From NCBI RefSeq assembly GCF_006265095.1, contig NZ_VCNK01000036.1, positions 1-48,316 of the forward strand: 48,316 bases of DNA, given 5' to 3'. Of the stretch, positions 1-48,316 are shown in pieces. Source of the stretch: Phaeobacter sp. B1627. GTDB taxonomy: Bacteria; Pseudomonadota; Alphaproteobacteria; Rhodobacterales; Rhodobacteraceae. The position numbers and the translations under genes are program-made. The notes below the pieces were generated by a model. That model did no database searches, was not told the origin of the DNA, and worked only from the letters and a program-made list of their open reading frames with translations. Numbering within the stretch: position 1 is the first letter of the stretch; the number at the start of each line of letters is the position of its first letter.

Positions 1-35
1 CCCGGGGCAAGTGCAACAGCGGCTTTGGTGCGCAT
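1..35 (-). CDS. Class III alcohol dehydrogenase (glutathione-dependent formaldehyde dehydrogenase), N-terminal 11 codons only
   Basis: Only the first 11 codons lie in the window; the gene runs leftwards off the edge. They read MRTKAAVALAP, which matches the start of S-(hydroxymethyl)glutathione dehydrogenases (AdhI/FlhA/AdhC), and a good ribosome site (GGGAGGAA) lies just upstream of the ATG at 35. The family oxidises the formaldehyde-glutathione adduct to S-formylglutathione in the cytoplasm. It fits the quinoprotein-associated genes to the right, because methanol dehydrogenases release formaldehyde. Eleven codons are little evidence, so the call rests on the motif plus context. Confidence 0.6.
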   Translation of the reverse strand, partial: MRTKAAVALAP

Positions 36-185
36 TCCTATTCCTCCCTCGCAAATCGGACATGCCGTTTGCCTTTTGGAAAATTATGGTCGGCAATGGT
101 ATGCAGAACAACTAAGACCAAGGTGGGTATTCCAGGGCGGTGATTTTTCCACGAAATGCGGATATGATCCGTCCATTCAGGGGGA

Positions 186-803
186 ATGTTCGTGAAGTCA
201 CTAAAATATCTGGCACTATCGCTTTTGATCTCGAACACCGCAGGCCCGGTTTTCGCTACAGATTTTGCCGACCCGACTTGGCCTTGCGTACAACGCAAGG
301 TGGAAAAACTGTCACTGGGGTTGATGTGGCCGGTCTCGGATACGGAAATTGCGCCACCCTCCCCGGAAGCCGCCCTCGCCATCGACACTCTGGCCGATTC
401 GCTGGCGCTGCGCCGTATTGCCCTGCCTGAACTGGAACCAAAGGTCGCGGCCTTTGTCTCTGCTGATGAAGAAAACTCCGCATTGCTGGGGACGGTCTTC
501 GAAACCGTTTTCTCCTCCTTGTCCACACGGCGCAGCCAGATCATTCAGGGCATTGGGGAATTCTCCCAAAGCCAGATCGCATTGGCGGACAAGATCGACG
601 GGCTGCGGGCTGGCATAGCCGAAGAAATGGCAAAACCCGAGCCCGACTACGACAAGGTCGATGCCTTGGAAGAACAGCTGGATTGGGATCAGGTGATCTA
701 CAGCGACCGGCAACAGTCGATTACCTATCTCTGCGAAACGCCCGTCCTTCTGGAGAAACGACTATATGCAGTGGCGCAGATGCTGCAGAATTCCATGGAC
801 TGA
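186..803 (+). CDS. Secreted protein of unknown function next to quinoprotein-associated genes
   Basis: A 205-residue protein that I do not recognise. The first 25 residues form a clear Sec signal peptide (basic MFVKSLK start, hydrophobic stretch, cleavage near VFA-TD), so the product is likely periplasmic. The mature part is acidic and largely helical, with two cysteines (near residues 33 and 183) that could form a disulfide. The ATG at 186 follows the GGGGG of TTCAGGGGG. It is divergent from the alcohol dehydrogenase at the left edge and converges on the metallo-hydrolase at 824. Context suggests a role beside a periplasmic dehydrogenase, but nothing in the sequence proves it. Confidence 0.6.
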   Translation: MFVKSLKYLALSLLISNTAGPVFATDFADPTWPCVQRKVEKLSLGLMWPVSDTEIAPPSPEAALAIDTLADSLALRRIALPELEPKVAAFVSADEENSALLGTVFETVFSSLSTRRSQIIQGIGEFSQSQIALADKIDGLRAGIAEEMAKPEPDYDKVDALEEQLDWDQVIYSDRQQSITYLCETPVLLEKRLYAVAQMLQNSMD

Positions 804-820
804 TCACTCGGGCTGATCAG
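800..820. terminator. Hairpin between convergent genes
   Basis: Perfect 7-bp inverted repeat CTGATCA...TGATCAG with a 7-nt loop, spanning the stop codon of the left gene and lying 4 nt from the stop codon of the convergent metallo-hydrolase. There is no T-run, so it is a weak candidate for a bidirectional terminator. Confidence 0.35.
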
Positions 821-823
821 AGG

Positions 824-1840
824 TCACTCCCACTCCAATTCCGTAAATGCCTGCGTAGCGTTACGCGGATTAAAAGACGGGAAGAGGTGCCAATGAGGCT
901 CTTCATCTTCAGCGATATGGGTGACCGCATCCGCCAACCGTTCGCCCGCACGCAGCGCTGCGCGGGTGTCATGGGCAAGGATCTCAAGATAGCGCTGAAC
1001 CGGGCGGAGACCATCCGGCCACGGCAGGACCGGGCCACCGTGACCCGGCACGATCGCCGTGACCTCAGCCGAGGACATCTCGGCCAGGACAGATTGCCAT
1101 CCCAGCAACCTTCCATCGAGCGAGGGAATGTGCTGGTCAAAAACCAAATCCCCGGCAAACAACGTTCCCGTCATATGGTCGAGAACAGTCAGGTCGTTGC
1201 TGCTATGGGCCGTCGGCCAAGCCTTCAGGGTCAGACGCCGCCCGCCGAGATCAATCTCTTGCGAATGCGCCACCGTACCAGTGACTGTGGGCGCGGCGGT
1301 TCCCGCTATGGCCTCTGCTCCAATCATCGGCACCAGGCTCGCGAGATAGTTGCTCTGCCTGTCTGCCAACGCGCGCGGCAGCGCCTCATGCGCCAGGATT
1401 TCTGCGCCCGTCGCGGCCAATGCGGTCGCACCGAAAACATGGTCCGGATGCATGTGGGTCAGGATGACGTAGCGGACCGGAAGATCGCTCTTGGTGCGGA
1501 CCGCACGCCACATCGCCTCGCCCAGCCAGGCTGCAGAACCGCTGTCGATGACGGCGATACCGGTCTCGCCAACGATGAATCCGAGGTTCGACACATCGCC
1601 GCGATTGTTCCGATCCGGCTCTGCCACATCCCCTTTGTGAACAAAGACGCCCGGAGCAACTTCGGTGATCTCCAGCGCGGGGCCCTGCGTCTGGCATCGC
1701 ATGCCCTGTCCCACGGGCAGCGTCGCCTGACATCCCCCCAGACTATCGGCTTCATGTCCGGGCACCAGCGCGACCCGACAAGCCCGTTCCTCGCCATCGG
1801 ACACCGCAACACACAGAGTGATAACCGCTTCAAATATCAA
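824..1840 (-). CDS. Quinoprotein relay system zinc metallo-hydrolase (metallo-beta-lactamase fold)
   Basis: A 338-residue protein with an MBL-fold domain. The zinc signature THMHPDH lies near residue 132, and further ligands are the H of WPTAHSSND, the D of FAGDLVFD and the H of PGHGGP. The first ~50 residues contain two cysteines (ACR... and GGCQ) ahead of the MBL domain, as in SoxH-related hydrolases encoded with PQQ dehydrogenases and SoxYZ-like carriers (TIGR04559 type, from memory). The start is a TTG preceded by GGGAGG at 5-nt spacing, which supports initiation there. It is divergent from the SoxYZ-like carrier gene at 1961, and the pair probably works together in the periplasm. The substrate is unknown. 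Confidence 0.8.
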   Translation of the reverse strand: MIFEAVITLCVAVSDGEERACRVALVPGHEADSLGGCQATLPVGQGMRCQTQGPALEITEVAPGVFVHKGDVAEPDRNNRGDVSNLGFIVGETGIAVIDSGSAAWLGEAMWRAVRTKSDLPVRYVILTHMHPDHVFGATALAATGAEILAHEALPRALADRQSNYLASLVPMIGAEAIAGTAAPTVTGTVAHSQEIDLGGRRLTLKAWPTAHSSNDLTVLDHMTGTLFAGDLVFDQHIPSLDGRLLGWQSVLAEMSSAEVTAIVPGHGGPVLPWPDGLRPVQRYLEILAHDTRAALRAGERLADAVTHIAEDEEPHWHLFPSFNPRNATQAFTELEWE

Positions 1841-1960
1841 TAGAACCTCCCGGAGTTGGTTCAGTCTATGCCCTGAACAGAGGCCGTGAACAGAGAGTCT
1901 TCTGTATTAGTTTCCGAATTTGATGCATACTGTTCAGGCATCCATGCAGGAGGAGAAGGC

Positions 1961-2791
1961 ATGGTACTAACACTGCGAAAGGCCGCTTTGGTGGCGTTGT
2001 TGACGGTTGCCTGCGTGCAGATGGCGTCGGCCACCGATGCCGTCTCCAACCCGCTCATCGAGGGAGAGACATGGGCGGATCTGAAGGGAGATATCATCGG
2101 CGATGAACCGATCCTGGATGACAATACGCTATTCAGGCTAGAGGCCCCGAACCGGGCACATGATGCGGCTACGGTGCCGGTTGTGTTGAAGCAGCTCGAC
2201 CCGGCACGCCCGATCCTGGGCGCGACGGTCGTGGTCGATGAGAACCCCGCCCCGGTCGCCGCCGAGTTTGAATTCTCAGAGGCTATGGCACCCTTGAATT
2301 TTGAGCTTCGGGTGCGCGTGAACCTCTACTCGAATGTCCGCGCGATTGCGCGAACGGACGCAGGGCTGATCATGGATGGCAGATTTGTCAAAGCATCCGG
2401 TGGCTGCTCGGCGCCTGCAACCCGGGATCCGGAAATGGCTGCGCAAACAATGGGGCAGATGAAACTCCGCCTGTTTGGGCCTGATCCGCAGCTGTCCCTG
2501 CCCAAAGGGACACGGCGAGAAGCGCAGATCATGATCCGGCATCCCAATTACTCGGGCTTGCAACGCAACCAGCTGACCCAACTGTTCATCCCTGCGCATT
2601 TCATAGATCAACTGGACGTCTGGCAGGGGGATGAGAAGCTGTTCACTATGACGGGTGGGATTTCCGTGTCGGAGAACCCGGTTTTCCGCTTTGAATATAC
2701 CGATAATGGCTCTTCAGACCTGCACATACGGGCCACGGATACCGAGGGGAACGCGTTTGAACAGCTTCTGCAGAAAACGGCCGGGCTTTGA
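1961..2791 (+). CDS. Quinoprotein dehydrogenase-associated SoxYZ-like carrier protein
   Basis: A 276-residue exported protein. A signal peptide (MVLTLRKAALVALLTVACV..., cleavage near ASA-TD) is followed by a SoxY-like half and a SoxZ-like C-terminal half (from about residue 180). A single carrier-type cysteine sits in the SGGCSAP motif at the end of the SoxY part. SoxYZ carries sulfur intermediates on such a cysteine; fused SoxYZ-like proteins occur beside PQQ dehydrogenase genes (TIGR04557 type, from memory). The ATG at 1961 has an excellent ribosome site (AGGAGGAGAAGGC); in-frame ATGs upstream lack one. Its divergent neighbour, the MBL hydrolase, is the usual partner. Confidence 0.82.
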   Translation: MVLTLRKAALVALLTVACVQMASATDAVSNPLIEGETWADLKGDIIGDEPILDDNTLFRLEAPNRAHDAATVPVVLKQLDPARPILGATVVVDENPAPVAAEFEFSEAMAPLNFELRVRVNLYSNVRAIARTDAGLIMDGRFVKASGGCSAPATRDPEMAAQTMGQMKLRLFGPDPQLSLPKGTRREAQIMIRHPNYSGLQRNQLTQLFIPAHFIDQLDVWQGDEKLFTMTGGISVSENPVFRFEYTDNGSSDLHIRATDTEGNAFEQLLQKTAGL

Positions 2792-2821
2792 GCGCGGCCG
2801 TCAGTTGCTGTGCCTCTTCAC

Positions 2822-2853
2822 ATCACTGAAAACAGAATATCACTGAAAACAGA
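2822..2853. repeat. 17-bp tandem duplication at a gene end
   Basis: The unit ATCACTGAAAACAGAAT at 2822-2838 is followed directly by a second copy lacking the last two bases (2839-2853). The inner copy contains the stop codon of the minus-strand gene at 2840; the outer copy is a duplicate just past it. A recent slippage duplication at the 3' end is the simplest reading. Confidence 0.7.
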
Positions 2854-3250
2854 CCAGCTCGGCTTCGGCCTGCGCCCGGCGCAGGTCCGCCACGATCGTC
2901 GAGGCCACTGCTGCAGACCGAAACAGCGACAAGCGCTCGCCGCCGCCCCGCCGCAAGGCCAAAACGGTTTCGGCACTGACATAGTCTTCATACGGCAGAA
3001 TTCCTGCGATCTCGTCAATCGAACAGGCGCATTGCTCCAGTATCCGTCTCGTTCGGCCGTTCGCGGACATGCAGCCAAAGATGTAATCGGCACGTGCAAC
3101 CGTCGGGTAGTCATTGTATCGCGCTGCTGCCCCTTGTGCATCGGCGCGCCCCGGCTGAATGGCAAGGATCAGAACAGACAGAACAGATATCATCACAAGG
3201 CTGAGGCTGGGGCTGACCCTACCGCCTCTCCGGTTCAGGAAAGCCGTCAT
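2840..3250 (-). CDS. Small exported protein, last gene of the sensor operon
   Basis: 136 residues, not recognised. A basic N-terminus and hydrophobic stretch (residues ~14-32, ending GRADAQG) look like a signal peptide. The mature part has a YPTVARADYIFGCM segment and an EQCACSIDEI motif. It has four cysteines, three of them close together, and many helices, which suggests a small disulfide-containing periplasmic protein. Its ATG overlaps the stop of the preceding gene (ATGA), so the two are translationally coupled. Position at the end of the kinase/FIST operon beside quinoprotein accessory genes suggests a role in the same C1/alcohol oxidation process. This is context only. Confidence 0.6.
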   Translation of the reverse strand: MTAFLNRRGGRVSPSLSLVMISVLSVLILAIQPGRADAQGAAARYNDYPTVARADYIFGCMSANGRTRRILEQCACSIDEIAGILPYEDYVSAETVLALRRGGGERLSLFRSAAVASTIVADLRRAQAEAELVCFQ

Positions 3251-3906
3251 TTCGCTGTCTCCAGACCATCAAAGCGCAATTCAGACTGATATACGGCACC
3301 GGCCTCCGCACTGAGCGCCAGATACCAGCCCGGAACCTCTTCTGACATGACCACCTGCAGCTCCAGATCTCCGAACCCTTGCATCCGCTCGCGATTGGGA
3401 TCCTCTTCAAAAGGAAACAGGCTGATTGTTTGCGTCTCGATGGTTTCGCCTTCGAACTCCCCAAGGCCCGCAGTCACGTTGCTCGGCTCCACCAAAGCCT
3501 GTTTGATCCGGTTGCGAATATAAAAGGGGCTGCCGCCTGCGGCTTCCGCCATGTCCCGAATGGTGGCTTCGTAGAAAAACATGATGACCGGGTTACCGAC
3601 GCTCGCCGGAAATTGACCCAGCCCGCGGTGCCTGTCGCCTTGCCGCAATTCCAGTTTCACCAGGTCCGACGGATCACTTGGACGGATGGACAGGGCAATA
3701 TCACCGCTGTCTCGTTCCGCAGCTTCCGGTTTCAACTGGTTCGTGACGGACCGGCGATACACAAGCGACGTGTCCCGCGCTATACTGTCCAAAGTCCCCT
3801 CCCGAAACAGCAGATCATACGTCCCCTGCCCGTCCAGGGTTTCCGCATTGGCGAGCCCGGCGGCAAGCATCAGCCCGAAGACGGTCGCGCAAATATGGCG
3901 TTTCAT
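3247..3906 (-). CDS. Exported protein of unknown function in the sensor operon
   Basis: 219 residues from the ATG at 3906, chosen because it has a strong ribosome site (GAGGATATAGGA) and is followed directly by a signal peptide (MKRHICATVFGLMLAAGLANA). The mature protein has no cysteine and seems rich in beta strands: a TYDLLFREGTLD opening, a NPVIMFFYEATIRDMA central segment, and a C-terminal LELQVVMSEEVPGWYLALS segment. No catalytic motif is visible. It starts 44 bp after the kinase stop and overlaps the next gene by ATGA, so it belongs to the kinase operon. A periplasmic role linked to the same stimulus is an inference. Confidence 0.6.
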   Translation of the reverse strand: MKRHICATVFGLMLAAGLANAETLDGQGTYDLLFREGTLDSIARDTSLVYRRSVTNQLKPEAAERDSGDIALSIRPSDPSDLVKLELRQGDRHRGLGQFPASVGNPVIMFFYEATIRDMAEAAGGSPFYIRNRIKQALVEPSNVTAGLGEFEGETIETQTISLFPFEEDPNRERMQGFGDLELQVVMSEEVPGWYLALSAEAGAVYQSELRFDGLETAK

Positions 3907-3950
3907 TCCTATATCCTCCCCATTCGTGTTCATCTGCCCCCCAAAAAACA

Positions 3951-6188
3951 TCAGGCCAAAGGCGATTGCCCCCCCATGCTGGCGCGGGCCTTCCATTCAA
4001 TGAGTGGTCGCAGCCGTGACGGCTGAACCGGTTTGGTCATGACCGAAAATCCCCGCTCGCGACCAAGGATCACCAGATCCTCCGAACGATTTGCTGTAAT
4101 CAGGATCGCCGGCACGAATGTGCCGGAGTGGGCGCGAATCTCGGCGATCGCCTGAACCCCTGTGGCCCCATGGTCGAGGTGATAATCAACCAGCAAAATA
4201 TCCGGTGGCATGCCCATGTCCCGAAGGTGCTTCAAGCCCTCTTCCACCGAGCTTACCGGCAAGACATCTGCGCCCCATTGTTCCAGAATGCGGGTCGTTG
4301 CGAAGAGCACATCTTCGTCATTCTCGATGACCATCGCAATCAAATCGAGAGGCTGACCATTTTGTGGCGGAGCCGGATTTTCCGGGTCCGTTTGTACCTG
4401 ATCGCCGGGCACGCATGTCATCTCAATACAAAAGAGAGAGCCCTTGCCCGGAGTCGAATGCACCCAGAGCCTGTGACCCAAATGCCGACACGCACGTTCG
4501 ACGACCGACAAGCCAATACCGACCCCGGTGACAGAGGCGGAGCTTTCAGCGCGCGTGAATTCGTCGAAAATACGGGTCTGATCCGCAGGGCTGATCCCGA
4601 TCCCACTGTCCCAGACCTGCAGGATCGCCTTGTCTCCCTTGCGTCTGCAGCCCACCAAAACGCGACCGCCTGAATGATTGTACTGAATCGCATTCACCAC
4701 CAGGTTTTGCAATGAGCGCAGCAGATACACAGGGTCGCTCCGCACATATAGCGAACTCGGCACAACACGAAGATCCACATTCTTTTGATTTGCAACCGCG
4801 AGCTGATCGTCAAACACCCCTTGCATCAGACTGCGCAGACCAACCTCAGCATGGGTGATTGTATCTGGCGCCGCACTTTCCAGCCGCGAGATATCAAGCA
4901 GCGCCTGCAGCAGTTGCTCCGTTGACCTGAACGCGCGCTGCAACCTCTTGACGCTGTCATGGATCGGCGTGTTCTGACTGCTCTGCACTACGGTTTCCAG
5001 CATCAGTCTGGACGCGTTGACCGGCTGCAGCAGATCGTGACTGGCGGCCGCCAAAAAGCGCGTCTTCGACGAAACCGCCGCCTCTGCCTGCTCCTTTGCC
5101 AGCCTTAATTCTTCTTCAACCCGGGCCTGGGTTTCATATTGCCCGGTCAAACGCTCGTTGGCGCGGGTCAGCTCTGCCGTGCGCTCGGCCACACGTTTTT
5201 CCAATGTGGCCGTGACCCTGCTTTGTAGGGTTACATCCTTCAATTCAACCAAAAACCCACCGTCGGGCAGTGGATTGGCCTGAAGGTCCAGAACCTGACC
5301 TTTCGGATGCTCGACCCGCATACGGAATGCCCGACCAGCCGCCATGGCGTCCCGCCAATCCTTTAGCTGACGCAGCGTATATGGACCAACCAGCGCTGAA
5401 CTGCGCAAGGTCGACAGGATCTGAGAGAGCGGCATACCCCATTTTATGGCGGTCCCGGGCAAGCCCAACAGCTCGCGGAACGCTGCGTTGAACATGATGA
5501 CCGTACCCGAGGCAGAAAAACTGCAGACACCCGAAGTCATATTCTCGAAGACCGCCTGCAAGTAAACGGCCTGCGCGCCGATCAGGCTTTCTTTCTCATT
5601 GCGGTTTTGACGCACGATGGAGGTGATCTCCGTCATCATCAAGACCACCCGATCTTCTCTCATCGGCTGGACCCGCATTTGAAACCAACGATCCTCCGTC
5701 AGCTCCAGAACAATTGACAGGACCGGCATGCCATTTGGTGTTCGCGTGTCGCTCTGCCCGCTGTGTCGATTGGTGGAGACAAGGGTTTTACTGGCAGCCA
5801 TCAGGTCCAGATACCGCGACAAAGTCAGAGATGGCGTCAGCGCTTGCGAGATGTCCGGCAGGAGCTGACGAAACAACTCGTTGCACACCACGAAATGATT
5901 GTCGGTAAAAAGCGCAAAACCGCCCTCCATCGCCTCGAGCGCATTGTCCAGATTGGCGCGTGTGCGCTGTTGTTCATACCGGAGGCTTTCCAGTTCATTG
6001 GCCGCCGCCTCAAGATCACGGGTCTTCAAGGCGACCTGAGCGCGCAGCTCGATGGCCGACTGAAACGCGCTATAGGCGGACAGGCTGACCTCATTTTGGC
6101 GGTCCGCACGGCCGATCAGGGCCGCGATAATTTGGTTTTGACGCGCGACCTGCTCCCGAAGGGTCTGATCTGTATCGACAAAATTCAG
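3951..6188 (-). CDS. PAS hybrid sensor histidine kinase with C-terminal receiver (NahK/ErcS'-like)
   Basis: Cytoplasmic hybrid kinase. Numbered from the TTG at 6029 (692 aa), it has PAS-like domains at ~25-140 and ~150-270, a coiled coil at ~270-320, an H box with phosphoacceptor H331 (AASHDLLQPVN), an N box at N446, a G1 box DSGIGI at 474, and a receiver with D615 (LLVDYHLD). I place the start upstream. The frame stays open and coding-like for 53 more codons (a helical TLREQVARQNQIIAALI-type segment typical of this kinase subfamily) back to a CTG at 6188. That CTG has GGAG at 7-nt spacing and overlaps the end of the FIST gene. No ATG, GTG or TTG exists between 6188 and 6029. Probable partner: the LuxR regulator at 7358. 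Confidence 0.85.
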   Translation of the reverse strand: MNFVDTDQTLREQVARQNQIIAALIGRADRQNEVSLSAYSAFQSAIELRAQVALKTRDLEAAANELESLRYEQQRTRANLDNALEAMEGGFALFTDNHFVVCNELFRQLLPDISQALTPSLTLSRYLDLMAASKTLVSTNRHSGQSDTRTPNGMPVLSIVLELTEDRWFQMRVQPMREDRVVLMMTEITSIVRQNRNEKESLIGAQAVYLQAVFENMTSGVCSFSASGTVIMFNAAFRELLGLPGTAIKWGMPLSQILSTLRSSALVGPYTLRQLKDWRDAMAAGRAFRMRVEHPKGQVLDLQANPLPDGGFLVELKDVTLQSRVTATLEKRVAERTAELTRANERLTGQYETQARVEEELRLAKEQAEAAVSSKTRFLAAASHDLLQPVNASRLMLETVVQSSQNTPIHDSVKRLQRAFRSTEQLLQALLDISRLESAAPDTITHAEVGLRSLMQGVFDDQLAVANQKNVDLRVVPSSLYVRSDPVYLLRSLQNLVVNAIQYNHSGGRVLVGCRRKGDKAILQVWDSGIGISPADQTRIFDEFTRAESSASVTGVGIGLSVVERACRHLGHRLWVHSTPGKGSLFCIEMTCVPGDQVQTDPENPAPPQNGQPLDLIAMVIENDEDVLFATTRILEQWGADVLPVSSVEEGLKHLRDMGMPPDILLVDYHLDHGATGVQAIAEIRAHSGTFVPAILITANRSEDLVILGRERGFSVMTKPVQPSRLRPLIEWKARASMGGQSPLA

Positions 6189-7342
6189 AACATTTCTCCA
6201 GCACGAGGTTCAAAAAACGCAATTCCAACAAACGTCTGGTTCATGTGCACGCCTGCATGTTGCTCGCCGTAGGTGCTGAACCCCAGCACGCGGTGATCGC
6301 GCAAAATGGCAGACACTGGCCTCAGGAGCTGCTTTTCCCCGAATTCAAGCTTGCGCAGGATGCAGTCAAAACCAAGGATGAAATCCGGCGCTTGCCCTGC
6401 AGAGTTCGTGCGATCAAGTCCGCGGCGCAGTGTCTCGATCCGCTCTTGCCCCTGACCAAGGGTCATGATCAACCCATCATCAATCGCGGCCATGAACGAC
6501 AGGGCGTTTTCATCCACCACATCCCGGACAGCCCGCACATAGTGATTGTGTTTATAGAGGATCAACATCGGATTTTCGGCAAAAACCTGCGGGCACAATC
6601 GATCAACCGGGCATCCGATGAGCCGGGCATATTCCTGAGCCGCAGGCGCACCATTGATCTCATAGACCAGTCGTTTTTCCGGATCCGCCCGTGTGATCAC
6701 CAGTCGCAGGTCGGTCGGCAGGAAATGGTCGAAATTGAGGCTCTGAAACTCCAGATCCGTTTCCAGCATCAGCAGCACCGCAGTGTCCTCGTGAAACTTG
6801 CCATCGTGCAACACATATGTTGTCCCGAAATTCAGCCCGTCCGCCGCTGATCCACCAAAAATCGGCAAACCTTCGAGAACGGTATCGAGGGTTGAGGCCA
6901 GAATATCCTCCTGATTTGACATGCCGTCCGTGAACAGAAGAGCCAGACGATTCCAGCCGTGCGTGTGGCGAAACCTCTCCGCATGTTTCTTGGTAGTTTC
7001 AGCGAAATCACCTACTGAGCGCCCGCTGATCCGGTCCAGTAGAATAGAAGCGCAGCGGAAATGAGCCTTTGGAAAACCCATGACCAGAAGGCTGTCAGTG
7101 TCGTATCCCGCGCCCGTGATCTGTCCCGCTGTTGTACAGCCGAAGGCCGGTACACCATTGAGCGCCGGACCCAATTCGCAGGCCAATGAGGAGCGGTCAA
7201 ATCTGTTGGGTACGAAGAACAATACAAACCGGCAGTCGTCCAGATCGATTTGTGACAGGCAGTCCCGCAGGGCCTCGACCGCAGCCGGAGCGTCCGAACT
7301 TGCATATTGCACAAACAGGGGCTGGCCAACGGAGTCCTTCAT
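6185..7342 (-). CDS. FIST domain signal-transduction protein
   Basis: 385 residues with a FIST N domain (FVLFFVPNRFD..., GCTTAGQITGAGY, LLFTDGMSNQED, GLPIFGGSAADG) and a FIST C domain (YEINGAPAAQEYARLIG, ILGFDCILR, GFSTYGEQHAG). FIST proteins are thought to sense small ligands and are often encoded with kinases. The ATG at 7342 is preferred over a TTG two codons upstream. The gene lies between the response regulator (15-bp gap) and the kinase, whose proposed CTG start overlaps its last codons. It plausibly supplies the ligand-binding input of this sensor unit, which in quinoprotein loci controls alcohol or formaldehyde oxidation genes. Confidence 0.85.
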   Translation of the reverse strand: MKDSVGQPLFVQYASSDAPAAVEALRDCLSQIDLDDCRFVLFFVPNRFDRSSLACELGPALNGVPAFGCTTAGQITGAGYDTDSLLVMGFPKAHFRCASILLDRISGRSVGDFAETTKKHAERFRHTHGWNRLALLFTDGMSNQEDILASTLDTVLEGLPIFGGSAADGLNFGTTYVLHDGKFHEDTAVLLMLETDLEFQSLNFDHFLPTDLRLVITRADPEKRLVYEINGAPAAQEYARLIGCPVDRLCPQVFAENPMLILYKHNHYVRAVRDVVDENALSFMAAIDDGLIMTLGQGQERIETLRRGLDRTNSAGQAPDFILGFDCILRKLEFGEKQLLRPVSAILRDHRVLGFSTYGEQHAGVHMNQTFVGIAFFEPRAGEMF

Positions 7343-7357
7343 TTGCAATCCAGTGAT

Positions 7358-8092
7358 CTATTTCGCCAAAAATGACTGTGTTTCCGGTTCCATTCCTGGG
7401 CTGGGTTTCTTCATGGCCTCCAGAAGGACCGCCGCCTGGGTGCGGTTTTTAACGCCGAGTCGACGTAAAAGCGCCGTAATATGCGCCTTCACCGTGGCTT
7501 CAGCCAAATCCAACTCATACGCGATCTGCTTGTTTGGCTTTCCGGCGCAAATCAGTCGCAAAACACGTTGCTGTTGAACCGTCAGCGCCTCAAGGCGCAT
7601 GCTCAGATCATTCGGGAACGCACCGCCCGGCGCTGGCGGCTGTGTGGGCTGAAAGTTTTGATTTTGGTATTCTTTTGGCAAGACCTTTCGACCTTCGGCA
7701 ATCTCAAGAAGAAGCGACTTCAGCTCCTGTGCAGAGCAGTCTTTTGGCATGAACCCTGCCGCACCCTCATCGATCAACGTCCGTGCAACCTCCGGCGAAG
7801 CTAGTGAAGAAATGACCAGAATCGGCCTGTCCGGCAGTCTGTTGCGAAGGTTCATGAACCCGGAAATCCCGGCAACGTCTGGCAGTTTGAGGTCAAACAT
7901 TACCAGGTCTGGCTGGAATCCCCGATCAAGCTTTTCAAGCGACGCCCGCAATGTGCCCGCTGTCTCAATCACAACATCAGGAAAGATGCGCTCCACCGCA
8001 GCAGTCAACGCGTCGCGATACAATGGATGATCATCAACGATCATCACACGAAGAGAGCCGCCCTGAGCCATAGCAAAGGTCGAGTGTTTCAT
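7358..8092 (-). CDS. LuxR/NarL-family response regulator
   Basis: 244 residues: receiver domain (acidic pair in IVDDH at 20-21, phosphoacceptor D67 in LVMFDLKLPD, conserved S/K at VISS and K117 in MPKD), a Pro/Gln-rich linker (~140-160), and a C-terminal LuxR helix-turn-helix (LTVQQQRVLRLICAGKPNKQIA...ATVKAHITALLRRLGVKNRTQA). It is probably the DNA-binding output of the hybrid kinase encoded two genes downstream, comparable to AgmR/FlhR-type regulators of alcohol oxidation. A good ribosome site (GGGAGGCTCAATA) precedes the ATG at 8092. It is the first gene of the minus-strand operon. Confidence 0.9.
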   Translation of the reverse strand: MKHSTFAMAQGGSLRVMIVDDHPLYRDALTAAVERIFPDVVIETAGTLRASLEKLDRGFQPDLVMFDLKLPDVAGISGFMNLRNRLPDRPILVISSLASPEVARTLIDEGAAGFMPKDCSAQELKSLLLEIAEGRKVLPKEYQNQNFQPTQPPAPGGAFPNDLSMRLEALTVQQQRVLRLICAGKPNKQIAYELDLAEATVKAHITALLRRLGVKNRTQAAVLLEAMKKPSPGMEPETQSFLAK

Positions 8093-8520
8093 TATTGAGC
8101 CTCCCTACCGAAAGGCTAACCCAGGGACGATTGATTGCATAGAATTTTATCTGCCCATTTTTGACGGCTTTTTTCTGCAATCACGGAAGAGCCCAAACTG
8201 CGCGATTGGTTTCAAGCGGCGGCGCCCCCTGATCGACGCCCCCCTCCCACGTCATCGGTCGATCGTAAAATGCGACCTCGACTTCAGCCACACGCGACAC
8301 CGTCACCCGTACGCGTCGAGGGATTTTTGCGGGCGGCTCATCCGAGCAGGAGCGAAGAATCAAGATATCGTGGGCGCGACACCGTGCCTTCGCGCCCACT
8401 CCGGATTGGTGCGGCATGAGGGCACCAAGGATTTACTCTTGGCGCAAACCGGGCCCCATACTCTATCGCCGGCTTCAAAGTCACTCCCGGCGCTGAAAAC
8501 GAGGTCAGCCAGGTCGCAAA
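8093..8520. other. Gene-free stretch upstream of the sensor operon
   Basis: 428 bp. The part next to 8092 must hold the promoter of the sensor operon. A 78-codon minus-strand frame (8181-8417) has no recognisable similarity and no convincing ribosome site, so I do not call it. The decamer ACTCTTGGCG at 8435-8444 recurs at 9798-9807, on the other side of the lysozyme-like gene. Confidence 0.5.
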
Positions 8521-9633
8521 TCACAGGCCCAAAAGAAGCTCCCAGCCTATGTTCGCCTCTTGACCGCTATATAGGTCACGTAGTCCCTCAGAGACGCCGG
8601 ACTTTTCATATATGAACTCGTCCGAAGAATAATGTATTTCGGATATGTCCTGTGATCTATCGTCACTGACCGGATTGAGAGTTTGCAACACGTTGTCGTC
8701 GGCCGTGAGGTGAGAGCTTTGGATAAAGTGAAACCCATCTTGCGCCGCCGGGTCGTTGACCTCTGGCCTGCTTGGCCGCAATTCCGCCGCATCATCAATA
8801 TTTGTGGAAGAGGCAACATGCCCCCCTTCGTCAATGAAACCTTGCCGCTCTCCGGCCGATGGAGTCATGACACAGATCCATTGATCTCCTTTGACCGGAT
8901 TCTCCTCGCTTCCAAACGGATTGGGGGTCGGATCCCGCCAATAGCTGACGAGTTCGTCGATAGGCGGGCTGTCAAAACCGCCAAATTGATTGACATAAGT
9001 TAAAATCGACGTGCCATACTCATCTTCTGAAATGACCCCTCGTTGCAATAAGTCGCGTACGCCGGTTGCGCCTCTCAGATGGGCCGCTGCAAGGATACCC
9101 GTCATCGTGAGCTGAACCTCAATGGTTGCGCCCGAGGCCAATTGAAATTCCAAAACCTGGCCGACATATTCCGAGGTTGATTGCCCGGATCTGGAGAGCA
9201 TACCATCCAGCAAAAACAAATTGTAGCCAAAGGCTTCGCAAATGGCCATTTCCTGAACGTCGTAATTCATAAAGTCATCCAGGCTATTTACACCATTCCG
9301 GCCGACCCAGGACCCATCCCAAAGATTTTCACTTTCTCCATTCAGATAGTATTGATCGTCTTGATAGTATCCCAAATCAATCAGCAGAGCCTCACCGAAC
9401 TGAAACCCGACAAATCCAAGAGAATTCATTGATCGGCTTGCCATCGACAGCCATTCATCGGACGACAATTGCGACCATGACGTATAACCATCGAAAAAGT
9501 CAGCAACAGTACCGCGAGCCCAAGTGTTGAGTTGCTCGTCTGAAATCTGACCCAGATCATACCGTCGCCGATCCCAACCTGACTCAAAATCCAAAAGGGC
9601 ATTCGTGAATTCCTGAAAACTTCCCCGAGACAT
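8521..9633 (-). CDS. Lysozyme/transglycosylase-like N-terminal domain protein (orphan)
   Basis: 370 residues. The N-terminal ~220 residues resemble the lytic-transglycosylase-like domain at the start of some Rhodobacteraceae RTX or secreted proteins: a Glu-Ser pair (DFESGWDRRRY) in the position of the catalytic Glu, a GFVGFQFGEALLIDLGY motif like the GYVGRYQFGE motif of that fold, and AAAHLRGATGVRDLL later. The C-terminal ~150 residues are acidic, Ser/Asp-rich and low in complexity. There is no signal peptide, so export would need a C-terminal route. The ATG at 9633 is preferred over TTG/GTG codons just upstream. The gene is isolated and looks AT-richer than its neighbours, suggesting acquisition. 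The enzymatic role is inferred from motif resemblance only. Confidence 0.55.
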   Translation of the reverse strand: MSRGSFQEFTNALLDFESGWDRRRYDLGQISDEQLNTWARGTVADFFDGYTSWSQLSSDEWLSMASRSMNSLGFVGFQFGEALLIDLGYYQDDQYYLNGESENLWDGSWVGRNGVNSLDDFMNYDVQEMAICEAFGYNLFLLDGMLSRSGQSTSEYVGQVLEFQLASGATIEVQLTMTGILAAAHLRGATGVRDLLQRGVISEDEYGTSILTYVNQFGGFDSPPIDELVSYWRDPTPNPFGSEENPVKGDQWICVMTPSAGERQGFIDEGGHVASSTNIDDAAELRPSRPEVNDPAAQDGFHFIQSSHLTADDNVLQTLNPVSDDRSQDISEIHYSSDEFIYEKSGVSEGLRDLYSGQEANIGWELLLGL

Positions 9634-10317
9634 TGCACCCACCAAACACAACCAAAACCGGATTCTTTATCTGGTAAAACCGTGGTAAGATTATGAAGGA
9701 TTCGCCACCGGAGCCGGGTAAATAGATAGAAATTTACAAGCTGCGGGTGGGATAGAATTTTCCGTAGTATTCCAGGGGATTTTTAATCTAATAATTCACT
9801 CTTGGCGTACATAATTCAGCATTGGCGCCTGCTCTTTTAGAGTGGTATTGACGCCAAAATATTCAAGTTTTTCTGACCCTGCGGGACATTGTGCAGTTAG
9901 CCTCCCGCAGCGATGAACACGGCTGTGCCGTCATCCTGTCCCGCCGCCAAAGGCACAGAATGCCACCGCGTGGCTATAGCGGTCACACCGTCAAGTGCCA
10001 GACCATCAGCGACGGCCGAACACCAACACCCGCTGAACGACATCGGCCCGGCATCTGTAAAAGTGTCACCCTAGCCCCAAGACCACGCGCGCGCCCCATC
10101 TGTGGAGTTCCAGCGACAGCCTGAGAACAAAAGTGGCAAAGAAGGGGTGATCGAAATTTGAGCACATCCCAAGGAGGGTTCCTTCTGAAAGATGGAATTC
10201 CACGGTTGCCACAAAATATGTGTTGAGGTTCAAATGGACATGGACAAGAACTGCGGATCAAGTCGGCAGGTTACTTACCATGCTAACTTTTCTGACAAGC
10301 CCATTACAGGATATGCT
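9634..10317. other. Long intergenic region before the ABC operon
   Basis: 684 bp between divergent genes. The left half is AT-rich and carries three TTGGCG-type elements (9791-9857, listed separately); the right half is GC-rich and should hold the promoter and leader of the ABC transporter operon. I saw no convincing riboswitch, tRNA or small gene. Short open frames here lack ribosome sites and family resemblance. Confidence 0.5.
9791..9857. repeat. Tandem TTGGCG elements (possible operator)
   Basis: Two adjacent 20-bp units, ATAATTCACTCTTGGCGTAC (9791-9810) and ATAATTCAGCATTGGCGCCT (9811-9830), match at 14 of 20 positions; an inverted copy (GACGCCAA) ends at 9857. The spacing of about two helical turns is like a regulator-binding array, but no regulator is linked to it. 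Confidence 0.4.
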
Positions 10318-11334
10318 ATGACCCGTCTGACATCTTTGACCGCTATTGCTGCCAGCTTGTTGGCCTCTTCGGTTTCTGCGGAAACGCTGACCATCTCTTG
10401 GTGGGGCTACAACGGAGACAAGCTCAACGCGAATATCATCGAGCCGTTCAAAGACATCTGCGGCTGCGACGTGGTATTTGAGACCGGCAACAACGCAGAC
10501 CGCCTTGGCAAGCTGACAGCACGCGGTGGGAAAGGCGTCGATGTCATCTACCTGACCGACAGCTACAGTCAGGTGGGGATTGAAAATGGGGTCTTTCAGC
10601 CGCTCGACCGGTCCAAACTCCCCAACGTTGCCAAGCTCTACGATATCGCACAGGATCCACAAGGCGGCTACGGTCCGGCCTATGCGGTTGGCCGTGCCGG
10701 TATTGTGTATGACAGCGCGCAGGTGGAGCCGCTGACGTCCTGGGCGGATCTCTGGCGTGAGGATTTGGCTGGGAAGGTCTCGTTGCCGGGCATCACCACC
10801 ACTGCGGGACCCATGGTCGTTATGCGCGCCGGTTCCGTTGCCGGAACGGATGCTTTGACAGATAGTGACGGCGCCTTTGCACAGATCGAAAAGATCAAGC
10901 CGAACGTGGTCAAGAATTACAACACCGGTTCCGAGATGGTGAACCTGTTCTCCACCGGAGAGGTCTCGGTCTCCGTTGCTCAGGATTTCGCGCTTTATTC
11001 GCTGAAAAAGGCCGTGCCGACCATCGCATGGGCTGAGTTGGAAGATGGCGACATCGCAACCTTGAACACCGTCAATATTCCCGTGGGGTCCGAAAATGTT
11101 GATCTGGCCTATCAGTTCATCAACTTCATTCTCTCCACCGAAGTTCAGACCAAGAACGGGGCAGAGGGTGTCGACGCTCCTGTCAACGCCGAGGTTGAAC
11201 TGACGCCGGACCAAGCGGCCCTGTGGACCTATGGTGCCGAAGCAATCGCGAAACTGAACCGTATGGATTATTCCGCGATGAACAAGCACAAGGCGGATTG
11301 GATCGACAGCTGGAACGAGATTTTCGGCTACTGA
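10318..11334 (+). CDS. Polyamine-type ABC transporter substrate-binding protein
   Basis: 338 residues. A signal peptide (MTRLTSLTAIAASLLASSVSA-ET) is followed by a PotD/PotF-like fold: SWWGYNGDKLNANIIEPF, the YAVGRAGIVYDS hinge strand, SWADLWREDLAGKVSLP, and the C-terminal YQFINFILSTEVQ. It delivers a ligand in the periplasm to the permease/ATPase encoded by the next three genes. The ATG at 10318 is chosen because the signal peptide begins there; an in-frame start further upstream would add a non-signal tail. The operon continues into nucleoside hydrolase and deaminases, so the cargo may be a nucleoside, purine or related amine rather than a polyamine. The exact ligand cannot be read from sequence. 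Confidence 0.88.
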   Translation: MTRLTSLTAIAASLLASSVSAETLTISWWGYNGDKLNANIIEPFKDICGCDVVFETGNNADRLGKLTARGGKGVDVIYLTDSYSQVGIENGVFQPLDRSKLPNVAKLYDIAQDPQGGYGPAYAVGRAGIVYDSAQVEPLTSWADLWREDLAGKVSLPGITTTAGPMVVMRAGSVAGTDALTDSDGAFAQIEKIKPNVVKNYNTGSEMVNLFSTGEVSVSVAQDFALYSLKKAVPTIAWAELEDGDIATLNTVNIPVGSENVDLAYQFINFILSTEVQTKNGAEGVDAPVNAEVELTPDQAALWTYGAEAIAKLNRMDYSAMNKHKADWIDSWNEIFGY

Positions 11335-11360
11335 CCGCATAGATCAGTCACACAAAACCT

Positions 11361-11380
11361 GGGGCGGGTCACACCGCCCC
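11361..11380 (+). terminator. Hairpin between binding-protein and permease genes
   Basis: Perfect 7-bp stem GGGGCGG...CCGCCCC with a 6-nt loop, followed by TTTGACATT, in the 69-bp gap after the binding-protein gene. Such hairpins commonly act as partial terminators or mRNA stabilisers that let the binding protein be made in excess over the membrane subunits. Confidence 0.6.
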
Positions 11381-11403
11381 TTTGACATTGTTGGACAAAT
11401 AAA

Positions 11404-12231
11404 ATGAAACACCGCCTGCTGGCTTGGGGATTGGCTTTGCCGGCCATTCTGCTGGTTGCGATCTTTCTGGGCCTGCCTGTGATTGAAACGCTTCTGACGA
11501 CCTTTGCGGACCCCAAAGGAGCGTTTGCTCCCTATATCAAGTTCTTCAATTCGGGCTTCCGACGCACCGTCCTCTGGCGGACAATGGAAGTGGCGGTGAT
11601 CACAACGGTTCTGTCCGTCTTGATAGGTTTTGTCACCGCCTGGGTCGTGGCAAACGCCCCAGCCAAAGCAAAGAGCTACCTCATCATCGCAGCGGTGTTC
11701 CCATTGCTCACGGGGGTTGTGGTGCGCAGTTTCGCCTGGCTGGTCATTCTGGGCAAAAATGGCATCCTCAATTCGCTTCTGCTGGCGCTCGGTGTCATTT
11801 CGGAACCATTTTCAATGCTCTACACCCAAGGCGCGGTCATCGTGGCGATGGTCTATCTATTTGTACCGCTGATGATCCTGACCTGCGTCGGAGTTCTGGA
11901 GGGCATCCCGCAGGACCTGACGGACGCGGCGGCCTCGCTTGGCGCCACACAGTGGGGAATATTCAAACAGGTGATCCTGCCAATGGCCGTGCCGGGATTG
12001 ATCGTGGGGGCCGTTCTGGTGTTTACGGGCTCCTTCACATCCTACGCCACGCCGCAGCTTCTGGGAGGCGAGCGGCAGATGATGATGGGCACATTCCTGC
12101 ATCAACGCGCCATGGTCGTCTTTGACTGGGTTGGCGCGTCGACCATCGCAGCCATCATGGTTGTGGTGACACTGGCGACGGTGCTGCTCATGTCGAGACT
12201 CGCCCGTAAACTCAATCCGGTCGCAGGCTAA
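11404..12231 (+). CDS. ABC transporter permease (PotB-like)
   Basis: 275 residues, about six membrane helices beginning with ALPAILLVAIFLGLPVIETLL. The permease EAA loop is visible as DAAASLGATQWGIFKQVILPMAVPGL (around residues 178-203), where the ATPase docks. It is the first of the two inner-membrane subunits of the importer, with its partner starting 10 bp after its stop. The family (PotB/CysTW type) moves polyamines, opines and other small organics. Confidence 0.9.
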   Translation: MKHRLLAWGLALPAILLVAIFLGLPVIETLLTTFADPKGAFAPYIKFFNSGFRRTVLWRTMEVAVITTVLSVLIGFVTAWVVANAPAKAKSYLIIAAVFPLLTGVVVRSFAWLVILGKNGILNSLLLALGVISEPFSMLYTQGAVIVAMVYLFVPLMILTCVGVLEGIPQDLTDAAASLGATQWGIFKQVILPMAVPGLIVGAVLVFTGSFTSYATPQLLGGERQMMMGTFLHQRAMVVFDWVGASTIAAIMVVVTLATVLLMSRLARKLNPVAG

Positions 12232-12241
12232 GGGGCGGGAC

Positions 12242-13030
12242 ATGAAACGCAAATTGCACCCCGCCCTGATCGCCTTTGCCGTATTGGTGTTCATCTTTCT
12301 GACCGGCCCGCTGGTGATCATCATCGGATCGTCGTTGTCGTCTTCCGAGTTTCTGGAATTCCCGCCGCAAGGCCTGTCGCTGCGCTGGTATGAAAACGCG
12401 TTCGATATCTCGGCCTTCCGCCGCACGATGGGGACGTCATTCTTTCTGGCGGTCGCAGGGACTGCGCTGTCCATGCTCGTTGGCGTGCCTGCGGCCTATG
12501 CCATGGCGCGCTATCGTGTAGAGCTGCCGGGCTGGCTCGGCAATGTCTTCGTTCTGCCAGTCCTGATCCCAGAAATCGTTCTGGGGTTTTCAATCATGAA
12601 AACGATCACCACGGGCTATGAGGTTCCCGTGCTGCCCAGCCTGTTGATCGGCCACGCGCTGCTGGTTTTGCCCTATTGCGTCCGCGTCACCGGGGCCTCT
12701 CTGAACTCGTTCGACTTTTCGATCGAGGAGGCAGCGGTCTCTCTCGGGTGCCCGCGCTGGAAAGCATTCTTCGTCGTGATTCTGCCCAACATCCGTGCCG
12801 GGTTGATCGCGGCATTCATCCTGGCGTTCATCACCTCTTTGAATGACGTGTCGATCTCCCTCTTCCTGACCGGCCCCGGCGTGTCGACACTGCCGATCCA
12901 ACTGCTCGCCCATATGGAGCAGTTCTTTGATCCGACAATCGCTTCGGTTTCCGTTGTTTTGATGTTCATCACCGTTGGGGTGATGGCCGTCGTGGAACGG
13001 ACTCTTGGCCTCACCTTCCTGACAAAGTAG
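12242..13030 (+). CDS. ABC transporter permease (PotC-like)
   Basis: 262 residues with about six membrane helices and the EAA loop EEAAVSLGCPRWKAFFVVILP (around residues 162-182). It pairs with the PotB-like subunit upstream to form the transmembrane pore. Good ribosome site AAGGGGCGGGAC before the ATG; the ATPase gene starts 6 bp after its stop, so the genes are co-transcribed. Confidence 0.9.
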   Translation: MKRKLHPALIAFAVLVFIFLTGPLVIIIGSSLSSSEFLEFPPQGLSLRWYENAFDISAFRRTMGTSFFLAVAGTALSMLVGVPAAYAMARYRVELPGWLGNVFVLPVLIPEIVLGFSIMKTITTGYEVPVLPSLLIGHALLVLPYCVRVTGASLNSFDFSIEEAAVSLGCPRWKAFFVVILPNIRAGLIAAFILAFITSLNDVSISLFLTGPGVSTLPIQLLAHMEQFFDPTIASVSVVLMFITVGVMAVVERTLGLTFLTK

Positions 13031-13036
13031 CCAGAC

Positions 13037-14095
13037 ATGACCGTATCTTTGACACTTGAAAACATCACCGCCCACTACGGCAAGACCATGGTCCTGGAGG
13101 ATCTGGACCTCCATGTCGGCGAGGGCGAGCTCGTTTCGCTCCTGGGTTCTTCCGGTTGCGGCAAAACCACCACCTTGCGGCTTGTTGCGGGGTTTCTTGA
13201 ACCAACCTCCGGACGCATCAGGCTCGGCGAGCGGGATCTGACCCGCCTGCCATCCCATGCGCGCGATATCGGACTGGTGTTCCAGACCTATGCGCTATTC
13301 CCCCATCTGAGCGTCAGGGACAATGTCGCCTTTGGCCTGAAGCAACGCGGCATTGCCACATCCGACCGCAACAAGCGTGCGATGGACATGATTGAACGGG
13401 TCGGCCTGTCCGGTTTTGCCGATCGCTATCCGGCCAATCTCTCCGGTGGCCAGCGCCAGCGCGTCGCCCTCGCCCGCGCTCTGGTCATTGACCCGCCCTT
13501 GCTGATGTTTGACGAGCCACTGTCCAACCTTGATGCCAAGCTGCGCGTTGAAATGCGGGTCGAGATCCGGCGCCTGCAACAGGCGAATGGCACCACCGCG
13601 CTCTATGTGACACATGATCAGGAAGAAGCCTTCTCCATATCGGACCGTGTGGCCATCATGAACAAGGGGCGCATCATGCAGCTGGACACGCCCGAAGTAC
13701 TCTATTCCAGACCTGCGAATGCGTTCGTCGCGGATTTCGTGGGGTTCGAGAATGTGATCGAGGCCGTCGCGACCGGCGAGGAAGGCGGCATGATCCTGGC
13801 CGAAGCAGGCGGCGCGCAGCTGAAGCTTCCGAAATCGCATTTCGAACTGCCGGCAAAAGAGTTCCTGCTGGCTGCCCGGGCCGACGGGCTCCTGGTCGCA
13901 GAAACGGGCGAAGGCTTGCCCGCCACGCTTGGATTGCGGACATATCTCGGGCGCGCCTATCAATACGTCTGCGAAACCCGCGCAGGCAACCTGACCGCGA
14001 ATGGCCCGCTGGGCGCACCGCTGGAGACCGGTGCGAATGCGGTTTTGATCCCGCAGCCGGAGCAATGCTGTGTCCTGCACCGCGAGGCGCGCTGA
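13037..14095 (+). CDS. ABC transporter ATP-binding protein (PotA-like)
   Basis: 352 residues. Walker A GSSGCGKTT (~37-45), Q loop VFQTYALFPH, signature LSGGQRQR (~134), Walker B LLMFDEP (~157), H-loop THDQEE (~192) and a C-terminal TOBE-like regulatory domain (~240-350). It powers the two permeases encoded just upstream. Its stop codon directly abuts the ATG of the amidohydrolase (TGA-ATG), which ties the importer to the downstream catabolic enzymes. Confidence 0.93.
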   Translation: MTVSLTLENITAHYGKTMVLEDLDLHVGEGELVSLLGSSGCGKTTTLRLVAGFLEPTSGRIRLGERDLTRLPSHARDIGLVFQTYALFPHLSVRDNVAFGLKQRGIATSDRNKRAMDMIERVGLSGFADRYPANLSGGQRQRVALARALVIDPPLLMFDEPLSNLDAKLRVEMRVEIRRLQQANGTTALYVTHDQEEAFSISDRVAIMNKGRIMQLDTPEVLYSRPANAFVADFVGFENVIEAVATGEEGGMILAEAGGAQLKLPKSHFELPAKEFLLAARADGLLVAETGEGLPATLGLRTYLGRAYQYVCETRAGNLTANGPLGAPLETGANAVLIPQPEQCCVLHREAR

Positions 14096-15421
14096 ATGTA
14101 CCTGACCAACGCCCGTATTCTGACCATGGATGCGGCGCTGACCGAATATGACCGGGGCTGGATCTGCATCGAGGGTGACCGGATTACGGGGCTCGGTGCC
14201 GGAGATGCCCCCGGCGCGGGCCTCGATATGGGAGGCGATCTGATCATGCCGGGCATGATCAACAATCATGCTCATCTGGCGATGTCGCTGTTCAGGGGAT
14301 TGGGCGAGGATGTTGATGATCGCCTGATCCGCTATATTTTGCCGCTCGAACGCGCATTGGTCACCGCAGAAGTGGTTGAGGTTGGAACCGCGCTGTCCAC
14401 GCTTGAGCTCATTCGCGGTGGAGTCACCACCGTGGCCGATATGTACTACTTTGAGGATCGTGTCGGGGCCGTGCTTGATTGCGCTGGGCTGCGCGGCGTC
14501 CTCGGGCAGACGCTGGCCAATTTCGATGCGCCCGACCACAAGAACATGGACGAGGGCTTTGCCCGGATCGAAGCCCTGCATGATCAGTACAAGGATCATC
14601 CGCGACTGACAGCCTCTCCCGCCCCGCACGCCCCCTATTCAACAGGGCTGGAGGTCATGGCACGTGTCGCGGAGTGGAACGCGGGTTATGACCTGCCGGT
14701 TCAGATGCATCTGGCCGAGACAAAGCCGGAACTGCAATGGGCCCGGGAGACATACGGCCTCAGCACTGTCGAGGTCACCGACAAAGCCTGCCTGCTGAAC
14801 AGCAATCTGGTCGCCGCGCATCTGATGTACCCATCCGAGGCTGACATGGATTTGCTGGCCGAGCGGGGCGTCCATGGCGCGTATAATGCGCGATCCAACG
14901 GCAAGGCCGGTCGCGGGATCGCGCCGATAACCGAGCTGCGCGCAAGAGGAATGTCGGTCGGGCTCGCGACCGATGGTCCGATGTCGGGCAATATGCTGGA
15001 TCTGTTCTCCCAGTTCGCTCCCGCTGCGATGTTCCAAAAGATCGCACAGCAAACCCGAGGCGCCATGCCCTGCACCGACATCGTCGCCATGAGCACGTCA
15101 GAGGCCGCAAAGACACTCGGCAAGGAAGATCAGATCGGCTCGCTTGAGGTTGGCAAACAGGCGGATCTGATCCGCATCTCGCTGGATGATCCACGGCAAC
15201 AACCGATCTACGACATCTATTCCACGCTGGTTTTTGCCACGCTGCCCACAGATGTGCAGGCGACCATGGTGGCAGGGACATGGCTGATGCGGGACCGGAA
15301 GGTGCTCAGCATGGACGCCCCCAAAGTGATGTCGGACGCCAAGCAGATGGCGAACAGATTCAAGGCAAGGATCGTCGAAATCGACAGGGTGCAAGCAGAG
15401 GGGAACGGCGCGAATGGTTGA
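14096..15421 (+). CDS. Amidohydrolase/deaminase (S-adenosylhomocysteine/chlorohydrolase family)
   Basis: 441 residues, TIM-barrel metal hydrolase. Metal ligands are seen in NNHAHLAMSLFRGLGED (HxH), MHLAETK (third His with the adjacent catalytic Glu) and ATDGPMSGNMLD (Asp). The family removes amino or halide groups from purines, triazines and pyrimidines. Unlike typical members, the stretch after the third His reads AAHLMYPSEAD and YNARSNGKAGRGIAP, where AHCVHL and HCPTSNLKL are usual, so the substrate pocket differs. It directly follows the ABC ATPase and overlaps the M20 peptidase gene by 8 bp. An adenine- or guanine-derived substrate is plausible from the neighbouring nucleoside hydrolase. 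Confidence 0.82.
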   Translation: MYLTNARILTMDAALTEYDRGWICIEGDRITGLGAGDAPGAGLDMGGDLIMPGMINNHAHLAMSLFRGLGEDVDDRLIRYILPLERALVTAEVVEVGTALSTLELIRGGVTTVADMYYFEDRVGAVLDCAGLRGVLGQTLANFDAPDHKNMDEGFARIEALHDQYKDHPRLTASPAPHAPYSTGLEVMARVAEWNAGYDLPVQMHLAETKPELQWARETYGLSTVEVTDKACLLNSNLVAAHLMYPSEADMDLLAERGVHGAYNARSNGKAGRGIAPITELRARGMSVGLATDGPMSGNMLDLFSQFAPAAMFQKIAQQTRGAMPCTDIVAMSTSEAAKTLGKEDQIGSLEVGKQADLIRISLDDPRQQPIYDIYSTLVFATLPTDVQATMVAGTWLMRDRKVLSMDAPKVMSDAKQMANRFKARIVEIDRVQAEGNGANG

Positions 15422-16793
15422 CGACATTCTGGACTATGCCGAGGCAAACATGCAGGCCTCGCTGGAGCGCCTGTTCGAACTGATCCGCATTCCCTCCGTC
15501 TCGACTGATCCGGCCTATCGCGCGGATTGCAGGCGCACGGCCGAATGGCTTGCAGCCGATCTGAAGAATATGGGCGCCGATGCTTCGGCCCGCGAGACAA
15601 TCGGACATCCCATGGTTCTGGGCCATTTCAACGCCCCCCAGGACAAGCCAAAAGTTCTGTTTTACGGGCATTATGACGTCCAGCCCGCTGATCCGCTGGC
15701 GCTGTGGGACGGTGATCCGTTTGAACCGGTGCTGGTCACCGGCCCCGATGGCAAGCCCGATATCCGGGCGCGCGGGGCCTCTGACGACAAAGGCGCGATG
15801 ATGACTTTTGTCGAGGCCTGTCGGGCGTGGATTTCTGTCCGCGGAGCGCTGCCTGTCGGTGTTTCAGTCTTGTTCGAAGGCGAAGAGGAAAGCGGCTCCC
15901 AGTCGCTTGGCCCCTTTCTGGCCGAAACGGCGGAAGAGCTGGCCTGCGATGCGGTTCTGGTCTGTGACAGCGATCAATGGGATGCAGACACCCCGGCCAT
16001 CACCACCATGATCCGTGGCATTTGCGGACAGGAACTGACGGTCCGGACCGCAAATCGTGACCTCCACTCCGGGATCTATGGCATGGCCGCGCGCAACGCC
16101 CTCACCCTGATGTGCGACCTGATGGCAAGCCTGCGTGCGCCGGATGGGTCGGTGGCCATTGACGGGTTTTACGACGGGGTGGAGGAACCGGACCCATTGG
16201 TGGCCGAGGCCTGGAGCAGGCAGCATTTTGATGGTGACACTTTCCTGAACGATATCGGGCTCAGCCTGCCGGCCGGCGAAACCTCCCGCACGATCCAGGA
16301 ACAGGTCTGGACGCGACCAAGTCTGGATCTGCACGGCGTCTGGGGCGGCTATACAGATCCGGGCTTCAAGACGGTCATTCCTTGCGAAGCCCATGCGAAA
16401 CTGTCGTTTCGCCTCGTGGCAGGGCAGGATCCTGCACGGATCGCAGAACTCTTCCAGAGCCATATCAACGCCCGCCTGCCACAGGACTGTTCCGTTGAAT
16501 TCCACGACCGCACCATGGGCCAGCCGATCGCCCTGCCGGTCAGCTCGCCCTATCTGCAGGCGGCTTTGGCGGGCCTCAAGGACGAATGGGGCACGGCGGC
16601 GATTTCTGGCATGGGCGGATCGATCCCGATCATTCCGCAACTGAAGGCGGCCACCGGTGCTGACGCCCTTCTTGTGGGCTTCGCCGCATTGGACAACCGC
16701 ATTCATGCGCCGAACGAAAAATTCGACCTCGAGTCCTTTGAACGCGGCATACGGTCGTGGATCCATATCCTGCACAGGCTGTCAGAGCTATGA
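15414..16793 (+). CDS. M20 family metallopeptidase (dipeptidase-like)
   Basis: 459 residues with the two-zinc M20 signature: YGHYDVQP (first His), GASDDKGAMM (bridging Asp), the EGEEESGS catalytic Glu pair, a DSD ligand and the C-terminal IHAPNEKF His. It has a lid domain between ~190 and ~330. These enzymes cut dipeptides, acylated amino acids or amide-linked metabolites in the cytoplasm. The start overlaps the deaminase end, and its stop overlaps the nucleoside hydrolase ATG (ATGA). Within this operon it probably cleaves an amide or peptide bond of the imported compound; the natural substrate is unknown. Confidence 0.88.
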   Translation: MVDDILDYAEANMQASLERLFELIRIPSVSTDPAYRADCRRTAEWLAADLKNMGADASARETIGHPMVLGHFNAPQDKPKVLFYGHYDVQPADPLALWDGDPFEPVLVTGPDGKPDIRARGASDDKGAMMTFVEACRAWISVRGALPVGVSVLFEGEEESGSQSLGPFLAETAEELACDAVLVCDSDQWDADTPAITTMIRGICGQELTVRTANRDLHSGIYGMAARNALTLMCDLMASLRAPDGSVAIDGFYDGVEEPDPLVAEAWSRQHFDGDTFLNDIGLSLPAGETSRTIQEQVWTRPSLDLHGVWGGYTDPGFKTVIPCEAHAKLSFRLVAGQDPARIAELFQSHINARLPQDCSVEFHDRTMGQPIALPVSSPYLQAALAGLKDEWGTAAISGMGGSIPIIPQLKAATGADALLVGFAALDNRIHAPNEKFDLESFERGIRSWIHILHRLSEL

Positions 16794-17674
16794 GACCAGT
16801 GATCATCGACACGGATCCGGGAATCGATGATGCCATTGCGATCCTCTTTGCCCTGAACCATCCCGGTCTGGAGGTGCTGACATTGACGACTGTGGCCGGC
16901 AATATCGGCCTTGATCGCACCACATGGAATGCGGGTCGCCTCGCGGCCTTTATGGGACGTGACGTGCCTGTGCACCCGGGCGCCGCGCGTCCTTTGCGCA
17001 GCGACGCAATCAACGAGGAACGTATTCACGGAGATGACGGGCTGGGCGGTGTCGCCTTTCCTGCACCCCGTATCCCCGCGTCGGACGTCGGCGCGACAGA
17101 GGCCATGGCCGATCTGCTGGACCGCCATCCGGAGCGCAGCATCACGGTGCTGACCCTGGGCCCGCTCACCAATCTGGCGCAGCTGATCACGCAGGCCCCT
17201 CAGGCCGCAAGCCGCATCGGCGCGGTTGTCAGCATGGGCGGGGCCGTGCACGAGCCCGGCAATGTTGGCGACAGGGCCGAGTTCAATATCGTCTGGGATG
17301 CCCATGCCGCCGACATCGTATTCCGTGCGGGTCTGGACCTCACGCTGGTGCCGCTTGATACAACGCGAAAATTTCGCGCCGACAAGGCCTATCTCGCCGC
17401 CTTGCGCCGCACCGGGCAGAAGGCGGCGATCGCCAGTGCGGATCTGATCGCAGCCTATCAGGATCAGAAAAACATGGCCGGGCACAGTCGCCCGCTGCAT
17501 GATCCATGCGTACCAATGCTGATCACCGCGCCCGGGGTGTTCGACGTTCAGCAGATGAACCTGTCAGTCGATACAGAAACCGGTGCCATCAGATCCGGCG
17601 AGTGCCCGCTCAAGGTCTCGATGGGGCTGGATGCGGAGGCCGCGCGTCAGGTGCTGTTGAGGGGGCTGTCCTGA
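16790..17674 (+). CDS. Inosine/uridine-preferring-type nucleoside hydrolase
   Basis: 294 residues. The family N-terminus IIDTDPGIDDAIAI holds the calcium-binding aspartates, and TLGPLTNLA, VVSMGGAVHEPGN, the EFNIVWDAHAA motif and HDPCVPM (late catalytic segment with Asp) follow in order. It splits the N-glycosidic bond of nucleosides to free base plus ribose. The ATG at 16790 overlaps the upstream stop by ATGA and places the DTDPG motif at its normal position. Co-occurrence with adenine-deaminase-like and phosphoribosyltransferase genes supports purine nucleoside breakdown. It ends 13 bp before the stop of a convergent gene. Confidence 0.9.
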   Translation: MRPVIIDTDPGIDDAIAILFALNHPGLEVLTLTTVAGNIGLDRTTWNAGRLAAFMGRDVPVHPGAARPLRSDAINEERIHGDDGLGGVAFPAPRIPASDVGATEAMADLLDRHPERSITVLTLGPLTNLAQLITQAPQAASRIGAVVSMGGAVHEPGNVGDRAEFNIVWDAHAADIVFRAGLDLTLVPLDTTRKFRADKAYLAALRRTGQKAAIASADLIAAYQDQKNMAGHSRPLHDPCVPMLITAPGVFDVQQMNLSVDTETGAIRSGECPLKVSMGLDAEAARQVLLRGLS

Positions 17675-17687
17675 GCCACCTCGGCGA

Positions 17688-18854
17688 TCACCGCAGCTCC
17701 TCTTTGACCAACGAACACCAAAAGCCGACGCCAGCCGGGATACAGGCATCGTTGAAATCATAGTTGGTGTTGTGGTGCTGGCCCGCGGGCCGCATTTCGC
17801 CCATGCCCAAATGCACATAGCAGCCTGGCACTCGGCTGCTGAACTCGGAAAAATCATCGCCCGGCGTGATCGGGTCACGCTCGGTCACCAGCATATCCTG
17901 ACCAAGGCCGTTGATAACCGCACGACGGGCGATTTCCGTTGGGGCTCCGGCGTTGATGACTGCGGCGGCTCCGCGCGCATACACCACGTCGCACTCCACT
18001 CTGCCAGCCGCCGCGATCCCATTCGCAATCCGCGCGATCGCTGCTTCGATCTGATCGCGAACGTCCGGGTCGTAGCAACGCGCCGTGCCGCCGATTTCAA
18101 CATCATCCGGGATGACATTCAGCGCCGCGAAATTGCCGGCCCGCAACGCACATGCGGACACCACTGCCGGTTTAAGCGGGTTCAGCTCGCGTGCAACAAT
18201 ACTGTTCAGTTGCGCCAAAAACAGGCCCGCCGCCGTCATCGGTTCACGCCCTTCCTGCGGCTTGGCTCCGTGGGTGCCTTCGCCCTTGAACGTGACGCGC
18301 CACCGATCCGAACACGCCAGTTGAGGACCTTTTACCGCCGCGACCTGCCCCAATTCCATGCCTGGCGCATTATGAAGCCCGTAAGCTGCATCAACCGGAA
18401 ACTCAGCAAGAAGCCCGTCCTCGATCATTTTCGCAGCACCGCCAAGGCCCTCTTCGGCAGGTTGAAAAATGAAATGCACAGTGCCTGAGAAATCCTCATG
18501 CACCAGCTGTTCTGCAGCCCCCAAAAGCATGGTGGTGTGGCCATCATGTCCGCAGGCATGCATCCGGCCGGTGGTTTTGGATGCATAGGGCAGCCCGGTG
18601 GTTTCAGTCATCGCCAGAGCGTCCATATCCGCCCGCAGCAGGATCGCCCGGTTTCCGCTGCCTTTGCGCAACGTTCCGACCACACCGGTGCCCCCAAACC
18701 CGCGCGTCACCTCAATACCCGCCGCCGCAAGCCGGGTTGCTACGATTTCCGAGGTCCGATGTTCTTCAAAGCCGATTTCAGGATGTTCGTGCAGATCCCG
18801 TCGCAGCGCGACGAGCTCTCTCAGCGTCTTCGGGTCCATCTGCTGCATATTCAT
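17688..18854 (-). CDS. M20D family amidohydrolase (hippurate/IAA-amino-acid hydrolase type)
   Basis: 388 residues from the ATG at 18854; an in-frame extension further upstream is low-complexity and overlaps the divergent gene, so I reject it. Motifs: RRDLHEHPEIGFEEH, LLRADMDAL, MHACGHDGHT, FQPAEEGLGGA, GTHGAKPQEG, and C-terminal DDFSEFSSRVPG. These are the metal and catalytic sites of N-acyl-amino-acid/hippurate hydrolases. It is transcribed against the surrounding operon, diverging from the phosphoribosyltransferase gene across a 74-bp gap. It may deacylate an intermediate or a related amide nutrient. Confidence 0.9.
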   Translation of the reverse strand: MNMQQMDPKTLRELVALRRDLHEHPEIGFEEHRTSEIVATRLAAAGIEVTRGFGGTGVVGTLRKGSGNRAILLRADMDALAMTETTGLPYASKTTGRMHACGHDGHTTMLLGAAEQLVHEDFSGTVHFIFQPAEEGLGGAAKMIEDGLLAEFPVDAAYGLHNAPGMELGQVAAVKGPQLACSDRWRVTFKGEGTHGAKPQEGREPMTAAGLFLAQLNSIVARELNPLKPAVVSACALRAGNFAALNVIPDDVEIGGTARCYDPDVRDQIEAAIARIANGIAAAGRVECDVVYARGAAAVINAGAPTEIARRAVINGLGQDMLVTERDPITPGDDFSEFSSRVPGCYVHLGMGEMRPAGQHHNTNYDFNDACIPAGVGFWCSLVKEELR

Positions 18855-18928
18855 CAACCCCGAGCCTATCTCTTTGATTTTGTCGGCAATATACCTCAGT
18901 AAGAAATTCGAGAACAAGGGGTAAGCAC

Positions 18929-19576
18929 GTGCGACTTGATGTCTGGCAGGACCTTCATGATGATCTCCGACCCGGGGTACAGGACGACGGCGAGACCTTT
19001 GCCGCAGAGCTGGGGCGTCAACAGCTCCTGCTGCCGATCCGGACCCTGCCAAATGGCACCAATGGCGTGGCGTCCCTCATCCTGAACCAGGCCAGTTTCA
19101 GCGTCCTGGACGCGATTGCCGATCATGTGGCGGCCCGGCTTCGCCCTCATGCGCCCGACGTCATCGTGGCAATGCCAACCCTCGGCTTGCCCCTCGGCGA
19201 AGCACTTGCGCGGCGTCTGGGTCACAAGCGCATGGTTCCACTCAGCACCTCGCGCAAATTCTGGTATGAGGATGCGCTTTCCACCCCGATTACCTCGATC
19301 ACCACTCCCGATCAGGGAAAGCATCTGTACATGGATCCCCGCATGGTGCCGCTGCTGCAGGGGGCGCGTGTTGCGGTGGTTGACGATGTGCTGTCCAGCG
19401 GCAAGAGCATGAGCGCGGCGCTCACCCTCATGGCAAAGGCAGGCATCGCTGCGGATGTGATCGGATGCGCCATGCTGCAGGGTGAGGCATGGCGCGGCGT
19501 GGTGGGGCGGACGCCCGTCTGCCATGCCATTCATACACCGATCCTGACGCAGGAAAAAACCGGGTGGCGCCAATGA
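18929..19576 (+). CDS. Type I phosphoribosyltransferase
   Basis: 215 residues. The PRPP-binding loop is clear: VAVVDDVLSSGKSMSAAL (~144-161). VIVAMPTLGLPLGEALA (~77-93) forms the phosphate loop of adenine/orotate-type enzymes. The start is GTG at 18929 with AAGGGG upstream. It overlaps the deaminase gene by ATGA. The family converts a base plus PRPP to the nucleotide; next to an adenine-deaminase-like gene a purine base is the likely substrate, competing with deamination. Confidence 0.82.
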   Translation: MRLDVWQDLHDDLRPGVQDDGETFAAELGRQQLLLPIRTLPNGTNGVASLILNQASFSVLDAIADHVAARLRPHAPDVIVAMPTLGLPLGEALARRLGHKRMVPLSTSRKFWYEDALSTPITSITTPDQGKHLYMDPRMVPLLQGARVAVVDDVLSSGKSMSAALTLMAKAGIAADVIGCAMLQGEAWRGVVGRTPVCHAIHTPILTQEKTGWRQ

Positions 19577-21423
19577 GCGACGCTGAACTCTCCCCGCAAT
19601 ATGAGGCCGATCTGCGTCGGGATCTCATCGAAGTGGCCCTCGGCAAGCGCGCTGCAGACACATTGCTGCAGCTGGACAGATTGCTGGACACCGGCACTGC
19701 GCTCTGGCGGGAAGATGTGGACATCGCCATGTACCGGGGTCGCGTCGCCTATGTCGGCCCCCGCGGAAGCTATATCGGCAAGGCCAATGAGGTGGTTGCG
19801 CGCCCGGGCCTGTCTGCGGTGCCTGGATTGGGAGAAGTCCACAAACACATCGAATCCAGCCATGTCACCCCGGAATATGAGGCACGGCTGGTGTTGCCGC
19901 ACGGCAATACATGGACCTGCGAGGCAAGCCATGAGTTCTCCAATGTTGTTCCCGAAAAAACATTGGATTTTTGGGAAGCTGCGCGCAAAGCAGGCTCGCC
20001 TCTCAAGATTTTTCCCCTCCCGGGCTCGGCCGTCCCGCCGACGGCCTGGGAGCACGGGGCCCATTTGGATGGCGTGAACCAGTCACAATTCCTGTCACAA
20101 TCTCCGTGGGTTGTCGGCCTGGACGAAGTCATGGATTGGCCCGCAGTCAAAGGCCGCGACAATCCCGCCCACGACCGGCTCTGGTCCATGATCATTGCGA
20201 CCTGGACAGCACGCGCCGTTGTCGAAGGCCATGCGGCTGGCATTCGGGATCTTCCCAATATCAACGGATTTGCGGCCTCCGGCATTGCTTCGGATCACGA
20301 GGCCTGGACCGCAGAAGAGGCGTTTGACAAATTGCAGTCGGGCCTCTTTGTCGAAATCCGTATCCACACAGGCGAGGAGATCATCAAGGGCCTGCTGGAC
20401 CGCGGCCTGAAAGACTGGTCTCAGGTCGCTCTGGCGACAGATGACCGCCCCGCCTCCGAAGTTTTTGCGACAGGTGCAACAGACCAAAACGTCCGCATGG
20501 CGATCAACGCCGGTCTGCCGCCGGAAATCGCCGTCCAACTGGTCACGATCAACCCAGCCCGCCACATGCGCTTGACCCCATGGGTCGGCTCGGTGAGCCC
20601 TGGGCGTTTTGCCGACCTGGTGCTGCTGTCAGATCTCGAAACGTTTGAGATTGATCAGGTCTGGGCCGATGGTCGGCAGGTTTCACAAGGCCCGGACTAT
20701 ATTGCCGATGTGCCCCATGTCGCCTGGCCGGACTGGGCCACGCGCAGCATCCATATCGGCCGGGACCTGACAGCTGACGATTTCGCGATCAAGGCGGCGC
20801 CCGGCCGCGAGACCATGCAGGCCGCTGTCTTGCGCCCTTTTCACTGGGCAGACGATTTCCTGACGTTTGAGATGCCGGTCCGCAACGGCGCGGTGCAGCG
20901 AGATACAGACAGAAACCTGACGAAATTCGCGATCATTGATCGCTACAGCGGCCAGGCCTCGGTCTCAAGAATGTTCTGGCTCGGCTGCGGGCCCCGCGAT
21001 GTTAACACCGCCCTGTGTTGTTCGATGGCGCATGACAAACACAATGTCTGGTGCGTCGGGTCATCGGATGAGGCAATGGCATTGGCGGTGAATACCCTTG
21101 CGGCAATGGGCGGCGGCTGGGTTCTGGTCCACAAGGGAGAAGTGGTGGCCAAAGTCCGGTACGAAGTTGCAGGCCTGATGACCGCACGCCCTGCAGAACA
21201 ACTGGATGCCGAAATGCAGGCGCTCTATGCGGCTGGCGAAAAGGTAGATTGGATGTTTGAGCCGAGCTTTCACCCGCGCTGGGCCCCTGGATTTCCCGAA
21301 CGTCTGGCCTTTGCAACGCTGACCTGTTCGCCCTGGCGTTGGAATTTGGTTGCCCCGTCTCTGCATGCGCCAGACGGGTTGGTTCAGGTTCAAACGGGCG
21401 AAGCGCACCCTGTGGTCTGGTGA
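19573..21423 (+). CDS. ade: Adenine deaminase-like amidohydrolase
   Basis: 616 residues, close to the usual ~600 of Ade. The metal site reads PGLGEVHKHIESSHVTP; canonical Ade has PGFIDGHVHIESS, so the HxH and ESS are kept but the preceding Asp is Glu. EGHAAGI, the IHTGEE and ATDDRPASE segments (metal Asp) follow, and the C-terminal domain has the Ade-specific MAHDKHNVWCVG and NTLAAMGGGWVLV motifs. The reaction would be adenine to hypoxanthine plus ammonia. The ATG at 19573 overlaps the phosphoribosyltransferase stop. Altered residues around the metal site leave room for a related aminopurine substrate. Confidence 0.82.
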   Translation: MSDAELSPQYEADLRRDLIEVALGKRAADTLLQLDRLLDTGTALWREDVDIAMYRGRVAYVGPRGSYIGKANEVVARPGLSAVPGLGEVHKHIESSHVTPEYEARLVLPHGNTWTCEASHEFSNVVPEKTLDFWEAARKAGSPLKIFPLPGSAVPPTAWEHGAHLDGVNQSQFLSQSPWVVGLDEVMDWPAVKGRDNPAHDRLWSMIIATWTARAVVEGHAAGIRDLPNINGFAASGIASDHEAWTAEEAFDKLQSGLFVEIRIHTGEEIIKGLLDRGLKDWSQVALATDDRPASEVFATGATDQNVRMAINAGLPPEIAVQLVTINPARHMRLTPWVGSVSPGRFADLVLLSDLETFEIDQVWADGRQVSQGPDYIADVPHVAWPDWATRSIHIGRDLTADDFAIKAAPGRETMQAAVLRPFHWADDFLTFEMPVRNGAVQRDTDRNLTKFAIIDRYSGQASVSRMFWLGCGPRDVNTALCCSMAHDKHNVWCVGSSDEAMALAVNTLAAMGGGWVLVHKGEVVAKVRYEVAGLMTARPAEQLDAEMQALYAAGEKVDWMFEPSFHPRWAPGFPERLAFATLTCSPWRWNLVAPSLHAPDGLVQVQTGEAHPVVW

Positions 21424-21558
21424 TCACGTCGTGCCGTTCAGAAAAAGCGGCGCGGCGACGCGCGTCAGGCTCGGCCCTTGTGATTTGGGGGCCGCCGCGT
21501 GGAGACAACCGGCACGCGCTTGGTGCTATCTTGATGCGAAATGGGAACTTGCTTTGAT

Positions 21559-23025
21559 CTACCGCATGACAAATGGGTCGGGGATTGGGGCGTCGCTGGT
21601 CCGCAGCCAAACCGCCTTGACCTTGGTGTAATCTAGCGCGGCCTCGATGCCCCCTTCACGGCCGTGCCCCGACAACCCATGCCCGCCAAAAGGCGCGATC
21701 GGGCTGACCGCCCGGTATGTGTTGACCCAGACGATGCCAACGCGAAGTCCACGTATCATGCGATGCGCCCTGGTCAAATCCTTGGTAAAGACGCCCGACG
21801 CGAGACCATACGCAGTGTCATTGGCGAGCTGCAGGGCTTCGGCTTCGGTGTCAAAACCGAGCACCGACAAGACAGGACCAAAGAACTCAGTCGTCAAACA
21901 AGGCGCAGTCGGCGCGTCAGAGCAATCAAGGATTGTCGGCGGGAAATAGTGCCCTGCACGGTCAATCGCCGCGCCGCCGGTGATCACCCTGGCGCCCGCG
22001 TCCTGCGAGGCTTTGACAAGATCAACCGCGGTCTTCAGCTGGGCCTCGGTGCACAGCGGGCCGACCTCTGTCGACATGTCATCGGGGGCGCCGATCACGA
22101 TCGCTTCGGCCTTCTCTTTCAAACGTGCAAGGAAAGCAGCCTTGATTTTGTTAGAGACGATCAATCGTGAACCGGCGACGCAGCTTTGCCCGGTCGCGGC
22201 GAAAATGCCCGAGATCTGGGCATTTACCGCGCTTTCGATATCAGCGTCCTCGAACACGATGAACGGCGACTTGCCACCCAGCTCAAGGGATGTGGAGGCC
22301 AGGTTTTCCGCCGAATTCCGGACGATCTGCCGGGCGGTATCAGGGCCACCCGTAAAAGCCACATGATCCACTTTCGGATGCGCGGTCAGCACCGCGCCGC
22401 AGTCCGCGCCAAACCCCGTGATAACGTTCAAAACGCCGGGCGGAAAACCTGCCTGATCGAATATGCGCGCAAATTCCAGCATCGGTGCCGGCCCTTCTTC
22501 TGACGCTTTGAGTACGACAGTACAACCTGCGGCCAGGGCCGGTCCAATTTTGACCGCCGACAGAAACAGTTGCGAATTCCATGGCACAATCGCGGCGACA
22601 ACACCAATGGGCTCACGGCGTAGCCAGACCTCCATATCAGGCTTGTCAATGGGCAGATGCGACCCTTCGATCTTGTCGGCGAGCCCCGCATAGTAACGGT
22701 AGTACTCCGCCACATACGCGATCTGGGCGGCGGTTTCGCGGATGATCTTGCCGGTATCGCGGGTCTCGAGCCTGGCCAGGGCCGGGGCATTTTGCGCGAT
22801 CAGGTCAGCCAAACGGTACAGTAATTTGCCCCGCGCAGAGGCCGTCAGACCGGCCCATTCAGGATCAAGAAACGCGTCTTGGGCCGCTTTGACCGCGGCA
22901 TTGACATCCTCGGCCCGCGCCTCGGGCATCATCGCCCAGACTTCTCCAGTCGCGGGATCGCGGCTTTGGAATCGGGCGCTTCCGTCCGTGAAGGCCCCGC
23001 CGATGTATTGCTGAAACTGCTGCAT
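21559..23025 (-). CDS. NAD(P)-dependent aldehyde dehydrogenase
   Basis: 488 residues, full length for the family. Catalytic Glu lies in LELGGKSP (~253) and the nucleophile Cys in ATGQSCVAGSR; the oxyanion Asn is in VPWNSQLF and the cofactor motif is FTGGPDTARQI. It is the last gene of the minus-strand monooxygenase operon, 9 bp after the luciferase-like monooxygenase. In a trigonelline- or homarine-type pathway the aldehyde released by ring opening must be oxidised to the acid, and this enzyme would do so (compare TgnC). This role is inferred from the neighbours. Confidence 0.92.
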   Translation of the reverse strand: MQQFQQYIGGAFTDGSARFQSRDPATGEVWAMMPEARAEDVNAAVKAAQDAFLDPEWAGLTASARGKLLYRLADLIAQNAPALARLETRDTGKIIRETAAQIAYVAEYYRYYAGLADKIEGSHLPIDKPDMEVWLRREPIGVVAAIVPWNSQLFLSAVKIGPALAAGCTVVLKASEEGPAPMLEFARIFDQAGFPPGVLNVITGFGADCGAVLTAHPKVDHVAFTGGPDTARQIVRNSAENLASTSLELGGKSPFIVFEDADIESAVNAQISGIFAATGQSCVAGSRLIVSNKIKAAFLARLKEKAEAIVIGAPDDMSTEVGPLCTEAQLKTAVDLVKASQDAGARVITGGAAIDRAGHYFPPTILDCSDAPTAPCLTTEFFGPVLSVLGFDTEAEALQLANDTAYGLASGVFTKDLTRAHRMIRGLRVGIVWVNTYRAVSPIAPFGGHGLSGHGREGGIEAALDYTKVKAVWLRTSDAPIPDPFVMR

Positions 23026-23034
23026 GGATTTTCC

Positions 23035-24072
23035 TTATGCGAAGGCTGGCATGACATCGTTGATGAACCGCTCAAGAGAGGCTTTCTTGCGCTCAAAGCT
23101 CATCCCGCTGTCGATCCAGAACGAATATTCGTCATACCCAAGATCCGCATAGCCCCTGATCCGGGAAATCGCCTGTTCAGGCGTGGCAATCACGTTGTCG
23201 CGCAGCATGGCCTCGGGTGAATAGAAGGGGTGCGCGGCGATCTCATCCTCTGTCAGTTCGGCAATCAATCCTTGTGATACGGGCCGTTCGTTTTTGAACC
23301 ATGCGCCGAAATAGCAGTAGAAGCGATTGATTTCTTCCGCCGCGCGCCGGGCGTCTTCGGCATCCGTCGCGATATAGGTGTGGTTCAGCAGCATGATCTC
23401 AGGGCGCGCGCTATCGGGGAATTTGGCGCAGGCGGCCTTGAACGTCTCCATCAGGTTTATGATCTCGGCATCCCCCTGCCAAAGGGGGGTCACCTGCACA
23501 TGACAGCCGTTCGCAACGGCAAATTCATGGCTGTTGGGATCACGTGCCGCAACCCAGATGGGCGGGCCGTTTTCTTGCCGTGGTTTGGGGGAGGACGTGG
23601 TCGCCGGAAAGGAATGATACGTGCCTTCCTGCGCGTAATCCCCTTTCCAAAGGCCCTGCACAGCGGGGATCAATTCGCGCATGCGCTGGCCTGCCTCCCA
23701 GGCGTCCATCCCCGGCATCATGCGCTCGTACTCATAGCTATAGGCACCGCGCGCAATCCCGAGATCAAGACGCCCGTCTACAATCATATCCGTCATTGCC
23801 GCTTCACCGGCCAATCGAATCGGGTGCCAGAAGGGGGCAATGATTGTGCCGGTCCCAAGGCGCACATTTCGGGTATGGCGTGCCAGATCGACAAGGTTCA
23901 AAAAGGGGTTCGGAGCGATGGTGAAATTCATACCGTGATGCTCGCCTGTCCAGATTGCGTGCATTCCGCCTTCGTCTGCGATCTTCGCGAGGGCAATGAA
24001 TTCATCATAGAGACCGCGCTGGTCCTGCTCGGCAGAGGTCCGCTCCATATGGACAAAAAGTGAAAAGCGCAT
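23035..24072 (-). CDS. Luciferase-like (LLM class) flavin-dependent monooxygenase, oxygenase component
   Basis: 345 residues with the bacterial-luciferase/alkanal-monooxygenase fold: MRFSLFVHMER start, HAIWTGEHHGMNF, LGTGTIIAPFWHPIRLAGEAAM, DMIVDGRLDLGIARGAY and PIWVAARDPNSHEFA are conserved family blocks. Such enzymes use reduced flavin delivered by a separate reductase, encoded directly upstream here. A strong ribosome site (GGGGGAGACAC) precedes the ATG. In the trigonelline (TgnB) and pyridine systems an LLM enzyme opens the pyridine ring; the whole operon here supports the same kind of chemistry. The substrate is not proven. Confidence 0.88.
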   Translation of the reverse strand: MRFSLFVHMERTSAEQDQRGLYDEFIALAKIADEGGMHAIWTGEHHGMNFTIAPNPFLNLVDLARHTRNVRLGTGTIIAPFWHPIRLAGEAAMTDMIVDGRLDLGIARGAYSYEYERMMPGMDAWEAGQRMRELIPAVQGLWKGDYAQEGTYHSFPATTSSPKPRQENGPPIWVAARDPNSHEFAVANGCHVQVTPLWQGDAEIINLMETFKAACAKFPDSARPEIMLLNHTYIATDAEDARRAAEEINRFYCYFGAWFKNERPVSQGLIAELTEDEIAAHPFYSPEAMLRDNVIATPEQAISRIRGYADLGYDEYSFWIDSGMSFERKKASLERFINDVMPAFA

Positions 24073-24082
24073 GTGTCTCCCC

Positions 24083-24991
24083 CTATGCGATCACGCGGAC
24101 GTCGCCGCTGTTTTGATTTCCGTAGTAGATGCCAAAGCGGCCAGTGGCGGCCTCCCGGCCCAAGCGTTCCAACATGGCAAGATTTGCCGGATCCGAGACA
24201 TCATCCAAAGCGGCCGAGGTCAGCGGGACAAAGACGCCCTGGCGCGGGGTGCCCTGTGCAGCAGAGCATAGAAATGCGATATTTTGGCGTTTGCGCCCGG
24301 TGTCTTCAAAAATTGAATAGATGAAGCCCGGCTTCCCCGTGAGGCCCGCTGCATCGATCAGGCTTTGCACTGCAGCAGTAGTGCCCTCGCCGCCGACACT
24401 CGTTTCCGGCAACGCCATTCCACCGTTGCCATCATCGATCAGCAGTACGCTGCCATTCCGCTCGATCACCGCAGAGGCGACCAGATTGCCGTTTTGAGCC
24501 AAAGCCTCGGCCGTCATGGCGGGGGTAACATATGCGCCGCGCGCGTATCCCAGACCGGGGGTCGCGGTTTGCGCAAATGCCACTACAGTGCCGATCAAAA
24601 TGACGTGGTCGCCCGCATCGACCGTTTTGTGCATTGCACAATCAAACCACGCAGACACCCCAGCGATAATCGGCGATCCGTGCGGACCTGTTTTCCAGTC
24701 GACCGTGGCAAATCGGTCCTCGGCCGGACGTGCGAACCTGTTGGATACCTCTATCTGCGTTTCGGCCAGAATATTCACTGCAAACCCGGCCGCAGATGTC
24801 AAAGCATTGTAGTTCCTTGAGGTCTTGGCCAAACAAACCAACACCATCGGCGGTTCAAGTGAGACCGACGTAAATGAGTTCGCAGTAAAGCCGATCGGCT
24901 CGCCGCTGTTGCCATATGCGGTCACAACGGTCACGCCCGTCAAGAAACTGCCGAAAGCGCTGCGCAGGGCGCGGGGATCAAGCGCTGTCAT
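24083..24991 (-). CDS. Flavin reductase with C-terminal Nudix-like domain
   Basis: 302 residues. The N-terminal half (~1-160) is a flavin-reductase (FMN-binding split barrel) domain: FGSFLTGVTVVTA, GFTANSFTSVSLEPPMVLVC, FAVNILAE and DHVILIGTV. The C-terminal half (~169-265) resembles a Nudix fold (SAVIERNGSVLLIDDGNGG, MALPETSVGGEGTTAAVQSL, DAAGL), but the catalytic RExxEE is replaced by QSLIDA, so hydrolase activity is unlikely. It should supply reduced flavin to the LLM monooxygenase, with the extra domain perhaps sensing substrate or partner. Its ATG overlaps the stop of the hydrolase upstream in the operon (ATGA). Confidence 0.85.
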   Translation of the reverse strand: MTALDPRALRSAFGSFLTGVTVVTAYGNSGEPIGFTANSFTSVSLEPPMVLVCLAKTSRNYNALTSAAGFAVNILAETQIEVSNRFARPAEDRFATVDWKTGPHGSPIIAGVSAWFDCAMHKTVDAGDHVILIGTVVAFAQTATPGLGYARGAYVTPAMTAEALAQNGNLVASAVIERNGSVLLIDDGNGGMALPETSVGGEGTTAAVQSLIDAAGLTGKPGFIYSIFEDTGRKRQNIAFLCSAAQGTPRQGVFVPLTSAALDDVSDPANLAMLERLGREAATGRFGIYYGNQNSGDVRVIA

Positions 24992-25800
24992 GGCAGCTCC
25001 CTCATCGGATTGGGCCTCGTCAACCAGGCGATCAGATGCGTGTTCGTGATGGTTGGCGCGGTCAATGTCATCATGTGGCGGTGTCCCTCCACGATAATGG
25101 CCTGGCCATCGGACGCAGCAGCGGCCATGGCGCGGGACATGGCCGGGGTTGAGTTAGGGTCATCGCTTCCTGTGAGCGCGACAAAAGGGCATTGGATTTG
25201 GGAATACTGTGACGCATAGGTCATATCGCCCCGGGCGAAGGCCCCATAGGCCGTTGCGTACCCCTCCGGATCAACCTCACTTAGCCACTGGGCCACCTGA
25301 TCGCGCGCGGCGATTTCAGAGGCGCTGTTACCAAACCAGCGTGCCAAGGGCGCTTGCGGATCGAACCTGCCGACCTGGATCTGATCTGCCCTATCTATAA
25401 CCGCATCACGCGCCGCTGCATCCCGGCGAAAGACCCCGTTGATGAGGCAAACGCGCGTGGTCAACTGAGGGTGGTCCACCGCGAACCCGCCGGCGATCAA
25501 CGCGCCCATGGAATGGCCTGCGATGCTGACGGGCCCGAGGCCCAAAGCCAGCACAACCTCATGACACCAAGCGACAAAGGCGCGCAAATCGCTACCAGGA
25601 GAAAGTGGGCTGCTCCCGCCGTGGCCCGGCATATCCACCGCTATGACCCGGTGCGTCCTGCTGAGCGCCTCGATCTGCGGCCCCCAGGCAGCCGATTGCA
25701 TCCCGACACCGTGAATTAAGACAACCGGCGCGCCAGCCCCCTGATCGCGCAGGGCAACGCTATTCCCCGATTTAGATAGACGCAGGGTTGTCAACGTCAT
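24988..25800 (-). CDS. Alpha/beta hydrolase
   Basis: 270 residues from the ATG at 25800, which has AAGGA at 8-nt spacing; a TTG two codons earlier is less likely. The triad is visible: nucleophile Ser in AGHSMG, Asp in TGSDDPNSTP, and His in EGHRHMMTL; the oxyanion loop is LIHGVGMQSAAW. It overlaps the DUF1185 gene upstream by about 29 bp and the flavin reductase downstream by 4 bp. By analogy with TgnD it would hydrolyse the N-formyl or enamide product after ring cleavage. Generic hydrolases of this fold are many, so the substrate is inferred from the operon. Confidence 0.88.
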   Translation of the reverse strand: MTLTTLRLSKSGNSVALRDQGAGAPVVLIHGVGMQSAAWGPQIEALSRTHRVIAVDMPGHGGSSPLSPGSDLRAFVAWCHEVVLALGLGPVSIAGHSMGALIAGGFAVDHPQLTTRVCLINGVFRRDAAARDAVIDRADQIQVGRFDPQAPLARWFGNSASEIAARDQVAQWLSEVDPEGYATAYGAFARGDMTYASQYSQIQCPFVALTGSDDPNSTPAMSRAMAAAASDGQAIIVEGHRHMMTLTAPTITNTHLIAWLTRPNPMRELP

Positions 25801-26374
25801 GTCCAAGTTCCTTCAGGTCCTGATAGCGATCGCCGATCCGGTGGTGTGGGCGCCCGCCGATGGACGCACCCAAGGCGATCAAAATTTCGTCGCTGGCAGG
25901 CGCATCCGCCACGGCGGTTTGGATCGTCAGGTAATGTGAGCGCCGCCCACCATCGTTTTTATCCATCAAAGGGATCATCAGCGGAGCATTCGCAGGCCCG
26001 CGTGTGTTGCAGAAGGACAGATAGGACTTTGCGCCGACTGCATTGCGATAGTGGTTGCCGAAATGGAGAGTGTGGATCAGCGCCGAGGCATGCTCCACCT
26101 CGCCATTGAGACCAACGATCCCTGCTTTGCCGTAGCCTTCGACCTGATCGCCGCCGCCGGCGGCATCCAGGATCATCCCCGTCAGCAAAGACCCAAGGCC
26201 AGAAGCGCAATCCCGGATTTCGGGCGACAGATCTTCGACAAACCCGCGGCCCGCCCAGGGGTTCCGGATCACTGCGATCGCCGCGATCATTTTCAAAGGT
26301 TTTTCGGCAGGCTTGCCACCTTCAATCAAGGTGGTTTCGACGTGCAGCAGTGTTTTTCTGATTTCAGCGGGCAT
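25772..26374 (-). CDS. Amino acid synthesis (DUF1185) family protein
   Basis: 200 residues matching the small DUF1185/AA_synth family: EIRKTLLHVETTLIEGGKP, PLKMIAAIAVIRNPWAGRGFVEDL, VEGYGKAGIVGLNGEVEHAS, LHFGNHYR, KSYLSFCNTRG and the GGRPHHRIGDRYQDL C-terminus. The family's function is not established, despite its name; members recur in operons with LLM monooxygenases and flavin reductases. It is the first gene of the minus-strand operon, diverging from the GntR regulator. Conserved His, Asp and Glu residues suggest an enzyme, possibly an isomerase or hydrolase acting on the ring-opened intermediate. That last point is inference. Confidence 0.85.
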   Translation of the reverse strand: MPAEIRKTLLHVETTLIEGGKPAEKPLKMIAAIAVIRNPWAGRGFVEDLSPEIRDCASGLGSLLTGMILDAAGGGDQVEGYGKAGIVGLNGEVEHASALIHTLHFGNHYRNAVGAKSYLSFCNTRGPANAPLMIPLMDKNDGGRRSHYLTIQTAVADAPASDEILIALGASIGGRPHHRIGDRYQDLKELGHDVDNPASI

Positions 26375-26410
26375 GGACCATCTTTCATAGCGCCTGTAAC
26401 TTCACCACAA

Positions 26411-26471
26411 TGGTATACCATCATACAATATGTCAATCGTGCTGTTCATTTTTGACCATTCGGGTATGGTC
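26411..26471. promoter_or_regulatory. Probable GntR operators between divergent genes
   Basis: The palindrome TGGTATACCA (26411-26420) has the shape of FadR-subfamily GntR operators. A second inverted repeat, GACCAT...ATGGTC (26454-26471), lies just before the regulator's ATG. Both are in the gap shared by the catabolic operon and the GntR gene, as expected for local repression and autoregulation. Confidence 0.6.
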
Positions 26472-26477
26472 GCGCCT

Positions 26478-27179
26478 ATGGAACAGTCAAAAGTAACGCT
26501 CGAAAAAATTGAAAATGCGCCGCAAACCCTTCGGGATATCGTGCAAAACCGCTTAAGAGAGGCCATTCTAAGCGGGCAATTCGCACCAGGGGCACGCTTG
26601 GTTGAGCGTCCGCTGTGCGAACAACTGGGGGTGAGCCGCACGGTGGTCCGCGAGACTATTCGCTATCTTGAGGCCGAGGGGCTGGTAGAGATCATCCCGA
26701 ACCGAGGGCCAGTTGTCGCGACGCTCAGCTGGGACCAGGCCAAGCAGGTTTATGATATCCGGCGCCAACTCGAAGGGGCTGCTGCTGTAGCTTGTGCGCA
26801 ATCGCACGGGAGCGATTTCGCCCCGAAGCTATCCGCTGCACTGGCCGCGCTTCAAAGTAAAATCCATGATACGGAATGGCGCGATTTTCTGCAGGCGACA
26901 ACGCATTTCTATGAGTTGATTTTTGCAGAGGCGGGCCACAGCATCGCCTGGGAGATTGTCCAGCGATTGAATGGCCGGATCAGCCGCTTGCGCACGCTCA
27001 CCCTCACGGACCGCACCCGCGAACGTTCAGGCATGAGCCATATGGTTGCAATCCATGATGCCATTTTGGGCCGTGACCCTCTTGCCGCTCAGCAGGCTGT
27101 CGAAGATCACATTGCTGATGCCGCCAAGGTCGCCAGCCGGTTTTTACAGACCTCCGACGCGGAGGTTGACCATGGCTGA
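26478..27179 (+). CDS. GntR-family (FadR subfamily) transcriptional regulator
   Basis: 233 residues from the ATG at 26478. An N-terminal winged helix (TLRDIVQNRLREAILSGQF... LCEQLGVSRTVVRETIRYLEAEGLVEIIPNRGPVV) is followed by an all-helical FCD ligand-binding domain (QVYDIRRQLEGAAAVACAQ, DFLQATTHFYELIFAEAGH, the H of MVAIHDAI, and EDHI near the end), whose His/Asp residues usually bind a metal and an acid ligand. Earlier in-frame starts exist at 26466 and 26430 but would run into the operator. It is divergent from the monooxygenase operon and is probably its ligand-responsive repressor. Confidence 0.88.
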   Translation: MEQSKVTLEKIENAPQTLRDIVQNRLREAILSGQFAPGARLVERPLCEQLGVSRTVVRETIRYLEAEGLVEIIPNRGPVVATLSWDQAKQVYDIRRQLEGAAAVACAQSHGSDFAPKLSAALAALQSKIHDTEWRDFLQATTHFYELIFAEAGHSIAWEIVQRLNGRISRLRTLTLTDRTRERSGMSHMVAIHDAILGRDPLAAQQAVEDHIADAAKVASRFLQTSDAEVDHG

Positions 27180-27255
27180 AGGGAACGGGACGGCTCCCCC
27201 TCCTTTTAGACCTCGCTCTGCATTTTGACCGCACCCTCACCAGAAGGACGCCGCT

Positions 27256-27636
27256 ATGGGCACATTTGACGAAGATCTGTTTCTGAAGGGGCTGGATCAG
27301 CGCAAAGCAACGCTGGGCGCTGACTATGTTGAAACAAACCTAGCCGCAGCCGACGATTTCACCAAACCATTTCAGGAAGCGATGACGGCATGGTGTTGGG
27401 GATTTGGCTGGGGAGATGACGTTATCGACGCCAAGACCAGATCAATGATGAACCTCTCCATGCTCGGCGCTTTGGGAAAGATGTCAGAGTGGGAATTGCA
27501 CTGCCGCGGGGCGATCAACAACGGTGTCTCCAAAGAGGAAATTCGCGCCATCATCCATGTCATTGCGATTTACTGCGGCGTCCCGCAGGGGTTGGAGTGT
27601 TTCAGGGCAGCCAGAAAGGTCTTTGATGAGGATTGA
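27256..27636 (+). CDS. Carboxymuconolactone decarboxylase-family protein
   Basis: 126 residues. The CMD/AhpD-like core is clear: MTAWCWGFGWGDDVIDAKTRSMMNLSMLGALGKMSEWELHC, then GAINNGVSKEEIRAIIHVIAIYCGVP, including the Glu and Cys-His of the catalytic helix pair. Family members decarboxylate gamma-carboxymuconolactone or act as small thiol oxidoreductases. Ribosome site AAGGA upstream of the ATG. It follows the GntR gene by 76 bp and may share its transcript; it might decarboxylate a pathway intermediate, but a stand-alone role is possible. Confidence 0.85.
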   Translation: MGTFDEDLFLKGLDQRKATLGADYVETNLAAADDFTKPFQEAMTAWCWGFGWGDDVIDAKTRSMMNLSMLGALGKMSEWELHCRGAINNGVSKEEIRAIIHVIAIYCGVPQGLECFRAARKVFDED

Positions 27637-28090
27637 TCACCCCCTGCGGGAGCTGCGGCCCTGCGCCCGGCCCGCCCTGACCGTCAATGAAGGCGATCAT
27701 CGCTTCAATGGGCGGTCGAGTTCCGCCTGAGCAAAACAGGCTGACGTCTTGGGCAATATCTCATTCGCCTGGCGCAGCACGCGGTCCTCACGTTCGAGAG
27801 CTTTTGCCCGATCGCGGTCCCCGGTTGCGAGACCATCGCGCATGGGGTGGGCTCATGTATCCCAGCAACCACGCTGGAGTCACAACGAGATCTACTCGCC
27901 ACCTCCACTTACAGCATTGAATTGATCAACAAATAATCGGATGTGGGCAAAAAGCCTATGACACCGACGAATGGGCTTTTCCAAAAGAGACCCGGAATTC
28001 TCGAAAGAGAGCCGCGGCTCTCCTTTGCCGGAGCGAAAACAGTTCTGCCAGAACACTGGCGCAGTTTTCAAACCGATAGAGGATTATCAA
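27637..28090. other. Gene-free leader of the peptide cluster
   Basis: 454 bp with no recognisable gene. It contains a loose inverted repeat AAAAAGCC...GGCTTTT (27949-27980, 17-nt loop) followed by CC, and the perfect palindrome listed at 28007-28022. The promoter of the peptide gene should lie here. Confidence 0.5.
28007..28022. promoter_or_regulatory. 16-bp perfect palindrome upstream of the peptide gene
   Basis: GAGAGCCGCGGCTCTC, 68 bp before the peptide ATG, with further AAA/TTT complementarity outside one mismatch. It could be an operator for the linked LuxR or winged-helix regulator, or a leader hairpin in the mRNA. Confidence 0.5.
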
Positions 28091-28507
28091 ATGTCTGATT
28101 ACACAGCCGCCGAATTGCAGGAAATGGAAGCAGAATTTTCGGCCATGGATGCCGAATTCGCGGGCCTCGGCCTGGAAGAACTGGACAGCGAATTCGGTGA
28201 GGCCTTTGCCGAATTGGACGCTGAACTGGACGCCGCAGGGATCAGCACGCTGGATGTCGAGGCGATGTCCATCGGCGAGATGGCCGAGAATGACTACGAT
28301 GCTCAGTTCATCGGGCGCTTCCTGCGCAACAAGGCCAAAAAGCTGATCGCCACCGTCGTCCGTCTGGTCAAGCGCTATGGCAAATGCGCCAAATGCGCAC
28401 CCAAGGTCCTGGCCGCCGTGAAGTACTTCAAGGCGAAGAAATATGCCTCCGCGATCCGCGCCGCCTATGACGCCTATCGCTGCATCCGGGCTTGCACCAA
28501 GACGTAA
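28091..28507 (+). CDS. Two-part precursor-like peptide: acidic leader, cationic four-cysteine C-terminus
   Basis: 138 residues, not matched to any family I know. Residues 1-~70 are very acidic with repeated EF/EL motifs (EMEAEF, MDAEF, LDSEF, LDAEL) and no signal peptide. Residues ~71-138 are strongly basic, rich in Lys, Arg, Ala and Tyr, and look like two amphipathic helices carrying C99-x2-C102 and C131-x3-C135, a pattern suited to a disulfide-linked helical hairpin. The split in charge is like a precursor whose acidic leader neutralises a membrane-active cationic product. The ATG at 28091 follows GAGGATTATCAA. Downstream subtilases could remove the leader. Antimicrobial or nucleic-acid binding roles are both possible. 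Confidence 0.75.
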   Translation: MSDYTAAELQEMEAEFSAMDAEFAGLGLEELDSEFGEAFAELDAELDAAGISTLDVEAMSIGEMAENDYDAQFIGRFLRNKAKKLIATVVRLVKRYGKCAKCAPKVLAAVKYFKAKKYASAIRAAYDAYRCIRACTKT

Positions 28508-28514
28508 CGCCCGC

Positions 28515-28548
28515 CCGCGAGACCATGCCCTCCCTCATGGTCTCGCGG
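28515..28548 (+). terminator. Strong hairpin after the peptide gene
   Basis: Perfect 13-bp stem (left arm CCGCGAGACCATG, right arm CATGGTCTCGCGG) with an 8-nt loop, starting 7 bp after the peptide stop. The following sequence is CT-rich but has no clean T-run. It probably acts as a partial terminator or 3' stabiliser, so that the peptide is made in excess over the enzymes downstream. Confidence 0.75.
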
Positions 28549-28600
28549 CCCTCTTCGCCTGGACCCAGAAAACGGCTGGCATGCCCAACAGGAGCTCCCA

Positions 28601-28870
28601 ATGACACGCCCCATCCTCCCAAGCGATCAAGAAGTGATCGATGCGTTTCTCGCCGAACATGAGGCGGCCGAGACCGAACCGCTGACACACGACGCCTCCA
28701 TCGATCAGTTGATTGCCCAGCTTGAGGCCAGTTTTGCAACCGTCAAACAACTGACCGAACCCGAACCGACCGGTGAAGACCGATTGCGTGACGCGGTGCG
28801 CGACCTCGCGACGCGCCTTGAGGAGATCGCCACTGATCTGGCTCAGATCAATCAGCAACTCAACGACTAA
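28601..28870 (+). CDS. Small acidic coiled-coil protein
   Basis: 89 residues, not recognised. It is strongly acidic with no cysteine, no signal peptide and two helical stretches: ~8-55 (EVIDAFLAEHEAAE..., IDQLIAQLEASFATVKQL) and ~58-88 (heptad pattern in RLRDAVRDLATRLEEIATDLAQI). Ribosome site AGGAG before the ATG. It sits between the cationic peptide and the first subtilase, 11 bp before the latter, so it is likely co-translated with it. Possible roles are a chaperone or neutralising partner of the basic peptide, or a cofactor of the protease. These are guesses from charge and position. Confidence 0.65.
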   Translation: MTRPILPSDQEVIDAFLAEHEAAETEPLTHDASIDQLIAQLEASFATVKQLTEPEPTGEDRLRDAVRDLATRLEEIATDLAQINQQLND

Positions 28871-28881
28871 AGGATAATGCA

Positions 28882-30555
28882 ATGCACGAGGTCACATCCC
28901 GCAAAGATCGCAAACCCACGCGTCAATTCATCATTGGGAAGCCAGCGACCCCGCCCGCCCATTTGCAGGAGGTCGATCTGGAAGCTCTCGGTGAAGAACT
29001 CACGCGGCGCCAGGTGCAAATCGCGGCCCAAACCGTTGAGGGCGATGCAACTGCCCCTCTGGCCTTCAAAGCGATGCGCGACCCGGACAGCCATCAAATC
29101 CACACCCTCCAGGTCGAGCTGACAGAGGCCCATGCCGATGAACTGCGCGCGCGCCATGGCGAAGCCTTGATCATCGAAGAAGATCACGACCTTGAGATGT
29201 TCACCATCAGCCCCGGCGCTGACGCTTTCGAAATGAGCATGGCGCGCCCTCTTGCGGCCCAAAGTGACGAGCTGAAAGTGACGTTGAAAGTGGTGGACGA
29301 AAACGATGCCCCGCTATCAAAGGTGCAGGTCGATCTTGCCGGTGATCTGTGGTCGGATCGCCAGTTGACCAGCACTCAGGGCAAGGTCACGCTCAAGCTG
29401 TTCGGCGAAACACTCGACAGCCTGACCCAGCTGCGTGTGAAGCCCGCAAATGGGTATTGGAGCCGCGTCATTGAAAGCCCGGCACTCGCAGCGCAAAACA
29501 ACGTGGTACGGCTCAGCCCGTTGCCGGTCTCGCTTGAGGGACCACAGGCCGATATGTGGGGAAACGAAGCGGTCGGCAATGTCGTGATGCCCGAAGGCAA
29601 TCGGGTGCGCGTCGCAGTGATCGACAGTGGATTTGCCGATGGGCACCCCGATGTGGTCGCGGCAGGTGGTCGCGGTTTTGCCGAAGGGGGCGATCCGGAA
29701 GAGGACTGGAAGACCGATGACAGCGGGCATGGCACCCATGTGGCCGGCACCATCGGCGCGCTGAACAATGCCATCGGCATGCGCGGTGTGGCAGACAAGG
29801 TCGATATTTTCGCGCTGCGCGTTTTTCCTGGGGCCAGCATCTCCAAGCTGATGGCCGCAATCGATACAGCCATCGAATTGCAGGTTGATGTTGTCAACAT
29901 GTCTCTGGGCGGCCCCAACCCCAGCGCGCTTCTGCAACAGCGCATGCAGGCGGCGCGGCAAGCGGGAATTCTTCTGGTGGCGGCTGCAGGCAATAATGCA
30001 GGCCCGGTGATGTACCCCGCCGCCTACCCTGAGGTGATGGCCGTGGCGGCGATCGGGAAGCAGGGCACATTCCCCGAAGACAGCTTCCACGCCCGACATA
30101 TCACCCAACACACCAGTACGGACGGCACCTATTTCGCAGCCGGCTTCACCTGCCGGGGGCCGGAGATAGATGTCTGTGGACCGGGGGTCGCGGTAATTTC
30201 AACCGTGCCAGGCGATAGTTATGTGGCAAACGATGGCACATCCATGGCTTCGCCCCATATCGCCGGTCTCGCGGCCGTCCTGCTGGCGCAAAACCCGGAC
30301 ATCCAAACGATGCCGCGCAGTGATGCCCGCTCTCAGGCATTGTTTCAATCGATTTTGAATGCGGCCCGCCCTCTGGGCCTGCCCGCTGAATTTCAGGGAC
30401 GCGGCCTGCCTGTCTTGACCGGAACCACGCCCCCTGCGCCCCAGCCTGGCGGTGGCGAGACGCCGGCACCTGTGGAGGACACTGGCCTCGATACGGTGGC
30501 CGACCTGATCCAAAAGGCGCTGGATGCGGCCAAACTGATCAAGGAACAAGCCTGA
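28882..30555 (+). CDS. Subtilisin-like serine protease (S8) with N-terminal pro/beta-sandwich region
   Basis: 557 residues. The catalytic triad is complete: D248 (RVAVIDSG), H283 (DSGHGTHVAGT), S454 (NDGTSMASPHIAG), with oxyanion N371 (AAAGNN). Residues ~1-120 form a non-secretory N-terminal part (prodomain-like), ~128-212 look like a beta-sandwich (KVTLKVVDENDAPL... GKVTLKLFG), and the C-terminus is a Pro-rich linker plus a short helix (~510-557). There is no signal peptide or membrane segment, so it appears to act inside the cell unless exported unconventionally. Being downstream of the peptide gene, it is the prime candidate for leader removal. Confidence 0.9.
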   Translation: MHEVTSRKDRKPTRQFIIGKPATPPAHLQEVDLEALGEELTRRQVQIAAQTVEGDATAPLAFKAMRDPDSHQIHTLQVELTEAHADELRARHGEALIIEEDHDLEMFTISPGADAFEMSMARPLAAQSDELKVTLKVVDENDAPLSKVQVDLAGDLWSDRQLTSTQGKVTLKLFGETLDSLTQLRVKPANGYWSRVIESPALAAQNNVVRLSPLPVSLEGPQADMWGNEAVGNVVMPEGNRVRVAVIDSGFADGHPDVVAAGGRGFAEGGDPEEDWKTDDSGHGTHVAGTIGALNNAIGMRGVADKVDIFALRVFPGASISKLMAAIDTAIELQVDVVNMSLGGPNPSALLQQRMQAARQAGILLVAAAGNNAGPVMYPAAYPEVMAVAAIGKQGTFPEDSFHARHITQHTSTDGTYFAAGFTCRGPEIDVCGPGVAVISTVPGDSYVANDGTSMASPHIAGLAAVLLAQNPDIQTMPRSDARSQALFQSILNAARPLGLPAEFQGRGLPVLTGTTPPAPQPGGGETPAPVEDTGLDTVADLIQKALDAAKLIKEQA

Positions 30556-30584
30556 GAAATCACCCCAAGGCTGCAAACATTACA

Positions 30585-30613
30585 GACTCCGCAGGGTGAA
30601 ACCTTGCGGAGTC
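30585..30613. terminator. Terminator between convergent genes
   Basis: 12-bp stem with one G-T pair (outer arms GACTCCGCA and TGCGGAGTC), 5-nt loop, followed by TTGAATTT. It lies 29 bp after the protease stop and before the convergent LuxR-type gene, so it probably ends the peptide-protease transcript. Confidence 0.75.
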
Positions 30614-30667
30614 TTGAATTTGGGATCGTAGCCTCGTTCAGCTGTGCCGTATCGCCCAGATATAATG

Positions 30668-31342
30668 TCAGGCATAATGCAACGTGGACTGTTCTGCCTT
30701 TCCCAATCCCGCCTGAACCGCCGATACTGCCAGCGCCGTGCGGTTCGCGGCACCTGTCTTTTGCATAATGGATTTCACATCACTCTTCACTGTGGTGAGC
30801 GGCACGCTCAGTGCGTGGGCGATCTCTTTGTTGGGCGCTCCGCGCAGCAACTGACCCAGGACTTGGGTTTCGCGTTGCGTCAAACCGGTCTGGATCGCCC
30901 GCAAACTGGCCAGCGGCCGGGTGCTTTGCACAAGCCGATGCAGGACATCCGCCGCCCCGTCCGGCAGCACCCGCTGACCTTCGGCAGCCAGCCGGATATA
31001 CTGTGGGAACGTCGACAGCGGCGCGCAGGACTGAACGCAGCCTGCAGGTCCGCAGGCAAAGATCCGGGCCAACTGCGCCGCGTCAAACCCCGGAACCACC
31101 AGCAAGGACCGCAACCGGGGTTTGTCCTGATGCAACTTTGACAACGCGCGAAAAACCACCTCCGACAGCCCCTCGCCCATATCCACCACAAGCACATCTG
31201 CCGCGCCCGAGGCGTTGCCCCCGCACCTGCAAAGCGTCAGAAAATCCTCGACTGAGACGGCAAAGCGAATGCCATCCTGCTCCAGCACTGCGCCCAAAGC
31301 CGATGTGAAAAACGAATTTCTAGACACCAATAAAACCTTCAT
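30668..31342 (-). CDS. LuxR-type regulator with degenerate receiver domain
   Basis: 224 residues. The C-terminal helix-turn-helix is typical (LTQRETQVLGQLLRGAPNKEIAHAL...TTVKSDVKSIMQKTGAANRTALA, ~152-206). The N-terminal ~120 residues have receiver-like strands (MKVLLVSRNSFFTSAL, DVLVVDMGEG), but the acidic pair after the first strand is missing (SRN), so normal phosphorylation is doubtful. No kinase is nearby. It is convergent with the protease and divergent from the winged-helix/TPR gene, and probably controls this cluster. Confidence 0.85.
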   Translation of the reverse strand: MKVLLVSRNSFFTSALGAVLEQDGIRFAVSVEDFLTLCRCGGNASGAADVLVVDMGEGLSEVVFRALSKLHQDKPRLRSLLVVPGFDAAQLARIFACGPAGCVQSCAPLSTFPQYIRLAAEGQRVLPDGAADVLHRLVQSTRPLASLRAIQTGLTQRETQVLGQLLRGAPNKEIAHALSVPLTTVKSDVKSIMQKTGAANRTALAVSAVQAGLGKAEQSTLHYA

Positions 31343-31773
31343 GGTGCGGTCCCCCGTTGAAAATGCAAAATTTTAAAACACAGCCATGATGGCGGAGCCG
31401 CGTTAGTCCGCCGTAAAGCTTCCTCAGCGTGAGCTTTCGAGGTCGAGCGGGAAAAACAAACTGAAAGCTCAAGCCAGTGCGCGACACAGACGGTCCCGCA
31501 ACTGCGCCTTTGGCCATCACGTAACGCGGCTGGCCGGGAAACGTTAACGCTTCACTAACGGCAGCCTTGGCAAAGTGATTCCTGCATTTGGACGGGAAGT
31601 GGAAAATGCTTTTGAACACAGAACATTTTGAATACGCCTTAGACGCAAGTGGAAAGCCGTCCTTTTCGCAGCCCGATTTTCCATCAACACATGGATCCGG
31701 CGCTGCGAGCACGAGGGCGCACGTTAGTCCCTCTTCTCTTCCAAATGCACCAGTTTCTCCACATAATCAGGGC
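31343..31773. other. Divergent regulatory region of the peptide cluster
   Basis: 431 bp between two regulator genes. It holds an inverted repeat AAAGCT...AGCTTT (31415-31437), a further AAAGCT at about 31463, and the palindrome CGTTAACG (31542-31549). These are candidate sites for the flanking regulators. The right part (from 31588) is open in frame with the next gene and might encode a disordered N-terminal extension. Confidence 0.45.
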
Positions 31774-33498
31774 ATGACAGCGCCAACACAGACCGTTGCG
31801 AGGCTTTTTGTAATCGGACCGCTCAGGCTGACTGACGGGGCCGGAAATTCGGTCACGCCCCGCAGCAAGAAGGCCTGTGCGCTTCTGGCTCTTCTGGCGC
31901 TGGCACCCCGTTGCCAACGCACAAGGGTCTGGTTGCGCGACAAACTCTGGAGCGAAAGTTGCGAACGCAAATCCTCCACAAGCCTGCGGCAACTGCTCTT
32001 CGAGCTGCGCCGTGATCTTGGCGGGCTGTTCGATGCCATGCTCGAAGTGGATCGGCACGCCATCATGCTGAGGCGCGATGCGGTCTGGATCGACATCCGC
32101 AACGTCGAGACAGATCCAAACACGCTGACAGCGCTGAGGATCACGCCGGACACCGACCTGCTCGAAGGGATCGATGTGGCGGACGAAGAATTCGAAGACT
32201 GGTTGCTGCTCGAACGTCAGGCCTGGCACAACCGCGCGACGGACCTCTTCGCGCAAATCACGGACCTGTCCACGGCTTCTGCCGCGCGCAGCCTGCCACA
32301 GGCGGCACTCTTTGCCGAAACGATCCCGGAGCCCCGGCTGCGTGTGGGGGTGCTGCCGAATATCCAGCAAGGTTGCGATGCCGATACCGCCTTTGTCGCC
32401 GACCACCTTGTCGAGGGGATCGTCAAAAACCTCAGAGAGTTGCACCCGCTGGACATCTACGACTTGCGCGATACCAGCGGCCCGTCCGACGGGCTCGTAG
32501 GCTCCGGCAACACGGATCATTTGCTCCGGGTTCGGGCGCTGCAGATCCGCCATACCCTGACATTGACCTTCTTCCTCTACTCGGCCAGGAACATGTCTCT
32601 GGAGTGGAGCCAATCCATTCAGACAAGCGTCGACGAGGCCCTGAACTTTGACAGCTATGTGCTGGCGGGGTTCATCAACCAGAACGTCGACCGTATCTCG
32701 CGCCATTTCGAACAGCGTCAGACAACCGAATTGGCGGAACAGCCCAAGCCAATTGTGGCCGCCATGTCGGCGCTGAACATGATGTTCCGGCTTGACGATC
32801 GCGCCCTGGAAAACGCCGAAGCCATGCTTCGCAACCACGCAGATACTGCCTCATCGGGTCTATTCGATGCTATGCGCGCCTATGCGGCCAGTTTTAAAGT
32901 GGGGGAAAACCTTGGCAGGCTTCAGTCTGATGACGTGAACGCCACAAGTGATCTGGCCCGTGGCGCTCTGAGCGGTAACCCGTTCAATTCCATCTCGCTT
33001 GCCTGCCTGGCGCATGCGATGGGCTATGTGTTCCATGAACATGGGCTGGCCAGTGATCTTCTGGACAAGGCACTGCGGCTCAACCCCAACCAGGCGTTTG
33101 TGTGGGATCACTATGCGCTCAACCGCATGTATGTGGGCGATTACGAAGCGGCCCACAAAGCGGCCGAGCGCGCGGTCTATCTGGGCAGTTTCAGCCCGCT
33201 CAGCTACAGCTATGACACCACACTAGCGATGACCTCGACGATGCTCGGCCGCAATCAGCTGGCCATCGCATCCAGCCGGAACGCTTTGCGCAAACAACCA
33301 AATTTTGCGGCAGCCATGCGATATCTGCTTGTAAACCTCTCAAAAACCGACCGCGAGGAAGAGGCCCGCAGCACCTATGCGGCGTTGTTGAAACGCGATC
33401 CCGATTTTGCTGACCCAGAGATCCAGAAAACCCGTTTCCGCCTTGTTCAGAAAGGCACTGAAACCGACCTGATTTCAACAATCAAAAAATTTACATAA
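31774..33498 (+). CDS. SARP-like winged-helix regulator with TPR domain
   Basis: 574 residues from the ATG at 31774. A winged-helix domain of the OmpR/SARP kind opens the protein (LFVIGPLRLTDGAGNSVTPRSKKACALLALLALAP... LRDKLWS... SSTSLRQLLFELRRDLG), followed by a BTAD-like helical part, a middle domain (~190-330) and C-terminal TPR-type helices (~370-570, e.g. LLDKALRLNPNQAFVWDHYALNRMYVGDYEAAHKAAERA). There is no transmembrane segment. The frame is open back to 31588 with another ATG at 31606 preceded by GGAAGTGG, giving a disordered Ser/Pro-rich extension; I prefer the start at the domain edge. It precedes the PAP2-like enzyme by 12 bp and probably activates the cluster. Confidence 0.82.
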   Translation: MTAPTQTVARLFVIGPLRLTDGAGNSVTPRSKKACALLALLALAPRCQRTRVWLRDKLWSESCERKSSTSLRQLLFELRRDLGGLFDAMLEVDRHAIMLRRDAVWIDIRNVETDPNTLTALRITPDTDLLEGIDVADEEFEDWLLLERQAWHNRATDLFAQITDLSTASAARSLPQAALFAETIPEPRLRVGVLPNIQQGCDADTAFVADHLVEGIVKNLRELHPLDIYDLRDTSGPSDGLVGSGNTDHLLRVRALQIRHTLTLTFFLYSARNMSLEWSQSIQTSVDEALNFDSYVLAGFINQNVDRISRHFEQRQTTELAEQPKPIVAAMSALNMMFRLDDRALENAEAMLRNHADTASSGLFDAMRAYAASFKVGENLGRLQSDDVNATSDLARGALSGNPFNSISLACLAHAMGYVFHEHGLASDLLDKALRLNPNQAFVWDHYALNRMYVGDYEAAHKAAERAVYLGSFSPLSYSYDTTLAMTSTMLGRNQLAIASSRNALRKQPNFAAAMRYLLVNLSKTDREEEARSTYAALLKRDPDFADPEIQKTRFRLVQKGTETDLISTIKKFT

Positions 33499-33510
33499 AG
33501 GGAGACGACA

Positions 33511-34383
33511 TTGGATATTGAAGAGATTTTGACCCAGCACAGGTTCACTGTGACATCCACTGGCCTGCGCCTTGACGGTCAGACCGAAGCGCCGGTTGAC
33601 AATCCTGACACGGCGGCAGCCGGAGGCGCGGCATTGTCGCTCTTGTCTCTGAACCGCAATCGCAACAGGAACAGAAACCGCAATCGGAACAGAAATCGCA
33701 ACAGGAACAGAAATCGGAACCGGTCGCTTGACATCGGGACGAGCGCAGCGCCGCAGGAGCCGTGGAAAGAACGCGAACGGTTGCATGATCTACGCTCCGA
33801 ATGGCAAGATCTGCCTTTGCCGTTGCCGCCGAACGCCGAAGGGCTGCGCAGGCAGGCGCTCGATCTGCTGGTCAAGCAAGCATTGCGTGCGACACCGCAG
33901 GAGGCCAGTCGTGAAACAGAAATCTTGCGCGAGGCAGCTATCGAACTCTCCGGCTATCTGCGCCCCTTGGGGGTCGAAGAACTCGGCAGCTACGGCGCCA
34001 CCGAAACTCTGTTCTATCTTATCCTGGCCCTGACCGACGAAATTGGCCTGCGCTATAAGGATCGCTACAACGTTCTGCGTCCCAACCAGATTGAACCGCG
34101 CCTGCGTCCAGTCCTGCCCAATCCGCCGCATCAATCCTATCCGTCGAACCACTCCTTCCAATCGTTTTCGATCGCATTTTTGTTCTCGCGGATCGTGCCG
34201 GAACACCCGGCCAGCTCCGAGTTGTTCAACAGTGCGCGGCGGATTGCGGAAAACCGCGAATGGGCCGGATTGCACTACGCTTGCGATACGCAGGCGGGGT
34301 ATCAACTGGCCCGTATGGTCGCGCCGGTTCTTGAAACAGTCTGCAAAGAGCAAATGCTCGCAGCCCAGGCGGAGTGGCTCTGA
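33511..34383 (+). CDS. PAP2/vanadium-haloperoxidase-fold enzyme with Asn-Arg repeat
   Basis: 290 residues. The full phosphatase/haloperoxidase signature is present: K183-x6-R190-P191, P211-S-N-H214 (usual PSGH), and R249-x5-H255-x3-D259. There are no obvious membrane helices, which favours the soluble haloperoxidase-like branch over membrane lipid phosphatases; which reaction it performs cannot be told from sequence. Residues 48-71 are twelve Asn-Arg dipeptides. The start is TTG at 33511 with GGGAG at 6-nt spacing. The stop overlaps the ATG of the second subtilase. In this cluster it might halogenate or dephosphorylate the Tyr-rich peptide; that is speculation. Confidence 0.8.
   Translation: MDIEEILTQHRFTVTSTGLRLDGQTEAPVDNPDTAAAGGAALSLLSLNRNRNRNRNRNRNRNRNRNRNRNRSLDIGTSAAPQEPWKERERLHDLRSEWQDLPLPLPPNAEGLRRQALDLLVKQALRATPQEASRETEILREAAIELSGYLRPLGVEELGSYGATETLFYLILALTDEIGLRYKDRYNVLRPNQIEPRLRPVLPNPPHQSYPSNHSFQSFSIAFLFSRIVPEHPASSELFNSARRIAENREWAGLHYACDTQAGYQLARMVAPVLETVCKEQMLAAQAEWL
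33652..33723 (+). repeat. (Asn-Arg)12 coding repeat
   Basis: 72 bp encoding twelve successive Asn-Arg dipeptides. Asn uses AAC and AAT while Arg uses CGC, CGG, AGG and AGA, yet a 17-bp string (CGCAACAGGAACAGAAA) recurs exactly 36 bp apart (33661, 33697). This suggests an old duplication of a 12-codon unit under selection for the protein sequence. Confidence 0.9.
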
Positions 34384-35762
34384 TGGGAAAATATGAACAG
34401 GATATCGTCGCAACCGGACAAGGGAACTATCCGGATTACGACGCGCTGTGGCACTTGCAAACCTTGGGCGTTCTGGACGCTCGGCATGCGCCGCTGGACT
34501 GGTCGCCCAGGCCACCCGTGAAGCCCACGCGGGTGGCGGTGATCGATACCTCCGTTGCAGTGGAACACCCCAATCTGAAAAACACGATCAACACAGAGTT
34601 GACGATTGATTTCTTCTCAGCGCGCCTGGGGTCCTTTCCATATCGCGGCGCACTCGATGCGCTCGATCTGAATTGGGACACCAATATCGCCGATGGCCTG
34701 CCGCATACAGTCCGCATTTTGACAGAGTTCATTGACAGGCTGTCCAGCGGTTCTGCCGCCCGTCACAACAGGGTCCAACCCTGCGTGCGGCCGGATTTCT
34801 CCGGTCATGGCACCTGTATTGCCGGTCTTGTGGGCGCCCGCCCCTGCATAACAGAACAGCGCCTGTCGTCCGGCCGGACGGCCTCGCTTGCGCTGCCCTA
34901 TACCGGTGTCGACCCGACGTGTGAAATCGTCCAGATCTCCACCAATTTTGACCCGGAGCCCGAGGGCATGATTCTCGCCTTCCTCTACGCGGAATTGATT
35001 CAGGCCGACGTCGTCCTGTTGCCGCGCACCATCTCGGACCCCAGCCGCATGATCCCTGAACTGGGAGACGTGATGCTGGGCGATCAAAGCGTCAGGGATC
35101 TCGTCCGTCAGGTCGCGGCTTCGCCAATTCAGGATGAAATGTGGAGCGAACTGGCCCAGTTGATCGTCAATGTATCCCAAAACCGCCCCGTCGTCTGTGC
35201 TGCGGGCAACGCGAATGAAGAAGGCGCGATCTACCCGGCCAATCTTGCCACGGATCACAACGGCATCATTTCGGTCGGCGCGGTCAATGCCAAAGGCTTT
35301 CCCAGCAGCTACTCGGGGCGCCAGAACATCACTGTCTTCGCCCCGAGCAACGACGCCGAAGCCTTTGACGCCAGTCAGGTGCGGCTTGATGAACAGAATT
35401 CCGAATACGACCCCATCGGCGTGCCGGTCAGCAACGACAATGACAAGTTCTCTAGTTTTGATGTAATCAGTACCGATGTCCCTGGTCCTGCCGGCTACTC
35501 GGGCAGCACTTTTGTCGGTATGCCGCAAACTGGCGAGATGCGGGAATATGGCTCCTATTTCAGCCGGTTCGGGGGGACGTCCGCCGCGTCCGCACTGGTG
35601 GCAGGCTTCATGTCACTGGGGCGCTCCATGGGTGAGTACCCGACCAATTCGGGGAATGCAGCCAAATCCTGGCTCCTGTCGAAGAGCCATGAACAACAAG
35701 GGTGTGATATGCCCTTTGGCGTGCCTTGCTGGTCTGGCGCCCCCAGCTTTCCCGACACTTAA
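34383..35762 (+). CDS. Second subtilisin-like protease (divergent S8)
   Basis: 459 residues from the ATG at 34383 (TGATG overlap with the upstream stop, GGAG at 8-nt spacing). The triad is present: D55 (RVAVIDTSV), H142 (DFSGHGTCIAG), S400 (FGGTSAASALVAG), with oxyanion N276 (CAAGNANEE). It differs from the first subtilase: no prodomain, a ~85-residue insert between the Asp and His motifs, an extended segment before Ser, and a Cys-containing C-terminus (CDMPFGVPCW). There is no signal peptide. Tight coupling with the PAP2-like gene suggests the two products act together on the same target. Confidence 0.88.
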   Translation: MGKYEQDIVATGQGNYPDYDALWHLQTLGVLDARHAPLDWSPRPPVKPTRVAVIDTSVAVEHPNLKNTINTELTIDFFSARLGSFPYRGALDALDLNWDTNIADGLPHTVRILTEFIDRLSSGSAARHNRVQPCVRPDFSGHGTCIAGLVGARPCITEQRLSSGRTASLALPYTGVDPTCEIVQISTNFDPEPEGMILAFLYAELIQADVVLLPRTISDPSRMIPELGDVMLGDQSVRDLVRQVAASPIQDEMWSELAQLIVNVSQNRPVVCAAGNANEEGAIYPANLATDHNGIISVGAVNAKGFPSSYSGRQNITVFAPSNDAEAFDASQVRLDEQNSEYDPIGVPVSNDNDKFSSFDVISTDVPGPAGYSGSTFVGMPQTGEMREYGSYFSRFGGTSAASALVAGFMSLGRSMGEYPTNSGNAAKSWLLSKSHEQQGCDMPFGVPCWSGAPSFPDT

Positions 35763-35768
35763 ATCGAA

Positions 35769-35798
35769 GGCGCGTGAGGTTATCAAACCGCACGCGCC
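35769..35798 (+). terminator. Terminator hairpin after second subtilase
   Basis: 8-bp stem GGCGCGTG...CACGCGCC, extended inside by GGTT/AACC, located 6 bp after the stop and followed by GCGCCATTTTCG. It marks the end of the cluster. Confidence 0.6.
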
Positions 35799-36113
35799 GC
35801 GCCATTTTCGCTCCTCCCGCAAGCGTGTGACTTGGTATTCCTGCATTTGAAGGCAGCGCTTTGCGCGAGTGCTCTGCCTCCTGAAAACGTTCTCGTCTTT
35901 GGATAGAACTTTCCGCCAAATTTCCCTTGGCGGGGAGGTCTGAAGTGCTGAATCCCAAGATCCGCCCGCCTCTGATCGGCGGCCGCGCGAAGGGGCCCGG
36001 GGGGCACGTGCTGACTGGGCTGCGAATCTCGTAGCTGAGAATTGGGGCACACAGTATATTTGCTGACCATCGTTTATTTAATTCACCCCCTTCCCGAAGG
36101 ATTTTTGGGGTGC

Positions 36114-36140
36114 CCGGCTTTGATGATGTATCCGCCCCCC
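36114..36140. repeat. 27-bp imperfect repeat, left copy
   Basis: Reads CCGGCTTTGATGATGTATCC followed by GCCCCCC. The right copy at 48267-48293, same orientation, matches at 23 of 27 positions. The pair brackets the block with the two YtcJ-like genes. It may be a remnant of insertion-sequence ends or of a target/attachment site. Confidence 0.55.
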
Positions 36141-36216
36141 GACCTAAAAAAATTGTAATTTCGCAATGCGTGTGTGACCTTTTGAAAGGTTGGTCGGGCC
36201 ATTGGGAGGAAAAGGC

Positions 36217-38061
36217 GTGAAACATGAGGTTTATGGTTGCTCTTGCTGCAGCGGGGCATTCGGCAATCTGTTCAAGAACAATCGCACAGTCCGAAAAATT
36301 GCCGCATCCGATCCTGCCAGGGGGCTTCCGATGATCGCGGGCATTGCCAACAGACGCGACGTGCTCAAGGGGGCAGCGGCGGTTATCGGCGCGGCCAGCC
36401 TCATGTCGCGCGGCGCTGTCGCCCAGACTACAGGACAGACTACAGGACCGACGGTGTTTACGGGCGGTACGATTCTGACGGTCGACGAGGATTTCTCGGA
36501 GGCTGAAGCCATAGCCATCACCGGCAACACGATCGTCGCCGTGGGGACCGAGGCCGATGTGCGCGCCGCCGCCGGACAGGGCGCTGCGGTGGTCGATCTT
36601 GGCGGCCGGACGATGCTGCCAGGCTTTTGCGAGGCGCATACGCATCCGATCTCGGGCGCCATCGTCGATGCGACGATGGAATACATCGGGATGGCGCGTT
36701 TCCGGACCACTGACGAAGTGCTCGCCCGGATTGCCGAACGTGCCGCGGAAACGCCGGCGGGGGAGTGGATGGTCTTCCGGAATTTCGACCCGGCGGTGCA
36801 GGAGGGCGTTGACGAACTGACCTTTGCCGATTTCGACGCGATCACGACCGAACATCCGATCTTTGTTCTCAACGCGTCCGGGCACCTGGGCTATGCCAAC
36901 AGGATGGCCATGAACGCCGCTGGCATCGGCGAAGACGCCGAGGATCCGGAGGGGGCCGAATACGTGCGTGACGCCGATGGCAAATTGACCGGCGTCATCA
37001 AGAACCAGGTGGCTTTTGTCCCGGTTGTCATGGCCTATCCCGCGTTCTCGGAGGCCGACCCGATCGATGCCTTCATCGGCCTGCTCGACAAGTGGAGCGA
37101 ACAGGGCGTGACGACCTGCAGTGACCTTGGCCATGGTGCATTGACCCAGTCACCCGCCGATTTTCAAATCATGATGGCGGCGGCCTCGACCGGGCGCTTG
37201 AAGTCACGCATCCGGGCCTATCCCTTTTACAGCATGGGCGCAGAGACCTGGGATGCCGCCGGGATTTCCATGGGCGATGGCAATCCGATCGCGCGCATCG
37301 CGGGCTACAAGCTGGTCGCTGATGGGTCGAACCAGGGGTTCACCGGTCTGCAGCGAGAGCCCTATGTCGGAACCGACAGCCGGGGCCTTGCCTATATGGA
37401 CCTGGATTGGCTGACGGGAGAGGTCATCGACCGCGCAAGCAAGGGGTGGCACATTGCGATCCACGGCAATGGGGACGCCGGTATCGACAATATTCTCGAC
37501 GCGTTCGAGGCCGCCCGTGACGCCGGTATCGACCTGTCGGACGCGCGTCCCCGGATCGAGCACTGCTCCATCCTGCATGACGATCAAATCCAAAGGATGC
37601 GTGACCTCGGCGTTGGGGCCAGTTTCCTGATCGGCCACGTCTACTATTGGGGCCAGTTCATGCGCGATGAGGTCTTTGGCGAGGACAAGGCGCAACTGCT
37701 TGACCGTGCCAAAAGCGCGGAGGATGCCGGCATAGGCTTCACGCTTCATTCGGATTTCATGGTGACCGATCCGGTGCCGCTTCACATGATCGAGATGGCC
37801 GTCACCCGGCGTCTGTGGAAAGAGCCGGACTATGTGCTTGCCCCGCAGGAGCGGATTTCGGTCGAAACCGCCATCCGGGCCATGACCATCAATGCGGCCT
37901 ATCAGATGAACTCTGAAACCGAGGTCGGCAGCCTGGAAGTCGGAAAACTGGCCGATTTTGTCATCCTCGACACAGACCCGCGCAGCGTTGATCCGGACAG
38001 GATCAAGGACATCAGGGTGCTTGAGACCTGGATGGACGGACAGCAGGTGTATTCCGCCTGA
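36217..38061 (+). CDS. Exported YtcJ-like amidohydrolase with CxCC N-terminus (copy 1)
   Basis: 614 residues from the GTG at 36217, which follows GGAGGAAAAGGC. N-terminus: a YGCSCCSG motif (~5-12), then a Tat-like signal (NRRDVLKGAAAVIGAAS, ~45-61). The amidohydrolase_3 domain follows: EAHTHP metal pair, KLVADGSNQGF (metal-bridging Lys position), IHGNGDAGI, IEHCSI and HSDFMV. YtcJ-type enzymes hydrolyse amides or formamides; the substrate is unknown. A close paralogue is encoded at 46243-48090 in the opposite direction. The conserved cysteine segment ahead of the Tat motif is unusual and shared by both. Confidence 0.85.
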   Translation: MKHEVYGCSCCSGAFGNLFKNNRTVRKIAASDPARGLPMIAGIANRRDVLKGAAAVIGAASLMSRGAVAQTTGQTTGPTVFTGGTILTVDEDFSEAEAIAITGNTIVAVGTEADVRAAAGQGAAVVDLGGRTMLPGFCEAHTHPISGAIVDATMEYIGMARFRTTDEVLARIAERAAETPAGEWMVFRNFDPAVQEGVDELTFADFDAITTEHPIFVLNASGHLGYANRMAMNAAGIGEDAEDPEGAEYVRDADGKLTGVIKNQVAFVPVVMAYPAFSEADPIDAFIGLLDKWSEQGVTTCSDLGHGALTQSPADFQIMMAAASTGRLKSRIRAYPFYSMGAETWDAAGISMGDGNPIARIAGYKLVADGSNQGFTGLQREPYVGTDSRGLAYMDLDWLTGEVIDRASKGWHIAIHGNGDAGIDNILDAFEAARDAGIDLSDARPRIEHCSILHDDQIQRMRDLGVGASFLIGHVYYWGQFMRDEVFGEDKAQLLDRAKSAEDAGIGFTLHSDFMVTDPVPLHMIEMAVTRRLWKEPDYVLAPQERISVETAIRAMTINAAYQMNSETEVGSLEVGKLADFVILDTDPRSVDPDRIKDIRVLETWMDGQQVYSA

Positions 38062-38154
38062 TCAGTAATCCCAACCAATGTGCGCTGAGGCTTCTTTCTT
38101 AACGCCATAAACATGACGGACAAAAAAGAAGGGTAGTGGCCACAGTTGCTTACA

Positions 38155-39042
38155 CTGACTTTCCCCGCGATTAGGGCCGGGTTGATCTGGAATTCTCCGG
38201 TTGGGTTTGAGTGTTGAGCGGCAGCGTGGAGACCGCAAGAGTCTCAAGCGCTGGCGCGGTGGTTCTCGTCAGAAACTCCGTAGGTGACAGATATCCAAGC
38301 GCCGAATGAGGGCGCTTGGTGTTGTAGTGGTTTCGCCATTGACCGATTTCCTCGCGCGCATGGCGCAGGGATCGGAACCAATGCTGCTTCAGGCACTCGT
38401 CGCGGAATTTGCCGTTGAAACTCTACACAAAGGCGTTCTGCACCGGCCTGCCTGGCTCGATAAACCGCAGGCGCACGCCGATCCGCTTGGATCAATCGAA
38501 CAGCGCTGTGCTGGTGCCTTCGGGTCCGTTGTCGAGGATGATCTCCGCCGGAAGGCCAACGCGCAGCGCCAAGTCATCAAGGAACCGTGCCACGCGTGCA
38601 CCGGGGATCGACACATCAACAATCTGGCCCGGGCAGTACCGACCGCGCAAGCCCCACGATCCGGCAGGCGCGCCGCTCGCTGAACCCACGCTCGGCCATC
38701 AGAAAGCCCACAGCTCGTCGCTTCAGCTTGGCGTTCTCCACTTCCAAGGCCCTCAGACGCCTGACGTCGCCAGCCTCAAAGCCACCGTACTTTTTGCGCC
38801 AACTGTAGAAGGTCGCTGAGCTGATGCCGTGGCGCCGGCAGATGTCATCCGTCTTCGCGCCTGCCTCGCTCTCCTTCGCCACACTGATGATCTCGTTTAC
38901 ATGGGCTTACGCGGCCTCGCTGGGGCCACGGTCCCATTCCAACTCTGTGAAACGCTTCCGCGTCATGAGTCTTCCTCCTTCGTGCATTCAAAGGTGGAAA
39001 ATGCCAGTTCGCAATGGCCCGGATACCGGGTGGGAAGGTCAG
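38155..39042 (-). mobile_element. Decayed IS3-family insertion sequence
   Basis: The ends can be placed by imperfect inverted repeats, CTGACTTTCCC on the left (from 38155) and GGGAAGGTCAG on the right (to 39042), with further similarity inside. At ~890 bp it is shorter than a normal IS3 element (about 1.2-1.3 kb). Inside lie broken orfA and orfB pieces. No exact target duplication was found. Confidence 0.65.
38171..38966 (-). pseudogene. IS3-family transposase remnant (orfA/orfB, fused and interrupted)
   Basis: Starts MTRKRFTELEWDRG, typical of orfA, then meets an in-frame TAA after about 19 codons. The helix-turn-helix part follows (SEAGAKTDDICRRHGISSAT, FYSWRKKYGG, RRLRALEVENAKLKR) and passes directly into an orfB start (AVGFLMAERGFSERRACRIV), so the orfA end and orfB beginning are deleted. 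Later pieces in shifted frames keep DDE landmarks (DNGPEG; NAFV-stop-SFNGKFRDECL; HYNTKRPHSALGYLSP). It cannot make an active transposase. Confidence 0.8.
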
Positions 39043-39420
39043 CACCACGAAACCCTTTCTGCTTTTCAGCGGGGAAAGCGCTGCTTCAGTGATTTGCGAC
39101 CAAAAGCAATTGCAATGCTGCAGATTGTTTGTTGATCAATGCGATGTCTCCCTTGCGTTGACGAACACGGCTGCTCCCTGCATCATCATGGATTGCCTTT
39201 TCTTCGCCGGTGGGTCTTTTCTGCTGCGCTCGCAAAGCGCGCACGCATGGCATTCCAAGGAGCAGGTAGAGCGGGAAAGAAACTGGCGCTGTGGGATTGA
39301 GAAATGGGCAAGGCCTGCTGGTCACATGGCGGCAATTTTGCATTTGAACTTGGTAGACATCCATCAAGCACGGCGACTTCGGTGATTGCTGCACGGCTAG
39401 GCGCCTGCGGTACCGGGCGC
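39043..39420. other. Gene-free stretch right of the IS remnant
   Basis: 378 bp. Two opposing 123-codon open frames cover it, but neither has a ribosome site or a recognisable motif. It may be further decayed mobile DNA. Confidence 0.4.
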
Positions 39421-41088
39421 TCATTCCGAGCAGCCGTTCTGAAATCCGTTGTCGCAATGTGCCTTCAGCAGATCAGAGGCGTCGCTCGTCCAACCCAGGG
39501 GGTCGGTGACCTGCGCCCATGGGACGATGTAACTCTGTGCGTAGTAGGCATGCCCGTAGCCGGGCGGCGATCCAAAGGACAACGCCAGGTCCAAAGCCAG
39601 TTGGAACTGCGTCACGATGGGCATGAAGAACAAATGCTCCGACATGTCATCGGCGGCCGGGTCGCGCATCCATTCGGGCGGGCGCCAAAGTGACCTGGGG
39701 TCGTAGAATACGATCGGATCGCTGGAATACTGCAAGATGACGATGCGCATGGGACCCCAGTCGGCAGGCGCCGCAGAAGCATCGCTGGTGCGCGAGGCAT
39801 AGCGCACCAGCGAGCCGTCTCCGATCTGCGGCAGAACCCAGGGGCTGCCGGGATTGCGCTGGTTCTGGACGTAATTCCAGAAACTCGACGGAAACGGCGG
39901 ACCAACCCAGAAGGCGCCATCGATCGGATCGTCCAGCAGGCGAAAGATATTGGTCGCGTACATCGACGACCAGGCCCCGAGGCTGAGCCCGTGCACGTAA
40001 AGGCGCGGCCGCGCGTCCTCTGGCAGCGTTTTCCAGTATCCGTGCACGACGTCCTGAAGTGCGATGGCCTGCTCGAGGCCGGTATTGGTTTCGAGAAGCA
40101 GCGCCAGCGGCGACTGCAGATAGGAATACTGCACGGCGACGGTCGCGATGTCGCCGTTGTGCATGTACTCGACCGGATCATGCGATCCCGGGTCCATCCA
40201 GCCCGTTCCGGTTGGACTTGCAATGATCAGCACCGCGCGGTCGAAGGCGCCGAGGCGGCGAAGCTCGGCCAGCGCCAGTTCTGCACGGTCCCGGGGCGAT
40301 TCTGCGTTGGCCCGGCCGACATACACGCGAATCGGGTCCAGCGCGGGCCGTCCCGAGAAGGCCGCGATGTCTTTGGCATCAGGTCCCGAGGTGATGAACT
40401 CCCGGCCCGGCTTTCCGATTGCCGTCCAGTCGACAAGAGACGCCGCGCTTCCGGTCATGCGCGGCTCTGTCGGCGGTGGCGGGGCGTCGTCGAACAGCGC
40501 CTGCGCGGCCTCGTAGCTTTCGTCCAGGGCGGTGACGACCCGGTCGAGAATGCCGTCGCGGGTGACCAGAAAGAGGATCAGCACCACCGCGATCACGCCC
40601 AGGACATTGGCCCTCCGAGGCGGCATCACCCGATAGAACTGGCCCCGGATCAGCCGGAACAGCGAGGCGACAAGCCGCCCAAGGCCAAAGGCCACCGCGA
40701 ATGTCGCAATCGCAATGGTCACGATACGGACGATTTGCAAAGCGTCAGCCGGCGCCATCTGCATCTTCAGGCGAAGATCGTTCTGCCAGGTCAGACTGTA
40801 GGCCAGCACCCAGAGGAAAAGCGCGATGATCACAGCCGAGAAGACCCAGGTCAGTATCCGCGCCAGCGCGCGCGGCAAACGCGGCAGGTCGGCGGCGCGC
40901 GCGACGAGGCCGACGATTTTTCCCGACAGATACCCAAGAGCCGTGACCAGCCCGCCGAGCACACCCTGCACTTCGGGCCCGCGCGGAATGAGCGAGGGCG
41001 TCAAGGAAGCCGCGAAAAAGACAAGACCGAGCAGAAGACACGGCACGGAGATTGGCCCGAGGAGTCGCGAAAAGAAACGTTTTGTCAT
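39421..41088 (-). CDS. Membrane-anchored alpha/beta hydrolase family protein
   Basis: 555 residues from the ATG at 41088; a TTG start 18 codons earlier is possible. The N-terminal ~190 residues have several membrane helices (LLGPISVPCLLLGLVFFAASL, ILTWVFSAVIIALFLWVLAYS, VLGVIAVVLILFLV). The C-terminal domain carries a hydrolase nucleophile motif VHGLSLGAWSS (~355) and conserved blocks AVLIIASPTGTGWMDPGS and DPIVFYDPRSLWRPPEWM. This matches the Abhydrolase_9 two-domain family of unknown substrate. The active site would face the cytoplasm or periplasm depending on topology. Confidence 0.8.
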   Translation of the reverse strand: MTKRFFSRLLGPISVPCLLLGLVFFAASLTPSLIPRGPEVQGVLGGLVTALGYLSGKIVGLVARAADLPRLPRALARILTWVFSAVIIALFLWVLAYSLTWQNDLRLKMQMAPADALQIVRIVTIAIATFAVAFGLGRLVASLFRLIRGQFYRVMPPRRANVLGVIAVVLILFLVTRDGILDRVVTALDESYEAAQALFDDAPPPPTEPRMTGSAASLVDWTAIGKPGREFITSGPDAKDIAAFSGRPALDPIRVYVGRANAESPRDRAELALAELRRLGAFDRAVLIIASPTGTGWMDPGSHDPVEYMHNGDIATVAVQYSYLQSPLALLLETNTGLEQAIALQDVVHGYWKTLPEDARPRLYVHGLSLGAWSSMYATNIFRLLDDPIDGAFWVGPPFPSSFWNYVQNQRNPGSPWVLPQIGDGSLVRYASRTSDASAAPADWGPMRIVILQYSSDPIVFYDPRSLWRPPEWMRDPAADDMSEHLFFMPIVTQFQLALDLALSFGSPPGYGHAYYAQSYIVPWAQVTDPLGWTSDASDLLKAHCDNGFQNGCSE

Positions 41089-41420
41089 CCGGAGGTTGCC
41101 CTTGTGGCCGACACGCAGCGGTACGATCGGTCCGGGCGACAAGCCCGGAGCGCGTTCGGTTCAATCGAAGTCCTCCAGCGGGCTGAACGCGCTGTTCCGC
41201 GCAAACATCGCTCCGGCCCGCCGAAGGAATACATGACTGTTATCAAGCCAGAGACGCCCTAGCCAGTCCTGGCTGCTTGCGACACACGGGACCTGTCCAG
41301 CCCGTCTGTCCCTACAGCGGCAAATCGCGGTTTCCCCCGAGCGTTGCCAACACGCGTTCCAGTGCTGGCGATTGTCGCAGTGCCACCTGGCCTGCCGTTG
41401 GCAACGCGATCCGACATGGT
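41089..41420. other. Gene-free stretch between hydrolase and amidase fragment
   Basis: 332 bp without a convincing gene. It lies upstream of the membrane hydrolase and downstream of a broken amidase end, so it may be residue from rearrangement plus the hydrolase promoter. Confidence 0.4.
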
Positions 41421-41690
41421 TCAGACCGGTATGTATGTGCAGGAATAGGGTGCCCAGCGGTGCTTCCGTGGGCGTGCCTGCTGCAGTTCGAAGGCCAACT
41501 CGTAGAGCATCCTGTCGTTGCCCGTCGCAGCCTGGAACATCGAACCGACGGGCAGCCCGCTCTCAGGATCCCAGTTCAGCGGCACCGACATGGCCGCGTG
41601 GCCGGAGACGTTGACAGATGCGGTGAAGGAAAGACCCTCGTGAAGAAAGTCGATCACGGAGTCGTTGACGATCGTTTCCGCTGACCCAGG
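41421..41690 (-). pseudogene. Amidase C-terminal fragment
   Basis: About 90 codons match only the end of amidase-signature enzymes: LSFTASVNVSGHAAMSVPLN, then DPESGLPVGSMFQAATGNDR and LYELAFELQQARPRKHRWAP before a normal stop. The catalytic Ser-Ser-Lys part is absent. Upstream the frame loses similarity and runs into an oppositely oriented outer-membrane fragment. This is a truncated remnant. Confidence 0.7.
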
Positions 41691-41745
41691 GCAGCGATCG
41701 CGTGACATTCGATCTGGGCACCGATGCCGCGTCACGACCGTGTTC

Positions 41746-42012
41746 TTCAACCTCACCAGGCGCTACGATTTCGGAAAATTGCCCCCCTATGCCGGTGCCG
41801 GTATCGGACTTGGCTTTGCACGGCTGACACCCAGATCCCCCCTCCTCGACGGCGAGATCGACACGTTGCACGCAGGCACCCAGGCCCTGATCGGAATCGA
41901 CTACGACTTGAAGGACAACACCGATTTGGGAGCATTGCTGCGGGTCAAATACGTTGACAGGCGCCCGCTCGACGTCGGCTTGCGGTATTCGGACAGGGGG
42001 GCCACGCTCTAG
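41746..42012 (+). pseudogene. Outer-membrane beta-barrel protein C-terminal fragment
   Basis: About 88 codons look like the last strands of a small porin/OmpA-like barrel: RRYDFGKLPPYAGAGIGLGF, DTLHAGTQALIGIDYDLKDN and LLRVKYVD. The preceding ~50 bp read as barrel-like in another frame (SDRVTFDLGTD), indicating a frameshift, and there is no start or signal peptide. It is a remnant abutting the amidase fragment. Confidence 0.55.
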
Positions 42013-42125
42013 CTTGGAAACAGGATCTAATCTCAGGGCACGGGAATCTCGACCTTCCTGAACTGGACGCGCCAAACCCCGAATGTAGACTTTCCTTGCC
42101 GGATCCAACCGTCTAACAGGTTCGA

Positions 42126-43346
42126 ATGACGGACCCACAAATCATACCGATTTCCGCGTTCACGGCGCTGACGCTTGGGATCGTGACCTATTTCGTCGGC
42201 GCAAAGCTCACGCGCAAGATCCCGCTGCTGGCGACATACAGCATTCCTGAATCCGTGAGCGGCGGCTTATTTGCCGCCATCGGGGCGCTTGGGATCTACC
42301 TGATCACGGGCCGGGAGATCGCCTATGACCTGGCGGGCCGTGATGCGCTCCTGGTCTATTTCTTCACGGCGGTAGGATTGAACGCGCGCATCGGCGACCT
42401 GCTTCGCGGGGGGCGTCCGCTGGCAATCCTGCTTGCCCTGACGGTTCTGTTCATGGTCTGCCAATCCGCTGTCGGCGTCATCGGTGCCACCCTGTTTGAC
42501 TACCCGCCCCCCGCTGGCATCATGCTTGGCACCGCCTCGCTTGTCGGCGGTCACGGAACGGCAATCGCATGGGGGCCATCGATCCTCACGCAGTTCAACG
42601 TCCCCGGCGCGGCGGAAATTGGCGTTGCCACCGCCACCTTGGGTCTGGTTCTGGCAAGCCTCATCGGCGGGCCCATCGCCAAGACGCTGATCGAGCGCAA
42701 CGCGCTCAGATCCCCGCCGGAATTGCCGATCGACACCGCAGCCGAGCCCGACGCCTCGGAGCCTGACCGCGTGACGCATGTGTCCCTGATGCATGTGATC
42801 CTCTGGCTCCACGTTGCGATCTTTTGCGGCCTTGCCGTGTTCGAGGCGCTCGAAACGATGCATGTCAGGGTGCCAGTGTTCCTGCCGTGCCTGCTGTGCG
42901 GGATCGCCCTGTCGAACCTCGCACCCCGCATTGTCCGCCGCGCGACGTCGCCCGCTGGATCGACAACGCTGGCCGTCGTCTCAGAGTTCAGCCTCTCCGT
43001 CTTTCTGTCCATGTCGCTGATGAGCATGGAGCTCTGGGCGCTCTCCACCAGTTTCGCGCTCCTCTTTGTGACGATTTTCCTGCAACTGGTGCTGGCAGTC
43101 GCGTTCACGGTCTTTGTTGTGTTCCGCAGTCTCGGCCGGGACTATTTCGCCGCCGTCCTGTCAGCGGGCTTTGCAGGCTTCGCGCTGGGTGCGACGCCGA
43201 CGGCCATCGCCAACATGACCGCCGTCACCCAACGATACGGACCGTCGCCGCTTGCCTTCATCGTCCTGCCACTGGTCTCGGCATTCTTTGCCGATATTGC
43301 CAATGCGATCATAATACAGTGGACAATCTTCCTCGCCGCTGGCTGA
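42126..43346 (+). CDS. gltS: Sodium/glutamate symporter family protein (GltS)
   Basis: 406 residues with about ten to eleven membrane helices in two inverted halves. GltS landmarks include LLATYSIPESVSGGLFAAI near the N-terminus, FFTAVGLNARIGDLLRGG, the GTASLVGGHGTAIAWGP loop in the first half, and the matching GFALGATPTAIANMTAVTQRYGP loop in the second. The family imports glutamate with sodium. The linker between halves (EAEP-like acidic stretch, ~195-215) is variable. It stands alone, convergent with the AI-2E-type transporter. Specificity for glutamate is assumed from the family. Confidence 0.9.
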   Translation: MTDPQIIPISAFTALTLGIVTYFVGAKLTRKIPLLATYSIPESVSGGLFAAIGALGIYLITGREIAYDLAGRDALLVYFFTAVGLNARIGDLLRGGRPLAILLALTVLFMVCQSAVGVIGATLFDYPPPAGIMLGTASLVGGHGTAIAWGPSILTQFNVPGAAEIGVATATLGLVLASLIGGPIAKTLIERNALRSPPELPIDTAAEPDASEPDRVTHVSLMHVILWLHVAIFCGLAVFEALETMHVRVPVFLPCLLCGIALSNLAPRIVRRATSPAGSTTLAVVSEFSLSVFLSMSLMSMELWALSTSFALLFVTIFLQLVLAVAFTVFVVFRSLGRDYFAAVLSAGFAGFALGATPTAIANMTAVTQRYGPSPLAFIVLPLVSAFFADIANAIIIQWTIFLAAG

Positions 43347-43380
43347 CCCCCGGTCGTGCCGCCCGCCCGTGCGCCCGTTT

Positions 43381-44418
43381 TCAGATCTGCCCGCGTGCCG
43401 AAAGCATGATGACAATCGGTCGCGTCGCCGGAAGTTCGGCAAGAACGATCATCAGGCTGACGGTGAAGGGGATTGCCAGAACGGCACCGGCGATATTCCA
43501 AAGCGCCCCCCAAAAGGCAAGCGACACCAGAACGACCAGCGGGCTGAGGTTGAAGGCGCGCCCCATGAGGCGCGGTTCAAGGAAATTGCCGATGTAGACT
43601 TGAACGGTAATCAAGGACACAAGCGTGATCAGAGCCAGTTCAATGGACGCCGACTGCACCAGGCTCAGCAACACCGGAAACACCACGGCAATCCATGAAC
43701 CGATATACGGGATGTAGTTCAGAACGCCGATAAGCACCGCCCAAAAAAGAGCGAACTCAATTCCGATCACATACATCACCACGAAAGAGAGCGTGCCGAG
43801 GATCAGGTTGATCAATGTCTTGACCAGCAGATACTGGCCTACCCGATCGTTTATCCGGTCGAGCAGGGACATGATCTTGCGGGCCTTTCCCGCATCCCCG
43901 ATCGCCCGCTCGAGCTTTTCCGAGAAATGGATGCGTTCCGCAAAGACGAAGACCGCGTAAATACTCACCAGAAACAGCGTGACGCCCAGATCCTTGAGCC
44001 CGTTGAGAAACGGCATCAGGATCACAAAGACGTCAATCTGCCCGATTGTGGAGTCTCGCACCCGCTCCCAGCTGGGCGTGCCGTCAAATCCGAACGTATG
44101 GGCGATCTTGCCGATCAGCACATCGAAGTTTCGTTCATAACCGGGCAGTGCATCGACGACCCGCGCGACGCTGGACCCAATGAAGATGAACAGCACCAGA
44201 AAGCCGACTGTGATCGCCAGCAGCACCAGCAGCCGCAAAAGCGTCTTGGGGATGCGGTCCAGAAACGGAATGCGGCACAGGGCGGTGGTGACCCCAAAAA
44301 TCAGGTACAATGCGATGATCGCGTAAACCAACGGCAACATGATCGTCTGGCCGATCCACAACAGCCAGACAACCATGATACACAGCGCCAGGGCATGCGT
44401 CGCCTTTTCAATCCTCAT
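43381..44418 (-). CDS. AI-2E family transporter (PerM/TqsA type)
   Basis: 345 residues with seven to eight predicted membrane helices (ALCIMVVWLLWIGQTIML, LLVLLAITVGFLVLFIFIGS, SFVVMYVIGIEFALFWAVLI, LVVLVSLAFWGALWNIAGAV). Family landmarks are GVLNYIPYIGSWIAVVFPVLL and NFLEPRLMGRAFNLSPLVVL. The family includes exporters of AI-2 and sodium/proton antiporters; substrate unknown. The next gene on this strand (44504) lies upstream in the same direction, separated by 85 bp. Confidence 0.9.
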   Translation of the reverse strand: MRIEKATHALALCIMVVWLLWIGQTIMLPLVYAIIALYLIFGVTTALCRIPFLDRIPKTLLRLLVLLAITVGFLVLFIFIGSSVARVVDALPGYERNFDVLIGKIAHTFGFDGTPSWERVRDSTIGQIDVFVILMPFLNGLKDLGVTLFLVSIYAVFVFAERIHFSEKLERAIGDAGKARKIMSLLDRINDRVGQYLLVKTLINLILGTLSFVVMYVIGIEFALFWAVLIGVLNYIPYIGSWIAVVFPVLLSLVQSASIELALITLVSLITVQVYIGNFLEPRLMGRAFNLSPLVVLVSLAFWGALWNIAGAVLAIPFTVSLMIVLAELPATRPIVIMLSARGQI

Positions 44419-44503
44419 TCCGTGCTCCCTGCGGCTTGGCCATCATCTCGTGCCGCGTGGCAATTGTCGGCGGTTCCCGGACAGTCCATGACCGAGGCGG
44501 ACG

Positions 44504-44698
44504 TCAGAGGATGTCATAAACCCACTGGTCCAAAGCCAACAACGTTGCGGCCAGCACGAGAACCACCATCATCACGATATGGCGCCAGCGGTTATCTCGC
44601 TTGCCCCTTTCCGTCCTTGCGACAAGCAAAGCCAGATATACCGTTGCCAGCCAGATCACCGCCAGCAGGACGATGGTCATATTGGGAGAAAGCCACAT
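44504..44698 (-). CDS. Small two-helix membrane protein
   Basis: 64 residues from the ATG at 44698, chosen because the coding character and first hydrophobic helix begin there (MWLSPNMTIVLLAVIWLATV). A basic loop (RTERGKRDNRWRH) separates two helices, the second being IVMMVVLVLAATLLALDQ. It is unknown, but in the same orientation as the AI-2E transporter and possibly co-transcribed. Confidence 0.55.
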   Translation of the reverse strand: MWLSPNMTIVLLAVIWLATVYLALLVARTERGKRDNRWRHIVMMVVLVLAATLLALDQWVYDIL

Positions 44699-44943
44699 GT
44701 TCGTCTCTTGCCTCTGGATATTAGCGCCAACGTTGAAGCGCGCCTGCAAGGAATGGTTTGCGGGAAACTTCCCGATTGCGTCCCCGTCCGCGCGAAAGAG
44801 ACTGCTCCGTTTGATCACAAGAGCGTTGCTGACCCAAGGGGCTCATCGCGCGGTGAGGTCAAAGGTCGGCCCACGCAGCGGCCTTGAGGACCACCCTGCG
44901 TGACAGATTGCCGGTAGACCGACACGCAGAAACAGTCCCGGCA

Positions 44944-44968
44944 GGGGGCAGGGACACCGAAGGCCCCC
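44944..44968 (-). terminator. Possible hairpin after the porin gene
   Basis: 6-bp stem GGGGGC...GCCCCC with a 13-nt loop, 4 bp beyond the porin stop on the minus strand. No T-run is present, so this is a weak candidate. Confidence 0.3.
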
Positions 44969-44972
44969 GGCA

Positions 44973-46136
44973 TCAGAATGATATACGCAGCCGCATGCCA
45001 ATTTGCACGTACTCCTTCGCCGTCGGCGTCGCCGGGTCAAGGTAGATCGCGTTGACTCCCACACGCAGGCTGTCGGTGATCTCGGCCTCGTAAAACGCCT
45101 CCATTCCGTATTCATCGTCGAGATCCAGGTTATTGGCGTTCAACGCATCGATCAAGGCACGCGACCAATCCGTATAGGACAGTGCGATCCCCCAGCGATC
45201 ACGCCCCCTGCCCTGGATCGGGGATGTACCGCCAACCCCGAGAACGTAATTGGCATCCAGCAGGTGGGGGTTTCCGTCGCCGATGCCGATCTGTCCGAAG
45301 ATACCCCAGCCGCCGCCCGGCGTGGTTGGGTCGACGGACAGGTACTGCTGAAATTTCAAGGCGACATAGGTTATCCCGCGCGTGGTGCTCGCGAAATCCG
45401 CGGCATCGGGAGGCAGCAGCAGGCTGTCCAGATCGGTGGCTTCCGCGGTGCTGTGCGCGACGTTCAGGGTGTAAAACCCGGGAAGATTGCCGATTGTTGT
45501 CTTGTAGGTGGCCGAAGCGTTGTACACGATGCCTTCGGAAAACGGCTTTTTCCAGAAATCGCTGCCCTGCGCGTTGCGCGCGTCGTAGATGAACAGGCTG
45601 TAATTCACCGGATCGGTCGTGACCGAAAGCAAAGCGCCAAGCGCGTAGGGCGGAAAAACGAGGCTGGGTGTCGCGGCGATGCCGGTATAGAGGAAACCGC
45701 CGAGGTCTCCGCCTCCGGCCAGCGGGGTCCCGCGTGCCATTTCGGTTGCGCTGAACTTGCCGATGCTCAGGCGCGTGGACGGCGAGAGTTCCTGGGTCAA
45801 GTTCACCGACAGGGTCGCGTTGGTATCCGCCAACGCGCGTGGCGCGATGGAATAGACGTTCGACGGCCATGCAAGGCCCGATTTCAGCTCGGTGATGTCG
45901 TCACCCCCGGCAACCTCAAGCTGTGCGCTGAGCGTCGCGCCCGCCCAGACATTGCTCCAGGTCAGGAACCCATCGAGCCGTCCGCTGAACTGGATGGCGC
46001 CGTCGGCATCTCCGGACACCGCGCTGTCCGCGTAAAGCGTCGCGCGGAACCGCAGTTGCACATCGTCCGACTGGGCAAGCGCCGCCGCCGGGGTGACAAG
46101 AAGGGTGGCGATCAACCCGCCGATCGATTTTCGCAT
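44973..46136 (-). CDS. OprB-like carbohydrate-selective porin
   Basis: 387 residues. A signal peptide (MRKSIGGLIATLLVTPAAALA-QS) is followed by a beta-rich outer-membrane barrel ending in an aromatic residue (QIGMRLRISF). Family landmarks: GRLDGFLTWSNVWAGATL, LSIGKFSATEMARGTPLAGG, FFYEAEI-like strands near the C-terminus and WGIFGQIGIGDGNPH. OprB-type porins admit sugars and other small solutes. It lies 106 bp downstream of the YtcJ-like gene in the same direction; the two may form a unit in which solute enters through this pore and is hydrolysed in the periplasm. Confidence 0.85.
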   Translation of the reverse strand: MRKSIGGLIATLLVTPAAALAQSDDVQLRFRATLYADSAVSGDADGAIQFSGRLDGFLTWSNVWAGATLSAQLEVAGGDDITELKSGLAWPSNVYSIAPRALADTNATLSVNLTQELSPSTRLSIGKFSATEMARGTPLAGGGDLGGFLYTGIAATPSLVFPPYALGALLSVTTDPVNYSLFIYDARNAQGSDFWKKPFSEGIVYNASATYKTTIGNLPGFYTLNVAHSTAEATDLDSLLLPPDAADFASTTRGITYVALKFQQYLSVDPTTPGGGWGIFGQIGIGDGNPHLLDANYVLGVGGTSPIQGRGRDRWGIALSYTDWSRALIDALNANNLDLDDEYGMEAFYEAEITDSLRVGVNAIYLDPATPTAKEYVQIGMRLRISF

Positions 46137-46242
46137 ATTCGAAACCTTTCGTGGTATCGTCAGGTTCGGGCATTCTTCGGACGCTCAACCTGCGTTTGTC
46201 GCAACGCGGCACTCGGAAACGATCCGGGTGTCGCGGTCTTGC

Positions 46243-48090
46243 TCAGGCGACAAAGGTCTGCCGCCCGTCCATCCAGGTTTCCAGCACCTTGATGGTCCTG
46301 ATCTCGTTCGGGACGACGTCGCGCGGATCCTTGTCGAGGATCACCATGTCGGCATATTTACCGGCCTCCAGGCTGCCGACCTCATGATCCGAGAACAGCT
46401 GCCAGGCGGCTTCGGACGTCAAGGCGCGGATCGCCGATTCAACCGGGATCGTTTCCTGCGGCGCAAGCACATAGTCCGGTTCCTTCCAGGTCGTGCGCGT
46501 CACGGCCATCTCGATCATGTGCAACGGGTCCGGGTCGATCACCATGAAGTCCGAGTGCAGCGTAAAGCCGACCCCGGCTTCTTCGACGCTGCGGCAGCGG
46601 TCAAGAAGCTGGACTTTCTCCTCGCCAAAGACCTCGTCGCGCAGGGCCACGCCCCAGTAGTGGACATGACCGATCAGGAAGCTGGCCGAGACACCCAATT
46701 CCTTCATGCGGGCAATCTGGTCATCGTGCAGGATCGAACAATGTTCGATCCGCGCGCGGACCCGGGACATGTCGATGCCTGCGTCGCGCAGGGCCTCGCA
46801 GGTGTTCAGGATGTTGTCGATGGCCGCATCGCCATTGCCGTGCAGTGCGAGATGCCAGCCTTTTTCGGCCCGCTCCATCGCCAGTCTGGTCAGTTCATCA
46901 GGCTCGAGATAGGCAAGCCCGCGATCCTCGCTGTTCAGGTAGGGGTCGCGCTGAAGCCCGGTGAACCCCTGGTTCGACCCATCGGCGATCAGCTTGTACC
47001 CCGCGATGCGCGCCATGGCGTCGCCATCGCCCTGGCTTACGCCGCCGTCATCCCAGTTTTCCGCCCCGATACTGAAAAGCGGATAGGCGCGGATACGCGC
47101 CGCCAGGCGGCCGCTTTGCGACGCGGCAGCCAGCACTTCGGCATCGGCGGGCGACTGGGTCAGCGCGCCGAGGCTCAATTCGCTGATCGTGGTCAGGCCG
47201 AGCGCGCTCCATTTCTCCAACAGCGCGATCAGCGCCTCCAGCGGCTGGGCTTCAGCCAGCGCGGGGTAGGCCCCGAGAACCCGAAGGTAGGAGATGTTGT
47301 TCTTCATCGTGCCGTTCAGAGTGCCATCGGCGTCGCGGACAAATTCGGCCCCCGGCGGATTTTCGATGTCTGCCGGGATGCCTGCGGCCGCGAACGCCGC
47401 CGAATTTGCATAGGCCAGGTGACCCGAGGCGTTCAGTACAAAGATCGGATGATCGGTCGAGATCGGGTCAAGGTCTGCGAAGGTCAAGGCATCCAGCCCG
47501 TCCTGCACCGCGGGGTCAAAGTTGCGGAACACCAGCCATTCCCCGGCCGGCGTTTCGGCCACGCGCGCGCGGATGTGATCCAGCACCTCGTCCGAGGTCC
47601 GGAACCGGATCATGCCGACATAGTCCATGATGGCATCGACAACGCTGCCAGTGACGACATGCGTGTGCGCATCGATGAAGCCCGGCAGCATGGTCTTGCC
47701 TTCGAGATCAACAACCCTGGCACCGTCACCCGCGACAGCGCGAACTTCGCCTTCGGTGCCCACGGCCAGAATGCGGTTGCCGCGAATGGCAATCGCGTCC
47801 ACCTCCGCGAAATCGTCATCCACCGTCAGCACCGTGCCGTTGGTGAAGATCGTGGTGGATTGGTCCTGTGCCCGCGCCGGTTCGGGAAGCATGGCCGCAA
47901 GCCCGGCGGTGGCAGCACCACCCTTGAGGAAATCCCGGCGCCCTACGATGCCCCAGTCAATGCCCCAGTTACAGGACCAGCCTCCGCCGCTTTCGGCTTT
48001 GGACTTCAGGTCGCGGACCTCTTTGTTTTCCTGAAAAACCCGGTCGAGCAGTCCACTGCAGCAAGGGCAGCCGTAAGTTTCCCTTTTCAT
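46243..48090 (-). CDS. Exported YtcJ-like amidohydrolase with CxCC N-terminus (copy 2)
   Basis: 615 residues from the ATG at 48090, preceded by GGGAGGATTGCG. N-terminus: YGCPCCSG, a charged helix, then the Tat-like signal GRRDFLKGGAATAGLAAM (~49-66). The amidohydrolase_3 domain repeats copy 1 block by block: DAHTHV metal pair, KLIADGSNQGFTGLQR, LHGNGDAAI, IEHCSILHDDQI, HSDFMV and the C-terminal VGSLEAGKYADMVILD. By eye most of the two proteins is identical or conservatively replaced. Hydrolysis of an amide or N-formyl substrate in the periplasm is the family expectation. Its porin neighbour follows on the same strand. Confidence 0.87.
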   Translation of the reverse strand: MKRETYGCPCCSGLLDRVFQENKEVRDLKSKAESGGGWSCNWGIDWGIVGRRDFLKGGAATAGLAAMLPEPARAQDQSTTIFTNGTVLTVDDDFAEVDAIAIRGNRILAVGTEGEVRAVAGDGARVVDLEGKTMLPGFIDAHTHVVTGSVVDAIMDYVGMIRFRTSDEVLDHIRARVAETPAGEWLVFRNFDPAVQDGLDALTFADLDPISTDHPIFVLNASGHLAYANSAAFAAAGIPADIENPPGAEFVRDADGTLNGTMKNNISYLRVLGAYPALAEAQPLEALIALLEKWSALGLTTISELSLGALTQSPADAEVLAAASQSGRLAARIRAYPLFSIGAENWDDGGVSQGDGDAMARIAGYKLIADGSNQGFTGLQRDPYLNSEDRGLAYLEPDELTRLAMERAEKGWHLALHGNGDAAIDNILNTCEALRDAGIDMSRVRARIEHCSILHDDQIARMKELGVSASFLIGHVHYWGVALRDEVFGEEKVQLLDRCRSVEEAGVGFTLHSDFMVIDPDPLHMIEMAVTRTTWKEPDYVLAPQETIPVESAIRALTSEAAWQLFSDHEVGSLEAGKYADMVILDKDPRDVVPNEIRTIKVLETWMDGRQTFVA

Positions 48091-48266
48091 CGCAATCCTC
48101 CCAGTCACTAGTCCAGTTTCCGAGGCAATAATGAATATGTGCCACAAATGATATTGTAGACGGAATTTTTCCATTCTTACCGCACAATTTGCCCTTCCGG
48201 GGAAGTTTTCCAGGTCACATTGGCAAATGGCGGAACCAAAGACGGATTGAGGTGATGTCGATGAAT

Positions 48267-48293
48267 CCGGCTCTGATGATGTAATCGCCCCCT
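48267..48293. repeat. 27-bp imperfect repeat, right copy
   Basis: Begins CCGGCTCTGATGATGTAATC and ends GCCCCCT; same orientation as the copy at 36114-36140, with four mismatches. It lies upstream of the second YtcJ-like gene, near the window edge, so what follows it cannot be seen. Confidence 0.55.
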
Positions 48294-48316
48294 GAGACCT
48301 TCCGCAAGGCCCGCGA

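Follow-up and report, generated by a model that had tools for sequence, protein, structure and literature searches.

Several described systems resemble parts of the locus reported here, which lies in a window (the whole stretch of DNA that was analyzed, 48,316 nucleotides) of Phaeobacter sp. B1627. Class A non-specific acid phosphatases (7f17, PhoN, and PhoC) are secreted and carry a signal peptide; the PAP2 protein of our locus is like them in its catalytic domain, catalytic residues, and small soluble size, but it has an N-terminal repeat tail, its gene has TPR and protease genes as neighbors, and no signal peptide was seen by eye in the aligned N-termini. Vanadium-dependent haloperoxidases have the superfamily and active-site residues in common with this protein, at a lower similarity than the acid phosphatases. 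The RRNPP systems of Firmicutes combine a TPR-containing regulator, a short peptide sequence, and a protease, and the likeness to our locus lies in these three elements of their general description; here, however, the short sequence forms a tandem tract within a 290 amino acid enzyme in Proteobacteria, no export signal was seen, and a cyclase may provide the output.

SARP/BTAD-TPR and cyclase-TPR signaling proteins have the same domain make-up as the triad regulators described below, whereas the latter adjoin a gene encoding a repeat-tailed PAP2 protein. Finally, there are pro-antimicrobial peptides with an acidic pro-part, and bacterial gasdermins are protease-activated pore formers. In our locus, the acidic half of a pro-peptide could likewise neutralize its cationic helical half, and a protease gene adjoins the peptide gene; unlike those systems, this pro-peptide reached the cut-off of no Pfam or NCBIfam family, and a fold search of its model against the PDB gave 62 matches at E ≤ 10, none of them at E ≤ 0.001.

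Gene content and edges of the cassette

The initial annotation described a seven-gene set, and every gene it named is present where it was placed (Table 1). The same seven genes, in the same order, are found in Tritonibacter mobilis and Phaeobacter sp. HF9A (loci L004 and L005), and both subtilase B relatives confirmed by contig scan hold the whole set in order. DNA similarity (blastn) begins at the same left edge against both loci and ends at 35737-35756, with zero similarity in the flanks compared, which marks the block as a mobile cassette. More distant relatives keep the two halves separate, so the proposed conservation of gene order holds for close relatives only.

Table 1. Features of the cassette in the window.
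Feature	Position	Strand	Support
Left cassette edge, conserved stretch 5' of the peptide gene	27981..28090	+	blastn, L004 and L005
Peptide gene, 138 aa pro-peptide	28091..28507	+	
89 aa acidic coiled-coil-like protein	28601..28870	+	
Subtilase A, 557 aa, same orientation as peptide gene	28882..30555	+	Pfam S8, 1.1e-42
LuxR-type regulator, GerE domain	30668..31342	-	Pfam, 2.8e-13; also in L004 and L005
TPR regulator, SARP-like (weak winged helix, C-terminal TPR)	31588..33498	+	weak Pfam matches
PAP2 protein, Asn-Arg repeat tail and class A acid phosphatase-like domain	33511..34383	+	
(Asn-Arg)12 tract, PAP2 residues 48-71	33652..33723	+	
Subtilase B, 462 aa	34374..35762	+	Pfam S8, 6.4e-18

Both subtilases carry the Pfam S8 domain and, as read by eye from the translations, a complete Asp-His-Ser triad, in agreement with the initial annotation, and inspection by eye showed no signal peptide in either; the subtilase B gene overlaps the end of the PAP2 gene by 10 bases. 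The TPR regulator has an annotated TTG start, and its true start may lie further in; its Pfam matches are all weak (best 0.00033). Conservation within the cassette is uneven. The pro-peptide is the most conserved protein (~96% identical in L004 and L005, with 6 amino-acid-changing codons against 43 and 32 synonymous differences, respectively), and subtilase A is 86% identical in both. Together with the recurrence of the entire block in two further species, this codon pattern of the peptide gene argues that the gene set is no product of chance. The 89 amino acid protein, which reached the cut-off of no Pfam or NCBIfam family, is the least constrained member judging from its codons (19 and 24 amino-acid changes vs 26 and 23 synonymous ones).

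The cassette PAP2 protein matches its Pfam family just below the cut-off (5e-6; 26.7 bits against 27.2). The catalytic residues K......RP, PS.H, and R.....H...D, already recognized in the initial annotation, are invariant in two alignments (17/17 sequences, including the window protein, and 19/19), with N, G, or A at the third position of PS.H; this conservation indicates that the PAP2 enzyme matters. The closest fold is the class A acid phosphatase 7f17 (profile E 2.4e-24; Foldseek E 1.1e-8). Haloperoxidases score lower in the profile comparison (bromoperoxidase 2.8e-12; iodoperoxidase 1.6e-3) and first appear at rank 28 in Foldseek. The protein thus resembles acid phosphatases more closely than haloperoxidases: its earlier designation as haloperoxidase-fold stands at the level of the superfamily, and halogenation or other haloperoxidase chemistry is unsupported.

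The TPR regulator, PAP2 protein, and protease triad

The genes for the TPR regulator, the PAP2 protein, and the protease form a triad that recurs across Proteobacteria. In our searches, which sampled the family, class, and phylum as draws, TPR-PAP2-subtilase adjacency was found in 11/11 other family genomes having subtilase B. The three genomes of the same 295-genome draw that matched the peptide include none of the 11, and a search of the 11 triad loci with the peptide profile gave no match. Therefore, the job of the triad cannot depend on this peptide, which leaves the single peptide-maturation pathway with a haloperoxidase proposed by the initial annotation unsupported in that form.

The N-terminal output domain of the regulator varies: Trans_reg_C or BTAD accompanies TPR in several homologues and a cyclase domain (Guanylate_cyc) in others, while the winged-helix (Trans_reg_C) match of the window regulator is only 0.11. 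TPR was detected by Pfam in nearly all triad regulators scanned, L079 giving zero families and L078 only a weak TPR match. Different protease families occupy the same position of the triad, either S8 or A4, with a weak C1-like match below cut-off in L006. No homologous protease lies within reach downstream in L043, L045, and L046; L045 has an S8 gene upstream on the other strand and L043 a weak papain-like match nearby. An M24 peptidase beside L073 is unlikely to be a triad member. Our search of the literature, which covered CC-licensed PMC papers, found no description of the triad or of the tail among the matches listed.

The repeat tail of the PAP2 protein

The PAP2 protein of the window carries an (Asn-Arg)12 tract, which does not appear in the initial annotation. 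Such an N-terminal tandem repeat, with a unit of 2-4 residues, is present in 47/47 distinct TPR-adjacent PAP2 proteins (at least four copies in 46, three in L043) and in 4/25 without a detected TPR neighbor, where adjacency requires a homologue at E ≤ 1e-4 no further than 2.5 kb away (1.5 kb for short loci), with some of the TPR queries drawn from these very loci. These 72 distinct proteins derive from 122 loci, many of which are duplicates of a single site; a script chose the ORFs, and those lacking the PAP2 motif pattern were dropped. Two of the four exceptions, L042 and L120, do have TPR matches; their called start extends into the TPR gene, and for this reason alone they were scored as lacking one. 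The other two, L098 and L132, carry the repeat but show no TPR homologue in their 1.5-kb flanks.

Since the search profiles were built from triad members and favor triads, the bias-free comparison is the control with Pfam PF01569 in 21 genomes. Of its 30 rows, 23 gave a usable ORF and the other seven were dropped; the repeat is present in 9/9 TPR-adjacent rows and in 1/14 others (L098), two of the 14 being one protein. The repeat is therefore a near-universal feature of the triad.

We counted 28 cyclic repeat units (e.g., NR, NAY, GHT, and DAR). Only 10/1399 residues across 51 tracts are off-unit; each tract was delimited by its longest exact run, a definition that favors perfection, and for this count the tracts were extended with mismatches. 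Identical codons one unit apart make up 372/1225 pairs, whereas permutation gives a mean of 469.4 (sd 14.2), with 0/2000 permutations as low; downstream of the tract no avoidance is seen (1373/3360 pairs vs 1350.9 permuted, sd 27.9). In the window, the 12 Asn-Arg units are encoded by six different DNA units. Codons thus avoid repetition within the tract and not downstream of it, showing that the repeat is kept as protein and not as unstable DNA. A functionless tract made by replication slippage is accordingly highly improbable: NSF copy number does vary by one unit among three Phaeobacter species, each represented by a single strain (6, 7, and 5 copies), and the tract of L151 (Phaeobacter, outside the set of 51) is broken up, but the codon permutations and the lack of any effect downstream speak against such an artefact, and the tract goes with the triad and is absent from ordinary PAP2 proteins.

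Within single genomes, the units all differ in 5/5 genomes with at least two tracts read (NR/NAY/GHT in G000, NAY/NSS/GHT in G683, NAE/GGF in G294, EGGG/GSF in G670, and NR/GHT in G991; further matches in G250 and G075 are outside this count), a pattern that may be plain ancient paralogy. On one tree, made by a quick method in which the long branches of L006, L043, and L132 are unsure, there are at least 27 unit changes against three changes of protease type. Protease type tracks this phylogeny, which confounds its association with unit chemistry.

The tail could also be a scaffold, regular and either disordered or self-associating, that localizes or clusters the phosphatase, its unit drifting freely while the protease merely trims it. 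The (Asn-Arg)12 tract lies within residues 25-80, predicted to be disordered (pLDDT < 50), and Gly and Asn occur in 17/29 and 13/29 unit strings, respectively, as would suit such a role. Composition alone, however, needs no exact periodicity, which the tracts keep, and whole tracts switch unit as a block (TGV in L120 vs AGV in its neighbor L127), so we regard a scaffold as unlikely.

The cationic pro-peptide and a proposed two-module model

The charge split noted in the initial annotation was borne out by counting: residues 1-70 of the pro-peptide hold 22 D/E and no K/R, and residues 71-138 hold 19 K/R and one D/E, with four Cys in the cationic part. The junction has conserved residues (S60, E63, M64, A65, and Y69), and the cationic part is predicted to form three helices in a model of moderate confidence (mean pLDDT 72.1). 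No signal peptide was seen by eye, and the gene lies two genes from the TPR regulator. One credible distant homologue was identified, in L006 (genome G145; 43% identity in the alignment, 35% by BLAST), where the peptide gene adjoins a trypsin-like protease gene, with regulator and PAP2 genes again nearby; a peptide gene beside a protease of another family fits proteolytic activation. A match in G017 (E 0.0065, 25% identity) is attributed to chance, as the peptide profile does not recover it. This profile found only the window's own peptide among 385 class genomes, and 72,556 plasmid records held two T. mobilis records, both remnants.

Two other readings start from the peptide. It could be the precursor of a RiPP or antimicrobial peptide, acted on by the two subtilases as well as the PAP2 enzyme and exported as a bacteriocin. 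The acidic leader, cationic core, and conserved junction would suit this, as would the protease gene adjoining the peptide gene in both known contexts and the partial NCBIfam matches of subtilase A, all under cut-off (QhpE, 97.5 of 165 bits; PatA/PatG, 54.3 of 421; mycosin, 109.5 of 278.75). In addition, the genes after a related Rhizobium leguminosarum triad include one for an aKG-HExxH peptide beta-hydroxylase (TIGR04267, above its cut-off at 8.4e-20), one that is ThiF-like, and a 66 amino acid ORF. We nevertheless consider it rather unlikely, given the triads that lack this peptide, the absence of an exporter or immunity gene among the seven genes, the kinship of the PAP2 protein to acid phosphatases, and a peptide that matches no Pfam or NCBIfam family at cut-off; no RiPP precursor or modifying-enzyme family reached cut-off in the cassette (Pfam, NCBIfam).

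Alternatively, the cassette could be an intracellular suicide or defense switch in which the triad is the trigger and a protease activates a membrane-disrupting peptide, as in the logic of gasdermins. The adjoining protease gene, the lack of a visible signal peptide, and the unshared flanks of the cassette are consistent with this, and among the other triads (L031, L032, and L033) there are some near heme peroxidase genes and one near a trypsin-nuclease-subtilase fusion. PADLOC, however, matched only a generic subtilase model, besides hits that were partial or weak (e.g., part of IetS, 2.1e-9), and its models recognized no known anti-phage system in the cassette, making such a switch quite unlikely.

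The reading we tentatively prefer is a two-module signaling cassette, in which a triad with a tail code is joined to a regulated peptide payload. In the first module (TPR regulator, repeat-tailed PAP2 protein, and subtilase B), the exact short repeat would be a multivalent recognition sequence. TPR grooves bind extended peptides, and we infer that the TPR domain of the regulator reads the tail, while the neighboring protease would cut the tail or be held by it; from the sequences, either could be its partner. The resulting change of protease or phosphatase state would lead to a transcriptional (winged helix/BTAD) or cyclic-nucleotide (cyclase) output, and the repeat unit would act as a private code separating parallel systems within one cell. 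The model gives the PAP2 enzyme no clear substrate. In the second module (peptide, 89 amino acid protein, and subtilase A), subtilase A would remove the acidic half near residues 60-71; the cationic, helical remainder set free in this way would probably act on membranes. The model offers no route for the peptide out of the cell.

The tail may instead be a multi-copy peptide signal, with the protease freeing short oligopeptides, the TPR regulator as their receptor, and the unit as pherotype. Although improbable in our estimation, this would mean that Proteobacteria own a very diverse class of TPR-peptide signaling with insulated channels within one cell, and that a protease-activated cationic peptide is under the control of one such channel.

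To our knowledge, there is no counterpart to an enzyme family in which an exact short repeat is kept by those members that belong to one type of locus, while its unit is repeatedly replaced and its DNA stays non-repetitive. The family offers a natural library of at least 28 repeat codes, with the likely readers and cutters encoded alongside, and makes testable the evolution and privacy of short codes, TPR-peptide signaling in Proteobacteria, and the role of the cationic pro-peptide.

Gene content of the cassette and its near relatives

In the window, contig C66 in a genome of 4.35 Mb, translation and Pfam analyses recovered every gene named in the initial annotation. The genes form two runs, and the LuxR-type gene stands between them on the minus strand; the end of the PAP2 gene and subtilase B overlap by 10 bases. 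A scan of genome contigs with subtilase B yielded two confirmed loci, and the named carriers are Tritonibacter mobilis NBRC101030 and Phaeobacter sp. HF9A. These genes had been proposed to belong together, and indeed all seven keep their order in L004 and L005, the loci of the two near relatives. At the DNA level (78-80% identity), similarity to L005 is unbroken from 27981 to 35756, and similarity to L004 lies in two pieces (27981-30611 and 30668-35737); no similarity to either was found in the flanks compared (about 2.5 kb on the left side and 9 kb on the right). The seven-gene block is a cassette. In a genus survey based on the PAP2 gene with its Asn-Arg (NR) tail, it was present in 3 of 18 genomes (the window genome, G678 and G991), where G678 and G991 may represent the same species as L005 and L004.

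In L005, the cassette is followed by an ORF read by eye as a putative tyrosine integrase. Two T. mobilis plasmids (L035 and L036) harbor a peptide-gene remnant, open only through residue 68, in which similarity extends beyond the open part as far as residue 103; the ORFs in the plasmid stretches examined yielded none of the other cassette proteins. These remnants adjoin RtcB-like and release-factor-like ORFs, also read by eye.

Coordinates of the cassette gene runs and of features at compared loci
Sequence	Feature	Position	Strand
Window	Peptide, 89-aa protein, subtilase A	28091-30555	+
Window	TPR regulator, PAP2, subtilase B	31588-35762	+
L005	Putative tyrosine integrase ORF	10711-11937	
L035	Peptide-gene remnant	8818-9207	
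L036	Peptide-gene remnant	8818-9207	
L034	(NK)n triad locus	11655-14256	
L037	(NK)n triad locus	11417-14153	
L031	Triad near heme peroxidase gene	13950-15788	
L032	Triad near heme peroxidase gene	14076-19799	
L033	Triad near heme peroxidase gene	11497-15254	
L070	(EGGG)3 PAP2 locus	9769-11014	
L151	Interrupted (GHT) tract	1297-2496	

The two-part peptide and the PAP2 enzyme

The peptide carries 22 acidic and no basic residues at positions 1-70, and 19 basic and one acidic residue at positions 71-138. Its AlphaFold2 model (mean pLDDT 72.1) has two longer N-terminal helices, a short helix at 61-66 and helices at 71-95, 100-114 and 118-137, with no match to PDB folds at E <= 0.001. It is the best conserved cassette protein, with 132 of 138 residues identical in each relative, that is, 6 changes vs 43 and 32 synonymous codon differences. 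Among 295 family genomes, the peptide search matched three, namely its own, G145 (5.5e-13) and G017 (0.0065, taken as chance); among 385 class genomes, only its own genome matched. The G145 homologue is a 174 amino acid protein that keeps junction residues S60, E63, M64, A65 and Y69 and two of the four cysteines. Its gene runs in the same direction as a neighbouring trypsin-like gene (6.7e-9), and three genes are transcribed divergently from it: one for a BTAD-TPR regulator, one for PAP2 and one with a sub-cut-off C1 match (0.0021). Thus, a peptide and a protease stand beside the same kind of locus in both genomes, with two unrelated proteases.

Halogenation had been raised as a possibility for the PAP2/haloperoxidase-fold enzyme. 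In profile searches, class A acid phosphatases came first (7f17, 2.4e-24), followed by bromoperoxidase (2.8e-12). Its structural model (mean pLDDT 78.8; residues 25-80 below 50) also matched 7f17 best (E 1.1e-8, TM 0.72 by target length), and the first haloperoxidase appeared at rank 28. Since haloperoxidases rank below acid phosphatases by both approaches, halogenation, though possible, is unsupported.

The TPR-PAP2-protease triad and its repeat tail

Subtilase B was detected at 1e-10 in 12 of 295 family genomes, its own included, and in all 11 others it stands in one row with a TPR regulator and a PAP2 gene. These 11 genomes do not overlap with those that the peptide search matched in the same draw, and the peptide profile found no match in their loci (13.7-19.9 kb each). 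In more distant triads, the protease is of a different S8 type or is an A4 peptidase, and regulator N-termini across triads are BTAD, Trans_reg_C or nucleotidyl cyclase domains. In one scan, TPR models matched nine of ten regulators (L078 weakly) and did not match that of L079. Tailed triads extend beyond Alphaproteobacteria: the phylum draw contained two genomes from a different class that have them (G700 and G900), and further triads, recognised by the tail, are present in Paraburkholderia and Caballeronia plasmids.

Several triads have additional features. The window genome encodes two more, L077 and L078 (contigs C44 and C75), with tails (NAY)9 and (GHT)19 and another S8 protease type. On a Rhizobium leguminosarum plasmid (L034), the triad is followed by a gene of the aKG-HExxH peptide beta-hydroxylase family (TIGR04267), a ThiF-like gene and a 66-aa ORF, and L037, on another plasmid of this species, has genes at matching positions; it is possible that these are RiPP clusters under the same triad. 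L031, L032 (Pfam) and L033 (annotation) lie near animal-type heme peroxidase genes, and L032 encodes a protein in which trypsin-like, DNA/RNA non-specific endonuclease and subtilase domains are fused. In L070, the short (EGGG)3 PAP2 gene adjoins two genes on the opposite strand, and one of these has weak papain-like matches below cut-offs.

An N-terminal short tandem repeat is present in 17 of 17 aligned PAP2 proteins, including that of the window, (Asn-Arg)12. Among 72 distinct proteins with the full motif, all 47 TPR-adjacent ones carry it (at least four copies in 46, three in L043), as do 4 of the 25 without a detected TPR neighbour; in L042 and L120 a TPR gene is present, masked by an over-long start, and in L098 and L132 a protease of the triad type follows downstream. 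In a profile-independent control (PF01569 in 21 genomes; 30 rows, 23 with a usable ORF), the repeat was found in 9/9 TPR-adjacent rows vs 1/14 others (L098), two of these 14 being one protein. When each of the 51 repeat-bearing proteins was shuffled 200 times, at least four copies arose in 1 of 10200 cases.

The 28 cyclic units on the PAP2 tree are NR, NK, SR, NRG, NGGM, AGN, TGN, TSN, EGGG, DAR, DGM, NSF, SGV, NAY, GSF, GGF, GHT, NAE, NHS, NSS, TGV, SGA, TAM, SGGA, GGA, AGV, AGR and QTQ; GGH, GGV and GGL occur in addition on Rhizobium, Caballeronia and Microvirga plasmids. On this tree of 51 domains, the unit must have changed at least 27 times, which is the lowest number that 28 units allow; protease type changes three times, leaving out three rows without a protease call. 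Where at least two tracts were read in one genome, the units differ in 5/5 cases, a count that leaves out further matches in G250 and G075. These differences fit a private code, and they fit plain ancient paralogy as well.

Upkeep of the tail and a proposed mechanism

Of 1225 codon pairs spaced by one unit across the 51 tracts, 372 are identical, compared with 469.4 (sd 14.2) expected from within-tract codon permutation (0/2000 as low). When each unit string was represented by a single tract (29 tracts), 197 were observed vs 267.8 (sd 10.9; 0/2000 as low). Counting more strictly, by whole units that match the following unit exactly, gave a less extreme result (73 vs 93.3, sd 10.7; 66/2000 as low). 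In the parts of these genes downstream of the tracts, pairs of like residues at a spacing of 2-4 codons showed no codon-repeat avoidance (1373/3360 identical vs 1350.9, sd 27.9; 100 permutations). Only 10 of 1399 tract residues depart from the unit, with mismatches allowed. This codon avoidance, together with near-exact residues, indicates that the DNA is held non-repetitive and the protein repetitive. In Phaeobacter inhibens, gallaeciensis and piscinae (one strain each), NSF copies number 6, 7 and 5, differing by single units. It should be noted that L151, from the window's genus and outside the 51-tract set, has a (GHT) tract interrupted by other residues, which counts against strict constraint; it is possible that this system is decaying.

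The constant neighbours of the tailed PAP2 are a TPR protein and a protease of variable family. Near-exact periodicity and free unit choice suggest that a short sequence is recognised multivalently, and TPR folds are known to bind extended peptides. We propose that the TPR domain would read the tail, that the protease would edit it or be held by it, and that the output may be transcription or a cyclic nucleotide. In the window cassette, the payload would be the pro-peptide, putatively released by subtilase A. We recognised no description of the triad or the tail among the matches listed for CC-licensed PMC literature. The component families are individually already known; within the reach of this search, their combination, a repeat-tailed enzyme with a likely reader and a likely cutter, represents a new type of system.
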